From Pontibacter flavimaris (lineage in GTDB: Bacteria > Bacteroidota > Bacteroidia > Cytophagales > Hymenobacteraceae), in contig NZ_LVWA01000002.1 of the NCBI RefSeq assembly GCF_001907195.1, positions 248,001-312,000 of the forward strand: a stretch of DNA of 64,000 nt, given 5' to 3'. Of the stretch, positions 1-64,000 are shown piece after piece (positions within the stretch are counted from its first letter, which is position 1; each line of letters begins with the position of its first letter). The translations under genes and the position numbers were made by a program. The notes beneath the pieces are model-generated. The model saw only the letters and a program-made list of their open reading frames with translations, did not search any database and was not told the origin of the DNA.

Positions 1-35
1 ATTTTCTTCATAACAGGGGAATCAAAAAAAAGGGA

Positions 36-191
36 TTAGTTGGAGTCGCAGGGGCAGGGTACGTTGCCGCTTTTGCTTTTCTTCATGTATTTAGCCGTTT
101 TTTTCTGCTGAGGGGTTTTGCCGGAGCAGCCCGCCAGCGTGCCGGTGGCCAGGAAGCCCGCTAATACGATATAGGAAATTAACTTTCTCAA
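36..191 (-). CDS. Small lipoprotein of unknown function
   Basis: Reading leftwards from a TTG start gives a 51-residue protein. The N-terminus is RKLISYIVLAGFLATGTLAGC, a signal peptide whose LAGC lipobox puts the lipidated cysteine at residue 22. The short mature part is lysine-rich and ends CPCDSN. A perfect Bacteroidota minus-7 box lies just upstream. The TTG start is inferred because no ATG precedes the signal peptide in frame. I do not recognise the family; the role is unknown, but the lipobox and the promoter make a real gene likely. Confidence 0.55.
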   Translation of the reverse strand: MRKLISYIVLAGFLATGTLAGCSGKTPQQKKTAKYMKKSKSGNVPCPCDSN

Positions 192-208
192 AGCGACTGA
201 ATTTGATG

Positions 209-216
209 CAAATATA
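209..216 (-). promoter_or_regulatory. Minus-7 element of the small lipoprotein gene
   Basis: On the minus strand the sequence is TATATTTG, an exact match to TAnnTTTG, 17 bases before the TTG start. No clear TTG minus-33 element is seen. Confidence 0.4.
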
Positions 217-280
217 AGGTAATTTGCCGGTTTAAGCCCACCTAACAGCGGGCAAATTTAAGTTCTAATCGATACAACCC

Positions 281-1921
281 ATGCAAACTGATCATACTGT
301 TTCCGGACACATCATCGACATCCACAACCAGGAGATTTTCCAGGGCACGGTTCATGTGTCAAACGGCCGCATTTCTAAAATAGTTCGTGAGGCCACCTCC
401 GGCACCAATTACATTCTGCCGGGATTTGTGGATGCCCACGTGCACGTGGAGAGCTCTATGCTGGTGCCATCCGAGTTCGCGCGGCTGGCTGTACCGCATG
501 GTACCGTAGCCACCGTATCGGACCCGCACGAGATCGGCAACGTACTGGGGATAAAGGGCGTGGAGTACATGATCGAGAACGGAAAAAAAGTACCATTTAA
601 GTTCTACTTCGGCGCTCCGTCCTGTGTTCCGGCCACGCCTTTCGAAACCGCCGGCGCAGAGATAACGGCCGCCGACATCGAGAAATTATTCCAGCGCGAG
701 GAGGTAAAGTATCTGGCCGAGATGATGAACTGGCCCGGCGTGCTCAGCCGCAACCCGCAGGTGATGGAGAAGATCGAACTGGCCCAAAAGTATGGCAAAG
801 CCGTGGACGGCCACGCGCCCGGGCTGCGGGGCGAGCAGGCAAAGCTGTACGCCTCGGCCGGCATCACCACCGACCACGAGTGCTTCACGGCCGAGGAGGC
901 CCTGGACAAACTGGCCGTGGGCATGAAGATCCTCATCCGCGAGGGCAGCGCCGCGAAGAACTTCGAAGCCCTGATCCCTTTGCTGCCGGAGCACTATCAA
1001 AACACCATGTTCTGCTCCGACGATAAGCACCCTGATAACTTAGTGGAGGGCCACATCAACCTGCTGGTAAAACGTGCGCTGGCCAAGGGCAACGATCTGT
1101 TTCAGGTGCTGCAGGCGGCCTGCGTGAACCCGGTGGAGCATTACAAACTGGAGGTAGGCCTGTTGCGCGAGGGCGATGAAGCCGATTTTATACTTATCGA
1201 CAACCTAGACAGCTTTAACGTGCTGGCTACTTACATCAACGGCGAACGGGTGGCGGAGAACGGCAGATCCAACATACCCTTCACACCGGGCGAGGAGATC
1301 AACAACTTTGACACGGACGCGAAGGTGGCGCAGCAGTTTGAGGTGCCGGTTGGCGACGCGACCAAGATCCGGGTGATTGAAGCCTTTGACGGGCAGCTGA
1401 TCACCAGGCAAGTATGGGCGACGCCGCGCGTGGAGAATGGATTTATACTTTCGGACGTGGCGCAGGATGTGCTCAAGATCGCCGTGGTGAACCGCTACCA
1501 GAACGCCCTCCCGGCTGTGGCCTTTATCAAGAATGTGGGGTTGAAAGAAGGTGCCATCGCCTCCTCTGTGGGCCACGACTCGCACAACATCATCGCTGTG
1601 GGGGTGGATGACGAAAGTATAGCCCGGGCTGTGAATCTGATCATCGGGGCAAAGGGCGGTGTGGCTGCTGTGCGGAAGAATGAGGAGCAACTGCTGCCGC
1701 TGCCGGTGGCCGGCATCATGTCGGCCCAGGACGGGTACAAGGTGGCGGAGGCCTACGCGGCCATAGACCGTATGAGCAAGGAAATGGGCAGCACGCTGGC
1801 CTCGCCCTTCATGACGCTCTCGTTTATGGCCCTGCTCGTTATCCCCTCGCTCAAGCTCAGCGACCAGGGACTTTTCGATGGCGACACGTTCCAGTTCGTG
1901 CCGGTGGCGGAGAAAGTTTAG
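281..1921 (+). CDS. ade: Adenine deaminase
   Basis: A 546-residue amidohydrolase of the AdeC type, which converts adenine to hypoxanthine and ammonia in purine salvage in the cytoplasm. Metal-binding signatures appear in the expected order: HVHVESSM (about residues 53-60), [13 protein letters not shown], the DGHAPG segment (about residue 177) and DHECF, then [10 protein letters not shown] (about residue 247). The C-terminal half carries the family GHDSHN motif. Length is close to the usual 570-600. The start sits 60 to 100 bases after the divergent lipoprotein promoter. It stands alone, with no purine operon around it. The assignment is secure. Confidence 0.95.
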
Positions 1922-1984
1922 AGTTTAGGAGTTAGAGCGTTTGAGAGCTGGAGGGTTGTAAAGAAGTAATGCCCTCACTCGCTT

Positions 1985-2808
1985 TTGACGGGTGTGCGGC
2001 AGCCAGTAGCGTTCCGCTATAAGTATAAGTATAAGTATAAGTTTACTTTAAAACCACATCTGCCCCCTCTGCTTCACCCCTCCCCAACCCTCCCCTTTTA
2101 TAGAGGGCCCCTACCCCCAGAACAGGGGAGGGAGTTCTGCAGTACCGGGTCCAACCACCCCAGCCCCTCCTTATCCAAGGAGGGGAGCCTGTATTTACTT
2201 TTGCCAAAGTATAAGTTTCATAGGCGCTGTCCTCGCGCGGACAGGTCGCGACCTGTCCCTACAAAGTATAAACCTGCCCCTCCTGGGAGGGGGATTTATA
2301 CTTGTTGTATCGCTAAAGCCGCAGCTATCGAATGATACCCAGTCCTTGGGTTGAGCGCCTATGCGAGTTTTTCCGGTGCCGAACGCCAGTGAGGCATTGC
2401 GACGCAGGAGCAAAGGAAAAGCTCCCAGCGCGATGCGGGAAGACGAGCCCTCTCGGGCTTGAGAGCACCAAAGCAGGAAATACAACGGTAGGTATGTAAG
2501 TCTGGAGGATGAACGGAAGCTAGAAAGGATAGCTTGTGTCAAGCGGAAGGAAGCGGCGGCTATGGAAGTATGGCCCAATTATAAAGTATAAACCAGCAAG
2601 TATAAAAAGGCACAAGCGGACGCTTGCGCCGGGGAGGGTGTAAGTATAAACTAAAGTATAGCCGAAGTATAAAGTATGGCTTTCCAAGCCAGTCAAGTCA
2701 CAGACTCGACATGATAGTAAGACACAAGCCTGAAGATTTGCGCCAGACGAAATGGCCAGGGACCAGGTTTAAGTTTATACTTCCGCAAACGTCGCAACGT
2801 GAGGTATA
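1985..2808. repeat. Composite repeat cluster A (non-coding)
   Basis: No gene is supported between the adenine deaminase and the response regulator. The stretch is a mosaic of palindromic modules. It starts with a triple AAGTATA run (2019-2042). Then come paired G/C-run hairpins (2062-2195), a 20-base palindrome with its flank (2205-2300), a block of about 240 bases (2322-2570), and a block of about 70 bases (2675-2744). All of these recur, mostly in the opposite orientation, near 22.6-23.3 kb and 52.1-52.8 kb. Short open frames here are repeat-derived. Confidence 0.8.
2239..2258. repeat. 20-base perfect palindrome, copy 1
   Basis: GGACAGGTCGCGACCTGTCC, self-complementary over its whole length. 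It is followed by CTACAAAGTATAA. Identical copies lie at 7713-7732 and 23216-23235. Confidence 0.85.
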
Positions 2809-2862
2809 AAGTATAAAAAGAGGCGGGCGCTCCCAAGGGAACGCCCGCCTCTTTTTATACTT
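2809..2862 (-). terminator. Intrinsic terminator of the response regulator gene
   Basis: A 21-base perfect stem: the left arm begins AAGTATAAAAAG and continues into GGCGGGCG, and the right arm mirrors it and ends CTTTTTATACTT. It lies just past the stop codon of the minus-strand response regulator. The outer arms are copies of the window-wide AAGTATA word. Confidence 0.8.
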
Positions 2863-2870
2863 GTACTTTG

Positions 2871-3308
2871 CTATGCTTCTTTCTTGTTCCCCTCGAAATG
2901 CTTTTTCAGCAGGTTGCTCACCTTCTCGGCGGTCAGGGGCTTGATGAGGTACTCGGCGTTATACTTCTGTGAGTTGGCGGTGTCCTGCGGGTGTGTGGAG
3001 GTAGTCAGCACCACCATCATGATCCGCTGCCTGAACTCGGGGTTCAGGCGCTCGTAGAGGTCCAGCATCTCGAAACCATCCATCACCGGCATGTTGATGT
3101 CCAGGAAGATCAGCTCGGGCTTAAAGTACTCGTCGCTTTCCTCCTCGTAATTGTTGTTGCTCACGTTGTACAGGTAATCGAATGCCTGCTTGCCGTTCAC
3201 GAAAGTACGGATGTGCTTTGCAACCTCCATCCTGTCGAGCAGCCGCTGGTTCAGGAAATTGGTCGTGTCGTCGTCATCAATAAGTAAGATTCCTGACAAT
3301 TTTCTCAT
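2871..3308 (-). CDS. Single-domain response regulator (CheY-like receiver)
   Basis: A 145-residue protein that is a receiver domain and nothing else. The acidic pocket is DDDD at residues 11-14, the phosphoacceptor is Asp70 in FLDINMP, the switch threonine is in VVLTTS (about 102), and the conserved lysine is Lys123 in LIKPL. An insert rich in Asn and acidic residues (about 49-62) before the phosphoacceptor strand is typical of Bacteroidota stand-alone receivers. There is no output domain, so it probably acts by protein-protein contact. No histidine kinase is next to it, so its partner is unknown. It has its own promoter and terminator. Confidence 0.9.
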   Translation of the reverse strand: MRKLSGILLIDDDDTTNFLNQRLLDRMEVAKHIRTFVNGKQAFDYLYNVSNNNYEEESDEYFKPELIFLDINMPVMDGFEMLDLYERLNPEFRQRIMMVVLTTSTHPQDTANSQKYNAEYLIKPLTAEKVSNLLKKHFEGNKKEA

Positions 3309-3362
3309 AGTATTCTATTCACTCGTAAGCGCAGGGGCCGGGAAATAATCCCGGGTCTATTG

Positions 3363-3394
3363 CAAATGTATGTAAACTTTAATTAACTGGACAA
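3363..3394 (-). promoter_or_regulatory. Promoter of the response regulator gene
   Basis: On the minus strand TTG (3392-3394), 21 bases, then TACATTTG (3363-3370), an exact TAnnTTTG. The predicted transcript starts near 3356. A GC hairpin (ccGGGA-aataa-TCCCgg, about 3332-3350) falls in the leader. The rest of the 3395-3570 gap holds nothing I recognise. Confidence 0.55.
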
Positions 3395-3578
3395 TTAAAA
3401 GCGCCCAAATTATCTGCCTCTTCCCTTCCTTACCCCCTGATACTTAGGTAAAAGGTTGGCTTCAAAAGGATAAGCGCTTTAAGTGCCTGTTTGTTTACCA
3501 ACACAGCCAGTTTCCATGCTCGACGCTTGACTTATACTCTAAAAGGCGCCCGATGTTGCCCTAATGAGGGAAATACAA

Positions 3579-3601
3579 AGGCCCGGCAAAGTGCCGGGCC
3601 T
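3579..3601 (-). terminator. Probable terminator of the CBS-like gene
   Basis: Hairpin with arms AGGCCCGGC and GCCGGGCCT just past the stop codon. The T-run that follows on the minus strand is short, so termination may be partial. Confidence 0.5.
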
Positions 3602-3626
3602 CCGTTATACTTTAGCTAAAAAAGAT

Positions 3627-4610
3627 CTAGTCAATGTAGCCTTGCTGGCGCATCCAGTCGTCGTTGTAGACCTTGCCCAGGTAGCGGGTGCCGTGGTCTG
3701 GCAGCAGCACCACCATCACATCGCCCTCCTTCAGGTGCTCCTTGGCGTACTCCAACGCACCATATACCGCCGAGCCACTCGACCAGCCTACAAACAGGCC
3801 TTCCTCGCGGGCCAGGCGGCGCGTCATCACGGCACCGTCCTTATCGGTTACTTTAATAAAGGTGTCGATCAGGTCGAAGTCCACGTTCTTGGGCAGGATG
3901 TCCTCGCCGATGCCTTCCGTGGCGTAGGCGTAGATCTCGTTCTCGTCAAAAATGCCTGTTTCTTTATACTTCTTGAACACCGAGCCATAGGTATCGATAC
4001 CCACTGTTACGATGTTCGGGTTCTGCTCTTTCAGGTACTTGGAGACGCCGGAGATGGTGCCGCCCGTGCCTACGCCGGCAGCCCAGTGCGTAATTTTGCC
4101 CTCGGTCTGCTCCCAGATCTCAGGGCCGGTGGTTTCGTAGTGCGCCGCCGTGTTCGACATGTTGTCGTACTGGTTGGGGTAAAAAGAGTTTGGGATCTCC
4201 TCGTTCAGGCGCTTGGCCACCGAGTAGTAGGAGTCCGGATGGTCGGGGGCCACGTTGGTAGGGCAAACCACCACCTCGGCGCCCAAAGCGCGCAGCACGT
4301 CCATCTTCTCCTTGCTCTGCTTATCCGACAGGGTAAAGATACACTTATAGCCTTTGGCGATGGCCACCAGCGCCAGTCCCATGCCCGTGTTACCGGAGGT
4401 TCCCTCGATGATGGTGCCACCTGGTTTCAGGATACCGGCCTTCTCCGCGTCCTCGATCATTCTGATCGCCATGCGGTCTTTAACCGAGTTGCCCGGGTTG
4501 GCGTACTCTACTTTAGCGAGCACGGTGCCTTTTATACCTTCGGTTACGTTGTTGAGCTTTACAAGCGGGGTGTTACCGATCGCTTCGGTAATATGATTCA
4601 GATATGCCAT
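3627..4610 (-). CDS. Cystathionine beta-synthase-like PLP enzyme
   Basis: A 327-residue fold-type II PLP enzyme. IGNTPLVKL (about 11-19) opens the domain. NPGNSVKDRM carries the Schiff-base lysine. GTSGNTG binds the cofactor phosphate/substrate, GVGTGGTISG the PLP phosphate. EGIGEDILP and the C-terminal GWSSGSAV resemble eukaryotic-type CBS more than CysK. It lacks the N-terminal haem domain and the C-terminal CBS (Bateman) pair. It probably condenses serine (or O-acetylserine) with homocysteine or sulfide. I chose the ATG at 4610 because it starts at the conserved domain and follows a good promoter; a frame extending to 4814 has no family similarity. Specificity between CBS and cysteine synthase is not settled. 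Confidence 0.85.
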   Translation of the reverse strand: MAYLNHITEAIGNTPLVKLNNVTEGIKGTVLAKVEYANPGNSVKDRMAIRMIEDAEKAGILKPGGTIIEGTSGNTGMGLALVAIAKGYKCIFTLSDKQSKEKMDVLRALGAEVVVCPTNVAPDHPDSYYSVAKRLNEEIPNSFYPNQYDNMSNTAAHYETTGPEIWEQTEGKITHWAAGVGTGGTISGVSKYLKEQNPNIVTVGIDTYGSVFKKYKETGIFDENEIYAYATEGIGEDILPKNVDFDLIDTFIKVTDKDGAVMTRRLAREEGLFVGWSSGSAVYGALEYAKEHLKEGDVMVVLLPDHGTRYLGKVYNDDWMRQQGYID

Positions 4611-4634
4611 CTGTTCTGTTTTTGGATTTAGGTG

Positions 4635-4642
4635 CAAATATA
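4635..4642 (-). promoter_or_regulatory. Minus-7 element of the CBS-like gene
   Basis: TATATTTG on the minus strand, an exact TAnnTTTG, 24 bases before the chosen start codon. No clear minus-33 element. Confidence 0.45.
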
Positions 4643-4798
4643 AAGAAAATAAGCCATACCATTGCCCTGCACACGCAATGGCAGGCACGGCGGCTCCCGG
4701 AAAAAAACGCGCATCCGCGGCACCGGGCCTCGCCACTTGATAACCCCGCAGAAGGGCCTGAGGTTCCGGCGCAAAGCCTATATTAGGGGTAACTATTT

Positions 4799-4829
4799 TT
4801 TGCAAGCGCCGCAAAAAAGCCTATTTTTG
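4799..4829 (+). promoter_or_regulatory. Promoter of sucD
   Basis: TTTG (4799-4802), exactly 19 bases, then TATTTTTG (4822-4829). This is a textbook Bacteroidota vegetative promoter. It shows that the upstream in-frame extension of sucD is not translated. Confidence 0.7.
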
Positions 4830-4877
4830 CACAACCTTATCGTAGTACCGTCTATACACAACCTAAATAAGATACAC

Positions 4878-5768
4878 ATGAGTGTTTTAGTAAATAAAGA
4901 TTCGAAAGTGATTGTGCAGGGCTTCACCGGCTCGGAAGGCTCTTTCCACGCATCACAGATGATTGAGTACGGCACAAACGTAGTTGGTGGTGTTACTCCG
5001 GGCAAAGGTGGCAACAACCACCTGGAGCTGCCGGTTTTCAACACAGTGGAAGAGGCTGTGAAGAAGACAGGAGCCGACGTGTCAATCATCTTCGTTCCAC
5101 CGGCTTTCGCTGCCGACGCCATTATGGAGGCCGCCGCTGCCGGTATTAAAGTTATCGTGTGCATTACAGAGGGTATTCCTGTGAAAGACATGGTAGCCGC
5201 TAAAAACTACCTGAAAGGCAAAGACGTGACGCTGATCGGACCTAACTGCCCGGGTGTGATCACGCCAGGCGAGGCGAAGGTTGGCATTATGCCGGGCTTC
5301 GTGTTCAAGCCAGGCCGCATCGGTATCGTTTCCAAGTCCGGTACGTTAACATATGAGGCCGCTGACCAGATCGTGAAGGCTGGCCTGGGCATTTCTACCG
5401 CTATCGGTATCGGTGGTGACCCGATCATCGGAACGCCTACCAAAGACGCGGTTCAGTTGCTGATGGAAGACCCTGAGACGGATGCGATCGTGATGATCGG
5501 TGAAATTGGCGGTAACTACGAGGCCATGGCTGCCCAGTACATCAGCGAAACAGGCAACAAGAAGCCGGTGGTTGGCTTCATCGCAGGCCAGACGGCTCCG
5601 GCTGGTCGCAGAATGGGCCACGCGGGCGCTATCGTGGGTGGTGCTGACGATACGGCTGCCGCTAAAATGAAGATCATGCGCGAGAACGGCATCCACGTGG
5701 TGGAGTCTCCTGCCGAGATCGGCGACGCGATGGTTAAAGCCCTGCAAGAGGCCGGCATTAACGCATAG
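4878..5768 (+). CDS. sucD: Succinyl-CoA synthetase, alpha subunit
   Basis: A 296-residue protein that forms the CoA-binding and phospho-histidine subunit of succinate-CoA ligase in the TCA cycle, making ATP or GTP from succinyl-CoA. Visible are the CoA-binding [10 protein letters not shown] start, [32 protein letters not shown], and the active-site histidine in [10 protein letters not shown] near the C-terminus. The start at 4878 lies downstream of a strong promoter and matches the family N-terminus. The beta subunit (sucC) is not adjacent, which is common in Bacteroidota. Confidence 0.96.
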
Positions 5769-5800
5769 TCATACTTAGAAAGTATAGTCTAAAGTATAAA

Positions 5801-5830
5801 ACGAGGCTGCTCTTAAACGGGCAGCCTCGT
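5801..5830 (+). terminator. Terminator of sucD
   Basis: Hairpin ACGAGGCTGC/GCAGCCTCGT followed by TTTTTGTTT, 30 bases past the stop. Confidence 0.8.
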
Positions 5831-5939
5831 TTTTGTTTATGGTTCGGCAGGATTATAAAGTATGGGGAGCAGGGATAGAGCGTACTGTCCCGTTAAGAAG
5901 ACGATTCTTCCAAATCTCAGCCTAACCTACTCCATCCTA

Positions 5940-6055
5940 CCCTCGCTCGCCTCTGGCGAGTGTGAGCTACCTGGTGGCGTCCCGCCACGTATCCTCAAAA
6001 CCTGAAGCGGCCAGAGGCCGCCCCATAACGCACACTCGCCGGAGGCGAGCGAGGG
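5940..6055. repeat. Three-way-junction inverted repeat
   Basis: Two 25-base arms (5940-5964 and 6031-6055) pair with one G-U. Inside are two more hairpins, GTGGCG-tcc-CGCCAC (about 5974-5988) and GCGGCC-aga-GGCCGC (about 6007-6021). A further small hairpin, CGAGCGT-cc-ACGCTCG, lies at about 6083-6098. The 5831-6122 gap holds nothing else that I can see. Confidence 0.7.
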
Positions 6056-6122
6056 CAAGCGTGCTAAATTCGCTGGTTATAGCGCGAGCGTCCACGCTCG
6101 AGGACCTTTGGAGTAGCTTGAT

Positions 6123-6620
6123 TTATACTTGCTGATGCGCTTTACATAGCTCAAGTATAAACTTACTGTTTGGGGTGATGTGCACCCATACTTTATCCCC
6201 TACATCAAACCTGTTATATACCTCTTCCCTAACATTTAATTTCTTGTCATCAACTGACAAGGTATACTTGATTAAATGAGGCTGTGAGGTTGCATCAGCA
6301 GCAGGATTACCGTGCCATCCCCAATTGGTTATGGCTTCCTTTGCTGTTACATGAGCTCTATAAGTATACTTTACCCCAGTTACCAGGTCTTTCAAATGAT
6401 CTTTAGTGGAGTAGTAAAGAAACCCAATAAACCCTGCAACAGACACAAGAACAGCAGATAAGATGATGAAGGGTGTCTGCTGTTTCATTGAAAGGAATAA
6501 AACTACTGCTGCAGTTACAAGCAACATGACTATTCCAACAAGCGCATTGCTTATTAGAATCTGCTTTAGTTCGAGCCATACTTTGTTTCTGTCAGCGCTG
6601 CTCAACTTTTCTTCTTGCAT
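6123..6620 (-). CDS. Membrane protein of unknown function
   Basis: 165 residues. Two hydrophobic helices (about 25-45 and 51-71) follow a short charged N-terminus, then a soluble domain of about 90 residues rich in beta-type sequence (KYTYRAHVTAKEAI, KYTLSVDDKK, FDVGDKVWVHI). The C-terminal part resembles small OB-like or DUF3592-like extracytoplasmic domains in shape, but I cannot place it in a family. Codon use is less GC-rich than the neighbours. It ends next to the repeat-filled gap and shares no obvious operon. Confidence 0.7.
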   Translation of the reverse strand: MQEEKLSSADRNKVWLELKQILISNALVGIVMLLVTAAVVLFLSMKQQTPFIILSAVLVSVAGFIGFLYYSTKDHLKDLVTGVKYTYRAHVTAKEAITNWGWHGNPAADATSQPHLIKYTLSVDDKKLNVREEVYNRFDVGDKVWVHITPNSKFILELCKAHQQV

Positions 6621-6666
6621 ACGTGAGGTGGTTTGTGCAATACTCGCAGGAGGCGAGCAAAGTCTC

Positions 6667-7644
6667 TTAGTTTCTCCCCACCATCTGGTCCATCACCCAA
6701 GACGTGCGCGCGGCAGAGGCGGCAGAACCGGGGCATTTCCCTTTACCGGTTAGCTCTTCCACAATAGACTGGATAAAGGGCTGCTGCACGTGCTGCGGTA
6801 ACGGAAGCAGAAACTCGTCGGTGCCAGCTGCTGTCTCCAGAAGTATGGGCTTGCGGGCAAACGTGGGGAAAGTGATGCGGCCTGCGCTGCCGACAATCTC
6901 TATAAGATCGGCCTGCTGCTGTTCGGCCACACTGAAGCACCACAAGCCGCTGCCCAGCACACCGCTCTCGAACCTGAACTGCGCGGTTACCATATCCTCT
7001 GCATCGTATAAGCCGGCCTGGTTAGCTATTTGCCCGGAGGCCGACACGATTGGCCCAAGTATAAAATCCAGGATATCGAGCTGGTGCGGGGCCAGGTCGT
7101 GGAACAGGCCTCCGCCCGAGATCTCCGGCTGCACGCGCCACGGCAGGTCGTCCCCGTACATTTTTGGCTGCAGCGGCTGGCATAGCTTTATACTTACAAA
7201 ACGGACATCCCCAATCGCCTTTTGCTCCAGCAGCTCCTTTACCTTTAGGAAGGGGGCCTGGCTACGGCGGTAAAAGGCCACGAAAAGCGGCACATCCGCC
7301 TGCTTACAGGCCATAATCATCTCCTGACACTGCGCATGGTTCAGCGCCATGGGTTTCTCTACATACACTGGTTTGCCGGCGGCGGCCACCTGCAAAGTAT
7401 AAGCCGCATGCGAGTCGGGGGGCGTGGCAATGTATACCGCGTCTACCTCCGGGTCATGTATCAGTTCCTCGGCCTTGTCATACCATTTGGGTACGCCGTG
7501 GCGCTCGGCATAGTCGCGTGCCTTGGCACCATCGCGGCGCATCACGGCCACCAGTTCAGAGTTTTCGATCTTGTTAAAGGCCGGACCACTTTTCACTTCC
7601 GTCACGTCGCCGCAACCGATAATTCCCCACCTTACTTTTTGCAT
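6667..7644 (-). CDS. Gfo/Idh/MocA family oxidoreductase
   Basis: 325 residues, an NAD(P)-dependent sugar or polyol dehydrogenase-type protein. The Rossmann motif GIIGCGDVTE is at residues 7-16. The nucleotide-binding IATPPDSHA is near residue 75 and the catalytic-lysine motif VEKPMA near 97. The C-terminal substrate domain contains GGGLFHDLAPHQLDIL. The substrate cannot be read from the sequence. It lies tail-to-tail-free on the same strand as oxyR but separated by a palindrome, so it is probably its own unit. Confidence 0.88.
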   Translation of the reverse strand: MQKVRWGIIGCGDVTEVKSGPAFNKIENSELVAVMRRDGAKARDYAERHGVPKWYDKAEELIHDPEVDAVYIATPPDSHAAYTLQVAAAGKPVYVEKPMALNHAQCQEMIMACKQADVPLFVAFYRRSQAPFLKVKELLEQKAIGDVRFVSIKLCQPLQPKMYGDDLPWRVQPEISGGGLFHDLAPHQLDILDFILGPIVSASGQIANQAGLYDAEDMVTAQFRFESGVLGSGLWCFSVAEQQQADLIEIVGSAGRITFPTFARKPILLETAAGTDEFLLPLPQHVQQPFIQSIVEELTGKGKCPGSAASAARTSWVMDQMVGRN

Positions 7645-7712
7645 CGTTTTATACTTTTAGACTCTGTGATTTTAACACCGCGTTGCGCAAATGGCCTGGC
7701 TTCGTTAGCTTC

Positions 7713-7732
7713 GGACAGGTCGCGACCTGTCC
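7713..7732. repeat. 20-base perfect palindrome, copy 2
   Basis: Same GGACAGGTCGCGACCTGTCC as at 2239 and 23216, here alone between the oxidoreductase and oxyR, followed by CTATAAACTTTA. Confidence 0.85.
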
Positions 7733-7741
7733 CTATAAACT

Positions 7742-8680
7742 TTACTTTATGGCCACCACCTTTGCCTTCTCGCGGTTTTTTATACTTGCCGGAATACAGT
7801 TCAGGATCTCCTGGCGCAGGGCCTCGATCAGCTTTTTCTTCAGGAAGCTGCGGTGCACCACCAGGCTCACCTCGCGCAGCGGCTGCGGCTCCTCAAACGT
7901 GCGCACCAGCTTTCGCTTCTCCTCCGGCATCTCCAGCACCGACAGCTCCGGCAGCAGGGTCAGGCCGTGCTGCGTCTCCACAATGCGTCTCAGGGTTTCC
8001 AGTGATCCGCTCTTGTAGTCGAGGTGGCTGCCCGGATCGGCGCTGCCGCCGCGGTTGCAGATATTAAGCACCTGGCTCCGGAAGCAGTGGCCCTCGTTCA
8101 GCACCCAAAGCGAGCTCAGGTCCAGCTCATCGGCGGCAATGCGGGACTGTTGCGCCAGCGGGTGTTTGGGGTTGATATAAGCCACAAAGGCCTCGTAGAA
8201 CAGCGGCAGCTCCTTTATACTTTTAGTAGCCAGCGGCGTTACCAGCAGGCCCACGTCCAGCAACTCGTGGTTCAGCTTCTCCACGATCTCATCCGTCAGC
8301 AGCTCCTGCACCACCACGCGTACCTGCGGGTGTTTCTCCAGAAAGCTGGTAATAAACAGCGGGATCAGGTATGGGGCCAGCGTCGGGATAACGCCGATGC
8401 GGAGCTCACCGCTAAGTTCCAGCTTCTGGTTCTGCACCAGTTCCTGTATCTTCTTGCTCTCGGCCAGCACCACGCGCGCCTGTGCGATGATCTCCTTGCC
8501 CAGTTCGGTGGGCCGCACGGGCACGCGGCTACGGTCGAACAGCTGCACGCCCAGCTCCTCCTCCAGCTTCTGCAGCTGCATACTTAGCGTGGGCTGGGTT
8601 ACAAAGCAATTCTCTGCGGCAGTGGCAAAGTGGCGATACGTATCCACGGCCACCAGGTATTCTAACTGTACTAAAGTCAT
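7742..8680 (-). CDS. oxyR: Hydrogen peroxide sensor, LysR family
   Basis: 312 residues. A winged helix-turn-helix at residues 1-60 (TAAENCFVTQPTLSMQLQKLE) is followed by a periplasmic-binding-like sensor domain. The redox pair is Cys199 and Cys208 in GHCFRSQVLNIC, with the same spacing and numbering as in E. coli OxyR, so it should form the peroxide-induced disulfide. It is divergent from dps-ahpC-ahpD, its expected targets. Its own promoter contains a possible OxyR dyad, consistent with autoregulation. The assignment to OxyR rather than another LysR protein rests on the cysteines and the neighbours. Confidence 0.93.
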   Translation of the reverse strand: MTLVQLEYLVAVDTYRHFATAAENCFVTQPTLSMQLQKLEEELGVQLFDRSRVPVRPTELGKEIIAQARVVLAESKKIQELVQNQKLELSGELRIGVIPTLAPYLIPLFITSFLEKHPQVRVVVQELLTDEIVEKLNHELLDVGLLVTPLATKSIKELPLFYEAFVAYINPKHPLAQQSRIAADELDLSSLWVLNEGHCFRSQVLNICNRGGSADPGSHLDYKSGSLETLRRIVETQHGLTLLPELSVLEMPEEKRKLVRTFEEPQPLREVSLVVHRSFLKKKLIEALRQEILNCIPASIKNREKAKVVAIK

Positions 8681-8725
8681 TTCTCAAGATAAGAATAATC
8701 CATACTTCATGGGCTCTACCCCTTG

Positions 8726-8756
8726 CAAAGATATCTTATAGACTTTGCCTATCAAA
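8726..8756 (-). promoter_or_regulatory. Promoter of oxyR
   Basis: Minus strand TTTG (8753-8756), 19 bases, TATCTTTG (8726-8733): a perfect Bacteroidota promoter. Transcription should start near 8719, 38 bases before the ATG. Confidence 0.7.
8738..8752. promoter_or_regulatory. Candidate OxyR-binding dyad
   Basis: ATAG-N7-CTAT lies between the minus-33 and minus-7 boxes of oxyR. This equals the outer bases of one half of the known OxyR operator. The inner conserved T and A of the E. coli consensus are not present, and I see no good second dyad one turn away. Confidence 0.4.
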
Positions 8757-8772
8757 GTATAAGTATAATCAA

Positions 8773-8804
8773 TTTGATATATATTTTAATATAGATGACC
8801 TTTG
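8773..8804 (+). promoter_or_regulatory. Probable promoter of dps
   Basis: TTTG (8773-8776), 20 bases, GACCTTTG (8797-8804), one mismatch to TAnnTTTG. The imperfect minus-7 would fit activator dependence. Confidence 0.45.
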
Positions 8805-8843
8805 TATCAACATAAAAGCGAAACACAACACAAAGTATAAAAC

Positions 8844-9317
8844 ATGGAAAAACTATCGAATATCGGACTACAGAAAGAAGACAGCAAGCAGGTGGCGGAA
8901 AAGCTGAACGAGCTGCTGGCGAACTATCATGTATACTACCAGAACCTGCGCGGCTTCCACTGGAACATCAAAGGCGTGTACTTCTTCCAGCTGCACGACA
9001 AGTTTGAGGAGCTCTACAACACCGCCCTCGGCAGGATAGATGCCATTGCCGAGCGCATCCTGACCATCGGCCAGCAGCCGCTCCATACTTTCTCGGAGTA
9101 CCTGCGCCTGTCAAGTATAAAGGAGGCCACTAACCTGAGCGAAGGCAAGGAGACCGTCACCACCACGCACCAGAACCTGAGCACCCTGCTGGACCTGGAG
9201 CGCGACATCCTGAAACTGGCCGCTGAGACCGGCGACGAAGGCACCGTAAGCCTGATCAGCGAGGACATCCACGAGAACGAGAAAACGCTCTGGATGCTGA
9301 AGGCTTTCCTGAGCTAA
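8844..9317 (+). CDS. dps: Dps-family ferritin-like DNA-protection protein
   Basis: 157 residues, a four-helix miniferritin that oxidises Fe(II) with peroxide and stores the iron in a dodecamer. The ferroxidase signature is visible: YYQNLRGFHWNIKG (about residues 32-45), then FFQLHDKFEELY, with the inter-subunit His, Asp and Glu ligands. Length is normal. It is the first gene after the oxyR divergent promoter region. A hairpin and an AT-rich repeat separate it from ahpC. Confidence 0.95.
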   Translation: MEKLSNIGLQKEDSKQVAEKLNELLANYHVYYQNLRGFHWNIKGVYFFQLHDKFEELYNTALGRIDAIAERILTIGQQPLHTFSEYLRLSSIKEATNLSEGKETVTTTHQNLSTLLDLERDILKLAAETGDEGTVSLISEDIHENEKTLWMLKAFLS

Positions 9318-9361
9318 AATCTAGACATAAGACTCAAGACACAGGACATAAGACTTAATGA

Positions 9362-9390
9362 AAGTATGAGCTGACCTGACAGCCATACTT
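9362..9390. repeat. Hairpin with AAGTATG arms between dps and ahpC
   Basis: AAGTATGaGCTG pairs with CAGCcATACTT around a six-base loop. It may act as a weak terminator after dps. The arms are copies of the window-wide word. Confidence 0.5.
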
Positions 9391-9446
9391 CATCATTACT
9401 CATTATCCATTACTGATTAATCATTATCCATTACTCACTATTCATT
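9391..9446. repeat. AT-rich short direct repeats
   Basis: Degenerate repeats of units such as CATTACTCATTATC and CATTACT fill the leader before ahpC. I see no promoter box in them. Confidence 0.5.
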
Positions 9447-9455
9447 AATAAAGAA

Positions 9456-10013
9456 ATGACTGAAAATAGAATTTTATCCGTTGGTTCGGTTTTCCCGGAA
9501 TTTAAGAAGCAAGCTGTTGTATCGATAGAAAAAGGCAAGGAATTTTACGAAATCTCCAGCGACACGCACCGTCACAACGACCAGTGGATGGTGATGTTCT
9601 GGTGGCCGAAGGATTTCACGTTCGTGTGCCCTACCGAGATTGCCGAATTCAACAAGAACTACGATGAGTTCCGCGACCGCGACGCTGTGCTGATCGGCGC
9701 CTCTACTGACTCGGAGTTTGTGCACGCCGCCTGGCGCCGTGACCACGAAGACCTGCGCGAGTTGCGTTTCCCGATGCTGGCCGACACGTCTAAGTCGCTG
9801 GCGGAGGAGCTGGGCATTCTGCAGGCCGAGGAAAAAGTGGCCTACCGCGCCACCTACATCGTGGACCCGCAGGGCATCATCCGCTGGGTGAGCCTGAACG
9901 ACCTGAACGTGGGCCGCAACGTGGCCGAGGTGCTGCGCGTACTCGACGCGCTGCAAACCGATGAACTTTGCCCTTGCAACTGGCAGAAAGGCGAGGAAAC
10001 CATCGAAGCCTAA
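9456..10013 (+). CDS. ahpC: Alkyl hydroperoxide reductase, AhpC peroxiredoxin
   Basis: 185 residues. The peroxidatic cysteine is Cys58 in FTFVCPTE. The C-terminal ELCPCNWQKGEET gives two further cysteines (172 and 174), the three-cysteine layout of mycobacterial-type AhpC that is recycled by AhpD rather than AhpF. This agrees with ahpD being the next gene. It reduces peroxides and peroxynitrite in the cytoplasm, which links it to both the OxyR block and the NO genes further along. Confidence 0.95.
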   Translation: MTENRILSVGSVFPEFKKQAVVSIEKGKEFYEISSDTHRHNDQWMVMFWWPKDFTFVCPTEIAEFNKNYDEFRDRDAVLIGASTDSEFVHAAWRRDHEDLRELRFPMLADTSKSLAEELGILQAEEKVAYRATYIVDPQGIIRWVSLNDLNVGRNVAEVLRVLDALQTDELCPCNWQKGEETIEA

Positions 10014-10057
10014 TCTTCGCGCGCACGGCGCATTTTACATATAGTTTATTTAGACAC

Positions 10058-10115
10058 AAGTATGGCGCGGCAGCCGGAGTCATCTCCTGTTGCCCGGCTG
10101 CCCGCTGCCATACTT
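10058..10115. repeat. Long hairpin between ahpC and ahpD
   Basis: AAGTATGGC then GGCAGCCGG pair with CCGGCTGCC then GCCATACTT. The outer arms are again the AAGTATG word. It could tune ahpD expression relative to ahpC or stabilise the mRNA. Confidence 0.6.
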
Positions 10116-10158
10116 ATACTTTAGTTTTGAATCCAACCAAACTGAAACCACGCTAATC

Positions 10159-10746
10159 ATGCTTACTGCAACACAAGAAACCAAGATAGATTTATTGAAA
10201 GACCTGGGCCTGCCGGAGGAAAGCACCTACCCGGCCCTGGAGAAACTGACTGAAACCGAATCGCGCTACCTCCGCGACCTGCGCGTGAACCTGAAAAGCG
10301 CCCTAGGCGGCGAAGCCTTAAGTATAAAAGAGGCGTACCTGCTAGCCTTGTCGGCGGCGGCCAATGAGGAGAACGAAGCACTGGTAAAAGCTTTTGAAGC
10401 GAAGGCGCTGGAAAATGGCGCTGAGCTGGGTGAAGTAGCCGAAGCCATCGCCTGTGCCTCTCTGCTGGCCACCAACAACATCCTCTACCGCTTCCGTCAC
10501 TTCGCTGGCAAGGAGGAGTACGAGCAGCAGCCTGCCCGCATCAAAATGAACATTATGATGAAGCCGGTGCTGGGCAAAGAGTTCTTCGAGCTGATGAGCC
10601 TGGCCATCTCGGCTATCAACGGCTGCGAGCGCTGCGTTACTTCCCACGAGGCCTCTGTGATGCAGCTGGGCACCAAGGAGCCGCGCATTTTTGATGCGAT
10701 CCGCGTGGCCGCCGTGGTAGTCGGCCTGAGCAAGATTATCAAATAG
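10159..10746 (+). CDS. ahpD: Alkylhydroperoxidase AhpD, AhpC reductant
   Basis: 195 residues of the carboxymuconolactone decarboxylase fold. The catalytic motif NGCERCVTSHE gives Cys156, Cys159 and His163, the CxxC...H of AhpD that reduces AhpC via lipoyl adaptors. I chose the ATG at 10159, which starts MLTATQETKID like the family; the frame extends upstream to 10090 but that part covers the intergenic hairpin. Terminator follows directly. Confidence 0.93.
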   Translation: MLTATQETKIDLLKDLGLPEESTYPALEKLTETESRYLRDLRVNLKSALGGEALSIKEAYLLALSAAANEENEALVKAFEAKALENGAELGEVAEAIACASLLATNNILYRFRHFAGKEEYEQQPARIKMNIMMKPVLGKEFFELMSLAISAINGCERCVTSHEASVMQLGTKEPRIFDAIRVAAVVVGLSKIIK

Positions 10747-10771
10747 TATCCCTAAAGCTAAGTTAAGTATA

Positions 10772-10805
10772 AAGCCCCTGCAGTTTCTGTGGGGGCTTTT
10801 TTTAT
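10772..10805 (+). terminator. Terminator of ahpD
   Basis: Hairpin AAGCCCC...GGGGGCTT followed by TTTTTTT. The remaining 10806-11082 stretch is AT-richer and shows no gene. Confidence 0.8.
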
Positions 10806-11082
10806 TAGTAAACGGTCTTGCAGGTTTAAGAATTTGTGAAATTACTTTTAGAAACTCTGTCAGTCCGCATTAAATTAGTAAAAGATGATGAAGAAAGGAC
10901 AAGCACTTCACTCGCAATTTTTTAAACCTGCTGTTTAAGGTGTTACGGTTACTATCCTTGGGACAAGTAGGTCCCTATATCCTTTTGGTCAGCAATTTAT
11001 GAATTTGATTCGGTGAGTTTTTAATGACTTTCGTCCTTTACCGAATTCTGGACAGCTGCAATTCCAGAAAGAATTGCTCTTT

Positions 11083-12627
11083 TTACAACAGGCCGTTAAT
11101 CATCCCTTTCACTTCGTCTTTTCCAGGAAAGGACGTAAATTTATTGATGAGCACACCCTCTTTGTTGTATAGCAGATAGGACGGAACAGCCTCGAATTCA
11201 AACTGGTCCATGACGTGTTCCCACTGAGCGCCTGTCAGGTAATAATGTTCACTGCCAATTCCCTTGATTTTCTCTTCCCACCGCTTTCGGGGAGAAGAAC
11301 CGTTTGTCAGGTACACAAAGGCAACCTCCTTACCGTGAAATTCGCCCTTTGTACTTTTGAATTCATTCATTGCTTCCAGGCAGGGAGCACACCATGTTGC
11401 CCAAAAGTCAATAAATACAACCTTGTTTTGATGTTTAGCGACAATTGTTTCCATAACTTTATCGGCCGGAACGGATGAGATGTCAATGACAACAGCAGGG
11501 GATATGAATTTGTCTAATGCAACAACCTGCTGGTTTTTCCGAAACAGTATCTTGGCTATTTCCCCGTTTTTCCAATACGCTGCTATATGCTCTTTCTGCT
11601 TTTCGGATAGCGGCCTTACTTCTTCATTTAGCTGTCTGGCATAAGCATTGGCTGCTAAAACATCGTAGTAGGGGCCACTGTCAAATCCGACCAGATCCGA
11701 TAAGATAACCTTCACACTTGCCAGCCAAGAGGGAATGTCGCTTTCTCCTATCTCAGGAAGACCCAATATTTCATTTTGGAGAATCTCTTTTTGAAATTCC
11801 GAAAATGTAAAGCCTTGCAGATATTGGGGATCATTGAGCTTAAAATCCTTCAGGAAACGATAATAGGATCTGTCAATCTTTTGCAGCTCAGGTTTAGTGC
11901 TCCTATCGCCAGTTATGCTTCTATAATTAAGATTCATCTGATCTTCATAATCGAAGACATGCCCTACATGCATAAATAAACGGAAATCCTTAGACAGAAC
12001 TTCTTTTAATTCATTCGACAGTAATGTATCCTTATTTAAAATCTCTAATTTTTCTGATACAGCAGTCTTAACGTGATTCAGAAAATAGTCTGTGCTTTTG
12101 TCATACATAGGTTTTGGTTCCCTACTTGGCCTATGCGAAAACATTTTACGCATAACCTCTGGGCCCTGGATCATATCATTTTCAGTCATAGTAGCAGGCG
12201 TAACGCTAACATGCTCGATATCAAAATCCGAATTATAAGCAATGTCGAGGTTGGTAACACCACCACTTGTCAATTTAGCATAAAGTGACTTGTAAGGATT
12301 TAAGCTTGTTCTTAAGCCAACCAAAGCAACAGCTGTTTCAACATCAACATCAACAGAAAACTTCCCTGACTCATCAACGAGTGCTTTATATTGACTATAC
12401 TCTCCTGAAATTGGACGTGGAACAGTGATAGTTACATAAATGCTGTCCATGCTTTTATTGTTCGGACTTGTTACGCTGCCTGTTATTGTAGCTGTACCTG
12501 CTTCTATAGTTGTTGTATCTGCTTCCGTAGCAGTTGTATCTGTTACCGTACTAACAGACTGGTTACAGGCTAACAAGAACAAAAGGCTGAATATGCCAAA
12601 GAGGTATAATTTCATCATTTTAGTCAT
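11083..12627 (-). CDS. TlpA-like thioredoxin-fold lipoprotein
   Basis: 514 residues. A signal peptide ends in the lipobox LLAC (Cys21). A Thr/Ala-rich linker (about 25-50) and a beta-rich domain (about 50-130) follow, then a helical middle region. The C-terminal 150 residues are a thioredoxin domain with WCAPC at about 409-413 in FIDFWATWCAPC. It is probably anchored in the membrane facing the periplasm and acts as a thiol-disulfide reductase. The gene is AT-rich compared with its neighbours and has no copy of the AAGTAT word, which suggests recent arrival. The N-terminal domain is not one I can name. Confidence 0.82.
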   Translation of the reverse strand: MTKMMKLYLFGIFSLLFLLACNQSVSTVTDTTATEADTTTIEAGTATITGSVTSPNNKSMDSIYVTITVPRPISGEYSQYKALVDESGKFSVDVDVETAVALVGLRTSLNPYKSLYAKLTSGGVTNLDIAYNSDFDIEHVSVTPATMTENDMIQGPEVMRKMFSHRPSREPKPMYDKSTDYFLNHVKTAVSEKLEILNKDTLLSNELKEVLSKDFRLFMHVGHVFDYEDQMNLNYRSITGDRSTKPELQKIDRSYYRFLKDFKLNDPQYLQGFTFSEFQKEILQNEILGLPEIGESDIPSWLASVKVILSDLVGFDSGPYYDVLAANAYARQLNEEVRPLSEKQKEHIAAYWKNGEIAKILFRKNQQVVALDKFISPAVVIDISSVPADKVMETIVAKHQNKVVFIDFWATWCAPCLEAMNEFKSTKGEFHGKEVAFVYLTNGSSPRKRWEEKIKGIGSEHYYLTGAQWEHVMDQFEFEAVPSYLLYNKEGVLINKFTSFPGKDEVKGMINGLL

Positions 12628-12884
12628 AGCTTTTAATTTAAATTAAGCAGCCCTTTCTCCAAGTTTTGCTAAAATTCAGTGTTCTGTCGGTAAATTTTAT
12701 AATTGCTATATACTAATCAGCAGGAATACCTTATAACAATTAATTTATAAACGGAACCAATTCCTGTTAGCTGGCTACCGGTGGTGGTATAAATGGAATC
12801 GTACTATTGAATATACTATATACAGAAATTTATATAAATTTAAAAGGTCCTCCTAATATTTGATTTATACTTGCTGCGTTGTGT
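12628..12884. other. AT-rich leader of the TlpA-like gene
   Basis: No gene. The segment 12786-12835 is similar to 15963-16010, upstream of the barrel-like gene: both contain ggaatc, cgaata or tgaata, and TACTATATA. This is probably a duplicated promoter region. No exact TAnnTTTG is seen. Confidence 0.45.
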
Positions 12885-12957
12885 CCCTTCAAGTATAGCC
12901 AAAACAAAACTGCCTGCCACAGATGCGGCAGGCGGTTCAACCTTATTTAATATCAAA
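12885..12957 (-). repeat. Second copy of the rny terminator
   Basis: 73 bases that match 16059-16131 with four differences. It contains the hairpin GCCTGCC-acagatgc-GGCAGGC (12912-12933). Here it follows the AhpD-like gene at 13073 rather than rny. 12958-13072 holds nothing recognisable. Confidence 0.8.
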
Positions 12958-13072
12958 CTTATACTTTGATGGTGCGCAACACACAACCAACCTGATTGGC
13001 GCAGCACTGGTTTAGCCCATCGATTGACACGGTCTCCCCGCTAGTAAGTATACGGTAGTAATACCCGTGATT

Positions 13073-13510
13073 TTAGGAGAAAGACGTTTTGGAACTGATG
13101 GCAACCCGGTTCCAGGCGTTGATCGTCACGACCAGCATGATGAGCCGGGCAATGTAGGTTTCGTCAAACAGCGCGGCTGCTCTCTGGTACGTCTCTTCAG
13201 ACAGCCCCTGCTGGTGGATCAGGGTCACTTCTTCTGTGATGGCCAGGACAACTTTCTCCTCTTCCGAATACAACGGCGCCTCCCGCCAGGCATTCAGCAG
13301 GAAGATGCGCTGGTTTGTCTCCCCTTTCTTAAGAGCTTCCTTGGTGTGCATGTCAATACAAAAGGCACAGCCGTTCAGCTGCGAAGCGCGGATCTTGATC
13401 AGGTTTCTGTGCGTAGACGTTATATCCGTCGACTGCAGGTAATTCTCTAACGCATACAGGGCTTTGTACGCCTGCGGCTCTGCCTGGCTAATGTTAACTC
13501 GCTTTTTCAT
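13073..13510 (-). CDS. AhpD-like carboxymuconolactone decarboxylase family protein
   Basis: 145 residues with the CMD/AhpD core motif NGCAFCIDMH (Cys48, Cys51, His55). This single-domain family (YnjA/YciW-type 'alkylhydroperoxidase AhpD family core domain') is thought to use the CxxC pair for peroxidase or reductase chemistry. It is unrelated in position to ahpC and lies within the segment flanked by the duplicated rny terminator. No partner is adjacent, so its substrate is unknown. Confidence 0.88.
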   Translation of the reverse strand: MKKRVNISQAEPQAYKALYALENYLQSTDITSTHRNLIKIRASQLNGCAFCIDMHTKEALKKGETNQRIFLLNAWREAPLYSEEEKVVLAITEEVTLIHQQGLSEETYQRAAALFDETYIARLIMLVVTINAWNRVAISSKTSFS

Positions 13511-13633
13511 AGTAGGTGTTTATAAATGAAACTGACACAAAGGTAGGCAATAAGGAAAGGGGGGAAATTAGATTGGTACAAGCATGCTTCCTGCCCCTTA
13601 TTTTACTCTGGAGTTCGGAGCCTGTTACCGTCC

Positions 13634-14911
13634 TTATACTTCCCTGGTTAAAATAGCGAGCAACCTGCATAAATATGCATTTTCCGTTTCAAAGTCTTTC
13701 TGTAGGTTCCATTCCTGCAAAATAACGGCTACAACTTTCTCTTCGGGCAGGATCAGGATGTGTTGGCCCCCTTTTCCTCTCGCTGTGTATACAGGTTTTC
13801 CATTGTAGTTTAACAACCACCAGGAGTAGCCATACCCGGTTTCCTGGTAGCAGCCTAAGGTCCGGAATGCTTTACTTTCAGATGTATAGTTAGTGAAACT
13901 CTTCTCCACCCACGCAGCATCCAGAATTTGCACCCCGTTGACTCTTCCTTTGTTAAGGTATAATTCCCCGAACCGGGCAAGGTCTCTTGCCGTGAAATAA
14001 GACTCATCTCCGCCAGCGTAGTAGCCATCCACCTTTCGCCAGAAGCCACACTGGATACCAAGTGGTTTGAACAGCTTTTCCCGGGCAAACTCCTTTGTGG
14101 TGGTGTTAGAAGCCTTTGTAATCATGGCGGAAAGGAGCATCTGTGAGCCTGTGTAATACTTGAACTCCTGCCCTATCTTACCTTCAGACACCCCTTCGTT
14201 TACAAGCGCCTGCTCAACATTTTGTGGCCCGTCCCAACCGGTAAACCCACCCCGCATGGACAGCAAATGGGCTATGGTTAATTTATACTTTGAATTTCCA
14301 GGGATCATTCCCTGGTGCTCTGAAAAGAAGGGTATCACCAAGTCGTCTTCTGATTTGAAGTAGCCCTCCTGAATCGATAAGCCGGTGAGCGCAGAAGTGA
14401 TGCTTTTGGTAACCGAGTGGACATTAAATGCGCTAAACCTGGTAGCTCCTTTCTGATACTTCTCTATCACTAACTTGCCATCTTTGACCACTATCAACCC
14501 CCTTAACCTTTCCCAGCCTTCAATTTCCTTAAGATATTGCTTTATCTCTTCCTGATCATATCCTGCACTTCCGGGCGTGGCGGTTTGCCATTTGTAAGGC
14601 TCATGGATGACTTCAAAAGACTGTGACGCAGTAAAGGGCAGCGATAGGTTGAGTGGATGCCATTCAAAGAAGTAGTTCATAGCGTTCACCACCAGCAAAA
14701 TAGTAGCTGCCGATGCAAGCCCAAGTGCTGCTTTGTGTTGGCGATGCTTGCGCCGGATTAAAAGTATAGCGGTAAGCAGCAGGACAAGCACCACCAAGAT
14801 GTACTCGATGGCATTAGGATAGGGTAGATAAAAGTAGTCGTCTTTTATTTTGTAGGAGATAGCGATGCAGAACCCGGTAAGGAGAGAAAAGATAATGTAG
14901 AGCTTTTTCAT
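13634..14911 (-). CDS. Membrane-anchored serine hydrolase of the beta-lactamase class C family
   Basis: 425 residues. Three N-terminal hydrophobic helices (about 3-20, 35-52, 62-82) precede a penicillin-binding-protein-like domain. The nucleophile motif SVTK is at residues 166-169. YYTGSQ and the GKGGQHI segment near the C-terminus stand where the second and third active-site motifs are expected. These proteins are usually esterases or D-aminopeptidases rather than resistance enzymes. Topology suggests a periplasmic catalytic domain. It is part of the AT-richer accessory stretch. Confidence 0.85.
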   Translation of the reverse strand: MKKLYIIFSLLTGFCIAISYKIKDDYFYLPYPNAIEYILVVLVLLLTAILLIRRKHRQHKAALGLASAATILLVVNAMNYFFEWHPLNLSLPFTASQSFEVIHEPYKWQTATPGSAGYDQEEIKQYLKEIEGWERLRGLIVVKDGKLVIEKYQKGATRFSAFNVHSVTKSITSALTGLSIQEGYFKSEDDLVIPFFSEHQGMIPGNSKYKLTIAHLLSMRGGFTGWDGPQNVEQALVNEGVSEGKIGQEFKYYTGSQMLLSAMITKASNTTTKEFAREKLFKPLGIQCGFWRKVDGYYAGGDESYFTARDLARFGELYLNKGRVNGVQILDAAWVEKSFTNYTSESKAFRTLGCYQETGYGYSWWLLNYNGKPVYTARGKGGQHILILPEEKVVAVILQEWNLQKDFETENAYLCRLLAILTREV

Positions 14912-14986
14912 TTAGTTAGGGATTACCTGCAACGGTGTTTGGCTATGAGGTGGCGCAGCTACCTTATAGGGTTTGTTGTGCATCGT

Positions 14987-15916
14987 TTATTTTTCCCGCC
15001 TTTTTATTCGATAACCTATCGCTGTACCTATACCTAAGCTCAACTCATTAAACGAATTAAGCTTGTAGAACTTCGTAAAAAAAAGAATCCCTTTATAACC
15101 CCCTTGAACAGAAGCCTGGTATTCAATATTGTCCATATAAAACGACACCTTTCCAATGACTGTAGGGTGAAGAGGCTGGCCTAAAGTGGTCCCAAAACCG
15201 ATTAAAACCCCTGATGAAGTTTTTGTGCCAACGGCTTCAAGGTTATCAAAACTCAAGTGGGTATAACCTGCAATCAACTTGACGTTTCTAAGGTTATAGT
15301 CTGCTTCAAAAGAGTAAGCTTTGGAGTTGAAGTCGTTGTTAAAGTTAACCTGACGATAATTCCATTTAAAATCCATATCAAAGTCACAGGTAGAAATGAA
15401 ATGACTAAACTCTATCTGCCCGTTCTGAAGTTCTGTTTGGTCTAAGTTGGTCTGGTAACTATAAGAACCTTTGACTACACCACCAAAAAATAAATAAGGG
15501 GTAGCTACTTCAATCTGTCCGCCTAATGGGGTATTGATTAACCCGCTATTGGCATACGCCTTTATCTCATTCGAGTCAAAAAAGTCTTTGTGGCAATCCC
15601 ACTTGGCTTCAACAATTATATGCCTTTGACCCTTCAATTGGTACTCTTTTGTTATCATACCAATGAAGGAAAAAACAAGAGTAGAATTAGGGTCTGCTAC
15701 TTTAATCGAAAAAGTGCCGTCAATGTCGGCTGTAGTTCCGTTACTTGTGCCCTTCTCAACAATTCTTACAAGAGGTATAGGTGTTTCATCAATTTTTGAA
15801 ATGACTTTCCCTGTTATAATCACTTGGCTCCAAGTAGTTTGGGAGCTTACAAGCAAGCTAAGTATGAAAGTCAATCGTTTTATCAAGAGTTTATCTTTAT
15901 TTGAAATGCCGCACAA
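14987..15916 (-). CDS. Secreted carboxypeptidase-regulatory-like domain protein with barrel-like C-terminus
   Basis: 309 residues. After a signal peptide (cleavage near TTWSQ, residues 27-31) comes a CarboxypepD_reg-like fold (about 33-110) with ITGKVISK, GTTADIDGTF and FSFIGM, the hallmarks of Bacteroidota outer-membrane-associated proteins. The rest alternates hydrophobic and polar residues with repeated aromatic turns and ends in GTAIGYRIKRREK, which suggests a small outer-membrane beta barrel. AT-rich. Function unknown. The long positively charged leader before the signal helix makes the exact start uncertain. Confidence 0.7.
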   Translation of the reverse strand: MCGISNKDKLLIKRLTFILSLLVSSQTTWSQVIITGKVISKIDETPIPLVRIVEKGTSNGTTADIDGTFSIKVADPNSTLVFSFIGMITKEYQLKGQRHIIVEAKWDCHKDFFDSNEIKAYANSGLINTPLGGQIEVATPYLFFGGVVKGSYSYQTNLDQTELQNGQIEFSHFISTCDFDMDFKWNYRQVNFNNDFNSKAYSFEADYNLRNVKLIAGYTHLSFDNLEAVGTKTSSGVLIGFGTTLGQPLHPTVIGKVSFYMDNIEYQASVQGGYKGILFFTKFYKLNSFNELSLGIGTAIGYRIKRREK

Positions 15917-16058
15917 CTATAGTATAAACAGAACTCTATTCCGTTTATACACCCAAATCCGACGGTATACGGAATCAAACTATCGAATATACTATATATA
16001 ACGATTAATATAAAGGCTTTACACCTTACAGTCAAGCCCATCAAGCTGACCTCTACAT

Positions 16059-16131
16059 CCTTTCAAGTATAGCCAAAACAAAACCGCCTGCCACAGATGC
16101 GACAGGCGGTTTAACCTTATTTAATATCAAA
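16059..16131 (-). terminator. Terminator of rny (first repeat copy)
   Basis: Hairpin ACCGCCTG...CAGGCGGT (16083-16110) immediately past the rny stop. The 73-base unit is repeated at 12885-12957 with four differences. Confidence 0.7.
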
Positions 16132-16139
16132 TGTAATGC

Positions 16140-17738
16140 TTACTTGGCGTAGCTGATGGCGCGCATCTCCCGGATCACCGTGATCTTGATCTGGCCAGGG
16201 TACTGCATCTCTTTCTCGATCTTCTGCGAGATGTCGAACGACAGCTGCTGCGCTTTCTCGTCGGTTACGTTATCAGCGTCCACCATAACGCGCAGCTCAC
16301 GGCCGGCCTGTATGGCGTAGCACTGGTTCACTCCGTCGAATGATACGGCCGCTTCTTCCAGTTCCTTCAGACGCTTGATGTATGACTCCATGATCTCGCG
16401 GCGGGCACCTGGTCTGGAACCGGAGATAGCATCGCAGGCCTGCACCAGCGGAGAAACCATCGCAGTCATTTCCACTTCGTCGTGGTGCGCGCCGATGGCG
16501 TTACACACGTCCGGATGCTCTTTATACTTCTTGGCCAGTTCCATACCAATAATGGCGTGCGGCAGTTCCGGCTCGTCCGGCGTTACCTTGCCAATGTCGT
16601 GCAACAGACCGGCGCGCTTAGCGTGCTTCACGTTCAGGCCCAGCTCGGCGGCCATGGTGGCGCACAGGTTGGCTACTTCGCGGGAGTGCTGCAGCAGGTT
16701 CTGTCCGTAAGACGAACGGAAACGCATGCGGCCCACCATCTTGATCAGTTCCGGGTGCAAACCGTGGATGCCCAGGTCAATAGCGGTACGCTCCCCGATC
16801 TCCACGATCTCCTCCTCAATGTTCTTGCGGGTTTTGGTTACCACCTCCTCAATACGGGCAGGGTGGATACGGCCGTCGGCCACCAGGCGGTGCAGCGACA
16901 GGCGCGCGATCTCGCGGCGAACCGGGTCGAAACCAGAGATAATGATCGCCTCAGGCGTATCGTCCACAATGATCTCCACGCCAGTGGCAGCTTCCAGGGC
17001 ACGGATGTTACGTCCCTCACGGCCGATGATCTTGCCTTTGATGTCGTCGCTCTCGATGTTGAACACCGATACGCAGTTTTCAATGGCATGCTCCGCGGCG
17101 GTACGCTGGATGGTTTCGATAACGATCTTCTTGGCTTCCTTGGTAGCGGTAAGCTTGGCCTGTGCCACAATGTCTTTGATGTGCGACGAAGCGTGGGACT
17201 GCGCCTCGCTCTTCAGGGCTTCCACCAGTTGCTCGCGCGCCTCGGCGGCTGTCAGGCCGGCTATCTTCTCCAGCTGACCGACAACCTCCCCGTGCTGCTG
17301 CTCCACCTCTTCCCTGCGCTTCTTCAGCTGCTCCTGCTGCACATGCAGGTGGTTCCGCTCCTTCTCCAGCTCGGCGTGCAGTGTCTCTTTTTCCTTCTGC
17401 AGGTCAGACTCAAGGCGCTTGGCCTGCTCCATTTGCTTCTGCACCTGCTGCTCGCGCTGCTTTACCTTGTTCTCGTTCTGAATGACGATGTTCTTCTTCT
17501 TGGTCATCTCATCCTCGAACTCGGCCTTTATCTTCAGGTATTTCTCCTTAGCCTCCAGGATGCGGTCCTTCTTCAGGGCCTCTGCATTGATCTCTGCCTC
17601 GCGGATGATGTTCTTGGCGCTCTGGCGAGCCTCCTCTTCCTGCTGCTTAAATACTTTCTGCAGCAGCATGCGCCCTATCAGCACGCCCACAACGAGCGCC
17701 ACCAGGGCAGTTACTAAAATATAAAGAATGTCGGGCAT
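16140..17738 (-). CDS. rny: Ribonuclease Y
   Basis: 532 residues, a membrane-bound endoribonuclease that starts mRNA decay. It has one N-terminal helix (5-25), a long charged coiled coil (about 30-190), a KH RNA-binding domain with [10 protein letters not shown] (near 230), and an HD domain with the metal ligands in LLHDIGKV (near 380) and AHHDEVEM. Length is normal. It is the last gene of the pheT - coiled-coil - zapA - rny run, and a weak hairpin before it may reduce read-through from zapA. Confidence 0.97.
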
Positions 17739-17828
17739 AACTATAGCGTTTATGGTTGATTATCACGCATAGCAAGCACCTGCAAAGGGGGACTGGGTGT
17801 GGCTTTCAGGCCCAAACGAAGTATAAAC

Positions 17829-17848
17829 GGAGGCTTACAAGGGCCTCC
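17829..17848 (-). terminator. Weak hairpin between zapA and rny
   Basis: GGAGGC...GCCTCC followed by GTTTATACTTC on the minus strand. No true T-run; possible attenuator. Confidence 0.35.
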
Positions 17849-17851
17849 CGT

Positions 17852-18139
17852 CTATTTATTCACTGCTGATAAGAGATCGTCCAGAAGGTTGAGCTGCTGG
17901 TCTACCTGGGATACATGCGAGGAGTGCTCGTCCTCCAGCTTCACCTTCTCAGCCATGGTCTCAAACGCCACCATGGCCAGCAGATCCTGCTTGTCCTGTA
18001 TGCCAAACTGATCCTTGTAAAAGCGCAGGCGCTCGTTCAGGATCTTTCCGACTGCTCTGATTCTTTCTTCTTCCTCTTCCTTCACCCGCATCGGATACTC
18101 GCGTTCTGCGATGCGAATCTTGATCGATAATTCACTCAT
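17852..18139 (-). CDS. zapA: Cell division protein ZapA
   Basis: 95 residues. The N-terminal strand IKIRIAEREYPMRV is followed by the EEEERIRAVGKILNERL helix and a C-terminal coiled coil, the layout of ZapA, which bundles FtsZ filaments at the division site. The position between pheT and rny is the standard Bacteroidota one. Length is typical. Confidence 0.9.
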   Translation of the reverse strand: MSELSIKIRIAEREYPMRVKEEEEERIRAVGKILNERLRFYKDQFGIQDKQDLLAMVAFETMAEKVKLEDEHSSHVSQVDQQLNLLDDLLSAVNK

Positions 18140-18197
18140 CCGTTGCCTGGTTTATGGTTAGCTTACCGGCTGTTCTGAGGCCCTGAGGCGCTCATAC

Positions 18198-18494
18198 TTA
18201 GTCTTGTAGGTAAGCGATGCACTTATCAATTTCCCTGATATATTCGTTTAGCCTGAGCTTCAACTCTGTCGAATTTGCAGCGTTTCCTGCTATCGCGTCT
18301 ACAATTTTAACAATATTCTCCTGATTTTGAAAATTTTTTATCTGCTGGTCTTTTTCATCCAGCAGGCCCTCGAGCTGCTTTACCTGCTCCTGCGCGCGCA
18401 GGAGCCGTTGCTGCACCTCGGTGTGGCGCTGGATTAGTTTTCGCAGCTTATCTTCAATATGCCGGAGTTGTTGTACTTGCTTCTCTTTGGGCAT
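18198..18494 (-). CDS. Coiled-coil protein, zapA neighbour
   Basis: 98 residues starting MPKEKQVQQL and consisting almost wholly of heptad-type helix (residues 3-65), then a short Asn-rich turn and a C-terminal helix ending IREIDKCIAYLQD. The position next to zapA and the size suggest a ZapB-like partner in the division apparatus, but this is inference. I chose the ATG at 18494, four bases after the pheT stop; a start at 18533 would overlap pheT. Confidence 0.75.
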   Translation of the reverse strand: MPKEKQVQQLRHIEDKLRKLIQRHTEVQQRLLRAQEQVKQLEGLLDEKDQQIKNFQNQENIVKIVDAIAGNAANSTELKLRLNEYIREIDKCIAYLQD

Positions 18495-18498
18495 AACG

Positions 18499-20916
18499 TT
18501 ATTTGCGGATAAAAGCTCCCAGTTGTTTCTCAAATTGCTGCATCAGGCGGCTCATGGTGCTGTCGATCACCTTATCCGTCAGTGTCTGCTGCCTGTCCTG
18601 CAGGGTAAAGCTCAGGGCGTAGGCCTTTTTGCCCGCCTCGATCTTATCGCCCTCGTACACGTCAAACACGTTCACGTCCTGCAGCAGCTTGCGCTCCACT
18701 TTAAAGGCTACCTTCTTCACCTCGTCGAAGGTCACATGCTTGTCCAGCACCAGCGACAGGTCGCGGCGCACTTCCGGGAACTTGGGCAACTCGCCGGCCA
18801 CCAGTTTGTCTTTATACTTCTTCAGGAGGTAATCCCAGTTCAGCTCGGCATACCATACCTGCTCCTTCACCTCCATAAAGCGCGTTACGCCGGCATCCAG
18901 CACACCCAGTTCGGCTACCACCGTCCCGTTCTTCACATAGGCGATGCCCTGGCGCATGTACTTGTGCTCCTGCAGCTGCTGCACCTCAAAATCACCGGCG
19001 TTCAGTTTGCGTAGCACGTTCTGCACCACGCCCGCCAGGTCGTGGAAGGCGGTTTTTATACTTGGCTGCTTCCAGCTTTCGGCCGTCACGCTGCCCGTCA
19101 TGTACAAGGACAACCTACGACTCTCGTTATAGCTGCCCTCCTGCAGTTCGTATACTTTGCCCAGCTCAAACAGCTTCAGGTCGCGCTGGCGGCGGTTGAT
19201 GTTGCGGCGCAGCACCTCCAGGCCCGAGAAGACCATACTTTTGCGTAGTACGTCCAGGTCCTCGGAGTTATAGTTCACCACATTTACCAGCGTAGCCGTC
19301 TCTGCCTCGCCGGCTGGTTTGTAGTAGTTGGAGTTGGTGATGGAGTTGGTGATGATCTCGTGGAAGCCGTTGGCCGCGATGTAACCCATGATCGTCTCCG
19401 TCACGTCCTCGGCGTAGGGGTTCGGGAACTTGGCCAAGTATGAGGTAGCCAGATTCTCGCTCATTTCGATGTTGTTGAAGCCGTAGATGCGCAGGATTTC
19501 CTCCACCACGTCGGCCTCGCGGGTCACGTCTACCTTAAACGGCGGCACCGACAGCGTCAGGTCCGTTTCCGTCTCATTCGTGATCTCAATTTCTAAGTCT
19601 GTAAGTATGGTTTTGATGCGCTCGGCGCCGATGTGCTGGCCGATCAACGTATGGGCACGCGCTATGTTCAGCTTCACCTCGTGGTTCTGGATGGGCTGCG
19701 GGTACGCGTCCACGATCTCGGAGCTTACCTGGCCACCGGCCACCTCCTGCACCAGCAGGGCCGCGCGCTTCAGGGCCGTGATCACCATGTTCGGGTCGGT
19801 GCCACGCTCAAAACGGAAAGAGGCGTCGGTTTTAAGGCCATGCGCCATACCCGTGCGGCGGACAGAAACCGGAGAGAAGTAGGCGCTCTCGATGAAGATG
19901 CTCGTGGTTTCCTCCGTCACACCGGATTCCTGCCCTCCGAACACGCCGCCAAGGGCCATCGGCTCTTCCGCGTTGCAGATCATCAGGTCGGTTGGGTTCA
20001 GCTTGCGCTCCACGCCATCCAGCGTTTTAAAGGTAGTGCCCGCTTCGGCGTTCTTCACCACAATCTTGTTTCCGGCGATCTTATCGGCATCGAAGGCGTG
20101 CAGCGGCTGGCCCAGCTCGTGCAGCACGTAATTGGTTACGTCCACCACGTTGTTGATCGGCGAGAGGCCGATGGCGCGCAGGCGCTTCTGCAGCCACTCC
20201 GGCGATGGGCCGACTTTTATACCTGAGACTGTTATCCCCGCATAGCGTGGGCAAGCCTCAGTGTTCTCCACCTCCACCGCAACCGGGCGGGATGTATTGG
20301 AAACTCTGAAAGCCTCCGTGTTTGGCAGCTGCGCTTTTGCATCCAGCAGGGCCTGCAGGTCGCGGGTCACGCCGTAGTGCGAGGCGGCGTCGGCGCGGTT
20401 GGGCGTCAGGCCGATCTCGAAAACCCTGTCGGAGCCCAGGCCGAAGAACCCGGCGGCAGGCGTACCGTTCGGCAAATCTGTGTCCAGCACCATGATGCCG
20501 GCATGCGACGTGCCAATACCGATCTCATCCTCGGCACAAATCATCCCCTCCGACACAGCGCCCCGGATCTTGGATTTCTTGATCTTGAAAGGCTCGCCAC
20601 CGGTTGGATAAAGCGTACTGTTCACGGTGGCTACCACCACTTTCTGGCCGGCTGCCACGTTTGGCGCGCCGCACACGATCTGGCTCGGCTCGCCCGCGCC
20701 AATATCCACGGTGGTCAGGCTCAGCTTGTCGGCGTCCGGGTGGCGTTCGCAGGTCAGCACCTCCCCGATCACAATGCCTTCCAGACCTCCCTGCACCAGA
20801 TCAAAGGTATGGATCCCCTCTACCTCCAGCCCGGCATTGGTCAGCAGCACTCCTATCTCTTCAGCAGTCTTGTCGGTATGTATGAGTTGTTTCAGCCAGT
20901 CGAATGAAATCAGCAT
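18499..20916 (-). CDS. pheT: Phenylalanyl-tRNA synthetase, beta subunit
   Basis: 805 residues. The domains run in the usual order: N-terminal MLISFDWLKQLI, tRNA-binding EMAP-like domain (about 40-160, with VVVATVNSTLYP), B3/B4 editing domain (about 220-390), B5 (about 410-480), catalytic-like core, and the C-terminal ferredoxin-fold anticodon-binding domain (PEVRRDLSLVLDK onwards). It pairs with PheS, which is not in the window. I chose the ATG at 20916 because it begins the conserved N-terminus. Confidence 0.96.
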   Translation of the reverse strand: MLISFDWLKQLIHTDKTAEEIGVLLTNAGLEVEGIHTFDLVQGGLEGIVIGEVLTCERHPDADKLSLTTVDIGAGEPSQIVCGAPNVAAGQKVVVATVNSTLYPTGGEPFKIKKSKIRGAVSEGMICAEDEIGIGTSHAGIMVLDTDLPNGTPAAGFFGLGSDRVFEIGLTPNRADAASHYGVTRDLQALLDAKAQLPNTEAFRVSNTSRPVAVEVENTEACPRYAGITVSGIKVGPSPEWLQKRLRAIGLSPINNVVDVTNYVLHELGQPLHAFDADKIAGNKIVVKNAEAGTTFKTLDGVERKLNPTDLMICNAEEPMALGGVFGGQESGVTEETTSIFIESAYFSPVSVRRTGMAHGLKTDASFRFERGTDPNMVITALKRAALLVQEVAGGQVSSEIVDAYPQPIQNHEVKLNIARAHTLIGQHIGAERIKTILTDLEIEITNETETDLTLSVPPFKVDVTREADVVEEILRIYGFNNIEMSENLATSYLAKFPNPYAEDVTETIMGYIAANGFHEIITNSITNSNYYKPAGEAETATLVNVVNYNSEDLDVLRKSMVFSGLEVLRRNINRRQRDLKLFELGKVYELQEGSYNESRRLSLYMTGSVTAESWKQPSIKTAFHDLAGVVQNVLRKLNAGDFEVQQLQEHKYMRQGIAYVKNGTVVAELGVLDAGVTRFMEVKEQVWYAELNWDYLLKKYKDKLVAGELPKFPEVRRDLSLVLDKHVTFDEVKKVAFKVERKLLQDVNVFDVYEGDKIEAGKKAYALSFTLQDRQQTLTDKVIDSTMSRLMQQFEKQLGAFIRK

Positions 20917-20968
20917 GTTGTTCTGTCGTTGTTTTGTCTCAGCCTCCAAAGCGGAAACCAATCTTTTC

Positions 20969-20976
20969 CAAAATTA
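20969..20976 (-). promoter_or_regulatory. Minus-7 element of the pheT operon
   Basis: TAATTTTG on the minus strand, an exact TAnnTTTG, about 50 bases before the pheT ATG. No TTG is found at the right spacing. Further right, 21013-21036 forms an 8-base hairpin (CGAATCAC/GTGATTCG); 20977-21207 otherwise shows nothing. Confidence 0.45.
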
Positions 20977-21207
20977 AGGATAATTTCTTTTCGTATTACG
21001 TAGCAAGTATTACGAATCACGAATTCCTGTGATTCGCACTGGCGATCGTCATACATGTAGCACCGCTTGCCAGGAATCGCCTAAAGTTTTTATGATCCTT
21101 TCTCCAGCGACCCTAGGTCTACAGTAAGCTTAGTAGCGTGTGCCGTGAAAGTATACTTGCCTGTCCTTCTTTTGTCTTTTGTCAAATAGTCCTTGGTCCT
21201 GCAAGCC

Positions 21208-21828
21208 TTACTCCGGTGCCTCGTAGGTTTTCTCGCCTGCCGGAACAGAGATGGCCAGGCGGTTTTCCTTGGGAGGGAGCGGGCACACGTAATCGGGGTT
21301 AAAGGCGCAGAAGGGGCTGTAGGCGCGGTTAAAGTCCAGCACCACGCTCTTGTCCCCCTCCTCGAAAGGCACATCCATAAAGCGGCCGCCGCCATAGGTC
21401 TCAAAGCCGTTGGTCTTGTCGGTGAAGGGCACAAAAAGCTCCTCGTTCTCGCCGCTGAGCTTTCGGTAGAGCATCAGCTTGTGCTCGCCCCCCTCCAGCT
21501 CGAAGGTGGCCGTTCCGTAGCGCAGGTAGGGCTCGTAGCTGCCGTTGGTCAGGGGCATGAGCAGGGTGTCCTGTCTGGCCAGTTCCTCCACCTTCGCGTT
21601 CACCCGGTAGTCCAGGTTCAGCTCGTAGTATACCAGGTTCGTAAAGGCCCGGCGCCCGGCGGCGTCAAAAGGGCTGTTGGTGCGGCTCCTGAACGAGAGG
21701 TCTTTCTCCTCCCGCTCCTTCAGCAGCGGCTTAATGTAGTTGTCGTCGTTAAAAAGGGCATCCTGGAGAAAGTAAAAGATTACCAGCGCCAGGCCGGCCA
21801 TTACAACAAGTCTCAGCGGTCTCTGCAT
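21208..21828 (-). CDS. DUF1684 family protein
   Basis: 206 residues with one N-terminal hydrophobic helix (about 7-24). The DUF1684 signature is clear: LFVPFTDKTNGFETYGGGR, then LDFNRAYSPFCAF, CPLPPKENRL and VPAGEK at the C-terminus. Members are small extracytoplasmic beta proteins of unknown function, often with an invariant Cys pair as here. It has no operon partner. Confidence 0.9.
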   Translation of the reverse strand: MQRPLRLVVMAGLALVIFYFLQDALFNDDNYIKPLLKEREEKDLSFRSRTNSPFDAAGRRAFTNLVYYELNLDYRVNAKVEELARQDTLLMPLTNGSYEPYLRYGTATFELEGGEHKLMLYRKLSGENEELFVPFTDKTNGFETYGGGRFMDVPFEEGDKSVVLDFNRAYSPFCAFNPDYVCPLPPKENRLAISVPAGEKTYEAPE

Positions 21829-22042
21829 AAAACTCCGTGGCTATAGTTTGTGCAAAGATCGGAAATTTTTGGGGAGGAAAGTAGAGGCAACGCTTAAGTA
21901 CTTGGGCAGAAGCGCGGGATATAGTTGCACTTTAGCGCCGGAATGTATAAATAGTACAGCCTTTAGGAGTTTCCGCCCGCCGTGGAAACTTATATGGGAT
22001 AAGTCCATGTTCAGACCACTATACCTCAACAAATCATCCACC

Positions 22043-22402
22043 ATGAAGAACGCACCTTATACTTTTCTGATAGTTTCGGCGCTTTTATTTGCAGGCTGCT
22101 CCGACAGCGGCAGCGAGAACACCACCACCGCCTCTACTCCGGCAACCGGCGTGAACCAGGCGCAGCCTGCCCAGGCACCAGCCCAGGCCGTGGCGCTGAA
22201 CCCGCCGCACGGCGAGCCGGGCCATAACTGCGCCCTCCCGGTTGGCGCTCCTTTGGATGGTTCGCCGCAGCCAAACCTGGTGAAGCCGAACCTGTCGCCA
22301 ATCCCGACCAAAGCCACGGTGGCTCCCGGCATGAACCCGCCGCACGGCGAGCCCGGCCATGACTGCGGCATACCCGTGGGCGCCCCGCTTGGCAAGAAGT
22401 AA
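22043..22402 (+). CDS. Lipoprotein with two NPPHGEPGH repeats
   Basis: 119 residues. The lipobox is LFAGC (Cys19). A Ser/Thr/Ala/Pro-rich stretch follows, then two copies of the motif NPPHGEPGHxCxxPVGAPL, one in the middle and one at the C-terminus, separated by a proline-rich linker. The His, Glu, His and Cys spacing suggests metal binding, but that is inference. I know the motif as a recurrent one in Bacteroidota lipoproteins without an assigned role. A terminator hairpin follows. Confidence 0.8.
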   Translation: MKNAPYTFLIVSALLFAGCSDSGSENTTTASTPATGVNQAQPAQAPAQAVALNPPHGEPGHNCALPVGAPLDGSPQPNLVKPNLSPIPTKATVAPGMNPPHGEPGHDCGIPVGAPLGKK

Positions 22403-22410
22403 GGTAACGG

Positions 22411-22448
22411 CGGCCGCAGTTGAAGTATGCTTTAGCTGCGGCCGTTTT
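22411..22448 (+). terminator. Terminator of the NPPHGEPGH lipoprotein
   Basis: CGGCCGCAG...CTGCGGCCG followed by TTTTATACTTT. The loop and the tail both contain the AAGTAT word. Confidence 0.65.
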
Positions 22449-22479
22449 ATACTTTCTCCTTTCTGATGGAGAACCAGCT

Positions 22480-23262
22480 TCAGCCATACTTTATACTTTG
22501 GCTATTCTTTTATACTTGTCGGAATCGGGATTTACGGGATGACCGGATGAGCTGAATTTTATACTCGATTTATACTTTTTCCTTCGAGTTATACTTCAGG
22601 TATACCTTCCTAGCCGCTGCCTTTTTCCATGGTGTAAGTCTTCAGACTTGTATCCTACCATGGCGTCGGTTTTGCAACCCGACTGGCTTGAAAAGCCATT
22701 CGGGTACTTGAGCCTTTTATACTTGCGCTGGCGCAAGCGTCCGCTTGTGCCTCTTTATACTTGCTGTTCAGGACATCCTTCTGCTGGCGCGAGTTTGCAA
22801 CTCGTGTCCTACTATGATGTTGGGTTTGTAACCCGACTGGCTCGCAGAGCCATACATCTATACTTGCTGATTCATACTTCCATGAGCCTTTGCTTCCTTC
22901 AACTTGACACAAGCTATACTTTATAGCTTTCGTTCATCCTCCAGCCTTACATAAGCTACAGTTCCTTTTCATACTTTGGTGCTCTCAAGCCCGAGAGGGC
23001 TCGCCTTTGGGCATCGCGCTGTGTTCCCTCCTGCCTCCGCTGCGCTACGGCTGCCCTTTCAGGGCACCGGATCTCACAAGGCGCTCAACCCAAAGGCTGG
23101 AATCAGTTCGATAGCTACTGCTATACAATAGGAACCAAACTCCCTCCCCTGTTTTTAGGGGAGGGTTGGGGTGGGGTGAATTTCCCTCTCAGTAGGAGCA
23201 GGTTTATACTTGTAGGGACAGGTCGCGACCTGTCCGCGCGAGGACAGCGCCTATGAAACTTA
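22480..23262. repeat. Composite repeat cluster B (non-coding)
   Basis: No gene. Modules in order: several TATACTT copies, two copies of the ~70-base block (22631-22700 and 22783-22854), the ~240-base block (about 22890-23126), a G/C-run hairpin (23139-23183), and the palindrome block (23192-23262). These correspond to the modules of cluster A in the opposite orientation and to cluster C near 52.1-52.8 kb. Confidence 0.8.
23216..23235. repeat. 20-base perfect palindrome, copy 3
   Basis: GGACAGGTCGCGACCTGTCC, with about 75 bases around it matching 2205-2273 in inverted orientation. Confidence 0.85.
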
Positions 23263-23552
23263 TACTTCAGCAGAAGCAACTACAGATTCCCCGCCTTAGA
23301 CAAGTCTCGGATCCCGAACTTGTTTCGGGGAGGGGCCAGGGGTGGTTGGACCAGCTGACGTACACGCTTTCATTGCCTTTCATAGCAGCGGTTTACAGGC
23401 CTTGCGCTGAAACAAAAACCTTATCCAAGCCTTCCTGTTCATTACCTGGGCCGCCCCTCAGTGGATGGAGCAGATGGATTTATACTTTTCGCCCGGCAAA
23501 TAGCCCTTCCCAACCTAACCTCCCCTCCATGCCCGGCCGTATGCCCTTATAC

Positions 23553-25418
23553 ATGAACAAAGCCATGCAAAAAACGAAAGAACACTACCAGAACCTTATA
23601 CACCAGCTGGACCAGCTGCACCAGGATGCCGTTACGCTGGAGGAGAAGTTTGCCACTACCGTGAAGGCTGTCCACCCGAAGTTTAAGAAGAGCGCCAGGA
23701 ACCTGCTGCACTACCTGGCCCTGCGCCAGCACGACATCCGGGACCTGCAGGAGCAACTGGCGCAGCTGGGCCTGTCGTCGTTGGGGCGGGCCGAGGGCCA
23801 TGTGCTGGCTAGCCTGCAGGCGGTACGCCAGCACCTGTGCCGCATCGGGGAGTGCCAGGATACCCAAAGGGAGCTGGCGGTAACGTTTTTTGAGAACAAG
23901 GAGCTGCTCGACCTGCACACCGAGGCCCTGTTGGGGCCAAAGCCCGACAAGCGCTCCACCCGCATTATGGTGACGCTGCCCCCTGAGGCGGCCGAGCAGT
24001 ATGAACTGCTGCCACGCCTGCTGAAGGCCGGCATGAACTGTGCCCGCATCAACTGCGCCCACGATTCGGAGAAGGAGTGGCTGCAGATGGTGGGAAACGT
24101 CCGAAAGGCCGAAAAGGAAACCGGTATTCCCTGCAAGATTCTCATGGACCTGATGGGGCCCAAGCTACGCACCGGCCCACTGAAGGAAGGGCCAAGGCTG
24201 CTGGTGGTGCGCCCGGTGCAGGACAGCCTGGGCCAGCTGATAGAGGCTGCCAAAGTATGGCTGGCCCCACAACAGGATGTTCCGCTTCCTAAAGATGCTG
24301 ATACCTGGTTGCCGGTGGACTCCAATTGGCTGGCGCAACTGCAAGAGGGCGACAAGCTATCCTTTAAGGACACCCGGGGCCGAAGACGGGGTATGACCGT
24401 AATGCGGAAAGAGAAAGAGGGGGTGCTGGCACACCTGCTCAAAACCTCCTATATCAACACGGGCACCGAGCTGGTCCTGAAGGGCAAAAACATAACAAAG
24501 CGCTCCACTACCATCGGAGACCTGAAAGCCCTGGAGGTGCCCATTGTGCTGAAGAAGGGCAGTTTCCTGGTGCTTGACCGGGAGCCGATACCGGGAGAAC
24601 CCGCCACCTTTGATGCGGACGGGCACGTGGTGCAACCAGCGCATATCTCCTGCACCCTGCCGGAGGCCTTTACGCAAACAAAACCTGGCCAGCCTATACT
24701 TTTTAACGATGGAAAGATCGAAGGCGTGCTGGAAGAGGTAAGCCCCGACCGGCTGCTGGTAAAAATCACCTATGCCAGCGACAAAGGCAGCAGGCTGCGC
24801 TCCGACCAGGGTATCAACCTGCCTGATAGCCAGATCCACATGAAAGGGCTGACAGAGAAAGACTGCCACGACCTGAAATTTGTGGCCCGGCACGCCGATA
24901 TCGTGAACCTTTCATTCGTGAACCACGCCGACACCGTGGAGGCGCTGCATGAGGAGCTCCGCAGGCTTAACGCCACAGACCTGGGCGTGATGCTTAAAAT
25001 AGAGACCAAGGAGGGCTTCCGGAACCTGCCGCACCTGCTGCTAACAGCCATGAAGACGCACCCCACCAGCATCATGATCGCGCGCGGCGACCTGGCCGTG
25101 GAGTGTGGCTGGCAGCGGCTGGCCGAGGCGCAGGAGGAGATCCTGTGGCTCTGTGAGGCGGCGCACATGCCGGTGGTGTGGGCCACGCAGGTGCTCGAGA
25201 CGCTGGCCAAGAAGGGGCGCCCGTCGCGGGCGGAGATTACGGATGCCGCCATGTCGCAGCGCGCCGACTGCGTGATGCTGAACAAGGGGCCGCACATCAT
25301 CCTGGCTATCGAACTCCTTCACGACATCCTGGTGCGCATGCAGGAGCACCAGCACAAAAAGACTTCCATGCTGCGGATGCTGCACATATCAGACATGGGC
25401 AACCTGGTGCAAGAGTAA
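23553..25418 (+). CDS. Pyruvate-kinase-like protein with an N-terminal helical domain
   Basis: 621 residues. Residues 1-125 are a charged, helical region with no pyruvate kinase counterpart. The kinase-like barrel follows: TRIMVTLP, LKAGMNCARINCAH, ILMDLMGPKLRTG, LSFVNHADT, MLKIETKEGF (catalytic lysine kept), IMIARGDLAVE and VVWATQVLETLAKKGRPSRAE. The canonical SGETAKG after DCVML is replaced by NKGPH, and the C-terminal regulatory domain is nearly absent. The B domain is enlarged (about 210-430). It may be a true variant pyruvate kinase or a related enzyme. I place the start at 23553 after the repeat cluster; 23541 or 23568 are also possible. Confidence 0.8.
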   Translation: MNKAMQKTKEHYQNLIHQLDQLHQDAVTLEEKFATTVKAVHPKFKKSARNLLHYLALRQHDIRDLQEQLAQLGLSSLGRAEGHVLASLQAVRQHLCRIGECQDTQRELAVTFFENKELLDLHTEALLGPKPDKRSTRIMVTLPPEAAEQYELLPRLLKAGMNCARINCAHDSEKEWLQMVGNVRKAEKETGIPCKILMDLMGPKLRTGPLKEGPRLLVVRPVQDSLGQLIEAAKVWLAPQQDVPLPKDADTWLPVDSNWLAQLQEGDKLSFKDTRGRRRGMTVMRKEKEGVLAHLLKTSYINTGTELVLKGKNITKRSTTIGDLKALEVPIVLKKGSFLVLDREPIPGEPATFDADGHVVQPAHISCTLPEAFTQTKPGQPILFNDGKIEGVLEEVSPDRLLVKITYASDKGSRLRSDQGINLPDSQIHMKGLTEKDCHDLKFVARHADIVNLSFVNHADTVEALHEELRRLNATDLGVMLKIETKEGFRNLPHLLLTAMKTHPTSIMIARGDLAVECGWQRLAEAQEEILWLCEAAHMPVVWATQVLETLAKKGRPSRAEITDAAMSQRADCVMLNKGPHIILAIELLHDILVRMQEHQHKKTSMLRMLHISDMGNLVQE

Positions 25419-25473
25419 ATATATAAGCATCAGCACCTTGCAATACATAAATTTAAACAAAGGGGAAAATAAA

Positions 25474-25506
25474 TTTGCCCTTATAATATTATTTTTTATA
25501 CCTTTA
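25474..25506 (+). promoter_or_regulatory. Candidate promoter before the structured leader
   Basis: TTTG (25474-25477), 21 bases, TACCTTTA (25499-25506), one mismatch to TAnnTTTG. Predicted start is about 25512, at the edge of the outer stem described next. Confidence 0.45.
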
Positions 25507-25512
25507 TCCTGT

Positions 25513-25631
25513 TAAAGTGCTAAATATCTGAAAATACATAGGCAGGCAGGGGGCTCATTTCCCTCCTAGTCGCTTCCGGAGCCATGTTTATGGGGTAGCG
25601 ATTCTGCCTGCTGATGAGTGCTAGCACTTTA
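25513..25631 (+). ncRNA. Candidate structured RNA or leader
   Basis: Three nested helices: TAAAGTGCTA/TAGCACTTTA (25513-25522 with 25622-25631), GCAGGCAG/CTGCCTGC (25542-25549 with 25604-25611) and AGTCGCT/AGCGATT (25568-25574 with 25597-25603, one G-U). The 3' arm of the outer helix can also pair with the adjacent AGTGCT (25617-25622). It matches no RNA family I know. It precedes a small membrane protein gene by 120 bases. Confidence 0.45.
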
Positions 25632-25753
25632 CGCAGAAATAAGTCTTGGTAGGTCGCCTGCAGTATCCGTGGCGGCAGAGTGCCTGTAGTACACCATACT
25701 TCCTGCGCCAGGCAGAAGGTACCGTGTGCTTGTTTTACTTAATCCTTAACAAG

Positions 25754-25987
25754 ATGAAAAACAGGACCATCGAGAAAATGCTTTATAAGGCCGCCGCGCT
25801 GCTGGCGGTTGTTGGAATTGTGCTGCGCCTGCTGCAACCCGCTGAAAACTACCTGGGGCTGTACCTCATACTTGCCGGGCACATATTGGGTGTGGCGGGC
25901 ATCCTGATGTACATGAAGTATGCCAACGAGATAGAGCAGGAACGGCAAACCACCCGGGAACCCGTTCAACAGCTGCAGAAAAAGTAA
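25754..25987 (+). CDS. Small two-helix membrane protein
   Basis: 77 residues. Two hydrophobic helices (about 12-26 and 33-53), the second with glycine spacing LILAGHILGVAGILMYM, then a polar tail rich in Glu and Gln. I chose the ATG at 25754 (MKNRTIEK); a longer frame covers the leader. No family recognised. Ten bases separate it from the next gene, so the two are probably co-transcribed. Confidence 0.65.
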   Translation: MKNRTIEKMLYKAAALLAVVGIVLRLLQPAENYLGLYLILAGHILGVAGILMYMKYANEIEQERQTTREPVQQLQKK

Positions 25988-25997
25988 CCCTGTTCCC

Positions 25998-26501
25998 ATG
26001 AAATCATACTTCTTTTTCGCCTTGTTCGTGCTAGGGCTTGGCTTTAACGTGCAGGCGCAGCAGTTTGAGGTGAAAAAGCTGGCCTCTGTGCAGCTGCAGG
26101 ACCCTGTGCCCCAGCCGCTGGTGCTGGTGAACGAGCAGGAGACAGCCACCAATGCACTCATCCTGAACCCAAACGACATTGAGCATGTGGAGGTGGTAAA
26201 GGGCGGGAACGCGCTAAACCGTTTCGGAGAGAAAGCAACAGACGGTGCCGTGATCATAGACCTGAAGCAGGAACTCCCGCTGGTGCGCCTGAAGGAAGTA
26301 TACCAAGCGTTTAAGGTGCCGAAAAAGCAGCAGAAGCTGACGCTGGCCATTAACGGCAACCACGTAAAGGACCCTGCCCTGCTACTGGCCGACCTGCGCC
26401 AGATTGACAAAATAGAGGTGGCTGAATTCAGCGTGACAACCTCCTCGCGCTGGAGCTTCGACGAGCAGTACCTGAACATCATCACCAGGCCGCAGCCCTG
26501 A
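25998..26501 (+). CDS. Secreted stand-alone TonB-plug-like protein
   Basis: 167 residues with a signal peptide ending VQAQ. The middle contains IEHVEVVKGGNALNRFGEKATDG and then AVIIDLK, which is the signature of the plug domain of TonB-dependent receptors, and the C-terminal third repeats the theme (IDKIEVAEFSV ... LNIITR). There is no barrel. It may be a signalling or anti-plug module, or the relic of a receptor. It follows the small membrane protein closely. Confidence 0.7.
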   Translation: MKSYFFFALFVLGLGFNVQAQQFEVKKLASVQLQDPVPQPLVLVNEQETATNALILNPNDIEHVEVVKGGNALNRFGEKATDGAVIIDLKQELPLVRLKEVYQAFKVPKKQQKLTLAINGNHVKDPALLLADLRQIDKIEVAEFSVTTSSRWSFDEQYLNIITRPQP

Positions 26502-26556
26502 CACCTCCGGGTTTTCTGCGTACCTTGCAGCCAGAACTATACTTTATACTTAAACC

Positions 26557-26757
26557 ATGGACGGCAGAAAGCGCGCCAATATCAAACCCGGCACCCACGT
26601 AAACATTGTGCAGAAGCAGGACCAGCGCACCGGCGAACTTACCGAAGGCTACGTGCAGGACATCCTCACCAACTCCCCCACCCACCCGCACGGCATAAAA
26701 GTACGGCTCGAGACAGGGGAAGTGGGACGGGTGCAGGAAATTCTTCCTGAGGACTGA
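26557..26757 (+). CDS. ywbE: YwbE family protein
   Basis: 66 residues, full length for this conserved family of unknown function (DUF2196). The sequence KRANIKPGTHVNIVQKQDQR and the segments GYVQDILTNSPTHPHG and KVRLETGEVGRVQEI match B. subtilis YwbE closely. It looks like a small SH3-like beta barrel. Confidence 0.92.
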   Translation: MDGRKRANIKPGTHVNIVQKQDQRTGELTEGYVQDILTNSPTHPHGIKVRLETGEVGRVQEILPED

Positions 26758-26761
26758 GGTG

Positions 26762-26797
26762 GAGTTAGAAAGTTAGAAGGTTAAAAAGTTAGAAAGT
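26762..26797. repeat. Left arm of a 36-base inverted repeat
   Basis: Built of GTTAGAAAG-like units. It is the exact reverse complement of 27184-27219. It touches the stop codon of the four-helix gene. Confidence 0.9.
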
Positions 26798-27177
26798 CAT
26801 TTCTTGCCTGACGCTGACTTTCTGATGCTGGTAAGTATGGCTGTAAGCGTAGCAGCCTCATCTTTGAGGTTTTCCAGAAGCTCTGCCTTCACAATATCAG
26901 ACTCCTCCAGCATTTCCAGCCAAAACTGTGCTTCATCTGCCTCTTCCAATACAACCCCTATTTTAGCTGCAAACTCCGCACCAGATCTTGCGCGGCAGGC
27001 TGCTCTGTAATTGGCTGCAACAGAAGTAGCTGACCTGACCAATTGCTTCCCTAAAATCTGAGCATCCGGCCTGTTTGGCAGCGCACGAAACAACTTTATC
27101 ACACGTAAAGCGAAGCTTTTCGTCCGTCTCTTAAACTCCTCCGCAAAGGCATAATTGCTCTTCCTCTCTTCAAGCAT
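26797..27177 (-). CDS. Four-helix bundle protein, S23 (23S rRNA intervening sequence) family
   Basis: 126 residues, all helical. The family core is plain: FALRVIKLFRALPNRPDAQ, LGKQLVRSATSVAANYRAA, then GAEFAAKIGVVLEEADEAQFWLEML. These proteins are known from intervening sequences in 23S rRNA genes and as free genes; the related Avd protein serves diversity-generating retroelements. Here it is a free gene wedged between ywbE and radC and enclosed by a perfect 36-base inverted repeat. No reverse transcriptase or variable repeat is nearby. Role unknown. Confidence 0.88.
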   Translation of the reverse strand: MLEERKSNYAFAEEFKRRTKSFALRVIKLFRALPNRPDAQILGKQLVRSATSVAANYRAACRARSGAEFAAKIGVVLEEADEAQFWLEMLEESDIVKAELLENLKDEAATLTAILTSIRKSASGKK

Positions 27178-27183
27178 AGCTCA

Positions 27184-27219
27184 ACTTTCTAACTTTTTAA
27201 CCTTCTAACTTTCTAACTC
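27184..27219. repeat. Right arm of a 36-base inverted repeat
   Basis: Exact reverse complement of 26762-26797. It starts six bases upstream of the four-helix start codon, and its last base is the first base of the radC stop codon. Confidence 0.9.
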
Positions 27220-27941
27220 TAAAGAATTCCTTCATCAGCAAAGCTGTAGTAGTCGTTGTCGGTGAAGATGATGTGGTCGAGAATGGGCAGGTCGAGGAAA
27301 GTGCCGGCTTCCTTCATTTTCTTGGTCAGGGAAATGTCGGCGGCGCTGGGCTTGGTGTTGCCGCTGGGGTGGTTGTGCACCAGAATGATGGAGCTGGCCA
27401 ACTGCTCCAGTGCCTTCTTAAAGATGATCTTGGGGTCGGCCACAGTGCCGGCAACGCCGCCCATACTTATACTTTCCTTCTTCATCACCACATTGGCGCG
27501 GTTGAGCAGGATTACCCAGAACTCCTCGTGCGGCAGGTCGAGCAGCTGCGGCTTGATGTAGTTGTAGATGTCGGTGGAGCAGGTGATGCGGGTTTTGGCG
27601 GCCACGGTGGCCTCTTTGCGGCGCCGCCCCAGTTCCAGGGCGCTCACAATAGAGATGGCCTTGGCCTCCCCGATGCCCGGGTGCTTGGTCAGGTCCTTCA
27701 CCGATAGCCGCGCCAGTTCGTTGAGGTCGTTGCCCACCGCCGAAAGTATGATCTTGCCCACATCCACGGCCGTGAGTTTGGTGGTGCCGGAGCCGATCAG
27801 GATGGCGATGAGCTCGGCATCGCTCAGGGCGGCCTTTCCCTTTAGCAGCAGTTTCTCGCGCGGGCGGTCCTCCTCGGCCCAAGTCTTGATGTTGAGCGGC
27901 TGCAGGTATGGCAGTGTGGCAGGTAGTTCGTTTGCTTTCAC
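27219..27941 (-). CDS. radC: RadC family JAB-domain protein
   Basis: 240 residues. An N-terminal helix-hairpin-helix-type region (HPGIGEAKAISIV, about 88-100) is followed by a JAMM/MPN+ metalloprotein domain with HNHPSGNTKPSAAD, whose histidines and aspartate are metal ligands. Despite the name, a role in DNA repair is not firmly proven for the family. Length is normal. Confidence 0.95.
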   Translation of the reverse strand: MKANELPATLPYLQPLNIKTWAEEDRPREKLLLKGKAALSDAELIAILIGSGTTKLTAVDVGKIILSAVGNDLNELARLSVKDLTKHPGIGEAKAISIVSALELGRRRKEATVAAKTRITCSTDIYNYIKPQLLDLPHEEFWVILLNRANVVMKKESISMGGVAGTVADPKIIFKKALEQLASSIILVHNHPSGNTKPSAADISLTKKMKEAGTFLDLPILDHIIFTDNDYYSFADEGIL

Positions 27942-28026
27942 TTACGGTATAGATTTTGATGTTTATGGAGATGCAAGAGGAATTGCTTTCATCCTGAAAT
28001 AGTTCAACCTGCAGCTATCTTTTTTA

Positions 28027-28034
28027 TACTTTTG
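28027..28034 (+). promoter_or_regulatory. Minus-7-like element before the phosphoesterase
   Basis: TACTTTTG, an exact TAnnTTTG, formed by a TATACTT copy followed by TTG. No minus-33 at the right distance. Confidence 0.3.
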
Positions 28035-28087
28035 AAGATTGCCCGCCACAGCCAAACAATGCCGGCCCCTGGCGGTTTTACTACGAT

Positions 28088-29323
28088 ATGCAACGTATGC
28101 TGACATTTGCCCTTATTATCCTGCTCCTTTTCCTGGTGGACCTTTATGTATTCCAGGCGATCAAAACAGTTAGCGACAACCTGAGTGGTACGGCGCAAAA
28201 AACCATCTATTTCATACATTGGGCAATTTTTGCCGTCACGGCCGGTACGTTTATACTTGCCTCCGCCACACGCGGCACGCCTCCCGACACTTTTAAGACT
28301 TACCTGGCCAGCACACTCTTCATTATCTTCGCCTCCAAGCTGGTGGTGGTGCTTTTCCTGATGCTGGACGATACGCTGCGCCTGGGGAAAATCGTTATCA
28401 ACACGGCCAGCGGAGAGGAGAACTTTGACCCTTCGCGCCTCAAGTTCCTCAACCAGATGGGCCTGCTGGTGGCCGCTATACCTTTCTCAGCCTTTATCTA
28501 CGGGATGGTGAAGGGCGCCTACGATTACCGCGTAAAGCGCGTGACGCTGCGTTTCCCGAATCTGCCGGCTGCTTTCGAAGGCTATAAGATGCTCCAGATA
28601 TCGGACCTGCACACGGGCAGCTTCACCTCCACCGGACCGCTGAAGGAGGCGGTGCGCCTTATCAACAAGCAGGAGGCTGACCTTGTGTTTTTCACCGGCG
28701 ACCTGGTGAATAATCTGGCCTCGGAGGTAGAGGCCCATATCCCCACCCTGAAGGAGATACGTGCCAAAGGCGGTGTGTTCTCGGTGCTGGGCAACCACGA
28801 TTACGCCGATTATGTGCGCGAGTGGCCCCACGAAAACGCCAAGGCGGAGAACCTGCGCAAGATGATCGATACCCATGGCCAGATGGGCTGGCAGCTGCTG
28901 ATGAACGAGAACCGCATCATTGAGAAGGACGGCGAGCGCATAGCCGTGCTGGGGGTGGAGAACTGGGGCAACCGGGCCGGCTTCCCGAAGTATGGTCGCC
29001 TGCAGGAGGCCTACCAGGGTACCGAGGAGGTGCCGTTCAAGGTGCTGCTCTCCCACGACCCCTCGCACTGGGACGGTGAGGTCAACCAGAAGTATAACGA
29101 CATCGACCTGACGCTCTCGGGCCATACCCACGGCATGCAGTTCGGTGTAAACGTGCCCGGCCTGAAGTGGAGCCCGGTGCAGTATGTGTACGAGCAGTGG
29201 GCGGGCCTTTACAAGAAAGGGCGCCAGCACCTGTACGTGAACACCGGCCTCGGCTTTATCGGTTACCCCGGCCGTGTGGGCTTCTTGCCGGAGATCACCG
29301 TGTTTGAGCTGAGGAAAGCCTGA
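28088..29323 (+). CDS. Membrane-anchored metallophosphoesterase
   Basis: 411 residues. Four hydrophobic helices in the first 145 residues anchor a calcineurin-like phosphoesterase domain. All metal motifs are present in order: ISDLHTGS, FTGDLVNN, LGNHDY, LSHDPSHWDG and LSGHTHGMQFG. It resembles the YkuE/YaeI type, which in some bacteria acts on UDP-diacylglucosamine or lipid substrates, but the substrate here is unknown. A terminator follows. Confidence 0.93.
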   Translation: MQRMLTFALIILLLFLVDLYVFQAIKTVSDNLSGTAQKTIYFIHWAIFAVTAGTFILASATRGTPPDTFKTYLASTLFIIFASKLVVVLFLMLDDTLRLGKIVINTASGEENFDPSRLKFLNQMGLLVAAIPFSAFIYGMVKGAYDYRVKRVTLRFPNLPAAFEGYKMLQISDLHTGSFTSTGPLKEAVRLINKQEADLVFFTGDLVNNLASEVEAHIPTLKEIRAKGGVFSVLGNHDYADYVREWPHENAKAENLRKMIDTHGQMGWQLLMNENRIIEKDGERIAVLGVENWGNRAGFPKYGRLQEAYQGTEEVPFKVLLSHDPSHWDGEVNQKYNDIDLTLSGHTHGMQFGVNVPGLKWSPVQYVYEQWAGLYKKGRQHLYVNTGLGFIGYPGRVGFLPEITVFELRKA

Positions 29324-29351
29324 TAGAAAGTATACATCATACCTGACAAGG

Positions 29352-29380
29352 AAGCGCACCGCAACGGCAGCGCTTTTTTT
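29352..29380 (+). terminator. Terminator of the phosphoesterase gene
   Basis: AAGCGC...GCGCTT with a run of seven T. Confidence 0.7.
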
Positions 29381-29498
29381 GTGCCCGGTGGCCTGCTGAA
29401 CATTACAGACAATGGCAGCGTACTATGTGCTGAGCCCATTTGCACCTGCTGAGCCTAGCCGGATAGGGTCGCGTACAACCAAAAAACATCAGCAAACC

Positions 29499-29987
29499 AT
29501 GAACAAGATATTATTCCCGGTAGCCGCTGCAGCCATTCTGCTGTTAACCACCTCCTGCGGAGAAGACACCAAAGGCACCTCTTTTGAGGTGACAGACGCC
29601 AACCACGATGAGTCGGTGAACCCGGCGCACATACGCGGCTACCATATGGAGGAACCAGACATGCTTGGCGCCCCGAAGAATCTGACCCAGTACTATCCGT
29701 TCAGTACCAAAACGCTGCCCACTGAGACTCGCCAGACCCTGGAAGGAGGTAACATTGCAGTGCAGATGGTTACGGTCTACTACTCTGCGAGCCGCAGCCT
29801 GCGGGACCTGGCAGAGGAGTATAACCCATCCGGGGAAGTGGGCAACACCTCCAACAGCCCCTCTGACACGGGAGGGGGAAGTGGCGACGACGGCACAGAA
29901 GGCGGTAACACGGCTCCCGGCGATGGCACCGGCAATGACAACCCAAGCGACACCTCGGGCACTGCCAGTGGCAACAACCAGAACTAA
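29499..29987 (+). CDS. Lipoprotein with low-complexity C-terminus
   Basis: 162 residues. Lipobox TTSC at about residue 20. The middle (about 45-105) is folded-looking, with repeated aromatic and charged residues; the last 50 residues are almost only Gly, Ser, Thr, Asp, Asn and Glu, an unstructured tail typical of surface-exposed lipoproteins. I chose the ATG at 29499 at the signal peptide. Family not recognised. Confidence 0.7.
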   Translation: MNKILFPVAAAAILLLTTSCGEDTKGTSFEVTDANHDESVNPAHIRGYHMEEPDMLGAPKNLTQYYPFSTKTLPTETRQTLEGGNIAVQMVTVYYSASRSLRDLAEEYNPSGEVGNTSNSPSDTGGGSGDDGTEGGNTAPGDGTGNDNPSDTSGTASGNNQN

Positions 29988-30010
29988 ACCTGTTGGTGAT
30001 CCATACTTTA

Positions 30011-30051
30011 CGGAAGCCTGCCGCCCCTATCGCAGCAGGCTTCCGCTTTTT
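30011..30051 (+). terminator. Terminator of the lipoprotein gene
   Basis: CGGAAGCCTGC...GCAGGCTTCCG, perfect 11-base stem, then CTTTTTT. Confidence 0.85.
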
Positions 30052-30168
30052 TGGACCTTCTCCGATTTATTCTGTAATTTTACATAGTCCCTTCCGTTAT
30101 ACCGGAGGCCGGCTCTGTTTTGGCTGATCATGGCGAAGTATAAACGCCCGCGGCACAACGAGAACCCC

Positions 30169-30804
30169 ATGCACAGACACCCACTTCTATATATCCTCAC
30201 GCTGATGCTCCTGCTCTGCAGCCTGCCCTCCATGGCCCAGAAGAGCATCCGGATAAGTGGTACCGTGCTGCAGCCCGACCGCTCCACGCCGATACCCGGC
30301 GCCACCATCGTGAAGGTGAACACCAACATGGGCGTGGTATCGGATGAGGAGGGCAAGTTCCTGATCGATGTGGCGCAAACGGATACGCTGATGATCCGGG
30401 CGCTGGGCTTTAAGCCGCTTTTATACTTGCCTAAGGCCCTGCCTGTGTCGGAGTTGCGTGTGAACATTGTGCTGCAGGAGGATAGCGTGATGCTGGGCGA
30501 GGTGGAGGTAACCAGCCGCCCCTCGAAGGAGATGATAGACCGCGCCCTGCGCAACATGAAACGCGAGCAGACCAGCCAGACCAAGAATCCTAACTTCATA
30601 CCCGGCCTGGAGCCGCCGCCACCTGCCCCGGCCCCGGCGCCCACCATCCTCAGCCCTATGACCCTGATGTACGACCTGTTCTCCAGCGAAGGTAAGCAGA
30701 AGCGCGCGCTGCAGGAGTACCTCGACAAGCAGGCGGCGGAGCAAAAGCAGAAGGAGCGCGAGGACTACAACCGCTTCTTTAAAGACAACACCGGCTACCG
30801 GTAA
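30169..30804 (+). CDS. Secreted carboxypeptidase-regulatory-like protein, paralog 1
   Basis: 211 residues. Signal peptide ending SMAQ. A CarboxypepD_reg-like beta-sandwich (about 25-110: ISGTVLQPDRSTPIPGATIV, GVVSDEEGKF, IRALGFKPLLY) is followed by a proline-rich stretch, a helix rich in Gln/Lys/Glu, and the C-terminal YNRFFKDNTGYR. The next gene has the same architecture and identical end. I take ATG 30169; 30130 would add a poly-basic leader. Confidence 0.8.
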   Translation: MHRHPLLYILTLMLLLCSLPSMAQKSIRISGTVLQPDRSTPIPGATIVKVNTNMGVVSDEEGKFLIDVAQTDTLMIRALGFKPLLYLPKALPVSELRVNIVLQEDSVMLGEVEVTSRPSKEMIDRALRNMKREQTSQTKNPNFIPGLEPPPPAPAPAPTILSPMTLMYDLFSSEGKQKRALQEYLDKQAAEQKQKEREDYNRFFKDNTGYR

Positions 30805-31012
30805 AAATTGCCTCGGACGCAGTCTACAGAATAGCCTGCGGCTGAGTTTATACTTTCATCTCATGCCAGAGATACTGAGGGAGGCCGTAAGCCGCGGCCT
30901 ACGTAAGCCCAGCGCCTGAAGTATAAAACTTCCGTAAAGTATTTACACTCATCAATATAATATTATTGGTATATACTCGTAAGTATAAATGTACCTATGA
31001 AAACAAGCCACC

Positions 31013-31627
31013 ATGCCCCAGCCCCAACGTGTATGTGTTTTATGGCTCCTTCTCTTTGCTATTTATACTTTACCGGCGCACGCACAGCAGCTAAAAGTTA
31101 GCGGTACTGTGCTGCACCCCGATAAGAAGACACCGGTAGCGGGGGCAGGTATAGTCAGGCTTAGCTCCGGGACAGGCACCATAACCGACGAGGCCGGCCG
31201 CTTCAGCCTGCTGGTTCAACCCCACGATTCCATACTTGTCCGGGCCGTTGGTTTCCGGCCTGTGCTGTACCAGGTAAAGCCGGAGCAGGGCACAGCGCAA
31301 CAGCTGCTCTTTGTGTTGCAGGAGGAGGTGCAGCAGATCAGGGAGGTGGAGGTCAGGAGTGCTCCGCTTCTGGTAAAGCGCCCGACAGAGCAGCTAAAGC
31401 CCACCATCACTCCGCCGCCCCCGGTTCCACCCCGCCCCCCGACCTTGCTTTTTAATCCGGTCTCCTACTTCTCCAAGGAAGGCAGGCAGCGAAGAAAGCT
31501 CCGGAAATATTTAACCAGGGAAGAGGAAAGGCGCCAGCAGCAGGAGGCAGAGCGGCTCAGGCTGGAACAGGAGCAGCAGAGACAGAACTACAACCGCTTC
31601 TTCAAGGACAACACCGGCTACCGGTAA
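31013..31627 (+). CDS. Secreted carboxypeptidase-regulatory-like protein, paralog 2
   Basis: 204 residues. Signal peptide ending AHAQQ, CarboxypepD_reg-like domain (VSGTVLHPDKKTPVAGAGIV, GTITDEAGRF, VRAVGFRPVLY), proline-rich linker (TPPPPVPPRPP), charged helix and the terminal YNRFFKDNTGYR. Similar along its whole length to the upstream paralog, so a tandem duplication. It likely sits in the periplasm or at the outer membrane. Between the paralogs (30805-31012) I see only AT-rich sequence with AAGTATA copies. Confidence 0.8.
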   Translation: MPQPQRVCVLWLLLFAIYTLPAHAQQLKVSGTVLHPDKKTPVAGAGIVRLSSGTGTITDEAGRFSLLVQPHDSILVRAVGFRPVLYQVKPEQGTAQQLLFVLQEEVQQIREVEVRSAPLLVKRPTEQLKPTITPPPPVPPRPPTLLFNPVSYFSKEGRQRRKLRKYLTREEERRQQQEAERLRLEQEQQRQNYNRFFKDNTGYR

Positions 31628-31682
31628 AGCAGCCAAACAATCCGTCGCTCCGTAGGTTCAGAGTATACTTTTCCCTGGAACT

Positions 31683-32582
31683 ATGAAAATCGGATACCCC
31701 TGCATCAACGAGGCGCTCGACTGCCGCTCCTCCCGCACCTTCCGCTTGGCCTCCTACTCCGAAGAGCGCCTGATCGAGACCGTGGAGCAGAACCTGAGCT
31801 GCCTGCGCCGCATCCTGGAGTACAACGTGCAGCACGGGCTGCTCTTCTTCCGCCTCACCTCCGACCTAGTGCCCTTCGCCTCGCATGAGATCAACCAATA
31901 CAACTGGCAGGAGCATTTCAAGATGACGTTCCGGCGGCTGGGCAGCTACATCAAAAACAATAATATGCGCATCTCCATGCACCCCGATCAGTTTGTGGTG
32001 CTCAACTCGCCCAATGAGAAAACAGTGCGCAACAGCATCGCCGAATTAGTCTATCAGGGAAGTATACTGGATCTGATGGAGCTGGACACCACGGCCAAGC
32101 TGCAGATACACGGCGGAGGAGCCTACGGCGACAAGCCATCAGCCATGCAGCGCTTTGCCGAAGTATACCACAACCACCTGCCCGCCGCCGTAAAAGCCCG
32201 CCTCTGCGTGGAGAACGACGACCGCACGTATACCCTGCAGGACTGCCTGCAGCTGCACGAGCTTACCGGTATGCCTGTGATCTTTGATAACCTGCACCAC
32301 GAGTGCGTGAACAACGGCGAGCCCATGCGCGAGGCCGTGGAAATGGCCGCCGCTACCTGGCAATCCGAAAAAGACGGTATCCTGATGATGGACTACAGCT
32401 CGCAGGCGCCCAACGAGCGGCGCGGCAAGCACGTGCAAAGTATAGAGGAGCAGCTTTTCCACGATTTCCTGGCTGAAACCGAGGGGCTGGACATGGACAT
32501 TATGCTGGAGATAAAGGACAAGCAGGCAAGCGCGCTCAAAGCCCGCGATATGGCCCGAAGCCTGGGTCGTTTAGAAGTATGA
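31683..32582 (+). CDS. uvdE: UV damage endonuclease
   Basis: 299 residues, a TIM-barrel metalloenzyme that nicks DNA 5' of UV photoproducts and abasic sites, as an alternative to UvrABC. Family motifs: KIGYPCIN start, FFRLTSDLVPFASHE, MHPDQFVVLNSP, IHGGGAYGDK, VENDDRTY, FDNLHHECVN and the C-terminal MDIMLEIKDK. Its 3' end overlaps the convergent DUF4112 gene by 12 bases. Confidence 0.95.
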   Translation: MKIGYPCINEALDCRSSRTFRLASYSEERLIETVEQNLSCLRRILEYNVQHGLLFFRLTSDLVPFASHEINQYNWQEHFKMTFRRLGSYIKNNNMRISMHPDQFVVLNSPNEKTVRNSIAELVYQGSILDLMELDTTAKLQIHGGGAYGDKPSAMQRFAEVYHNHLPAAVKARLCVENDDRTYTLQDCLQLHELTGMPVIFDNLHHECVNNGEPMREAVEMAAATWQSEKDGILMMDYSSQAPNERRGKHVQSIEEQLFHDFLAETEGLDMDIMLEIKDKQASALKARDMARSLGRLEV

Positions 32583-33068
32583 GGCCACCAGGTGCCACAT
32601 CCACTCGGCTAGTTGCCACAGCAACCATACCAGGAACACCAGCAACACCACCAATCCTATCAGCACGCCCGCCATGATGCCTTTACCGCTGCCCTGGTAC
32701 TTGCCTTCCTCGTAGTGGCGGCGCAGCAGGCGCACGTTGCGCTCATTGGCTTTAAAGGCAAAGTCGAAGATGTTGCCCAGTATGGGAATGCTGCCGAAGA
32801 TAACATCCAGCCCGATGTTCAGCATCATCAGGGCCACCAGCTTGCCGCTGGCCCCGTGGCGTGCCATGGTAAGTATGAGCACCGCCGATACGCCAAAAGA
32901 GGCGATGTCGCCGGCGAAGGGCAACAGGCCCAGGATAGGATCTAAGCCAAAACGGAAATTAGTGCCTGGAAACCGGAACTGGTTGTCCATCAGGTAAGCA
33001 ATGTGGTCTACCCACTTCAGCTTTTCGGAGCGCGGGGTGCGGGTGTAGTGCGTGTTTTCTGTTGCCAT
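32571..33068 (-). CDS. DUF4112 family membrane protein
   Basis: 165 residues. The DUF4112 pattern is plain: FGLDPILGLLPFAGD, then LDVIFGSIPILGNIFDFAFKANERN, and a C-terminal hydrophobic helix (about 130-152). Two shorter hydrophobic stretches cover 45-70 and 77-100. Function unknown. Convergent with uvdE and overlapping it. Confidence 0.88.
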   Translation of the reverse strand: MATENTHYTRTPRSEKLKWVDHIAYLMDNQFRFPGTNFRFGLDPILGLLPFAGDIASFGVSAVLILTMARHGASGKLVALMMLNIGLDVIFGSIPILGNIFDFAFKANERNVRLLRRHYEEGKYQGSGKGIMAGVLIGLVVLLVFLVWLLWQLAEWMWHLVASYF

Positions 33069-33105
33069 ACGCGCTTATACGGTGCAAGGCAGGAAAGGTA
33101 CGCGG

Positions 33106-33339
33106 CTATGGCACCATGGGATGGCGCTGCTGCTGCCATTGCGCCCTGCGGTGCTTTTTGGCCGCGGCATGGTAATAGCTGGTGTTCTTCTTATGCTTTT
33201 TAAAGGCCTTTACGCCCTTGGCCTTCTTCTGGAAAAGCCCCCTTAGCTTTGGCCACTCTGCCGTAGCAGCCTCTGCCGAGGCACCGTAGAATGCGCCGCC
33301 CGCCAACAGCAGCAGCACCATTGCAAATACTCTGACCAT
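33106..33339 (-). CDS. Small secreted basic protein
   Basis: 77 residues: a signal peptide (about 1-25, ending ASAEA) then a very basic segment rich in Lys, His, Arg and Gln with the run FKKHKKNTSYYHAAAKKHRR. No family recognised. The signal peptide and clean reading frame support it, but the short length keeps confidence moderate. Confidence 0.55.
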   Translation of the reverse strand: MVRVFAMVLLLLAGGAFYGASAEAATAEWPKLRGLFQKKAKGVKAFKKHKKNTSYYHAAAKKHRRAQWQQQRHPMVP

Positions 33340-33420
33340 CGTAGCAGGATTAGGTATACAAGTATAGATCTATTCCTTAAACGCAGCATCCCGCCGAAGG
33401 AGTATGCCAGGGGCATAAAA

Positions 33421-33465
33421 AAAGGAGCTGCAGCAGCGACCTTCACCGTTGCTGCAGCTCCTTTT
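33421..33465 (-). terminator. Terminator of the basic lipoprotein gene
   Basis: GGAGCTGCAGCAGCG pairs with the mirror arm ending GCAGCTCC, then TTTTTTTA on the minus strand. Confidence 0.8.
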
Positions 33466-33484
33466 GGTAAGAGCGGAACTCTGT

Positions 33485-33877
33485 TTAGCTTTTGCCTTTC
33501 TTGCCTTTCGCGTGTTGGGCGGCGCCTCCCTTGCCCTTGCTTCCCTGGTTACCTTTGCCACCCTGGTTCCCTTTGGCTTGGGGCTTGGCTTTGGTTGCTG
33601 TGGCGTTGTGGCCTTTCACGACCACCACCGTGGTGTTGCCTTTGCCAGTGCCCCTGTTCTTGGTGTGTCCGGGATTGGTGGTGCGTGGGTGGTGCGGGTT
33701 GTTCGGGTTCTTGTACCAGCCCTTGTGCAGCCCGTTGTCCTTGCGGGTGACGCTCTTACTCTTGCTGATGACCACCACCTTGCCGTTCTTATCCGTCTTC
33801 TTGCGGGATATGTGGCACGAAGACATGGAAACCACTGCCAGCAGCACCAACAGTACTTTTACAAAAGTATACTTCAT
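33485..33877 (-). CDS. Basic, glycine/lysine-rich lipoprotein
   Basis: 130 residues. The lipobox is SMSSC (Cys21). The mature part starts HISRKKTDKNGKVVVIS and has GLHKGWYKNPNNPHHP, a motif I associate with Bacteroidota lipoproteins of unknown function, then a low-complexity tail of Lys, Gly, Asn, Gln and Ala. Very high predicted pI. Possible nucleic-acid or polysaccharide contact is speculation. Confidence 0.65.
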   Translation of the reverse strand: MKYTFVKVLLVLLAVVSMSSCHISRKKTDKNGKVVVISKSKSVTRKDNGLHKGWYKNPNNPHHPRTTNPGHTKNRGTGKGNTTVVVVKGHNATATKAKPQAKGNQGGKGNQGSKGKGGAAQHAKGKKGKS

Positions 33878-34063
33878 CGAACTCGGTTTTAGGAATTATC
33901 TGAGACTACAGGAAGTGTAGCCGCTGCTAATATACTGCAATGTTTAAATCAATTCCTAATCTGAGATGCCAGACACCCTTCTATCCGGTAACGGGGCAGA
34001 AAAACAGCACAATCAACAAGTATGATTATTTTAACTATATTTTTAAATGGATCTGCACCAGCC

Positions 34064-35581
34064 CTAAGCCAGCTCCGGCTCCTGCACAAGGTAATGGCCC
34101 CCTACGCTCTGCTTTCTGCCCAGGCAGGCATTTATGGTAAGGGCAGCCACTGTGAGCATGTTCTGCAGCTCCCACACCGCAGGTGCTGCACCTGCCGCCC
34201 CACTTTCCTGCAATTGCCGCCTCAGCTGTTCCACCCGCTCTTTTGCCTCCAGCAGGTTTTCCTGGGTGCGCGCTATGCCTGCTTTCTCCCACATCAGGTG
34301 CCGCAGCTCCTCTTTTATACTTGCCAAGGCAGGAGACACAGCAACAGCAGCCTGGCCGTTAAACTCTGGAACTGTTATACTTTCTGTGTGCTCATACTTT
34401 TGTGCTACAGCGTGTGCCGCCGCCGCTTTGCCAAACACCACCCCCTCCAGCAGCGAGTTGCTGGCCAGGCGGTTGGCCCCATGCACCCCGGTGCAGGCCG
34501 CCTCCCCCACAGCGTACAGACCAGGCACAGTGGTTTGCCCATGCACATCCGCAACCACGCCCCCGCATTGGTAATGTGCCGCCGGCACCACCGGTATCAG
34601 GTCTCGTTCAGCCAGTATGCCTATACGTTTGCAGGTGTTGTAGATAAGCGGGAAATGCCGCTGCACATGTTCTTCCGGCAACTGCCGCGCATCCAGGTAG
34701 AGGCAGGGCGAGCTGTGCTGCTGCATCTCGTGGTACACGGCCCGGGCCACCACATCGCGTGGGGCAAGCGAGCCCTGCGCGTGGTAGCGGTGCATAAACG
34801 GCGTGCCGTCCGGCAGCACCAGTTCCGCGCCTGCACCCCGCAGCGCCTCGCTTATCAGGAAAGTATCTCTGGAGGCAGGGTTGTAGAGTGCCGTTGGGTG
34901 AAACTGGATGAACTCCATATGGCTGACCGCTGCTCCTGCCCTATAAGCCATGGCCAGCCCGTCGCCGGTGGCGATGCTGGGGTTGGTAGTGTGCTGGTAT
35001 ACTTGTCCCGAACCGCCGGTGGCCAGCACCACCGCCCTGGCAAGTATGGCTTTGGGTTCGCCGGTCTTCAGGTTCAGTAGCTGCACGCCCTGGCAGGCAC
35101 TAAGCTGCGTGCGTAGCTCCAGGGCCATGTGGTGCTCCAGTATAGAGATATTTGCATGCTGCCGGGCTACCTTGCCCAGCACCTGCTGCACGCTCAGGCC
35201 GGTGTGGTCTTTCACATGCACGATGCGGTGCTGGCGGTGGCCGCCTTCCAGCCCCAAGGCTATACGTTTGTCTTCATCCCCATCAAAGCAGACTCCCTGC
35301 TGCTGCAGCCAGTCTATACTTTCGGGCGCCCGCTCCACCATGAAACGCACCGCCGCCTCGTCGCACAGGCCTGCCCCGGCAACCAGGGTATCCTGCACGT
35401 GCTGCTCAAACGAATCCATTTCGCTCAGCACCGCGGCAATGCCGCCCTGCGCGAACATGGTGTTCGTCTCGGAAAGAGACGCTTTACAGACCACGGCCAC
35501 CCTACCGTGCGCGGCCGCCTGCAGGGCAAAGGTTAAGCCCGCTATGCCGCTGCCAAGCACTACATAATCAACCCGAAGCAT
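34064..35581 (-). CDS. nadB: L-aspartate oxidase
   Basis: 505 residues, the FAD enzyme that oxidises aspartate to iminoaspartate in de novo NAD synthesis. FAD-binding GSGIAGLTFA is at residues 9-18. AQGGIAA, GLEGGHRQHRIVH, ATGGSGQVYQHTTNP, and the C-terminal GAEL and YAVGEAACTGVHGANRLASNSL motifs are all present (each read in parts). The start lies two bases after the nadA stop, so the two are one operon. nadC is not in the window. Confidence 0.96.
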   Translation of the reverse strand: MLRVDYVVLGSGIAGLTFALQAAAHGRVAVVCKASLSETNTMFAQGGIAAVLSEMDSFEQHVQDTLVAGAGLCDEAAVRFMVERAPESIDWLQQQGVCFDGDEDKRIALGLEGGHRQHRIVHVKDHTGLSVQQVLGKVARQHANISILEHHMALELRTQLSACQGVQLLNLKTGEPKAILARAVVLATGGSGQVYQHTTNPSIATGDGLAMAYRAGAAVSHMEFIQFHPTALYNPASRDTFLISEALRGAGAELVLPDGTPFMHRYHAQGSLAPRDVVARAVYHEMQQHSSPCLYLDARQLPEEHVQRHFPLIYNTCKRIGILAERDLIPVVPAAHYQCGGVVADVHGQTTVPGLYAVGEAACTGVHGANRLASNSLLEGVVFGKAAAAHAVAQKYEHTESITVPEFNGQAAVAVSPALASIKEELRHLMWEKAGIARTQENLLEAKERVEQLRRQLQESGAAGAAPAVWELQNMLTVAALTINACLGRKQSVGGHYLVQEPELA

Positions 35582-35583
35582 TG

Positions 35584-36630
35584 TTATGCAAAGGCCAGCA
35601 TGCGCTCAATCGGGGCCAGGGCGCGGCGGCTGATCTCCGCATCCAGCGTTACCTCAAACAGTGCCTCTTTTTCCGTGCCGATGGCGCGCAGAGCCTCCAG
35701 CGTGCGCTGTATGGTTATCTGCTTCATGTGCGGACACTTGATGCACGGAACAATAAACTCCTTCTCAGGATACATGCCGCGCAGCGTAGCGCCCAGGTCG
35801 CACTCCGAGCCAAGTATAAACTGGCGGGTTTTGCTCTCGCCTACAAACCGGATGATGTCGGAGGTGCTGCCCACCACGCCCCCGGCACCGGTCAGCGCAT
35901 CGGCCACGGTATTGTCGGGCACCTCCCAGTGCACCAGCACCTGGGCCTCGGGGTACATCAGTTTCAGGCCGTTGATGCGCTGCGGCGTGAACTGCTCGTG
36001 CACCTCGCACTTGCCCTCCCAAAGTATAAGCTCCTTGCCTGTCTCGGCTTTAATCTTGGTTTGCAGGTTGCGGCCCATGAACAGGTCGGGCAAAAAGATG
36101 AGCTTATCGCCGCCCAGCGAGCGGGCAATGTCCAGGGCGTTGCGGGAGGTGCAGCAGATGTCGGCCTCGGCCTTGGTCTCGGCGTAGGTATTGATGTAGG
36201 CCACCACCGGCACGCCCGGGTACTGTTCTTTCAGCTTGCGCACATCGGCACCGGTTATACTTTCGGCCAGCGAGCAGCCGGCATCGAAGCTGGGCAGCAG
36301 CACCTGCTTCACGGGATTGAGCACCTTGGCGGTCTCAGCCATGAACTTCACGCCGCAGAAGATGATGTTATCCGCCTCCACGCTCTTGGCGGCCACGCTC
36401 AGGCCCAGCGAGTCGCCCACGAAATCGGCGATACCCCCGTCCTTGTGCTCCACCTGCAGTTCGGCGGGCATGTAGAAATGCGAAAGTATCACGGCGTTTT
36501 TCTGGCGTTTCAGCTCGCGGATCTCCTCCACGGCAGCCAGCAGTTCGGCCTCCTGACGTTCAAAGAAGGCACCAGGGTTCATGGCGCTGAGTTTCTCCAG
36601 GAATGCGCCTCGGGTTTGGGTAGTTAGCAT
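35584..36630 (-). CDS. nadA: Quinolinate synthase
   Basis: 348 residues. This [4Fe-4S] enzyme condenses iminoaspartate with dihydroxyacetone phosphate. The cluster cysteines are in FCGVKFMAETAKVL (Cys92), ADICCTSRNA (about 159/160) and PCIKCPHMK near the C-terminus. The substrate-binding HFYMPAELQ is at about 51-59. Its oxygen- and NO-sensitive cluster makes the position beside NO-defence and Fe-S genes suggestive. First gene of nadA-nadB. Confidence 0.96.
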   Translation of the reverse strand: MLTTQTRGAFLEKLSAMNPGAFFERQEAELLAAVEEIRELKRQKNAVILSHFYMPAELQVEHKDGGIADFVGDSLGLSVAAKSVEADNIIFCGVKFMAETAKVLNPVKQVLLPSFDAGCSLAESITGADVRKLKEQYPGVPVVAYINTYAETKAEADICCTSRNALDIARSLGGDKLIFLPDLFMGRNLQTKIKAETGKELILWEGKCEVHEQFTPQRINGLKLMYPEAQVLVHWEVPDNTVADALTGAGGVVGSTSDIIRFVGESKTRQFILGSECDLGATLRGMYPEKEFIVPCIKCPHMKQITIQRTLEALRAIGTEKEALFEVTLDAEISRRALAPIERMLAFA

Positions 36631-36753
36631 GATAAGGGTTGCTGAGGCTCAGGAAGTATAAGCCCCTCCTGAACCGGTGTGTTGTTCTATGTTAGAAGAT
36701 AAGATGTGGGGTTACTAGCTGGAATGGTGTGGCAGGGTTAGCAGCACAGCCGT

Positions 36754-37230
36754 CTATTCCATACTACGGATTCTCGGCGTGTTTTCCACCTCCTGTACAT
36801 TCGTGATAAAGTACTCGCCGGAGTTGATGCCATCTACCAGCGTCTGGATGGTTTTGGAGCGGAATACTGCCAGCAGCTGCCCGCGGTAGGCCTTTATGTC
36901 GTCATGCAGCGGGCAGGGATGCGTGTCGGAGCATTCCTTCATGCCCATGCCGCACTTCCTGAAAGCCTCCAGGCCGTCGATGATCTGCACCACTTCCAGT
37001 ATGCTGATCTCGCTGGCCGGCCGGTGCAGAAAAAACCCGCCCCCAGGGCCTTTCACCGAGGCGATCACGCCTTTCCGGACCAGGTCCTGCAGGATCTTGC
37101 CCATGAAGTGCGCCGGCAGCTCCAGCTCCTTGGCAATTTCTTTTATCCCCACTTTAAGCCCCTGTGCATCATTCAGGGCGATGTACACAATGGCGCGCAG
37201 GGCATATTCGGTTGTTTTAGATAGTAGCAT
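36754..37230 (-). CDS. Rrf2-family regulator, NsrR/IscR-like
   Basis: 158 residues. A winged helix with the Rrf2 start LLSKTTEYALRAIVYIA and the recognition region VRKGVIASVKGPGGGFFLHRP. Three cysteines follow, Cys93, Cys100 and Cys106 (C-x6-C-x5-C), suited to an Fe-S cluster as in NsrR and IscR. Being the last gene of an operon of hemerythrin, DUF2249 and Fe-S assembly genes, it is most likely an NO or Fe-S sensor that controls the surrounding genes. This is inference from context. Confidence 0.88.
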   Translation of the reverse strand: MLLSKTTEYALRAIVYIALNDAQGLKVGIKEIAKELELPAHFMGKILQDLVRKGVIASVKGPGGGFFLHRPASEISILEVVQIIDGLEAFRKCGMGMKECSDTHPCPLHDDIKAYRGQLLAVFRSKTIQTLVDGINSGEYFITNVQEVENTPRIRSME

Positions 37231-37271
37231 TGGTAAAGTCTATGTTCATCTGACATTGACGCGGCCGCAAG

Positions 37272-37598
37272 TTACGATTTCCCCTCCAGCTGCCGCATGC
37301 CTTCCTCGGTGATCATCTCGGTACTCCACGGCGGCGACCACACCAGGGTTACTTTTACGTCGAGGCTCGGAAAACGCTTTATCAGGATCTGCTCCGTAGC
37401 CGTTACGATGGTGCCGCTCATGGGGCAGCCGGGCGTCGTCAGCGTCAGGTCCACGGCCAGCACCCCCTCCTCCGTCAGGCTAACCTCATACACCAGCCCC
37501 AGGTCCACTATGTTGATACCCACTTCCGGGTCGATGATATACTTTAAGGCTTCGTACACTTCCAGGCCGAAATCCTCAGGCATGTTTTGTGTTTCCAT
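37272..37598 (-). CDS. MIP18/DUF59-family Fe-S assembly protein
   Basis: 108 residues. The family core is VYEALKYIIDPEVGINIVDLGLVYE and then LTLTTPGCPM, with the conserved Cys of the PGCP motif (about 59). Related proteins (SufT, PaaD, YitW) help to mature Fe-S proteins. Its first 23 bases overlap the preceding gene, so translation is coupled. In this operon it probably supports rebuilding of clusters damaged by NO. Confidence 0.9.
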   Translation of the reverse strand: METQNMPEDFGLEVYEALKYIIDPEVGINIVDLGLVYEVSLTEEGVLAVDLTLTTPGCPMSGTIVTATEQILIKRFPSLDVKVTLVWSPPWSTEMITEEGMRQLEGKS

Positions 37599-38886
37599 AG
37601 GTAAAGGGTTTTAATTCTTGAACTTTATGCAGCAGCATGTGGAACACGTTGGCCGTGTACAGCAGGGAGGTAAGCGTGAAGCCAATGGCCCCGGCAAGTA
37701 TAACCTGCTCGCTGCGGAGCAGCACCCCCACCACTAAAAGTATAAACCCGAGCAGGTAGCTGATGTTTTGCCAGCGCAGCAGGGCATGGCTGTAAATATC
37801 TTTGGGGAGCGGCGTTTTAAAGCGCCCCACGTAATCCTCGTACGCGTGCATCCACACAATGAAAGGCAGTGTCTTGAAAGTTTGCCCCAGTATAAGCGCC
37901 GAGATGAACCCCAGGAAGACCGAGATGCCATAGACCAGGTAAATCGATGACAGCAGCGCCTGCGGAAGCGCCAGCCTGGAACTTACCACCAGCACCAGCA
38001 GAAGCGGCAGCAGAAGCAGGGCCAGCGCCACAAAGGTTTGCCTCATGCCCAGGTCCAGGTCCTGGCGCTGGCGGGTCCTGGCCGCGTCGCGCAGGTATAA
38101 CAGGAACAGCGCCACGCCGCCTATCACCAACGCCGCGTATACCGGCAGCAGAGCTGTCTGGAAAAGCAGGTGATCGATGATGAAAAGGACCAGCCCCGCG
38201 TTGATCAGGTTATAGGACCAGCTGAGCTTTTTGGTGTCCTCGTGGTGCGCCAGCAAAAACATGGGAATCAGCTTGGACCCCACCCCGATGATGAGCAGCA
38301 GAAACCAGCCGGCCATGCCGATGTGGGCGTGCAGCTTAAGGTAGTGCGTGTGCTCCACCGGCAGGAACGGCGTCGTGAAGTTCACCGCCATCAGCAGCCC
38401 CACCAGCCCGGTTACCAGCAGCCAGATAGCCGAGGTAACGATAAAATCGGACTCTACGGTCCATTTGGGGGCCTTGCGGGCTGTTTGCGCCACGTTGATG
38501 TTAAAAAGTATAAAGGCGATGACCAGGCTACAGGCTGCCACGTGCAGCACCCAGCCCAGCTCAAAGTTCCAGAAGGACCAGGCCAGAAGGATGGATCCCA
38601 CGCCCAGGAACGCGAAGGCGGCTACGGCCAGCTTCTCTGAGTAAAGCTTGCAATCCAGCACCACCGGCAGCAGTTGGTACAGGGCCCCGAAGATAAGCAT
38701 GGTAGCCCAGCCCAGTGCCGCCACGTGCGTCAGGGTGAGCAGTTTAGGGTGGAAGTAGTGGCCGCTAAAGGCATCGGTGGAGAAAAGCAGCAACACGCTC
38801 AGGGCCACAAATGCCAGAGAGGCAAAGGCGTAGTGCGGCAGCACAACCCATTTTCCCGGCGAGTTAGATGTAGTGGCGGTGCTCAT
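37576..38886 (-). CDS. Haem-copper-oxidase-subunit-I-like membrane protein
   Basis: 436 residues with about 12 hydrophobic helices. Histidines sit where low-spin haem ligands occur in CcoN/NorB-like proteins: HPKLLTLTHVAALGW (about 46-60) and HYLKLHAHIGMAGW (about 183-196), but no full set of copper/iron ligands is evident. Such proteins accompany NO-handling genes in Bacteroidota and other phyla (NnrS and CcoN-like families), probably as haem- or NO-binding membrane proteins. The exact function is unknown. Confidence 0.75.
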   Translation of the reverse strand: MSTATTSNSPGKWVVLPHYAFASLAFVALSVLLLFSTDAFSGHYFHPKLLTLTHVAALGWATMLIFGALYQLLPVVLDCKLYSEKLAVAAFAFLGVGSILLAWSFWNFELGWVLHVAACSLVIAFILFNINVAQTARKAPKWTVESDFIVTSAIWLLVTGLVGLLMAVNFTTPFLPVEHTHYLKLHAHIGMAGWFLLLIIGVGSKLIPMFLLAHHEDTKKLSWSYNLINAGLVLFIIDHLLFQTALLPVYAALVIGGVALFLLYLRDAARTRQRQDLDLGMRQTFVALALLLLPLLLVLVVSSRLALPQALLSSIYLVYGISVFLGFISALILGQTFKTLPFIVWMHAYEDYVGRFKTPLPKDIYSHALLRWQNISYLLGFILLVVGVLLRSEQVILAGAIGFTLTSLLYTANVFHMLLHKVQELKPFTYGNTKHA

Positions 38887-38895
38887 GGTAATTCG

Positions 38896-39720
38896 TTATC
38901 TGTAAATAAGAAGGTATACTTCGTTCGGGCCGACTTCGTTTATGGCTACCTTAAAGCCACGCTCCTCCAGCTGTGGTAACAGGAACTGCGGCACCCGCTT
39001 GTGCACCACGTATAGCGCCTCCTCGGTTGGCAGGTTTTCCAGCTCGCCCAGAATGGTGATCATAGGCTGCGGCATTTCCAGGTGGCGCACATCCACGCGT
39101 TTCACCTTGCCGGCAAACCTGGCCAGGGTCTTTTCAAAGTCGTTTCCGGCAGGAGCTATACTTTCCACTGCTGTGGCCTCCGGCGCTTTCTCCAGCCAGA
39201 AATAAGTATAAACCAGGTCTGGTGACTTGGTGTCGGTAAAGTAGCCGTAGCCTTTCTTTTTAAGTATGGCGATGAGCGGTGTGGGCTCGAACGTGTTGAT
39301 GATCAGCAGCGCGTTGGTGGCGTCTATGCCGTCCACGGCGTCCATTATCTTCAGAAACGGGTCGCTGCCGGTGGCAATATCCTCGCGCACATCCAGCTGC
39401 AGCAGGCGCTCTGCGGGCAGCTCGACCAGGAAAGCCGGCATTCCGGTAGTAGCAGGTATGGATTGGGACTGTGTCATGCCTTTGGTAGTTGTCTCATCAC
39501 TGACGGTAAAGCCCAGCGGCCTCAGCTTTTCATAGAAGCGCTCCACATCACAGCCCCCGATGCGGGCAGCATCCGCGATGGTTACCCGGGAGGCCAGCAC
39601 CTTGCGCAGCAGCGGGTTGCGCAGCTTCTCAAAATGCCTGTTTATACTTGCGATGGCTTCTATGGCAGCCGGATTCTCTTTTATCAGGGCTGATATCTTG
39701 GTGTTGGCTGCTATGCGCAT
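38896..39720 (-). CDS. DUF1858-DUF2249-DUF2249 protein
   Basis: 274 residues, three modules. Residues 1-70 are DUF1858-like (ISALIKENPAAIEAI, IADAARIGGCDVERF). Two DUF2249 domains follow: LQLDVREDIATGSDPF to YTYFWLEK (about 105-178), and RVDVRHLEMPQPM to EVYLLIYR (about 208-274). DUF2249 is a TusA-like fold often found with hemerythrins, RIC proteins and NO genes. The two-base gap to the hemerythrin gene shows co-translation. The DUF1858 cysteine (GGCD) is kept. Confidence 0.85.
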   Translation of the reverse strand: MRIAANTKISALIKENPAAIEAIASINRHFEKLRNPLLRKVLASRVTIADAARIGGCDVERFYEKLRPLGFTVSDETTTKGMTQSQSIPATTGMPAFLVELPAERLLQLDVREDIATGSDPFLKIMDAVDGIDATNALLIINTFEPTPLIAILKKKGYGYFTDTKSPDLVYTYFWLEKAPEATAVESIAPAGNDFEKTLARFAGKVKRVDVRHLEMPQPMITILGELENLPTEEALYVVHKRVPQFLLPQLEERGFKVAINEVGPNEVYLLIYR

Positions 39721-39722
39721 GG

Positions 39723-40226
39723 TTAGGCGACTTTGGCTTTTTTAACCCAGAACTCCGGTGTGAAGTTGTCCAGGCGCGGGTCGTGCTTGTGCTCAAGCAG
39801 CTGGCCGGCCAGCTCCAGTTCATCCGAATGGGCTGCGGCCTGCAGGTACGGGAACAGCTCTCTTTCCTCCCAGCGGATGTGGTCGGTCAGGTCCTGGTCC
39901 AGCACTTTAAACAGGTCCCTGTTCATCGGGCTGCCCTCTTCTATCAGCTCCACCAGCGCCTCGATCAGCTTATGCTCTTCATGCATCCTGGTGCGTTGGG
40001 TGTCCTCGTGGGGCAGCAGCCTTTCCATCAGCCACTCCTCCTCCTGGCAGTGCTCCTTTAGTATGTTTTCCCAGAAATAACGCACGTAGGCGCGCATCAC
40101 CTCCAGATCAGTCCCGTTCTTCAGCCCCTGGCGCAGCTTCCAGCAAAACAGCAGCCCAAAGTGGTGCTCCCGTGACAGCGGAACCAGGCTTTTATCCCTT
40201 TTCTGGGGTGCCATCGTCTTTTTCAT
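39723..40226 (-). CDS. Hemerythrin-domain protein
   Basis: 167 residues. The HHE cation-binding pattern is visible: LSREHHFGLLF, then KEHCQEEEWLM (about 57-67), RMHEEHKLIE, and DHIRWEERELFPYL. These histidines and acids form a di-iron site that can bind O2 or NO. It opens a tight operon with DUF2249, the oxidase-like protein, MIP18 and Rrf2. RIC lies upstream across a 122-base gap filled by a G/C-run repeat. Confidence 0.9.
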   Translation of the reverse strand: MKKTMAPQKRDKSLVPLSREHHFGLLFCWKLRQGLKNGTDLEVMRAYVRYFWENILKEHCQEEEWLMERLLPHEDTQRTRMHEEHKLIEALVELIEEGSPMNRDLFKVLDQDLTDHIRWEERELFPYLQAAAHSDELELAGQLLEHKHDPRLDNFTPEFWVKKAKVA

Positions 40227-40244
40227 GATCGTGGGTATTAATGG

Positions 40245-40340
40245 TTTTTACCTCCCCCTAACTAACCCCCTCCTAAAAACAGGAGGGGGAGTTAGTCTTG
40301 GCTCCCCCCTGTTTTCAGGGGAGGGCCGGGTTAGGGTACT
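40245..40340. repeat. G/C-run hairpin repeat between ric and the hemerythrin gene
   Basis: CCCCCTCC-taaaaac-AGGAGGGGG and CCCCCTG-ttttcag-GGGAGGG. Same family as the hairpins at 2062-2195, 23139-23183 and 52724-52822. It may stop part of the transcription coming from ric. Confidence 0.7.
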
Positions 40341-40348
40341 AGGGTATC

Positions 40349-41308
40349 TTACTTCAGTACTTCCTTCTCCATCTCGATCGCCTTCGGGAACAGGATGTTG
40401 TTCTCGAGGTGGATGTGGCGGAAAAGGTCATCCTCGAACTCCTTTAGCTTCTTGAACGCAACCGTGTAGGTGGCGCAGGCATCGGCAGGCAAGGTATAGT
40501 TGTCAGTCAGCTCACGGATTCGCTCCATCTCACCGCCCGCACTCTCGTGCTCCATCTCCATCATGTTGATCGGGTTCTGGATAGAGCCAAAGCCGGCCGG
40601 CTCCAGTTTCACGCCGCTCTTCTTGGCCTCTTCCAGCTGCTTGATGTATGGGAACAGCACGCGCTCCTCTTTCGGCATGTGCGCCTCCAGCTCGTTGGCC
40701 ACGTTGGTGTAGTGCTTTACTACCTCTACTAGCTCCGGATGGCGGCTGCCGTGCACGCGGGCAATTTTGGTGGTGTATTCATATAGGGCCGGGATCGCCT
40801 CACGCAGGTACTTATGGTGCATGTTCACGATGTAATCCGCTAAAAAGCCCAGGTCCCACTTGTCGTACTCCGCATCGCGCTCCTTCTCGGCCTGGTCCAT
40901 AGCAATCAGCTCGGCTTCCAGTTCGTCCTGGCTGATGCCTTTCTCGGCGCACACCTGCTTCACCGACTTTTTACCGCCGCAGCAGAAATCGATGCCATAC
41001 TTCTTAAACACCTGCGCTTTGCGGTAGTCTTTGGCTACCAGCTCGCCCACGCTCTCCCCTTCTTCCGGCGTCAGCTTCGAGATCTGCACCTCCCATACTG
41101 CGGGGCCCTGCTCCAGGTACTCCCACTTAAACACGTTGCCGCGCTCGCCCAGCAGCTGGTAGTACAGCGGCTTCGGGTCGTGGTCGTTATGAATGATAAA
41201 GGCCTCGCCACCTTTGAGTTTGTCAAACCACTGAAAAATGGTTGGGTGCTTCATGCGTGGCTCCAGTACGGTTACGTCCAGTGTTTCTATTGTTTGTGTA
41301 ATTGCCAT
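40349..41308 (-). CDS. ric: RIC/ScdA-type di-iron Fe-S cluster repair protein fused to DUF2249
   Basis: 319 residues. An N-terminal DUF2249 domain (about 1-75, LDVTVLEPRMKHPTIFQWF) is fused to an ScdA_N domain (about 85-140, with the DFCCGGKK motif) and a hemerythrin-like di-iron domain (about 150-315: MHHKYLREAIP, HMPKEERVLFPYI, EMEHESAGGEME, HIHLENNILFPKA). RIC proteins restore Fe-S clusters damaged by NO or peroxide. It is divergent from nrdJ, and the shared intergenic region holds a Crp/Fnr-like site and AAAGGTA repeats. Confidence 0.93.
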   Translation of the reverse strand: MAITQTIETLDVTVLEPRMKHPTIFQWFDKLKGGEAFIIHNDHDPKPLYYQLLGERGNVFKWEYLEQGPAVWEVQISKLTPEEGESVGELVAKDYRKAQVFKKYGIDFCCGGKKSVKQVCAEKGISQDELEAELIAMDQAEKERDAEYDKWDLGFLADYIVNMHHKYLREAIPALYEYTTKIARVHGSRHPELVEVVKHYTNVANELEAHMPKEERVLFPYIKQLEEAKKSGVKLEPAGFGSIQNPINMMEMEHESAGGEMERIRELTDNYTLPADACATYTVAFKKLKEFEDDLFRHIHLENNILFPKAIEMEKEVLK

Positions 41309-41346
41309 TGTGGTAAAAATTTTTTGGGTTTCTAATCAATCACCGC

Positions 41347-41424
41347 TGTAAAGGTAAAAGACGGTTTTTAAAAATAAAAGAGTTAAAGGTATTTTATTAT
41401 TTTATTCAACGCATTACCTTTACA
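41347..41424. promoter_or_regulatory. Inverted pair of TGTAAAGGTAA with a third half-site
   Basis: TGTAAAGGTAA (41347-41357) and its exact reverse complement TTACCTTTACA (41414-41424), with TTAAAGGTATT (41383-41393) between them. This AT-rich region lies directly upstream of ric. It looks like an operator, perhaps for the Rrf2 regulator. Confidence 0.4.
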
Positions 41425-41541
41425 ACAGGTTCCAAAGCCGCCTGCTTTTTACTGCGGGCTCCTTAAGCATGGCTGTATAACCATGGCTCACAGTCACTTA
41501 AAGAACATTTACAAGTATAACTGAAAGTATAGTAGGCGAAA

Positions 41542-41555
41542 ATGACCGATGTCAT
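41542..41555. promoter_or_regulatory. Crp/Fnr-like operator upstream of nrdJ and ric
   Basis: ATGAC-CGAT-GTCAT, a perfect dyad similar to FNR/DNR sites (TTGAC-N4-GTCAA). The same half-sites recur at 59536-59549 before the cyc-nos operon. Confidence 0.55.
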
Positions 41556-41660
41556 CTTTACAGTTGACCTTGCTCATCCTTTCCGAGGTGGGCAAGCCTT
41601 AGCTTAGTATTCTTATACCTATATAGATATATCCCCTTACCCTTAAACAGGAAATCCCTC

Positions 41661-44600
41661 ATGAAAAAACCAGCTGCAGGCACCGGCCTCCCTTTCTCCC
41701 GCCACTTCACCAAACAAGGCCAGAGTGCCTACGACCAATTCGCGTACGAGCTCCGCTCCTCCACCATCCGCAACCCGTCCGGCGACGTGGTGGCCGAGCT
41801 GCAGGGCGTGGAGGTGCCGGCGCAATGGTCGCAGATAGCCACCGACATCCTGGCCCAGAAGTACCTGCGCCGCGCCGGCGTGCCGCAACCCGATGGCAGC
41901 ACCGGCTCCGAGAAATCGGTGAAGCAGGTGGTGCACCGCCTAGTGAACTGCTGGCAGCAATGGGGCCTGAAGTATGGCTACTTTAAAAAGCAGGACGATG
42001 CGCAGGTGTTCTATGATGAACTGGTGTACATGCTGCTGGGCCAGTACGCCGCGCCTAACTCGCCGCAGTGGTTCAACACGGGCCTTTTTGCCTCTTATGG
42101 GATAGCAGGAAAAGCGCAGGGGCACTATTACGTAGACCCGTCCAACGGGGAGCTGCGCGAGTCGGACTCGGCCTTTGAGCACCCGCAGCCGCATGCCTGC
42201 TTTATACTTTCGGTGGAGGACGACCTGGCCCAGAAGGGCGGCATAATGGACCTGCTGGTGCAGGAGGCGCGCATCTTTAAGTATGGCTCGGGCGTGGGCA
42301 CGAACTTCTCCAGCATCCGGGGCAAGAACGAGCCGCTCTCCGGCGGTGGCAGCTCCTCGGGCCTGATGTCGTTCCTGAAGGTGAGCGACCGCGCGGCCGG
42401 GGCCATCAAGTCGGGCGGCACCACGCGCCGGGCAGCCAAAATGGTGAGCCTGGACCTGGACCACCCCGAGATTGAGGAATTCATCAACTGGAAAAAGGAC
42501 GAGGAGAAAAAGGTGGCGGCGCTGATCGCCGGCGGCTACTCCTCCGATTACGAGGGCGAGGCGTACCAGACCGTGTCGGGCCAGAACTCCAACAACTCGG
42601 TGCGCGTGCCCAACAGCTTCTTTAAGGCCCTGCATCAAAACGCCGACTGGCACCTGACCGCCCGTACCGATGGCAGTATCCTGAGATCCATACCTGCCCG
42701 CAAGCTGTGGCGGCAAGTGGCCGAGGCCGCCTGGGCCTGTGCCGACCCGGGCGTGCAGTTCGACACTACTATTAATGAGTGGCATACCTCCCCGGCAGAA
42801 GGCAAGATACAGGGCTCCAACCCCTGCTCAGAGTACATGTTCCTCGATAATACCGCCTGCAACCTTGCCTCGCTGAACCTGATGCGCTTTTTTGACGCCG
42901 AAAAGCAGGAGTTTGATGTAGCGGCCTTTGCCCACGCCTGCCGCCTCTGGACGGTGGTGCTGGAGATCTCGGTGCTGATGGCGCAGTTCCCTTCCGAAAT
43001 TGTGGCGCAGCGCTCCTTCGACTACCGCACCATCGGCCTGGGCTATGCCAACCTGGGTGCACTGCTGATGGTGCAGGGCCTGCCCTACGACAGCGACGCC
43101 GCCCGTGCCATGGCCGCCGGCATCACCTCGCTTATGACGGGCGTGGCCTACAGAACCTCCGCAGAGCTGGCGGCCACGCTGGGCGCCTTTGCCAAGTATG
43201 AGCAGAACAGGGAAAGTATGCTGCGCGTGATCCGCAACCACCGCCACGCCTGCTACGACGAGGCTGGCAAGTATGAAAACCTAAGTATAAAACCTGTTGG
43301 GCTGGATCAGCAGCTTTGCCCGCCACAGCTCCTGAAGGCCGCGGGGCAAGCTTGGGATGAGGCTCTGACGCAGGGCGAGCAGTATGGCTACCGCAACGCG
43401 CAGGCCACTGTCATCGCGCCAACCGGCACCATCGGCCTGCTGATGGACTGCGACACCACCGGCGTGGAGCCCGACTACGCGCTGGTAAAGTATAAAAAGC
43501 TTTCCGGGGGCGGCTATTTCAAGATCATCAACCAATCCATACCGGTGGCGCTGCAGAAGCTGGGCTATACGCTGGCGGAGCGCGAAGCGATCGTGAACTA
43601 TGCCAAAGGCCACGGCACCTTTAACGGGGCTCCGCACATCAACCCGGAGACCTTGCTCCAAAAAGGCTTCCTGCCGGAGGAGGTCGCGCAACTGGAGGCG
43701 GCCCTGCCAAAAGCCTATGATGTGGCCTCGCTGTTCAGTGTGTATACCCTGGGAGCGGATTGCCTGGAAAGACTAGGCTATACGTCGGCAAAGTATAACA
43801 ACCCGGACTTTAACCTGCTGCAGGCGCTTGGCTTCACGGCCCGCCAGATAGACGAGGCCAATAGCTACGTATGCGGCACCATGACCGTGGAGGGAGCCCC
43901 TTTCCTGAAGCCGGAGCATTACCCGGTGTTCGACTGCGCCAACCGCTGCGGCAACAAGGGTACGCGCTTCATCAAGGCCGAGGGCCATATTTACATGATG
44001 GCGGCCGTGCAGTCCTTCATCTCCGGGGCCATCTCCAAAACCATCAACCTGCCAAACGAGGTGAGCGTGGAGGACGTGGCCCGCTGTTACGAGTTGTCAT
44101 GGGAGTTGGGGCTGAAGGCCTGCTCCATATACCGCGACGGCAGCAAGCTCTCGCAGCCGCTTACCTCCAAAAGCAGCCAAACCGAGGAGAAGGATGAGCC
44201 GGAGGAAGCTTCCAGCCCCGTAACCGCCGACGAGAAGTATAACGCCGAGCAGGTGCTCAAGGCAGCGCAGTCCATCCTGGCCGATTCTGCCAACGAGGGA
44301 TTCCGGCAGGAGCTGGCCCGCATGGTGGAGCGCCGCAAGATGCCCGACAAGCGCACCGGCTTCACGCAGAAGGCCAAGATTGACGGCCATACCGTGTACG
44401 TGCGGACGGGTGAGTACCCCGACGGCTCGCTGGGTGAACTGTTTATCGACATGTACAAGGAAGGGGCCTCGTTCCGGTCCATCCTCAACTGCTTTGCCAT
44501 TTCAGTGTCGCTGGGGCTGCAGTATGGCGTGCCGCTGGAGGAGTTCGTGAACCGCTTTACCTTTACCCGATTCGAGCCGGCCGGCCGCGTGGAGCACCCC

Positions 44601-44948
44601 AACATCAAATCGGCCACCTCGGTGTTCGACTATATGTTCCGGCTGCTGGGCTACGAGTACCTCAACCGCACCGACCTGGTGCATGTGAAGCCGGAAGACC
44701 CGGAGATCATGGCTGCTGAAGCGCCGCTGCAGGCAGCAGTTGAGCCTCCCGTGGCAACGCCTGCCAGCAATGGCAAAAGCTATAAGGTAGTATCGCAGAG
44801 CCGGACCGTGCTGATGGAGCAAACGCAGCAGGTGCTCGCCAGCATGATGGGCGACGCGCCGGCCTGCAACGTCTGCGGCCACATCACCATCCGCTCCGGC
44901 ACCTGCTACAAATGCCTGAACTGTGGCAATAGCCTCGGTTGCAGCTAG
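41661..44948 (+). CDS. nrdJ: Adenosylcobalamin-dependent (class II) ribonucleotide reductase
   Basis: 1095 residues. Signatures of the B12 enzyme: [14 protein letters not shown] (about 126-139), the phosphate- and cysteine-containing [24 protein letters not shown] (read in two parts, near 385), the barrel elements VIAPTGTIG and [20 protein letters not shown], a C-terminal TSCPD-type domain ([20 protein letters not shown] and on), and a final Cys-rich tail CNVCG...CYKCLNCG for re-reduction or zinc. It makes dNDPs without O2 or a tyrosyl radical, so it would keep working under NO or anoxia. Divergent from ric. Confidence 0.96.
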   Translation: [1095 protein letters not shown]

Positions 44949-44997
44949 GAGCAGTTCCTGATACGAATGACTTATTTCTGATGATTAATTGTTAGAA

Positions 44998-45066
44998 TCA
45001 GGATCTGCGCCTCTCATCCTCTACTAAAAGCATGGGAGGGAGTTAAGGGAGGCTGTAGATCCTGAT
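44998..45066. other. Long hairpin between nrdJ and the truncated hemoglobin
   Basis: ATCAGGATCT (44998-45007) pairs exactly with AGATCCTGAT (45057-45066), with a second inner helix GCCTCTC/GGGAGGC. No T-run. It may end nrdJ transcription or control the hemoglobin leader. Confidence 0.45.
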
Positions 45067-45085
45067 GCTGACATAACTTTATACG

Positions 45086-45481
45086 ATGACGAATAAACAA
45101 GACATACTAACCCTGGACGACGTGAAGCTTTTGGTTGACACCTTTTACACCCGCGTGCGCGCTGATGCGCTGCTGGGGCCGATCTTTGACGAAAGGATAC
45201 AGGACCGCTGGGCGCGCCACCTCGACATCATGTACCGCTTCTGGCAGACGGTGCTGCTGGAGGAACTTACCTATCACGGCAGCCCGGGCACCAAGCACAT
45301 CACGCTGCCTGTTGGCGCCGAGCACTTCGACAGGTGGATCTCGATCTTCTATACCACGCTGGACGAACTGTTTTCCGGCGAGAAGGCAGAGGAGGCGAAA
45401 TGGCGCGCCCAGAAAATGGCTGATATGTTTGCCTCCAAGATAGAATATTACAAGCAAAACAGCGGCAGAACGATTCTCTGA
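45086..45481 (+). CDS. Truncated hemoglobin, group III-like
   Basis: 131 residues. The short globin core runs VKLLVDTFYTRVRADALLG, RHLDIMYRFWQTVLL, then HFDRWISIFYTTL, with the proximal histidine in AEHFDRW and the group III-type FYxxVRxD start. Such globins bind and detoxify NO or O2. It follows nrdJ on the same strand and is 13 bases from the next membrane protein gene. Confidence 0.9.
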   Translation: MTNKQDILTLDDVKLLVDTFYTRVRADALLGPIFDERIQDRWARHLDIMYRFWQTVLLEELTYHGSPGTKHITLPVGAEHFDRWISIFYTTLDELFSGEKAEEAKWRAQKMADMFASKIEYYKQNSGRTIL

Positions 45482-45494
45482 ACCACAGCTATAC

Positions 45495-45914
45495 ATGAAC
45501 TACGAGTCGTATGTGATTCCCGTCATCTTTGTGTGGGTGGGATTCGTGAGCGCCATCAGCTTTATGGAGGCCTGGCTGAAGTTCCGGGCGCCGGGCGTAA
45601 CGCTTCCTATCGGCCTGAGCATCGGCCGCCTGGTCTTTAAGGGATTAAACAGTGTGGAGTGGGTCTTTGGCCTGGCATCTTTCCTGTTGCTTTTCCTGGG
45701 AGGGGGCTTGGGCGGGAGCAATTCATACTTGCTGTACATCCCGTTGCTGCTCCTGCTGCTGCAGACCATCTGGCTGTTGCCCGCCATGAACAAGCGGGCT
45801 GAGCGGGCTATCGCAGGGGCGGAACTCCCTAAGTCAACGCTGCATTTCTACTACATTGGTGCCGAGGTGCTCAAATTAGCGCTCCTGGTTAGCTTCGGAA
45901 TTAGCCTGCTGTAA
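45495..45914 (+). CDS. Four-helix membrane protein next to the hemoglobin
   Basis: 139 residues with hydrophobic helices at about 7-25, 50-70, 78-98 and 118-138. Conserved-looking polar residues include FMEAWLKF and MNKRAERAI. No family recognised with certainty. Thirteen bases after the hemoglobin gene, so they probably form one operon, which suggests a role in NO or O2 handling. Confidence 0.75.
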   Translation: MNYESYVIPVIFVWVGFVSAISFMEAWLKFRAPGVTLPIGLSIGRLVFKGLNSVEWVFGLASFLLLFLGGGLGGSNSYLLYIPLLLLLLQTIWLLPAMNKRAERAIAGAELPKSTLHFYYIGAEVLKLALLVSFGISLL

Positions 45915-45959
45915 AGGCAGTTCGTTTATACTTGCAGTGTGCTGTGCTGCTGTGGGCGC

Positions 45960-47297
45960 CTAGCCGCGTGCTGCTGTCGTTGCAGCGTGGCTACCCACGT
46001 CCTCAACAGCCTGTTGGGGAGCAGGATGATGCTTTTGCCGCAGTTGGGAAAGGAAGAACAGCCCGATGCCCACGGGCAAAAGTATACTTACCCCAAAGAG
46101 CAACTCGTTGAAGTCAGGTATGGCGCCCAGCCCCAGCCAGAGGAACAGCCCCTGCGCGAAAAGGTATGCCTCGCTGCCTATAAAGGCCAGTATAAACAGA
46201 CCCATGCCCCAGCGGCTCATACTTAGCTCAAACTCCACCCAACCCTGTTGCGCCAGCCAGGCAAGTATGAAGAAGCTCACAAACCCGATGAGCACCAGGT
46301 GCAGGTACCCGATGATGAAGAAGCGCAGGTTATAGGCCAGATCCGCCATGTAGGGGAAGGCGGTGGAGAACTGCATCAGCGTCTTCAGTATAAACGCCAG
46401 CGCGGCAAGTATAAGTATGGCCCGCCCCCAGCCCGGGAACAAGGTATAGACCTGCCCACGCACCGGCCACAGCACCCGCACCAGCAAAACCAGCGCCAGC
46501 ACCTGCACCAACGCGGCCAGTCCTCCTACAACGTATACCATAGCACCGGGCTTAATCCAGAGTACCGAGAGCAGGTAGGCAGGCAGGCAGGTCCAGAACA
46601 TCAGCCTGAAAAAAAGCAGGCCATACTTCTGACTAAAGCCGATCTCATACTTCTCGAGCAACCAGACCAGTAGCCCCAGCACCGCGAACGTAAACCAGCC
46701 GTTGTAGAGGAAGTGCAGGTAGAAGTAGATGGCGTTATAGTAAAGCGCCGAGCCGCTGTGCCCCGTGGCCATGATCGGCCCCATCGCCCACGGGCCCAGC
46801 GACGAGAGCGCCAGGAAAAACAGGGCCGCTTTTATGAACCGGAACGACAGGGTATGTACCCCCTGGCTTACGCGCGCGGCCCTGGCGTCTTTCAGGAAAC
46901 AAAGTATAAACCAGTAGCTCAGCAGGATGTGCGCCGTGGAGAACGTGATGGAAATCGCACCGTAACCTTGCACCGGGAAACTGAGCAGCATGCCCAGCAC
47001 CGCCGCCTGCGCCAGCCAGAACTGCCGGAAGTATACTTTCCGGCAGCGCACCTCCGGGGGCAGGTAGGCGTGCAGCAAAGCAATAAAGAGCGCCGGGTAC
47101 AGCCAGCCCAGCAGCGCCGCATGCGAGTGGGCGTGCAGCAGGTGCTTGTAATTAAGCCCTGCCACAGGCGCCACCAGCATCCAGCGCAGCAGCAGGCCCA
47201 GCAGCGCAATCACCACCAGGCTCAGCAAGGCCGACAGTAGCGGAAGCCGCCAACGGTTTATACTTGCGCCAGCAATTTCTCCTCCGGTTTGGGGCAT
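45960..47297 (-). CDS. Second haem-copper-oxidase-like membrane protein
   Basis: 445 residues, about 12 helices. Histidines cluster in HLLHAHSHAALLGWLYPALF (about 52-71), HFLYNGWFTF (near 195) and YLHLVLIGFVSFF (near 333). The first segment resembles the haem-ligand helix of CcoN and NnrS proteins. The full catalytic ligand set is not evident. It is translationally coupled (TAATG, one-base overlap) to the lipoprotein gene upstream. Related in type to the protein at 37576-38886. Function unknown, probably NO-linked. Confidence 0.75.
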   Translation of the reverse strand: MPQTGGEIAGASINRWRLPLLSALLSLVVIALLGLLLRWMLVAPVAGLNYKHLLHAHSHAALLGWLYPALFIALLHAYLPPEVRCRKVYFRQFWLAQAAVLGMLLSFPVQGYGAISITFSTAHILLSYWFILCFLKDARAARVSQGVHTLSFRFIKAALFFLALSSLGPWAMGPIMATGHSGSALYYNAIYFYLHFLYNGWFTFAVLGLLVWLLEKYEIGFSQKYGLLFFRLMFWTCLPAYLLSVLWIKPGAMVYVVGGLAALVQVLALVLLVRVLWPVRGQVYTLFPGWGRAILILAALAFILKTLMQFSTAFPYMADLAYNLRFFIIGYLHLVLIGFVSFFILAWLAQQGWVEFELSMSRWGMGLFILAFIGSEAYLFAQGLFLWLGLGAIPDFNELLFGVSILLPVGIGLFFLSQLRQKHHPAPQQAVEDVGSHAATTAARG

Positions 47298-47737
47298 TAT
47301 TTAAAGTATGTCTGGTACTCACCCAGTCTTTCGGCCAGGCGGTCGCGGGCGGCAAGGGCCGTTTCCGGGTTGTTCGTCTCAAGGGCCTTTACATCCTCCA
47401 GCATCGGCATCAGGTAGGCGTGCAGCATGTCGTGCTCGGTGCCCTGCATGCGGCACTCCTTAAACACCTCCTGGAAACCAAGCTGCATGCCGCGCCCCAG
47501 CTCATTGATGGCGTCTATCGAGTCTGCCTCCGGCTGGTTCAGGTGGTCCTCCATCAGTTGCTGCAGCTGCTGCAAATTGTCATTGGTGGGCTCGTCGGCC
47601 TGCCAGCGCTCCCCGTCATTCAGGGCAAGCGCGGTGGGCGTGGCGTGTGCCTCGCTGTGGCTGGCTTCATCGCCGTGGCCCTGCGAGCAGGAAAACAGCA
47701 TCCCTGCCATGGCCAAAAGTATAAAAGCGTATTTCAT
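47297..47737 (-). CDS. Helical lipoprotein coupled to the oxidase-like protein
   Basis: 146 residues. Lipobox LFSC (Cys17), then a His-rich stretch (SQGHGDEASHSEAHATP), and a mainly helical domain with LQQLQQLMEDHLNQPEAD and CRMQGTEHDMLHAYL. His and Cys near 110 could bind metal or haem. It overlaps the next start codon by one base, so the pair are made together. Family unknown. Confidence 0.75.
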   Translation of the reverse strand: MKYAFILLAMAGMLFSCSQGHGDEASHSEAHATPTALALNDGERWQADEPTNDNLQQLQQLMEDHLNQPEADSIDAINELGRGMQLGFQEVFKECRMQGTEHDMLHAYLMPMLEDVKALETNNPETALAARDRLAERLGEYQTYFK

Positions 47738-47804
47738 GGTATAAAGGTTAAGGTTGATACTTCAGGAAGCAAGGTGGATTACCCCTGCTTTATACTTTCA
47801 TAAT

Positions 47805-48428
47805 TTATACTTCCAGGGCCGGGGCCTCCTGCAGTAGCTGCACCAGGTCCTGCTGCAGCGACTGGCTGCGGTCTTTGGCGTACCAGAGCTGTACCTGCTG
47901 CACCAGCTCGTCGTGCCTCACGTCAGGCTTTGCGGCTTTCAGCTGCCTTACCTGCTCCTGAATGGCCGCCGGCCTTGGGCCCCAGGTAAACACGCGTTCC
48001 CCGGTCGTGGCATCCATACAGATCAGTTTGGGAATGGCGCGGCTTCCGTTGGTCAGGCAGGTATCCATCAGGGCGGGGTTTTCGTCGCGCAGCAAAACGG
48101 TCAGCGTTACGTTTGGCGCCTCCTCGGCGATGGCCGCGATGGCCGGTAAAAGCTGGGCGCCATCGCCGCACCAGGCCTCCACCAGCACCAGCCACTCCCA
48201 GGGCTGCTGGTTCTCCTCCAGCAGGGCCTTTAGCTCGGGCTGCAAGACAAACTGTTTCTCCACACGCTTCATGCGCTGCTGGTTCAGTTTGGTAAAGTTA
48301 ATTCGCTGCTCGCTCTGCTCCTCGCCTGTGGTCTTGTTCTGTACCACCAGCTCGTCTGTTAGCGCTTTAAATTCCTGGTAGGTCATGGGGTTCACCAGTT
48401 CCTGTTTCGTTATGATTGAGGTGTTCAT
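47805..48428 (-). CDS. Thioredoxin-family protein
   Basis: 207 residues. The thioredoxin fold carries LVEAWCGDGAQLLPAI (about 83-98), where the usual second cysteine of CxxC is missing (WCGDG), as in the Bacteroidota 'WCGDS' thioredoxin-like group, and the cis-proline motif RAIPKLI. The N-terminal 60 residues and the C-terminal helix are family extensions. Probably not a classic disulfide reductase. A Fnr-like site overlaps its promoter. Confidence 0.85.
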   Translation of the reverse strand: MNTSIITKQELVNPMTYQEFKALTDELVVQNKTTGEEQSEQRINFTKLNQQRMKRVEKQFVLQPELKALLEENQQPWEWLVLVEAWCGDGAQLLPAIAAIAEEAPNVTLTVLLRDENPALMDTCLTNGSRAIPKLICMDATTGERVFTWGPRPAAIQEQVRQLKAAKPDVRHDELVQQVQLWYAKDRSQSLQQDLVQLLQEAPALEV

Positions 48429-48448
48429 CAGTCTATTATTTGTTCATA

Positions 48449-48456
48449 CAAACGTA
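48449..48456 (-). promoter_or_regulatory. Minus-7 element of the thioredoxin-like gene
   Basis: TACGTTTG on the minus strand, an exact TAnnTTTG, 21 bases before the ATG. There is no TTG at minus-33; a dyad takes that place. Confidence 0.5.
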
Positions 48457-48478
48457 GGCTAAATTCCTCAGCCAGAAA

Positions 48479-48492
48479 ATGATATTCATCAC
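48479..48492. promoter_or_regulatory. Fnr-like operator of the thioredoxin-like gene
   Basis: ATGAT-ATTC-ATCAC, close to the FNR consensus TTGAT-N4-ATCAA. Its centre is about 40 bases upstream of the predicted start, the classic activator position. Confidence 0.45.
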
Positions 48493-48547
48493 CCTTGCCA
48501 GGATACTCCCATACTTCCTGCCGGCCGGTTTGCTCCATTGGCAGAAA

Positions 48548-48561
48548 GTGACACAAATCAT
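48548..48561. promoter_or_regulatory. Second Crp/Fnr-like dyad in the same gap
   Basis: GTGAC-ACAA-ATCAT. It could serve the divergent proline dehydrogenase or be an upstream site for the thioredoxin-like gene. The remaining 48562-48738 shows no exact promoter box. Confidence 0.3.
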
Positions 48562-48738
48562 TTTTGTAGCTGACCAACCTCATCCGCGCGCCGCATAACA
48601 TTGCCTACCTTTCTACCGGAGTTGAAGCTGCCGCCCCGCTGGAACAACCTCATCCCCTGTCCTCATAACTTATCTAAGGGGCTAAAAACGCAAGTAATTA
48701 TCAACATCTGGAACTAAGAACGATTTAATTTTAACACA

Positions 48739-49938
48739 ATGGAGCAGGCTACTGTCACCCAACCCCTACCCGGGCGTTTCGACCCGGAGAACCTGCAGGT
48801 AACCTTCTGCAACAAAACGGACAGCGAAATGAAGCTGGCCTACTTCCTGTTCAGCATGATGGGCAAACCCGCCCTGGTGAAGGCCGGCGGCGCGGCCACC
48901 ACTCTGGCGCTGCGCCTGGGCCTGCCAGTCAAAGGACTGATACGGAACACGATATACAAGCATTTCTGCGGCGGCGAGACCGTGGAGGAGGCGCAAAAGG
49001 CCGTGCAGAAAATGGCGGGTGCGCACGTGCAGACCGTGCTGGACTATGCCGCCGAGGCGCAGGACACGGAAGCCGGGTTTGATGCCGTGCGCGATGAGGT
49101 GCTGCGTAACATTGCCCTGGCCCGCGACAGCCGGAGCTTTTCCTGCATCAGCGTGAAACTGACGGGCATCGGCCGCAACAGCATCTTTAACAAACTGCAC
49201 CTGCGGAAGACGCTGAGCCCCGACGAGCAGGCCGCTTACGACAGGACCACCACGCGCCTGGATGCTATTTGCCGGGCCGCCGCCGCCGCTGACATTACCG
49301 TATACCTGGATGCGGAGGAGAGCTGGCTGCAGAACCCGATGGATGAGCTGGCCGAGGAAATGATGCGCCGCTACAACCAAAACCGGGCCGTGGTCTTTAA
49401 CACGCTGCAAATGTACCGCACCGATCGGGTAGCTTACCTGAAGGCCTGCATTCGTCGTTTCGAGGGCGAGCCTGTTATACTTGGCATCAAGATCGTGCGG
49501 GGCGCCTACCTGGAGAAGGAGCAGCTGCGGGCAAAAGCGCAGGATTACCCCTGCCCCGTGTTCCTCCGGAAAGCGGATACGGACAAAAGCTTCAACGATG
49601 CCATCGACATTTGCCTGGAGAACCTGCACCGCGTGGAACTGTGCGCCGCCACCCACAACGAGCAGAGCATTACCTACCTGACGGAGCGCATCCAGCGGGA
49701 GCACATCAGCAACCACCGGAGCCGCATCCATTTCTCGCAGCTCTACGGCATGAGCGACAACCTGACCTATAACCTGGCCGCCGCCGGCTACAATGCCTCC
49801 AAGTACCTGCCTTACGGCGAGGTGGCCACCGCCGTGCCATACCTTATCCGGCGGGCGGAGGAGAACACCTCCATCGCCGGGCAGATGGGCCGCGAACTGG
49901 CGCTGCTGCAAAAGGAGATGCGCAGGCGCAAACTATAG
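48739..49938 (+). CDS. Proline dehydrogenase
   Basis: 399 residues, the FAD-linked barrel that oxidises proline to pyrroline-5-carboxylate and passes electrons to the quinone pool. Motifs: SCISVKLTGIGR, VYLDAEESWLQNP, FNTLQMYRTDRVAYL, GIKIVRGAYLEKE (substrate and FAD), ATHNEQS and YGMSDNLTYNLA with the C-terminal YLPYGEVATAVPYLIRRAEEN (read in parts). It is monofunctional, without the P5C dehydrogenase domain. It may feed electrons to respiration in this island. Confidence 0.94.
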   Translation: MEQATVTQPLPGRFDPENLQVTFCNKTDSEMKLAYFLFSMMGKPALVKAGGAATTLALRLGLPVKGLIRNTIYKHFCGGETVEEAQKAVQKMAGAHVQTVLDYAAEAQDTEAGFDAVRDEVLRNIALARDSRSFSCISVKLTGIGRNSIFNKLHLRKTLSPDEQAAYDRTTTRLDAICRAAAAADITVYLDAEESWLQNPMDELAEEMMRRYNQNRAVVFNTLQMYRTDRVAYLKACIRRFEGEPVILGIKIVRGAYLEKEQLRAKAQDYPCPVFLRKADTDKSFNDAIDICLENLHRVELCAATHNEQSITYLTERIQREHISNHRSRIHFSQLYGMSDNLTYNLAAAGYNASKYLPYGEVATAVPYLIRRAEENTSIAGQMGRELALLQKEMRRRKL

Positions 49939-49963
49939 CATACCAAGTATAAAACCCTGAAAG

Positions 49964-50002
49964 CAGGCCGGCCAAAGTATAAATTATACTTTGGCCGGCC
50001 TG
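49964..50002. terminator. Bidirectional terminator between proline dehydrogenase and ctaD
   Basis: CAGGCCGGCCAAAGTATAA pairs perfectly with its mirror image around a one-base centre; T-rich flanks on both sides. The centre is a pair of inverted AAGTATA words. Confidence 0.8.
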
Positions 50003-50020
50003 TGTTTTATCAGCCATAGT

Positions 50021-51841
50021 CTAATCGGTGTCCTTGTCGTGGGGCAGGTTGGAGGAGGCCGTTTGCGAGTAGGGCACTGTTTGCGGGATGTAGTCCTCCG
50101 GTGCGCCCGGCTTGCTGTAATCGTAGGGCCAGCGGTACACAGTGGGCAGCTCCCCGGGCCAGTTGCCGTGCCCCAGATCCACAGGCGTGGTCCACTCCAG
50201 CGTGTTGGAGTGCCACGGGTTCTCAGAGGCCCTTCTGCCGCGCCAGATGCTGTACAGGAAGTTGAAGAGGAACACGAACTGCGCAAAGAAGCCCGCTATC
50301 GCCGCAATGCTGATAAAGGTGTTCAGGTCCGTGAAGGTGCTGAACGTCTCAAAACCCGTCCAGTTATAGTATCTCCTCGGGAAACCGGCTATGCCGATGT
50401 AGTGCATCGGGATGAATACCAGGTACACCGCCAAAAAGGTAAGCCAGAAGTGAACAAAGCCTAGTTTCTCATCCATCATGCGGCCAAACATTTTCGGGAA
50501 CCAGTGGTATACCCCGCAGAACATGCCAAAGAAGGCCGCTGCCCCCATCACCATATGGAAGTGCGCCACCACAAAGTAAGTGTCGTGCACCTGTATGTCA
50601 ACTGAGGCGTTTCCGAGTATGATGCCCGTCAGGCCCCCCGAAATAAAAATAGAGACGAAGCCAATGGCAAACAGCATGGCGGTGGTAAAGCGGATGTTGC
50701 CGCGCCAGAGCGTAGCCAGCCAGTTAAACACCTTCACCGCCGACGGCACGGCGATGATCAGCGTGAGGAACATGAACACCGAGCCCAGGAACGGGTTCAT
50801 CCCCGACACAAACATGTGGTGCGCCCACACCACGATGGACAGCACGGAGATACCGACCATCGAGCCGATCATGGCCCGGTAGCCAAAAATAGGCTTGCGG
50901 GCGTTGGTGGCAATCACCTCGGAGGTGATGCCAAAGGTCGGCAGGATCACGATGTATACTTCCGGGTGCCCCAGGAACCAGAACAGGTGCTGGAAAAGGA
51001 TAGGGCTGCCGCCCGAGTTGGACAGCGCCTCCCCGGCAATGTAGATATCGGAAAGGAAGAAGCTGGTGCCGAAGCTGCGGTCGAAGATGAGCAGGATGGC
51101 TGCCGACAGCAGCACCGGGAACGACAAAAGTCCCACAATGGCCGTCAGGAGGAGGGCCCAGATAGTCAGCGGCAGGCGAGTCATGGACATGCCCCTTGTT
51201 CTGAGGTTGATGACCGTGGTGATGTAGTTGATGCCGCCCAGCAGCGTGGAGGCGATGAACAGCGCCATGGCGATAAGCCAGAGCGTCATGCCGGCGGCAG
51301 AGCCCTGGATGGCTTCGGGCATAACGCTGAGCGGCGGGTACACCGTCCAGCCGCCGGCGGCAGGCCCAGTATCCAGAAACAGCGACCAGAACATGATAAG
51401 GCTGGAGAGGAAGAAGAGCCAGTACGAGAGCATGTTCATGAAGCCGGAGGCCATGTCGCGGGCCCCGATCTGCAGCGGGATGAGCAAGTTGCTGAAGGTG
51501 CCGCTCAGGCCCGCCGTCAGCACGAAGAACACCATGATGGTGCCGTGCATGGTAACCAGCGCCAGGTAAAACTCGGGGTTGATTTTGCCGTTCTCGATCC
51601 AGCCACCCAGGATAGGCTCCAGGAACGTGAAGGTTGCCTCGGGCCAGCCCAGCTGCAGGCGGAAGATCACCGACAAAAAGCTGCCGATAAAGGCCCAGAA
51701 GATGCCCGTGATCAGGTACTGCTTGGAGATGGTCTTGTGATCCTGGCTGAAAACATACTTCTCGAAAAAATTCTGCTTATGATGCTCGTGCTCCTCGTGT
51801 ACAGGATGCACCCCGCTGTGGGTAATGTCGGTAGTGGCCAT
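50021..51841 (-). CDS. ctaD: Cytochrome c oxidase subunit I (aa3-type)
   Basis: 606 residues with 12 helices and an extended C-terminus. Catalytic residues are all present: low-spin haem ligand in MHGTIMVFF, the His-Tyr cross-link in GHPEVY, the CuB pair in VVWAHHMF, AVKVFNW with the K-channel lysine, and VAHFHMVMG with the haem a3 and low-spin haem histidines. It pumps protons while reducing O2. Subunits II and III are not adjacent, so this is an orphan copy placed between NO genes and the nos operon. Confidence 0.95.
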   Translation of the reverse strand: MATTDITHSGVHPVHEEHEHHKQNFFEKYVFSQDHKTISKQYLITGIFWAFIGSFLSVIFRLQLGWPEATFTFLEPILGGWIENGKINPEFYLALVTMHGTIMVFFVLTAGLSGTFSNLLIPLQIGARDMASGFMNMLSYWLFFLSSLIMFWSLFLDTGPAAGGWTVYPPLSVMPEAIQGSAAGMTLWLIAMALFIASTLLGGINYITTVINLRTRGMSMTRLPLTIWALLLTAIVGLLSFPVLLSAAILLIFDRSFGTSFFLSDIYIAGEALSNSGGSPILFQHLFWFLGHPEVYIVILPTFGITSEVIATNARKPIFGYRAMIGSMVGISVLSIVVWAHHMFVSGMNPFLGSVFMFLTLIIAVPSAVKVFNWLATLWRGNIRFTTAMLFAIGFVSIFISGGLTGIILGNASVDIQVHDTYFVVAHFHMVMGAAAFFGMFCGVYHWFPKMFGRMMDEKLGFVHFWLTFLAVYLVFIPMHYIGIAGFPRRYYNWTGFETFSTFTDLNTFISIAAIAGFFAQFVFLFNFLYSIWRGRRASENPWHSNTLEWTTPVDLGHGNWPGELPTVYRWPYDYSKPGAPEDYIPQTVPYSQTASSNLPHDKDTD

Positions 51842-51869
51842 AGGCTGAAGTGGTTAGATAACACGAAAG

Positions 51870-51891
51870 GCCCTTTAACGCTTTAAAGGGC
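51870..51891 (-). other. Hairpin in the ctaD leader
   Basis: GCCCTTTAA-cgct-TTAAAGGGC, perfect 9-base stem about 30 bases upstream of the ctaD start. Confidence 0.45.
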
Positions 51892-52019
51892 AGCAGCTTA
51901 TAGTGCGGGTGCCGCTAAACCATACATACTGAGTTTGGTAAGGAAAAGATGTATTTTCCGGGGGTAATATTTGATGTTGCCACTGACAACGAGGGGTTTC
52001 TGCCGCTGGTCCGCCGGCT

Positions 52020-52835
52020 TTCGCTGCTCCTGCTACATTTTATACTTCCCTGGCCCAAGCTGAAAGTCGCGGAGCATTTTGGGGTGTCCGCCTGTGTCTT
52101 TTTATACTTGAAGCCTCTCTGGCGCAAGTCTCCAGACTTGTGTCTTACTATGGTGTCGAGTCTGTGCCTCGACTGGCTCGCTGAGCCATACTTGCTTTGG
52201 TTATACTTTTATACTTGCTGATTTATACTTTCACCGCTCTTTCGGATTTGCAATCCGCGTGAGCCATACTTCATACTTGCTGGCTTATGTTTTCTTTGCC
52301 GCTGCCTCCTGCAACTGGAACCAAGCTATCCTTGTTAGTTGCCGCTGATCCTGTAGTTCCAACAAACCTACAGTTTCATTTCCTGCCTTGGTGCCCTCAT
52401 GGCCGGGAGGCCTCGCCTTTGGGCATCGCGCTGGGAGCTTTTCCTTTGCTCCTAACGTCGCAATGCCTCACTCACGTTCGGCACCGGAAAAACTCGCATA
52501 GGCGCTCAACCCAAAGACTGGAACAGATTCGATAGCCACCTTTTTGTCATCTCGAATGAAATGAGATATCTCTTTAGAATTCTGGATAGATCTCTCGCCC
52601 TGCTCGAGATGACAATGAAGTGTCTCTACAAGTATAAATTCACCTCCTCGGAGGTGCCTGGGGTGGATTCATACTTTGCAGAGACAGAAACTATAAAACT
52701 TGTACCTAACCAGAGTAACTACAAAGCTCCCCTCCTTGGATAAGGAGGGGTAGGGGTGGTTGGATTCGGTACTGCAGAGCTCCCTCCCCTGTTCTTAGGG
52801 GAGGGTTGGGGAGGGGTGAACTTGCCATCCTTTAT
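52020..52835. repeat. Composite repeat cluster C (non-coding)
   Basis: No gene between ctaD and nosY. Modules in order: TATACTT copies, the ~70-base block (52121-52193), the ~240-base block (about 52300-52538), a 12-base inverted repeat TTGTCATCTCGA/TCGAGATGACAA (52544-52555 with 52604-52615), and the G/C-run hairpins (52724-52822). Same orientation and order as cluster B. 51892-52019 and 52836-52975 show nothing further. Confidence 0.8.
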
Positions 52836-52975
52836 ACTTACCAGCTCATACGTATCTGGCACCCGCGGACATAAGCCTGTAAGAAAAGAAGCGCGTAGGG
52901 CAGTGGCCCTACGCGCTGAAAATCATAAAACATCAATTCCAAACACCCGCCGGGGCAGGCATTTTATACTTTATA

Positions 52976-53743
52976 CTACAGATCCCTCCTGGAGAAAATC
53001 CTTCTGGAACTCAGGAAAGGCACCAGCACCCACAGCAGCAGCAGGCCAAAGGCCATGCTTATCCCCCACAGACTGCCCAGTATGCTTTTGTACAGCGCCC
53101 CGGTGTAGCCCATCAGCGCCGACACATCCAGGTTCAGCAACACGATGATGCGGCCCAGGTCTACCGGGTTGAGTGCCGTCATCACCAGCGTGGCATACTC
53201 CAGCGGGTAATCGCCGAAAGAGTAAAGTATAAACAGCACGATGCCGTCATAGATCAGGGCGAAGTAAAACCACAGCATCAGCGCAATACCGATACCCTTG
53301 GCTTTGTCGCGGGTGATGACCGAGGCCAGGAACGCCATCGCCACAAAGATAAACGTGATGAACACACCCGTGAGCACCAGGTACAACCCCGTGAGGCTGG
53401 CCCCGAACAGCAGCACCGGCACGCCCACGCCCAGCAAAAACGCGCCGGAGAGCGAGCAGGCTACGCCCAGGTATTCGCTCAGGAAGATCTTTTTGCGGTT
53501 GATGGGCTGCGCCACGAGCAGTTCCATAAACTCATAGGAGTTGTAGAAGTGCGTGGTGGCAAACACAATGCTTATCAGCGGCACCGTCAGCAGCACCAGG
53601 TTCAGGAGGCTAAGTATGGCCTTGTCGGGGCTGCCACCCAGGTTAAACAACCCGATGGAGAGCAGCAGCAAAAACACCGCATACGCCAGCACTATTTTGT
53701 TCCGGATGATATCGTAGAAAACGTATTTGAGAACTTTGTTCAT
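52976..53743 (-). CDS. nosY: Nitrous oxide reductase ABC permease NosY
   Basis: 255 residues with six hydrophobic helices. N-terminal VLKYVFYDIIRNKIVL and the conserved FATTHFYNSYEFMELLVAQPINRKKIFLSEYLGV (read in parts) mark the NosY/ABC-2 permease family. With NosF and NosD it supplies copper or sulfur for NosZ maturation in the periplasm. Last gene of the operon; three bases after nosF. Confidence 0.93.
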   Translation of the reverse strand: MNKVLKYVFYDIIRNKIVLAYAVFLLLLSIGLFNLGGSPDKAILSLLNLVLLTVPLISIVFATTHFYNSYEFMELLVAQPINRKKIFLSEYLGVACSLSGAFLLGVGVPVLLFGASLTGLYLVLTGVFITFIFVAMAFLASVITRDKAKGIGIALMLWFYFALIYDGIVLFILYSFGDYPLEYATLVMTALNPVDLGRIIVLLNLDVSALMGYTGALYKSILGSLWGISMAFGLLLLWVLVPFLSSRRIFSRRDL

Positions 53744-53746
53744 GGT

Positions 53747-54451
53747 TTACTCCTCCTCCATAATTTTTGCGATGGCCTTGCCCAGGCGCTCCTCGTTGGT
53801 GTGGGCCTTGATGTCTGCGATGGTCTCATGGAACTTCACATGCCCGTCCATCATGCACATCACCTCATCGGCCACCTCCTCTATCTCACTCATAATGTGC
53901 GAGGTGATCAGTATCAGCTTGCCTCTTTTCTTCTCTTTAAGAATTTTGCACTTGAGAATCTCGGCCGAGATGGGGTCCAGGCCGGCGGTTGGCTCGTCGA
54001 GGATGAGGATCTTCGGGTCGAACATGAAGGCCAGCGCGGCGCTTACTTTCTGCTTGGTGCCCCCAGAAAGCGAGCCCATGCGCTTCTCGTACATCCCCTC
54101 CAGGCCATACAGCCCGATCAACTCCTCATCCACCACCTTGGCATCCTTGCGGATGTCGCGGATCATCTGGATCACCTGCCGGATCTTCATGTTCTCGGGG
54201 TAGCGGCCTATCTGCGGCATATAGCCGATCTGGCTGCGGTAGGCATACTTCTTCAGCACGCTCTCGCCCTCTATCTTAATATCCCCGCTGTCGGGTAACA
54301 CCATGCCGAGGATACACTTGCTCATGGTGGTTTTGCCGGAGCCGTTCGGGCCGATGACCGACACTACCCTGCCTGCGCCGAAGCTAACGCTAACGTCCTT
54401 CAGCACCTGCAGCTTCCCGTACGACTTGCGTAAGTTTTCTATCGTTATCAT
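53747..54451 (-). CDS. nosF: Nitrous oxide reductase ABC ATPase NosF
   Basis: 234 residues. Walker A GPNGSGKTT (about 34-42), Q-loop at IGYMPQ, signature LSGGTKQKVS, Walker B ILILDEP and the switch histidine in ITSHIMSE are complete. It powers the NosY transporter. Its start overlaps the end of nosD by 62 bases. The N-terminus MITIENLRKSYG is normal for the family, so the overlap appears real. Confidence 0.94.
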   Translation of the reverse strand: MITIENLRKSYGKLQVLKDVSVSFGAGRVVSVIGPNGSGKTTMSKCILGMVLPDSGDIKIEGESVLKKYAYRSQIGYMPQIGRYPENMKIRQVIQMIRDIRKDAKVVDEELIGLYGLEGMYEKRMGSLSGGTKQKVSAALAFMFDPKILILDEPTAGLDPISAEILKCKILKEKKRGKLILITSHIMSEIEEVADEVMCMMDGHVKFHETIADIKAHTNEERLGKAIAKIMEEE

Positions 54452-55709
54452 GATTTATTTTGCTCATCATTGGTTGTTCATCAACCAGGTTCTCAGGTAT
54501 AAAACTCGGCAGCACTTTTTCTATGTTGTCCATCAGGTCTACCATAAAGCTGCGCATAAACATCACGGAGGGAGGCACCCGCTCCACCAGCATCGAGTAC
54601 AGGCTTACCGGGCGGTAGGGCACGTCGCCTACCTTGTCTTTGTCCAGGTCGTAGCCGCTGTACTTGTCCCAGTAGTTGTTCTCAAAATGGTTGTGCTGCG
54701 AATTGCCGTTGGTGCTCACGTCAAAGGAGTTTCCGGTAAAGTTGTTTAGCCGGAAGGTATCCTCCAGGCACGTGGTCATCACTTTTATCGCCCAGCCGTT
54801 TCGGTCAAAATCGTTGTTTTTTATATCCAGCCGGCTGGAGCTCTCCATGTGGATGCCCGTGGTGTTGCGCCGGAAGTGGTTGTTGCGGATTACGCTGTCC
54901 CGGATCTCCTTCAGCAGCAGGCCGTAGGAGGCGGCACCCCAGTTATCCTCAAAGGTGTTATGCTCCATCTGCACGTTGCTCGTGTACATTACGGCCACGC
55001 CCGCCCCGTTGCTACGGAAGGTGTTATGGGTGTACACGTTGCGGTCCGAGAACATAAAGTGCAGCCCGTAGCGCTGGTTCTTATGGCTCAGGTTATCGCG
55101 CACCTGGCTGTCCTTCACCACCTCCAGGTAAATCCCGTCGCGGTGGCCCTGCACATCGTTGCCGCTGATCTCTACTTCGTCGGTATAGTATAAATGGATG
55201 GCGTTGCCCAGTGAGGATTCCATCTTATCCTTGTTCTCCCCCTGCACCACATTATTCTTTATCACAATACCCTCTGAACCCTCCAGGTAAATACCATAAA
55301 AGGTCTTCAGGATGGTATTGTCCAGGATGCGGAGGTTGCGCCTGCCCTTGGCCCGGATAGCGGCGTCGTTCTGCCTGTAGCTGGTGGCCACGTTTTTCAA
55401 CGTGAGCCCCTGCACAGTCACATCGTCGGACGTGATGGTGATAAGCTGCCCGGTAAAGTTGCCGTCGATCACAGGGTTGTTCTTCCCGATCAGGGTGAGG
55501 GGTACATTAATCTCTATCCCGGACTCCTGGTACACGCCGCCGTCCACCAGTACGGTATCTCCGGGCTTTGCCTTTTGCACGGCCTGCTTTACGGAAGTAT
55601 AGCTACAGCTCGGACAGACCTTCAGGGTGCTACCGGAGGCCGTCTGGCCCCACAGCAGCAAAGCAGCGGCAAGTATGAAAAAAGTATATTTACTGAAATT
55701 TGTCATCAT
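54390..55709 (-). CDS. nosD: Periplasmic copper-processing protein NosD
   Basis: 439 residues. A signal peptide (about 1-26) precedes a right-handed beta-helix of CASH-type repeats (VKQAVQKAKPGDTVLV, then many IxxNxxxxN turns such as IVIKNNVVQ, VEISGNDVQGHRDGIYLE). The C-terminal helix passes the usual end and overlaps nosF. NosD delivers material for CuZ assembly in NosZ. The start overlaps nosL by 20 bases. Confidence 0.94.
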   Translation of the reverse strand: MMTNFSKYTFFILAAALLLWGQTASGSTLKVCPSCSYTSVKQAVQKAKPGDTVLVDGGVYQESGIEINVPLTLIGKNNPVIDGNFTGQLITITSDDVTVQGLTLKNVATSYRQNDAAIRAKGRRNLRILDNTILKTFYGIYLEGSEGIVIKNNVVQGENKDKMESSLGNAIHLYYTDEVEISGNDVQGHRDGIYLEVVKDSQVRDNLSHKNQRYGLHFMFSDRNVYTHNTFRSNGAGVAVMYTSNVQMEHNTFEDNWGAASYGLLLKEIRDSVIRNNHFRRNTTGIHMESSSRLDIKNNDFDRNGWAIKVMTTCLEDTFRLNNFTGNSFDVSTNGNSQHNHFENNYWDKYSGYDLDKDKVGDVPYRPVSLYSMLVERVPPSVMFMRSFMVDLMDNIEKVLPSFIPENLVDEQPMMSKINHDNDRKLTQVVREAAGAEGR

Positions 55710-56151
55710 TCTTTACAGCTAAAACAACCTGTTCCCAGTTGAGCAATTGGCCGTCATGCTCCTGTTGCATCTGATTGGCGGCCGCCTCATCCTTCACGGC
55801 TGTGAGGTTCATCCCCATGGGGCTTGGCAGCGCCTCGCTTTGCAGGAAGTGCGCGCTGTGCGCATCCACCAGTTCGCCAGGGTTGGTGAAATCTGTTACA
55901 AGTAGGTAAGCCGCTTTGTCGCCTACCTCCGGCTGCTCTGCCACGTAGGCCGCAAGGCACTCGGCAGAGTCGAAGAAGTAGGGTTTGCCGTTCTCATTCA
56001 CCAGTTCTGCCCCGTACCGGTTATCAGACACGGTCATGTTGCAATGGGCACAGTTGGCCTCCCCATAAGGGATCGGCTTGGGCTCCACGGAGCAGCCGGC
56101 AAGGATTACAAGTATAAAAAGCAGGCTTACGCTACTTACTAACAGTTTCAT
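55690..56151 (-). CDS. nosL: Copper chaperone lipoprotein NosL
   Basis: 153 residues. Lipobox LAGC (about Cys20). The NosL copper-binding region CAHCNMTVSDNRYGAELV (about 35-52) and KPYFFDSAECLAAYV are clear. It carries Cu(I) to NosZ. Spacing to the upstream unknown gene is two bases and to nosD minus 20, so it is part of one operon. Confidence 0.93.
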   Translation of the reverse strand: MKLLVSSVSLLFILVILAGCSVEPKPIPYGEANCAHCNMTVSDNRYGAELVNENGKPYFFDSAECLAAYVAEQPEVGDKAAYLLVTDFTNPGELVDAHSAHFLQSEALPSPMGMNLTAVKDEAAANQMQQEHDGQLLNWEQVVLAVKNDDKFQ

Positions 56152-56153
56152 GG

Positions 56154-56747
56154 CTATGCGGTTATCTTTTCTTTAACTTCTTTTTTTCGGCTGACATAAA
56201 AGGCTATACCTGCAAAAACGATGGCCAGCAGGATTCCCAGGCTGCCGGTTGAGGGTAGCGAGAGCGCATCAAAGTTCAGCAATTCTTTATGACCAAGCAA
56301 AGGCGGTATGTAGGTCATGCCCGGTATCTTGATAGGCGCGGTTGGATCCAGGTTCGTGCCGAACCGAACCAGCCACAGGTAAAAGTCAAGTATACCCACA
56401 GCCCCGCCTACCATCAGCAGTGCCACCCAGGCCAGGACCAGTTTGCGTGTGCCTACCAGCCCTACTATAACCCCTGTTATCATGAAGAAGATGACAACGT
56501 AGGGCATGATCTTTAATTCTGCGAACGATTCCGCGTGGATCGGCCTCATGCCGATGTAGTGGTTGAGTATGTTGAAGTTTTGCAGGACGCTTTCGGAGCT
56601 GCCTGAGATCTGGTTCACCCAGATATGCATTTCCAGTCCTTCGGGGTATTGTGGGGCTTCGAGGTAGATCTTCCACATCGGAAAGAGGAACAACAAGCCT
56701 AATGATAGTGCCGCTATGATCATCAGCACTCTGCTTAGAGCTTTCAT
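56154..56747 (-). CDS. Unknown membrane protein of the nos operon
   Basis: 197 residues with helices at about 5-25, 80-97, 103-123 and 170-188. Between the first two is an extracytoplasmic segment with EMHIWVNQISG, NILNHYIGM and RPIHAESFAELKIMPY, giving conserved-looking histidines. It stands between nosZ and nosL, where other clade II nos clusters carry nosB or similar. It may take part in electron transfer or NosZ maturation. I know homologues only as uncharacterised Bacteroidota nos-cluster proteins. Confidence 0.8.
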   Translation of the reverse strand: MKALSRVLMIIAALSLGLLFLFPMWKIYLEAPQYPEGLEMHIWVNQISGSSESVLQNFNILNHYIGMRPIHAESFAELKIMPYVVIFFMITGVIVGLVGTRKLVLAWVALLMVGGAVGILDFYLWLVRFGTNLDPTAPIKIPGMTYIPPLLGHKELLNFDALSLPSTGSLGILLAIVFAGIAFYVSRKKEVKEKITA

Positions 56748-56781
56748 CCTTTTTAATTTTAGGTACTATGCTACAAAAAAT

Positions 56782-56812
56782 AAGCGGAAGCTGCCTGGGC
56801 AGCCTCCGCTTT
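56782..56812 (-). terminator. Partial terminator after nosZ
   Basis: Stem AAGCGGA-GCTGCC/GGCAGC-TCCGCTT with one mismatch, then TTATTTTTT on the minus strand. It probably lowers expression of the assembly genes relative to nosZ, or protects the nosZ 3' end. Confidence 0.65.
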
Positions 56813-56833
56813 GGTTATGCCCGATGCAAATGG

Positions 56834-58867
56834 TTAGTTAACACTTGCCGTTGCGGGTGGAACGGGCCTTTTCTCGCCCATCCTGAACTTGATTGGCACG
56901 TTTGATCCTTTCGGGGACACCCTGACATATCCCTGCATCTCCTGGTGAAGCGCAGAGCAGAAGTCAGTACAGTAGAACGGAAACACACCTTCCTGTTTCG
57001 GTACCCAGCGCAGTGTCTGTGTAGCGCCCGGCATGATCAGGGTCTCGGCGTTGTTGGCGCCCATCACCGCGAATCCGTGCGGCACGTCCCAGTCCTGCTC
57101 CAGGTTCGTCACGTGGAAGAGCACGGTGTCGCCTACCTGGATTCCCTCGATGTTGTCCGGTGTTAAGTGGCTTCGGATGGCGGTCATCTTCACGGTAACT
57201 GTTTTTCCCTTGCGGGTCACGCTCACGTCCTTCTCATTCTTAACTGCCTCCGGGTGCGTGTTCTCGTCCAGTTTGTGGAACTTGACACTGTTCGGTGCCA
57301 CTAAGTCTGCCTTGATGGCCTGCGCGTAGTGCGGTTCGGCTACTGTCGGGAAGTCAAGAAGCATCTTCATTTTCTCTCCGCTGATGTCGATCAGCTGGGC
57401 AGAGTGCATCAACTCCGGTCCTGTTGGCAGGAAGCGGTCTTTTGTGATCTTGTTCATCACCACCAGGTACTTGCCATAAGGCTTCTCCGTGTCACCACCA
57501 GGGATCATCAAGTGACCTGGGGAGTAGTACACAGGGATCCTATCCGTCACCTTCAGGTCTTTCACGTTCCACTTCACCACCTCAGACGATACGAACATGG
57601 TAGAGTAGGCATTGCCTTTGCCGTCGAACTCGGTGTGCAATGGTCCTAAGCCCGGCTCTTTTACTTCGCCGTAAAGTACAGACTCATACTTGAACACCGG
57701 GATACCGTTCACCTCACCGTCAAAGTCCTTGTTCTTGATCGCCTCCTCCATTTTAGAGAAGGAGAACACTGGCAGCGAAGAGGCAAGCTTGCCGTTTACC
57801 ACCATGTACTCGCCGGTTGGGTCTACGTCGATACCGTGCGGTGACTTAGGCGCCGGCAGCAGGTACATCATGCCCGGGCACTCTTCCGGAAGCAGGTAGC
57901 GTACGGTTTTCTTCACTTCGGACTTAGCCTGGAAAGAACCGTGGTCCAGCTTGTTGTGGTAGTAGTTGGCCGGCATTTCGTGTGCCTTTCCTTCTGCCGC
58001 ATACTTGGCTGCCAGTTTCCAGTTAATGGCCGCCAGGTAGTCTCTGTCGTTCTGGGAAGCACCCAGTTCCTTCAGCGTAGCGGATTTCTCGGTATTGTAC
58101 GTGGTAAAGAACACCCAGTCGTTAGACGGGCCTTTGCCACCGTTGGCCAGGTCGTAGTCGAAGCCTGGCACCAGCACCTGGAAGTCCAGCTCCATGTCGC
58201 CATCTTCCTTATCCACCTTGATAAAGGAGATAGAGCCTCTGAACTTGTCCTTGTACTCTTCCATACTTACGTCGGCAGTGCCGCCTTTCATATCCAGCGG
58301 AACAGAGAAGCGTGTACCGGCAATAACGTACTCGTTGTTATTGGTTGGGTATGGGGAGCAGTGGTTACCTGCTGAGTTCGGGATCTCCATGATCTCCACG
58401 GTCTCGAAGGTTTTCAGGTCGATACGGGCCACGCGCGGCGTGTTGTTACCGTTCACGAAAAGCCAGCGGCCATCGGCCATACCGTCGGTACGGGACAGTT
58501 TCGGGTGGTGCAGGTCATCCCAGGGCACAAAGCCATGCGAGGTCTGCAGCATCGGCTTGGTCTCCTCGTTGTAGCCGTAGCCGTTCTCCGGGAACTGCGA
58601 GAATACCGGGATGATCTTCAGCAGCCTGCCGGAAGGGATGCCGTACACGGACATCTGGCCGTTAAAGCCGCCAGACAGGAAGGAGTACAACTCATCGTGC
58701 TCGCCTGGTGCCACATACACGGCAGAGGCTGCATCAGAGTCAACAGCCTTATCGCTGTCGTCGCCGCCGGTTTTGTTACAACCTTGTAGCGCCGCACCGG
58801 CAGCCACCGCCATTAGAAGGGCTGCCTTAGGTGCTACTTTCTTGAATTTACTGATCAGGGTTTCCAT
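56834..58867 (-). CDS. nosZ: Nitrous oxide reductase NosZ, clade II type
   Basis: 677 residues; reduces N2O to N2 in the periplasm. The N-terminus has a Sec-type signal with lipobox-like LQGC instead of a twin-arginine motif, the mark of clade II (atypical) NosZ. The seven-bladed propeller carries the CuZ histidines (DDLHHPKL, NHCSPYP, PHGIDVDP, LHTEFDGKG). The C-terminal cupredoxin has the CuA ligands in FYCTDFCSALHQEMQGY (about 630-646). First structural gene after the cytochrome. Confidence 0.97.
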   Translation of the reverse strand: METLISKFKKVAPKAALLMAVAAGAALQGCNKTGGDDSDKAVDSDAASAVYVAPGEHDELYSFLSGGFNGQMSVYGIPSGRLLKIIPVFSQFPENGYGYNEETKPMLQTSHGFVPWDDLHHPKLSRTDGMADGRWLFVNGNNTPRVARIDLKTFETVEIMEIPNSAGNHCSPYPTNNNEYVIAGTRFSVPLDMKGGTADVSMEEYKDKFRGSISFIKVDKEDGDMELDFQVLVPGFDYDLANGGKGPSNDWVFFTTYNTEKSATLKELGASQNDRDYLAAINWKLAAKYAAEGKAHEMPANYYHNKLDHGSFQAKSEVKKTVRYLLPEECPGMMYLLPAPKSPHGIDVDPTGEYMVVNGKLASSLPVFSFSKMEEAIKNKDFDGEVNGIPVFKYESVLYGEVKEPGLGPLHTEFDGKGNAYSTMFVSSEVVKWNVKDLKVTDRIPVYYSPGHLMIPGGDTEKPYGKYLVVMNKITKDRFLPTGPELMHSAQLIDISGEKMKMLLDFPTVAEPHYAQAIKADLVAPNSVKFHKLDENTHPEAVKNEKDVSVTRKGKTVTVKMTAIRSHLTPDNIEGIQVGDTVLFHVTNLEQDWDVPHGFAVMGANNAETLIMPGATQTLRWVPKQEGVFPFYCTDFCSALHQEMQGYVRVSPKGSNVPIKFRMGEKRPVPPATASVN

Positions 58868-58906
58868 AATGATTATGGGTTTTTGCTTATTATCGAAGTG
58901 TTGCTG

Positions 58907-59431
58907 TTAGCTATTCTGGTCGTTCTGTCTCAGGAACTCCAGCAGGGCCCTGGCATCAGACTCAGTGATGTTCTGGTTTGTCATCTGTGTTAAGTGCTCA
59001 GCAAGCAGTTTCTTGGCTTGTGGGTCCTTCTTGGTCATCTCCTCTGGGTTGATCATCATGTTCATGATCCACTCTGGCTTGCGGCGATCCGTTACACCAG
59101 CCAGGCCAGGGCCCACGATCTTCTGGTCAGACAACTGGTGGCAGGCCGAGCACTTGCCCTCGAAGATAGTCTTGCCCTCAGCGGCGAGCGCCTCGTCTAT
59201 TCCCTCACCCACTTCCACAGACGTAACAGGACCTACTCCTTTTCCATCGTCCTCAGCAGGTGCTTCAGCCTGGTTAGCCAGCCCGCTCTCTTCTTGATCG
59301 GTGGCAGCGGTGTTCTCGCCGTCTCCTGAGGAGCAGCTGAAAAGCACGGTACTAAACAGCATGGCCATAACGGCTAATTGCAGTGGTTTAAACAATTTGG
59401 TCATCATCGATTCACTTGGATTTTTTCTCAT
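58907..59431 (-). CDS. Cytochrome c lipoprotein of the nos operon
   Basis: 174 residues. Lipobox LFSC near residue 33, an acidic linker, then a monohaem cytochrome c domain with CSACH (about 93-97) and the methionine ligand region MTNQNITESDARALLEFL. It probably donates electrons to NosZ. First gene of the operon, 39 bases before nosZ. The start may be the internal MMTKLFKP at 59407. Confidence 0.92.
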   Translation of the reverse strand: MRKNPSESMMTKLFKPLQLAVMAMLFSTVLFSCSSGDGENTAATDQEESGLANQAEAPAEDDGKGVGPVTSVEVGEGIDEALAAEGKTIFEGKCSACHQLSDQKIVGPGLAGVTDRRKPEWIMNMMINPEEMTKKDPQAKKLLAEHLTQMTNQNITESDARALLEFLRQNDQNS

Positions 59432-59483
59432 GTCTGCGTAAATTTTAATTAGTGCTTAGGAATTTAAGTGATTGTTTACGGTA

Positions 59484-59514
59484 CAAAAGTATACATGTTG
59501 GCCTGTCCAACAAA
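59484..59514 (-). promoter_or_regulatory. Promoter of the cyc-nos operon
   Basis: Minus strand TTTG (59511-59514), exactly 19 bases, TACTTTTG (59484-59491). The minus-7 box is built on a TATACTT copy. Start predicted near 59480. Confidence 0.7.
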
Positions 59515-59535
59515 AGACCTTTATCTCTTTTAATG

Positions 59536-59549
59536 ATGACATAAGTCAT
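59536..59549. promoter_or_regulatory. Crp/Fnr-like operator of the cyc-nos operon
   Basis: ATGAC-ATAA-GTCAT, perfect dyad. Its centre is about 62 bases upstream of the predicted start, the class I activator position. The same half-sites occur at 41542-41555. Confidence 0.6.
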
Positions 59550-59765
59550 TTTTCCAGAAATCACCTGATAAGACCTTTGAGCCCAAACCCTGATAGGTGA
59601 AGGCATGAAGCGTGTTGTATGGATGTTGCTGGTCGTAATTGCAGTGGTGCAGCCACTGAGCAGTACCGACATCCACATGCTTTTTCAGGCAGACCGGTCC
59701 TATGCCGCCAGCCACCTCTGCGCGAAGCGCACAGGGCTTCTCTATACTTTTAACGAGTTACAGGC

Positions 59766-59996
59766 ATGAAAAGGCTGTTCATACTTCTTGCTGCCCTCTT
59801 GACCATACCAGTTACCAGCCAGGCCTGCAACGGCAGCTATAATATCGACACTGGAATTCATACTTCATACCTCGGCAAGCTAGGCCTTAAAAACGACTTT
59901 ACCTACCGCCTTGACTCCTGTCAGCCTGGCATACTTGTTTTAAGGCCGAAACCCGCACCGCAGCCACAGCTGAGTTGCAGGGCCACTATCCGCTAA
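59766..59996 (+). CDS. Possible small secreted protein
   Basis: 76 residues. A good signal peptide (MKRLFILLAALLTIPVTSQA) is followed by ACNGSYNIDTG, YLGKLGLKNDFTYRLDSC and a proline-rich end. The arrangement faintly resembles Bacteroidota outer-membrane transporter-like proteins that start AC...YLG...YR, so it may be a truncated relic. It lies 52 bases before norB. Weak support beyond the signal peptide. Confidence 0.4.
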   Translation: MKRLFILLAALLTIPVTSQACNGSYNIDTGIHTSYLGKLGLKNDFTYRLDSCQPGILVLRPKPAPQPQLSCRATIR

Positions 59997-60048
59997 ATCA
60001 CACTCAATTTTTACATACAAACACGTTTACTATTTAACCATTACTCTA

Positions 60049-62349
60049 ATGAAGTATAAAAAACTCTGGCTGGGATTCATCGCTGTGATGGTGGGATCCT
60101 TTGCTGTACTCGGCTACTACGGAACCGAGATCTACAGACAAGCGCCGCCTATTCCCGACAAAGTGATAACCGCCTCCGGCGAGGTGCTGTTCACCGCACA
60201 TGACATCAAGGACGGGCAGAACGTATGGCAGTCGGTTGGCGGACAGGAACTGGGCTCTATCTGGGGCCACGGCGCCTACGTTGCCCCCGACTGGAGCGCC
60301 GAGTGGCTGCACAAAGAGGCCATGTTCTTTCTGGATACCTGGGCACAGCAGGAGAAAGGCGTAACCCACGACGAGTTGGACGAGGAAATACAGGCCATGC
60401 TGCAGGCGCGCCTGCAAAAGCAGATACGGGCCAACACCTATGACGCTGAAACAGGCGTGCTCACCGTGTCCGACCTGCGCGCGGCGGCCATTGCCGATGT
60501 CAGCAGCCATTACACCGGCCTGTTTATGAATGACCCGGCGCTGGCCGTGTACCGCGATGCCTACGCCATGAAGGACAACACGGTGAGCGACCCGGAGCGC
60601 ATGCGCAAGATGAACGCCTTCTTCTTCTGGACTTCCTGGGCCTGCGTTACCGAGCGCCCCGGCAAGAACATCACCTATACCAACAACTGGCCCGCCGAGA
60701 AACTGGTGGCCAACGAGCCCAGCTCTGACCTCATCATCTGGACAGGCTTCAGTGTGATCATACTTATCGCTGGCGTGGGGCTGCTGGCTTATTACTATGC
60801 CTCCAACCGCGAGGAGGAGATCGACACCTCCAAACTGCCGAAGCAGGACCCGCTGCTGGGCCTGAAGGCTACGCCCTCCATGAAGGCGACGCTGAAATAC
60901 TTCTGGATCGTGACGGCCCTGATCCTGGTGCAGGTAACGCTGGGCGTGGTGACGGCGCACTACGGCGTGGAAGGCCAGGCACTCTACGGCTTCCCGCTGG
61001 CTGATTACCTCCCCTACTCCATCACCCGCACCTGGCACGTGCAGCTGGCTATTTTCTGGATCGCAACGTCCTGGCTGGCTACCGGCTTATACATTGCCCC
61101 GGCCGTGTCGGGCCACGAGCCCAAGTTCCAGAAACTGGGCGTCAACTTCCTCTTCACGTGCTTATTGATCATTGTGGCGGGCTCGCTGGCCGGGCAGTGG
61201 TACGGCGTGATGCAGAAGCTGGGCTACGGAGAGAACTTCTGGTTCGGCCACCAGGGCTACGAGTATGTGGATTTAGGTCGTTTCTGGCAGATCTTCCTGC
61301 TGGTGGGCCTGTTCCTGTGGCTGGCATTGATGGTGCGCGCCATTATGCCTGCCTTTAGAAATGACGTGGAAGGCCGCCACCTGCTGGGCATGTTCCTGAT
61401 CTCCTCGGCTGCCATCGCCATCTTCTACGCCTCCGGCCTGATGTGGGGACAGCACACCAACCTGGCCATTGCCGAGTACTGGCGCTGGTGGGTGGTACAC
61501 CTGTGGGTAGAAGGCTTCTTCGAGGTATTTGCCACCGTGGTGATCGCCTTCCTGTTTGTGCGCATGGGCCTGCTGGATACCAAAATGGCCACCACAACGG
61601 TGCTGTTCTCCACCATCATCTTCCTGTTTGGGGGTATCATCGGCACATTCCACCACTTATACTTTAGCGGCACGCCAACTGCCGTGATGGCGCTGGGGGC
61701 CACCTTCAGCGCGCTGGAAGTGGTGCCGCTCGTGCTCATCGGCTTCGAGGCCTACCATAACCTCGAACTCAGCCGCGCCACACAGTGGATCAAGGCTTAC
61801 AAATGGCCGATCTACTCGTTTGTGGCCGTGGCCTTCTGGAACCTGGTGGGGGCCGGTGTGTTCGGCTTCGTGATCAACCCGCCGATTGCGCTCTACTACA
61901 TGCAGGGACTCAATACCACACCGGTTCACGCGCACACGGCCTTGTTTGGGGTCTACGGCATGCTGGGCATCGGCCTGATGCTGTTCGTGCTGAAGGGCCT
62001 CTCGGCCCGCCGCCGCTGGAAGGATGGGGTGATCAGCTTCGCGTTCTGGTCCATTAACATCGGTTTGATGCTGATGGTGCTGATAAGCGTGCTGCCGATC
62101 GGGCTGCTGCAAACCTGGGCCAGCGTGGAGTACGGCCTGTGGTACGCCCGCTCCATGGAGTTTATGCAGACGGATACGATGGAGCTCCTGCGCTGGCTCC
62201 GCGTGGTAGGTGACACTATATTCGCCGGTGGCGTGGTGGCGCTGGCCTGGTTCGTGATCGGCCTGAAAACAGGCTGGTCTCTGGAGGCCGATGAGGATGT
62301 GTCTGCGGCGGATTACCCTTCCGCCCGCAAAACAAAGGCTTTGAAGTAA
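60049..62349 (+). CDS. norB: Quinol-dependent nitric oxide reductase (qNor)
   Basis: 766 residues; reduces NO to N2O using quinol. The N-terminal extension (WQSVGGQELGSIWGHGAYV, about 61-79) is the haem-free cytochrome-c-like domain specific to qNor; there is no CxxCH. The NorB core has HTNLAIAEYWRWWVVHLWVE (read in parts), FHHLYFSGTP and HAHTALFGVYG with the haem and FeB histidines, and about 14 helices in all. No norC or norDQ is needed or seen. Together with nos it gives NO to N2. Confidence 0.97.
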   Translation: MKYKKLWLGFIAVMVGSFAVLGYYGTEIYRQAPPIPDKVITASGEVLFTAHDIKDGQNVWQSVGGQELGSIWGHGAYVAPDWSAEWLHKEAMFFLDTWAQQEKGVTHDELDEEIQAMLQARLQKQIRANTYDAETGVLTVSDLRAAAIADVSSHYTGLFMNDPALAVYRDAYAMKDNTVSDPERMRKMNAFFFWTSWACVTERPGKNITYTNNWPAEKLVANEPSSDLIIWTGFSVIILIAGVGLLAYYYASNREEEIDTSKLPKQDPLLGLKATPSMKATLKYFWIVTALILVQVTLGVVTAHYGVEGQALYGFPLADYLPYSITRTWHVQLAIFWIATSWLATGLYIAPAVSGHEPKFQKLGVNFLFTCLLIIVAGSLAGQWYGVMQKLGYGENFWFGHQGYEYVDLGRFWQIFLLVGLFLWLALMVRAIMPAFRNDVEGRHLLGMFLISSAAIAIFYASGLMWGQHTNLAIAEYWRWWVVHLWVEGFFEVFATVVIAFLFVRMGLLDTKMATTTVLFSTIIFLFGGIIGTFHHLYFSGTPTAVMALGATFSALEVVPLVLIGFEAYHNLELSRATQWIKAYKWPIYSFVAVAFWNLVGAGVFGFVINPPIALYYMQGLNTTPVHAHTALFGVYGMLGIGLMLFVLKGLSARRRWKDGVISFAFWSINIGLMLMVLISVLPIGLLQTWASVEYGLWYARSMEFMQTDTMELLRWLRVVGDTIFAGGVVALAWFVIGLKTGWSLEADEDVSAADYPSARKTKALK

Positions 62350-62395
62350 GAAAACCATACTTTGTGCTACCATTGCGGTGGATCAAGTATAAAAC

Positions 62396-62429
62396 GGAGC
62401 GCCTGCCTTCTTCGGAGGGTGGGCGCTCT
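62396..62429 (+). terminator. Terminator of norB
   Basis: GGAGCGCC-TGCC...GGTG-GGCGCTC followed by CTGCTTTCC. Short T-run. 62430-62622 holds several AAGTAT copies and no gene. Confidence 0.55.
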
Positions 62430-62622
62430 GCTTTCCTGCCAAAGCCATACTTTCCTGAACTCTCCAAAGTATAAAAACGCTATCCTTTCCCTTATCTCAT
62501 GCATGGCTCCCATACTTTTACACAAAGTATAACCGCCTGATAAACACCATTTTTGAAGCTACTGGTGATAACCTATCTGTCCTGCACTGCGTTAAATTGA
62601 ACTCAGACCAAAGACTTATGCT

Positions 62623-62856
62623 ATGAAAAAGATACTATTTATTGCCTTGGGAGCCTTCACCTTTGCCTGTTCCGATGCCTCGGACAATACCACCGCGGAG
62701 GAGGCAACGATGGAAGAGACTAATATTGACGAGAGCGTGGAGATCGGCTCGGGAGAAGAGATCTCGCCACAGCTTGAACTGGATAGCGGCGAGAACAGAC
62801 GCCTCGAGGTAGACACCGTCTCCAGCCAAACAGAGGCAGACACTACCTCTCGCTAA
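62623..62856 (+). CDS. Small acidic lipoprotein
   Basis: 77 residues. Signal peptide with lipobox TFAC (Cys16), then a strongly acidic stretch of Glu, Asp, Ser and Thr without aromatic residues. Likely disordered and surface- or periplasm-exposed. No family recognised. It has its own terminator shared with the convergent symporter gene. Confidence 0.65.
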   Translation: MKKILFIALGAFTFACSDASDNTTAEEATMEETNIDESVEIGSGEEISPQLELDSGENRRLEVDTVSSQTEADTTSR

Positions 62857-62924
62857 GCGGACGGAGGACAGCAGTACTACGTCTTGCTTCTCCTGGTTCC
62901 TTCTGCCAGGCATCAGGCAAGTAT

Positions 62925-62968
62925 GAAACAGAAACAGCCGGCACATTTGTACCGGCTGTTTCTGTTTC
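62925..62968. terminator. Bidirectional terminator, 17-base perfect stem
   Basis: Arms GAAACAGAAACAGCCGG and its exact mirror around a ten-base loop, between the acidic lipoprotein and the convergent symporter gene. T-rich or A-rich on both sides. Confidence 0.8.
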
Positions 62969-62991
62969 TATTAAATAGGAGGCTTGTCCCT

Positions 62992-64000
62992 CTACCAGAA
63001 CACAATGTAAATAGCGGCCACTACAAACAAGATGGCAGTGGCAGACACGTTAAAGACGCTGTCCGTGCGGAAAAGCCCTTTATCAAGGCTAACCGTATAT
63101 TCCGGATACTTGCCCCGGCTGTTCTCCCACAAAGAGATGCCCACCATCAGCGCAGACAGCAACAGGAACACCAGCCCCATCTGATCCAGGAATGGCATGG
63201 TTGGGAAAGCAAGGTCAATGATGATGCTGAATGGTACCGAGGCAATGGCTGTTGCCAGGGCCGCGTTGGAAGTAGCACGCTTCCAGAACAGGCCGAATAC
63301 GAACAAGACCACAATGCCCGGGCTCACGTAGCCGGTATACTTCTGGATGAATTGGAAGATCTGTTCCTCGCCACCGAGTAGTGGTTCGGCCACCAGCCCC
63401 GCAATGATGATCGAAACCAGGCTCACCAGTCGGCCTACCGTCACCATCTGGGTCTCCGAGGCATCTTTCTTCAGGTGCGACTTGTAGATGTCCATGGTGA
63501 AGATGGTGGCTGTGGAGTTCATCATCGAGCTCAGTGAGGACAGAGCCGCTGCAATCAGCGCTGCAAACGCAAGCCCTTTGACACCGGTAGGCACCAGGTT
63601 GCCCAGCAACCAGGGGTAAGCCTCGTCGTAACGGCTGATCTCGGCATTCAGCGCAAAGGCCGCGATACCAGGAAGCACCACTACCAGCGGAATCAACAGC
63701 TTCAGGAATGCAGCGAACACAAGGCCCCACTGTACTTCCTTTATACTTTTAGCGGCCAGCGCACGCTGTATGATGTACTGGTTAAAGCCCCAGTAGCTGA
63801 TGTTGGCAATCCACATGCCGCCGAAGAGCACCGTCATGCCGGGCAGGTCCTTGTAAAACGGATTGTCCTCCGATAGGATCATATCGAATTTCTCCGGCGC
63901 CTTTTCAAAGAGCATACCCAGGCCCTTAACCGGGCCTTCTCCGCCACTCACGGCATCCAGCGCCAGGTAAGTGGTTACCAATCCGCCCAGGATCAGGAAG
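62992..64000 (-). CDS. Sodium:solute symporter, SGLT-like (5' end outside window)
   Basis: The frame stays open to the right edge, so the N-terminal part is missing. The visible C-terminal part of about 336 residues has helices of the SSS family and the signature region WGFNQYIIQRALAAKS, then LPGIAAFAL, GLAFAALIAAALSSLSSMMNS and MDIYK, as in sodium/sugar and sodium/solute cotransporters. Substrate unknown. It ends in the strong shared terminator. Confidence 0.92.
   Translation of the reverse strand, partial: FLILGGLVTTYLALDAVSGGEGPVKGLGMLFEKAPEKFDMILSEDNPFYKDLPGMTVLFGGMWIANISYWGFNQYIIQRALAAKSIKEVQWGLVFAAFLKLLIPLVVVLPGIAAFALNAEISRYDEAYPWLLGNLVPTGVKGLAFAALIAAALSSLSSMMNSTATIFTMDIYKSHLKKDASETQMVTVGRLVSLVSIIIAGLVAEPLLGGEEQIFQFIQKYTGYVSPGIVVLFVFGLFWKRATSNAALATAIASVPFSIIIDLAFPTMPFLDQMGLVFLLLSALMVGISLWENSRGKYPEYTVSLDKGLFRTDSVFNVSATAILFVVAAIYIVFW

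Follow-up and report, generated by a model that had tools for sequence, protein, structure and literature searches.

The question raised by this locus of Pontibacter flavimaris is what is achieved by a tight run of five genes encoding a hemerythrin (Hhe), a DUF1858-DUF2249-DUF2249 protein (here DrpB-type), an oxidase-like membrane protein (HCOH), a MIP18 protein and an Rrf2 regulator. In a preliminary description it had been taken for a candidate undescribed system that senses NO and rebuilds Fe-S clusters at the membrane. We find that it is a real, conserved helper module of denitrification, that the unit is larger than first described and that it is not wholly undescribed. All coordinates (Table 1) are positions in the whole stretch of 64,000 nucleotides that was analysed, called the window.

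Each of the five genes is an open reading frame of the minus strand. The tight spacing of 2, 9, -23 and 41 bases given before was borne out by the frames, the negative value being a 23-base overlap of the MIP18 and HCOH genes, and Pfam matches bear out the hemerythrin, DUF1858, DUF2249, MIP18 (FeS_assembly_P) and Rrf2 assignments. The unit starts with a RIC-type gene, 122 bases upstream of Hhe, that the preliminary description had not included; since two inverted repeats lie between these genes (40266-40308), RIC may be transcribed separately from the other genes. At the other end, nadA-nadB adjoin the operon in its own genome and in just 9 of 20 relatives and were therefore dropped as part of the core. 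Scans of the window detected no RNA family and no tRNA, and neither inspection of the frames by eye nor family profiles revealed a SUF/ISC scaffold or a desulfurase in the operon. The operon is part of a denitrification island that also contains nosZ and a quinol NO reductase, the nos genes and qNor starting about 12 kb past RIC; no nar gene was seen by eye among the frames of window 32-64 kb.

Table 1. Features of the operon and the surrounding denitrification island.
Feature	Position	Strand	Evidence or remark
Second palindrome	59509..59534	.	78 bp upstream of cytochrome c-nosZ, 514 bp upstream of qNor
qNor-type quinol nitric oxide reductase	60049..62349	+	PF22085 250.9 bits, PF00115 210.5 bits
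Cytochrome c preceding nosZ	58907..59431	-	PF00034
NosZ nitrous oxide reductase	56834..58867	-	PF18764 126.1 bits
Four genes reading as nosY, nosF, nosD, nosL	52976..56151	-	named by eye from frames
Palindrome AATAAAATAC-CTTTAA-CTCTTTTATT (minus-strand reading), predicted Rrf2 operator	41373..41398	.	64-65 bp upstream of RIC start
RIC-type di-iron protein, DUF2249-ScdA_N-hemerythrin (extra N-terminal DUF2249)	40349..41308	-	TIGR03652, PF10006, PF04405, PF01814
Hhe, stand-alone hemerythrin-fold protein	39723..40226	-	PF01814 37.8 bits (cut-off 25.3)
DrpB-type protein DUF1858-DUF2249-DUF2249	38896..39720	-	Pfam domains; Thermus similarity
HCOH, 12-helix haem-copper-oxidase homologue	37576..38886	-	AF2 model, fold match, His counts
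MIP18/DUF59 metal-sulfur cluster assembly factor	37272..37598	-	PF01883 55.5 bits (cut-off 23.5)
Rrf2 regulator	36754..37230	-	PF02082, TIGR00738
nadA and nadB, adjoining operon	34064..36630	-	family profiles

The linkage of the genes in other genomes, which had been proposed as a check, was confirmed. RIC, Hhe, DrpB, HCOH and MIP18 keep their order and strand in all 20 relatives fetched, so that the gene order is not due to chance, and Rrf2 is part of the operon in 18 of them. Across Bacteroidota, DrpB, HCOH and MIP18 were linked in 29/29 cases, five of the DrpB matches in this count being without the DUF1858 part. Among 80 named loci, DrpB ends less than 200 bp from HCOH in 79 and MIP18 is present in 75. 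The constant core is thus DrpB-HCOH-MIP18, and RIC, Hhe and Rrf2 are variable. HCOH was accompanied by DUF2249 genes in every locus examined, and the two share exactly the same distribution, in 25 of 60 family genomes. qNor (17/60) and NirK (11/60) scored over the cut-off exclusively within these 25 carriers, and in all 17 qNor genomes the distance between qNor and HCOH is 4.8-34.6 kb. The alignments comprised 77 of the 80 named HCOH with three cut or ambiguous ones left out (A4), 62 of 67 DrpB past the length filter, from 80 (A5), 20 of 24 other family proteins (A1) and 31 loci (A3).

The RIC gene belongs to the RIC/YtfE/ScdA family (TIGR03652, 255.8 bits over a cut-off of 204.7), and its Cys and His/Glu columns are conserved across the aligned sequences. 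Hhe reaches 17 bits on this profile; its His and Glu ligand motifs were read by eye in the sequence. Both DUF2249 copies of the DrpB-type protein exceed the Pfam cut-off. We name the protein after its three-domain architecture and its similarity, 30-31% identity over 99% of the length, to the protein at the DrpB position in 14 Thermus records. A fold search with its AF2 model (pLDDT 89.1) gave no match under E 0.001; leads are SirA/TusA-like matches (3hz7, TMt 0.75) and, by sequence, 2fi0 for DUF1858. In profile comparisons the two DUF2249 domains matched each other with 96.5%, and the DUF2249 domain of RIC with 78% (first) and 26% (second). The idea that Hhe and DrpB are a split second copy of RIC was dropped, as DUF1858 against ScdA_N gave a probability of 2.8%. 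MIP18 carries the PF01883 domain and stays below the SUF-type cut-offs (84 against 143.4 bits on TIGR02945, 80.2 against 202.6 bits on TIGR03406), so that its scores do not place it in the SufT/SUF-associated type.

The AF2 model of HCOH (pLDDT 92.2) has the 12-helix fold of the catalytic subunit of haem-copper oxidases and NO reductases. It matches cbb3 CcoN (8smr_E) with Z 34.5 and rmsd 3.2 over 397 aligned positions, and cNOR (4xyd_A) with Z 32.3. Pfam returned a sub-threshold COX1 match alone (27.5 bits against 34.8), and no curated family of its own was found in family-profile searches. Catalytic subunits of this superfamily have six metal-binding histidines, a set that HCOH does not possess. 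Invariant are H54 and H186 (78/78), followed by H420, which lies past the last helix (74/78), and H188 (69/78); in the matching helix of the third repeat there is no conserved His. The pair H54 and H186 is conserved from bacteria to a haloarchaeon. Since the catalytic set is absent and this pair is invariant, binding of one haem appears likelier than catalysis, as judged from the alignment and the model. The HCOH families and NnrS, as reportedly described by Pei and co-workers in 2014, share the 12-helix oxidase/NOR fold, two conserved histidines and a denitrification context with our protein. HCOH has no match to the NnrS family, however (PF05940, E 0.01). A search for NnrS in the 60 family genomes was empty, with the controls likewise silent. 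We dropped HCOH as a simple replacement of NnrS, because in Rhizobium etli both stand side by side and because of these silent controls.

The regulator is a clear Rrf2 protein (PF02082, 105.2 bits over a cut-off of 30; TIGR00738) of the Fe-S type, with the ligand motif C93-x6-C100-x5-C106-x2-H109, whose three Cys and His are kept in 61/61 Rrf2 rows. With NsrR, IscR and RirA it has in common the Rrf2 domain, three Cys plus an IscR-like His and an IscR type-1-like site. It differs from them in its predicted targets (nosZ, qnor and the operon), in a spacer of 6 instead of 7 and in scores far under the equivalog cut-offs (NsrR, NF008240, 55.2 against 182; IscR 60.4 against 207.6; RirA 72.8 against 193). 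Judged by title and abstract beginning, none of the papers listed in literature searches that did not extend to subscription journals describes this Rrf2 regulon.

Part of the earlier picture stands: a linked set with a di-iron hemerythrin, an oxidase-like protein that lacks the full ligand set, an Fe-S type regulator and a connection to NO metabolism, which is now seen in the way the set co-occurs and is linked with qNor and nosZ. The claim that the system is undescribed is not supported. Deletion of Thermus DrpB has denitrification phenotypes, as stated in part of PMC6282519, and a connection between DUF2249 and the haem-copper oxidase superfamily is already made in a passage of PMC11218638, which refers to Pei et al. 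2014. The drpAB locus of Thermus thermophilus (Chahlafi et al. 2018, PMC6282519, in part) resembles ours in a DUF2249 gene and a DUF1858-2xDUF2249 protein, with an HCOH homologue and a metal-sulfur cluster assembly factor downstream; the set directly follows nar. In contrast to our operon, it contains a hypothetical gene and a protoglobin gene, and the annotation of the run shows neither RIC nor Hhe nor Rrf2. On plasmid p42f of R. etli, DUF2249, HCOH, DUF2249 and MIP18 form one run between nor-type genes and nirK, but no DUF1858 is named there, the run has no Rrf2 or hemerythrin, and a Crp/Fnr regulator lies nearby. In a haloarchaeon a related set stands beside nirK. The regulator does not belong to the core, given that neither the Thermus nor the Rhizobium stretch has an annotated Rrf2.

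The palindrome AATAAAAGAC-N6-GTCTTTTATT was found before the operon, nosZ and qnor. Its plan, ATA-N3-GAC-N6-GTC-N3-TAT, is that of IscR type-1 sites except for the spacer, which measures 7 in the consensus given in part of PMC6599224. A looser form was unspecific in the 60 whole genomes (51/60 matched, with counts about those of the reversed control) and was dropped, so that the results rest on a stricter pattern and a matrix. The stricter pattern occurs at four places in the 4.6 Mb genome, the RIC and nos promoters among them, versus two for the control. The matrix was trained on 21 RIC promoters and applied to island DNA of 529,038 bases, overlaps being counted repeatedly. All matches of at least 15 were located at the promoters of RIC, cytochrome c-nosZ, qNor and the second oxidase-like gene, with one exception (L168:4428). 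With this matrix, built from RIC sites alone, the site before cytochrome c-nosZ scores 28.4, and 16 of 18 island loci have a non-RIC site of at least 18. One of the 20 Hymenobacteraceae loci (L189) has Rrf2 and no clear site (best score 14.9). Two candidates were taken as chance, namely window 4866 (score 13.2, at the start of a sucD-like frame) and C5 (9.6). A weak site at nirK in the own genome (14.8, L124:2575) was not counted, and the scan found no site in the nirK loci L121-L123.

Beyond the training family, 60 loci yielded 26 matches of at least 17 versus 1.35 expected, and 14 of at least 25 versus none in 20 Markov resamples. Nineteen of the 26 lie at most 150 bp upstream of a module gene; the other seven are in L202, L214, L225, L227, L234, L243 and L252. 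The L225 site is 144 bp ahead of a small gene preceding NosZ, and L243 and L252 hold one identical site ahead of an unrelated frame. A local Rrf2 is present at 13 of 18 site loci (none in the stretch covered at 5/18) versus 13 of 42 loci without a site (p 0.0045, related genomes treated as independent). The label 'site in locus' required 7 changes on the tree of Rrf2 proteins versus 18.8 after shuffling, and none of 500 shuffles was as low, kinship being ignored. The operon-linked Rrf2 with its three Cys and His is therefore the likely, still putative, regulator of the palindrome promoters. The common palindrome suggests that the Fe-S sensor of the operon jointly controls the operon and the NO and N2O reductase genes.

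We lean towards an accessory operon of denitrification that responds to NO, or to the damage that NO does to Fe-S clusters. Three Cys and one His of Rrf2 would bind an Fe-S cluster and, as long as this is intact, Rrf2 would sit on the palindrome and repress the promoters of the operon, cytochrome c-nosZ and qNor. NO as the presumed signal would destroy the cluster and free these genes. RIC and Hhe, as di-iron proteins, may handle nitrite or NO and iron, the DrpB-type protein and MIP18 may aid in maturing or protecting metallo-enzymes, and HCOH, with its oxidase fold and only two invariant core His, may carry one haem as an NO or redox sensor or buffer.

The same gene set could instead serve the maturation of denitrification enzymes, i.e. 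the metal centres of nitrate, nitrite or NO reductase, rather than NO defence, with DrpB-HCOH-MIP18 as an assembly or quality-control complex and RIC and Hhe as bystanders under a shared promoter. This is a possible reading, if not a probable one. It agrees with the constant core, with the position of the Thermus and R. etli sets next to nar and between nor-type genes and nirK, and with MIP18/DUF59 as an Fe-S assembly family; however, 8 of the 25 carriers have no qNor and 14 no NirK over the cut-off, and neither can be a universal client. That DrpB relays to a regulator what the membrane protein senses, as in the nitrate/NO sensing device proposed for Thermus DrpA/DrpB, we consider unlikely here. 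DrpB and HCOH homologues do occur together in Thermus, and deletions of drpA/drpB alter dnr and nar expression and nitrate dependence, but the same portion of PMC6282519 calls the model tentative and the data not fully explained. Thermus regulation moreover runs via DnrS/DnrT, with drp expression dependent on DnrT (PMC6282519, in part), and no common regulator was seen across the Thermus, Rhizobium and haloarchaeal stretches.

Quite improbable is the membrane Fe-S repair pathway of the preliminary description. It has in its favour that MIP18, RIC and an Fe-S type regulator share one unit; against it, the operon has no SUF/ISC scaffold or desulfurase and nothing places repair at the membrane. 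Part of PMC9052748 argues for nitrite reduction to NO over repair in the RIC/YtfE family, and YtfE donated iron there only where the conditions harmed the YtfE centre itself. We likewise doubt that the palindrome belongs to another regulator and that the operon Rrf2 does not act there. Crp/Fnr genes lie beside 9 of 25 phylum copies and in 3 of 18 distant site loci. Two of the 25 family genomes (G052, G008) keep the site while the operon Rrf2 is absent and a paralogue of 41-44% stands nearer nirK, so that another Rrf2 could be the binder. On the other hand, nine Crp-linked loci among L087-L111 had no match of at least 17 (best 14.9), the site has the IscR type-1 plan, and sites cluster on the Rrf2 tree.

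Bacteroidota carry many N2O reductase genes, whose switch is, to our knowledge, poorly known. One predicted operator and regulator common to nosZ, qnor and our accessory operon makes N2O reductase control directly testable. As H54 and H186 are conserved from bacteria to a haloarchaeon and DUF2249 genes accompany HCOH in every locus examined, a function of HCOH established in one organism should carry to many others. A bolder combination, which we offer tentatively and think somewhat unlikely as a whole, is that a single Fe-S Rrf2 regulator, with conservation reaching from Pontibacter to Chlorobiota, would act through this palindrome as the NO/Fe-S switch of nitrous oxide and NO reductase genes across much of Bacteroidota, and that HCOH would hold a single bis-His haem (H54 of repeat 1, H186 of repeat 2) as NO sensor or buffer in the third pseudo-symmetric pore, which is empty in catalytic oxidases. 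Finally, the second oxidase-like membrane gene of the island (45960-47297) shows a weak similarity to HCOH, at 33%, as a possible paralogue.

The operon is an accessory module of denitrification whose relatives in Thermus are published, and the window is a denitrification island which also contains genes for a cytochrome c, NosZ, qNor and a bacterial-like globin, as well as nos accessory genes identified as read from the frames. Five reading frames with their order and gaps (2, 9, -23 and 41 bases) were given in the preliminary description and are borne out by the frames in the window. The 5' start of the operon lies further upstream than assumed there, at a RIC/YtfE-type di-iron gene (RIC) with an additional N-terminal DUF2249, and nadA-nadB come after the operon. 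Pfam and NCBIfam matches comprise hemerythrin (the stand-alone protein Hhe), DUF1858-DUF2249 (DrpB), FeS_assembly_P (MIP18) and Rrf2. For the haem-copper-oxidase homologue (HCOH) only COX1/cbb3 matches were obtained, all of them sub-threshold.

Coordinates of the operon and of individual features in the window and in other loci (L handles)
Feature	Location	Strand	Observation
Operon	window 36754-41308	-	
HCOH	window 37576-38886	-	12-helix membrane protein
Inverted repeats, two, overlapping	window 40266-40308		between RIC and Hhe; attenuator or terminator possible
Globin (PF01152)	window 45086-45481	+	beside the island; possible NO dioxygenase partner
Second oxidase-like membrane protein (by eye)	window 45960-47297	-	HAHSHAALLGW near N-terminus
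Protein with three DUF2249 domains	L116 (source genome, contig C12) 8692-9447	-	beside frames resembling urease accessory genes
DrpB split over two frames	L044 8357-9180		frame-shift or sequencing error possible
Oxidase-like/DUF2871 gene (151 aa) and similar	L103 6191-6646		immediately 3' of MIP18, 9 of 25 phylum loci
Protoglobin gene	L264 (Thermus) 13227-14066		between DrpB and HCOH; one more haem gas binder
Palindrome match	L168 4428		near small frames
Palindrome site (17.8)	L097 11543		Rrf2 gene 42 bp downstream of it; suggests autoregulation
Weak palindrome site (14.8)	L124 (source genome) 2575		upstream of nirK, which may be in the regulon

The linkage of these genes had been described correctly and is strongly conserved. 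HCOH gave some match in 33 of 60 Hymenobacteraceae genomes (source genome included) and a full-length match in 25; the other eight have only a short match within a long frame (729-786 aa) that probably encodes a cbb3 oxidase subunit. The closest named relatives are from Pontibacter species (88-91% identity). RIC-Hhe-DrpB-HCOH-MIP18 was complete in all 20 family relatives fetched, accompanied by Rrf2 in 18 and by nadAB in nine; L044, whose DrpB is split, is one of these relatives. Within Bacteroidota, 25 of 395 genomes, the source genome excluded, carry full-length HCOH. DrpB and MIP18 flank it in 29 of 29 loci (these 25 and four further family loci), where the DrpB matches of L092, L103, L104, L109 and L110 are without the DUF1858 part and L115 ends at a contig end. 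NosZ (7 loci), qNor (5) and Nos accessory genes are among the neighbours in the phylum loci. Crp/Fnr regulators are also found there, in 9 of 25, and so is an oxidase-like protein of four-helix size, in 9 loci. In a set of 80 named loci, DrpB was always present and adjoined HCOH in 79, while MIP18 was found in 75, RIC in 47, Rrf2 in 46, Hhe in 36, and nos or qNor genes inside the examined stretch in 15. Because the presence counts differ in this way, DrpB-HCOH-MIP18 is the core, and RIC, Hhe and Rrf2 form a local set.

Plasmid records of Thermus, Rhizobium etli and a haloarchaeon were used for comparison outside Bacteroidota; an Ensifer record carried no annotation. A DUF2249-DrpB-hypothetical-protoglobin-HCOH-MIP18 run directly follows nar in Thermus, and the form in the window is enlarged over it by RIC, Hhe and the Rrf2 regulator. 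In R. etli, a DUF2249-HCOH-DUF2249-MIP18 run has nor-type genes on one side and NnrS/nirK on the other, and in the haloarchaeon HCOH and three DUF2249 genes adjoin nirK, with no MIP18 named there. The proposal of an undescribed Fe-S repair system is only partly right; "undescribed" is not supported, since the Thermus relatives are published. In the literature searched, we found no description of the predicted operator shared with other genes of the island (see below) or of the role of an oxidase-fold protein with two histidines, and both are testable points.

DUF2249 and HCOH occur in the identical 25 of the 60 family genomes, with six DUF2249 matches in the source genome versus three in each of the 24 other carriers. 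All genomes with qNor (17) or NirK (11) over the cut-off are among these 25, for which chance under independence would be 2.8e-9 and 1.3e-5, respectively, values that serve as a guide only, as the genomes are related. qNor shares the contig with HCOH in 17 of 17 cases, at 4.8 to 34.6 kb; eight carriers are without qNor and 14 without NirK.

The AF2 model of HCOH (pLDDT 92.2, pTM 0.91) matched best with CcoN of cbb3 oxidase (Z 34.5, rmsd 3.2, 397 residues) and cNOR (Z 32.3). Nevertheless, a normal oxidase or NO reductase is unlikely, because HCOH is without the catalytic set. Among 78 sequences, H54 and H186 are invariant, H188 is found in 69 and H420, which sits past the last helix, in 74; no conserved histidine occurs at the matching position of the third repeat. 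The Thermus, Rhizobium and haloarchaeal proteins retain H54 and H186 and have lost H188. H54 aligns with the second histidine of the CcoN HVH motif, and by the repeated HxxxxGW in the sequence H188 is equivalent to H54 and H186 to the first histidine of the motif. The oxidase family has a three-fold pseudo-symmetry, from which H54 and H186 are predicted to point into the pore between repeats 1 and 2; in catalytic members this pore is not known to hold a haem. The second oxidase-like protein of the window shows a weak likeness to HCOH (33%) and gave no match in the Pfam scan.

A palindrome (ATA-AAA-GAC-N6-GTC-TTT-TAT) is conserved upstream of RIC in the source genome and 20 relatives. The score matrix built from these 21 sites was applied to promoters outside the training set. 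Most of the 18 island loci come from genomes that also supplied training sites; 18 non-RIC matches of at least 18 were spread over 16 of these loci. Seventeen of the matches precede cytochrome c-nosZ, qNor or the second oxidase-like gene, and the remaining one is that of L168. The window has a second site, upstream of both cytochrome c-nosZ (by 78 bp) and qNor (by 514 bp). In L174 and L175, relatives of the second oxidase-like gene have the palindrome in common with qNor. In 799,866 bases from 60 loci of other families, we detected 26 matches of at least 17, where resampled sequence gave a mean of 1.35; 14 matches reached at least 25, versus none in 20 resamples. Nineteen of the 26 precede a module gene by at most 150 bp, one Chlorobiota locus included, and another, in L225, precedes a small gene before NosZ. 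Four of the 25 phylum loci (L087, L089, L092, L097) have matches of at least 17. A stricter pattern hit four places in the source genome (4.6 Mb), two being the RIC and nos promoters, versus two for the reversed control; a looser pattern showed no specificity when whole genomes were searched.

Judged from its family, Rrf2 would bind the palindrome, act as a repressor and respond to NO. The site can be likened to the IscR type-1 consensus ATASYYGACTRWWWYAGTCRRSTAT, and C93, C100, C106 and H109 of the Rrf2 in the window, all present in 61 of 61 Rrf2 rows, to the IscR ligands C92, C98, C104 and H107, as given in PMC6599224. In the Rrf2 tree, loci with a match of at least 17 cluster (7 changes versus 18.8 for shuffles). 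Two clades without sites diverge in the DNA-binding region, one (7 rows) carrying EHTVGK or EHTIGK, the other (7 rows, five named Weeksellaceae) GRYGG. In two family genomes the operon Rrf2 is absent and the sites are kept but somewhat weaker; here, a 41-44% Rrf2 paralogue lies near nirK.
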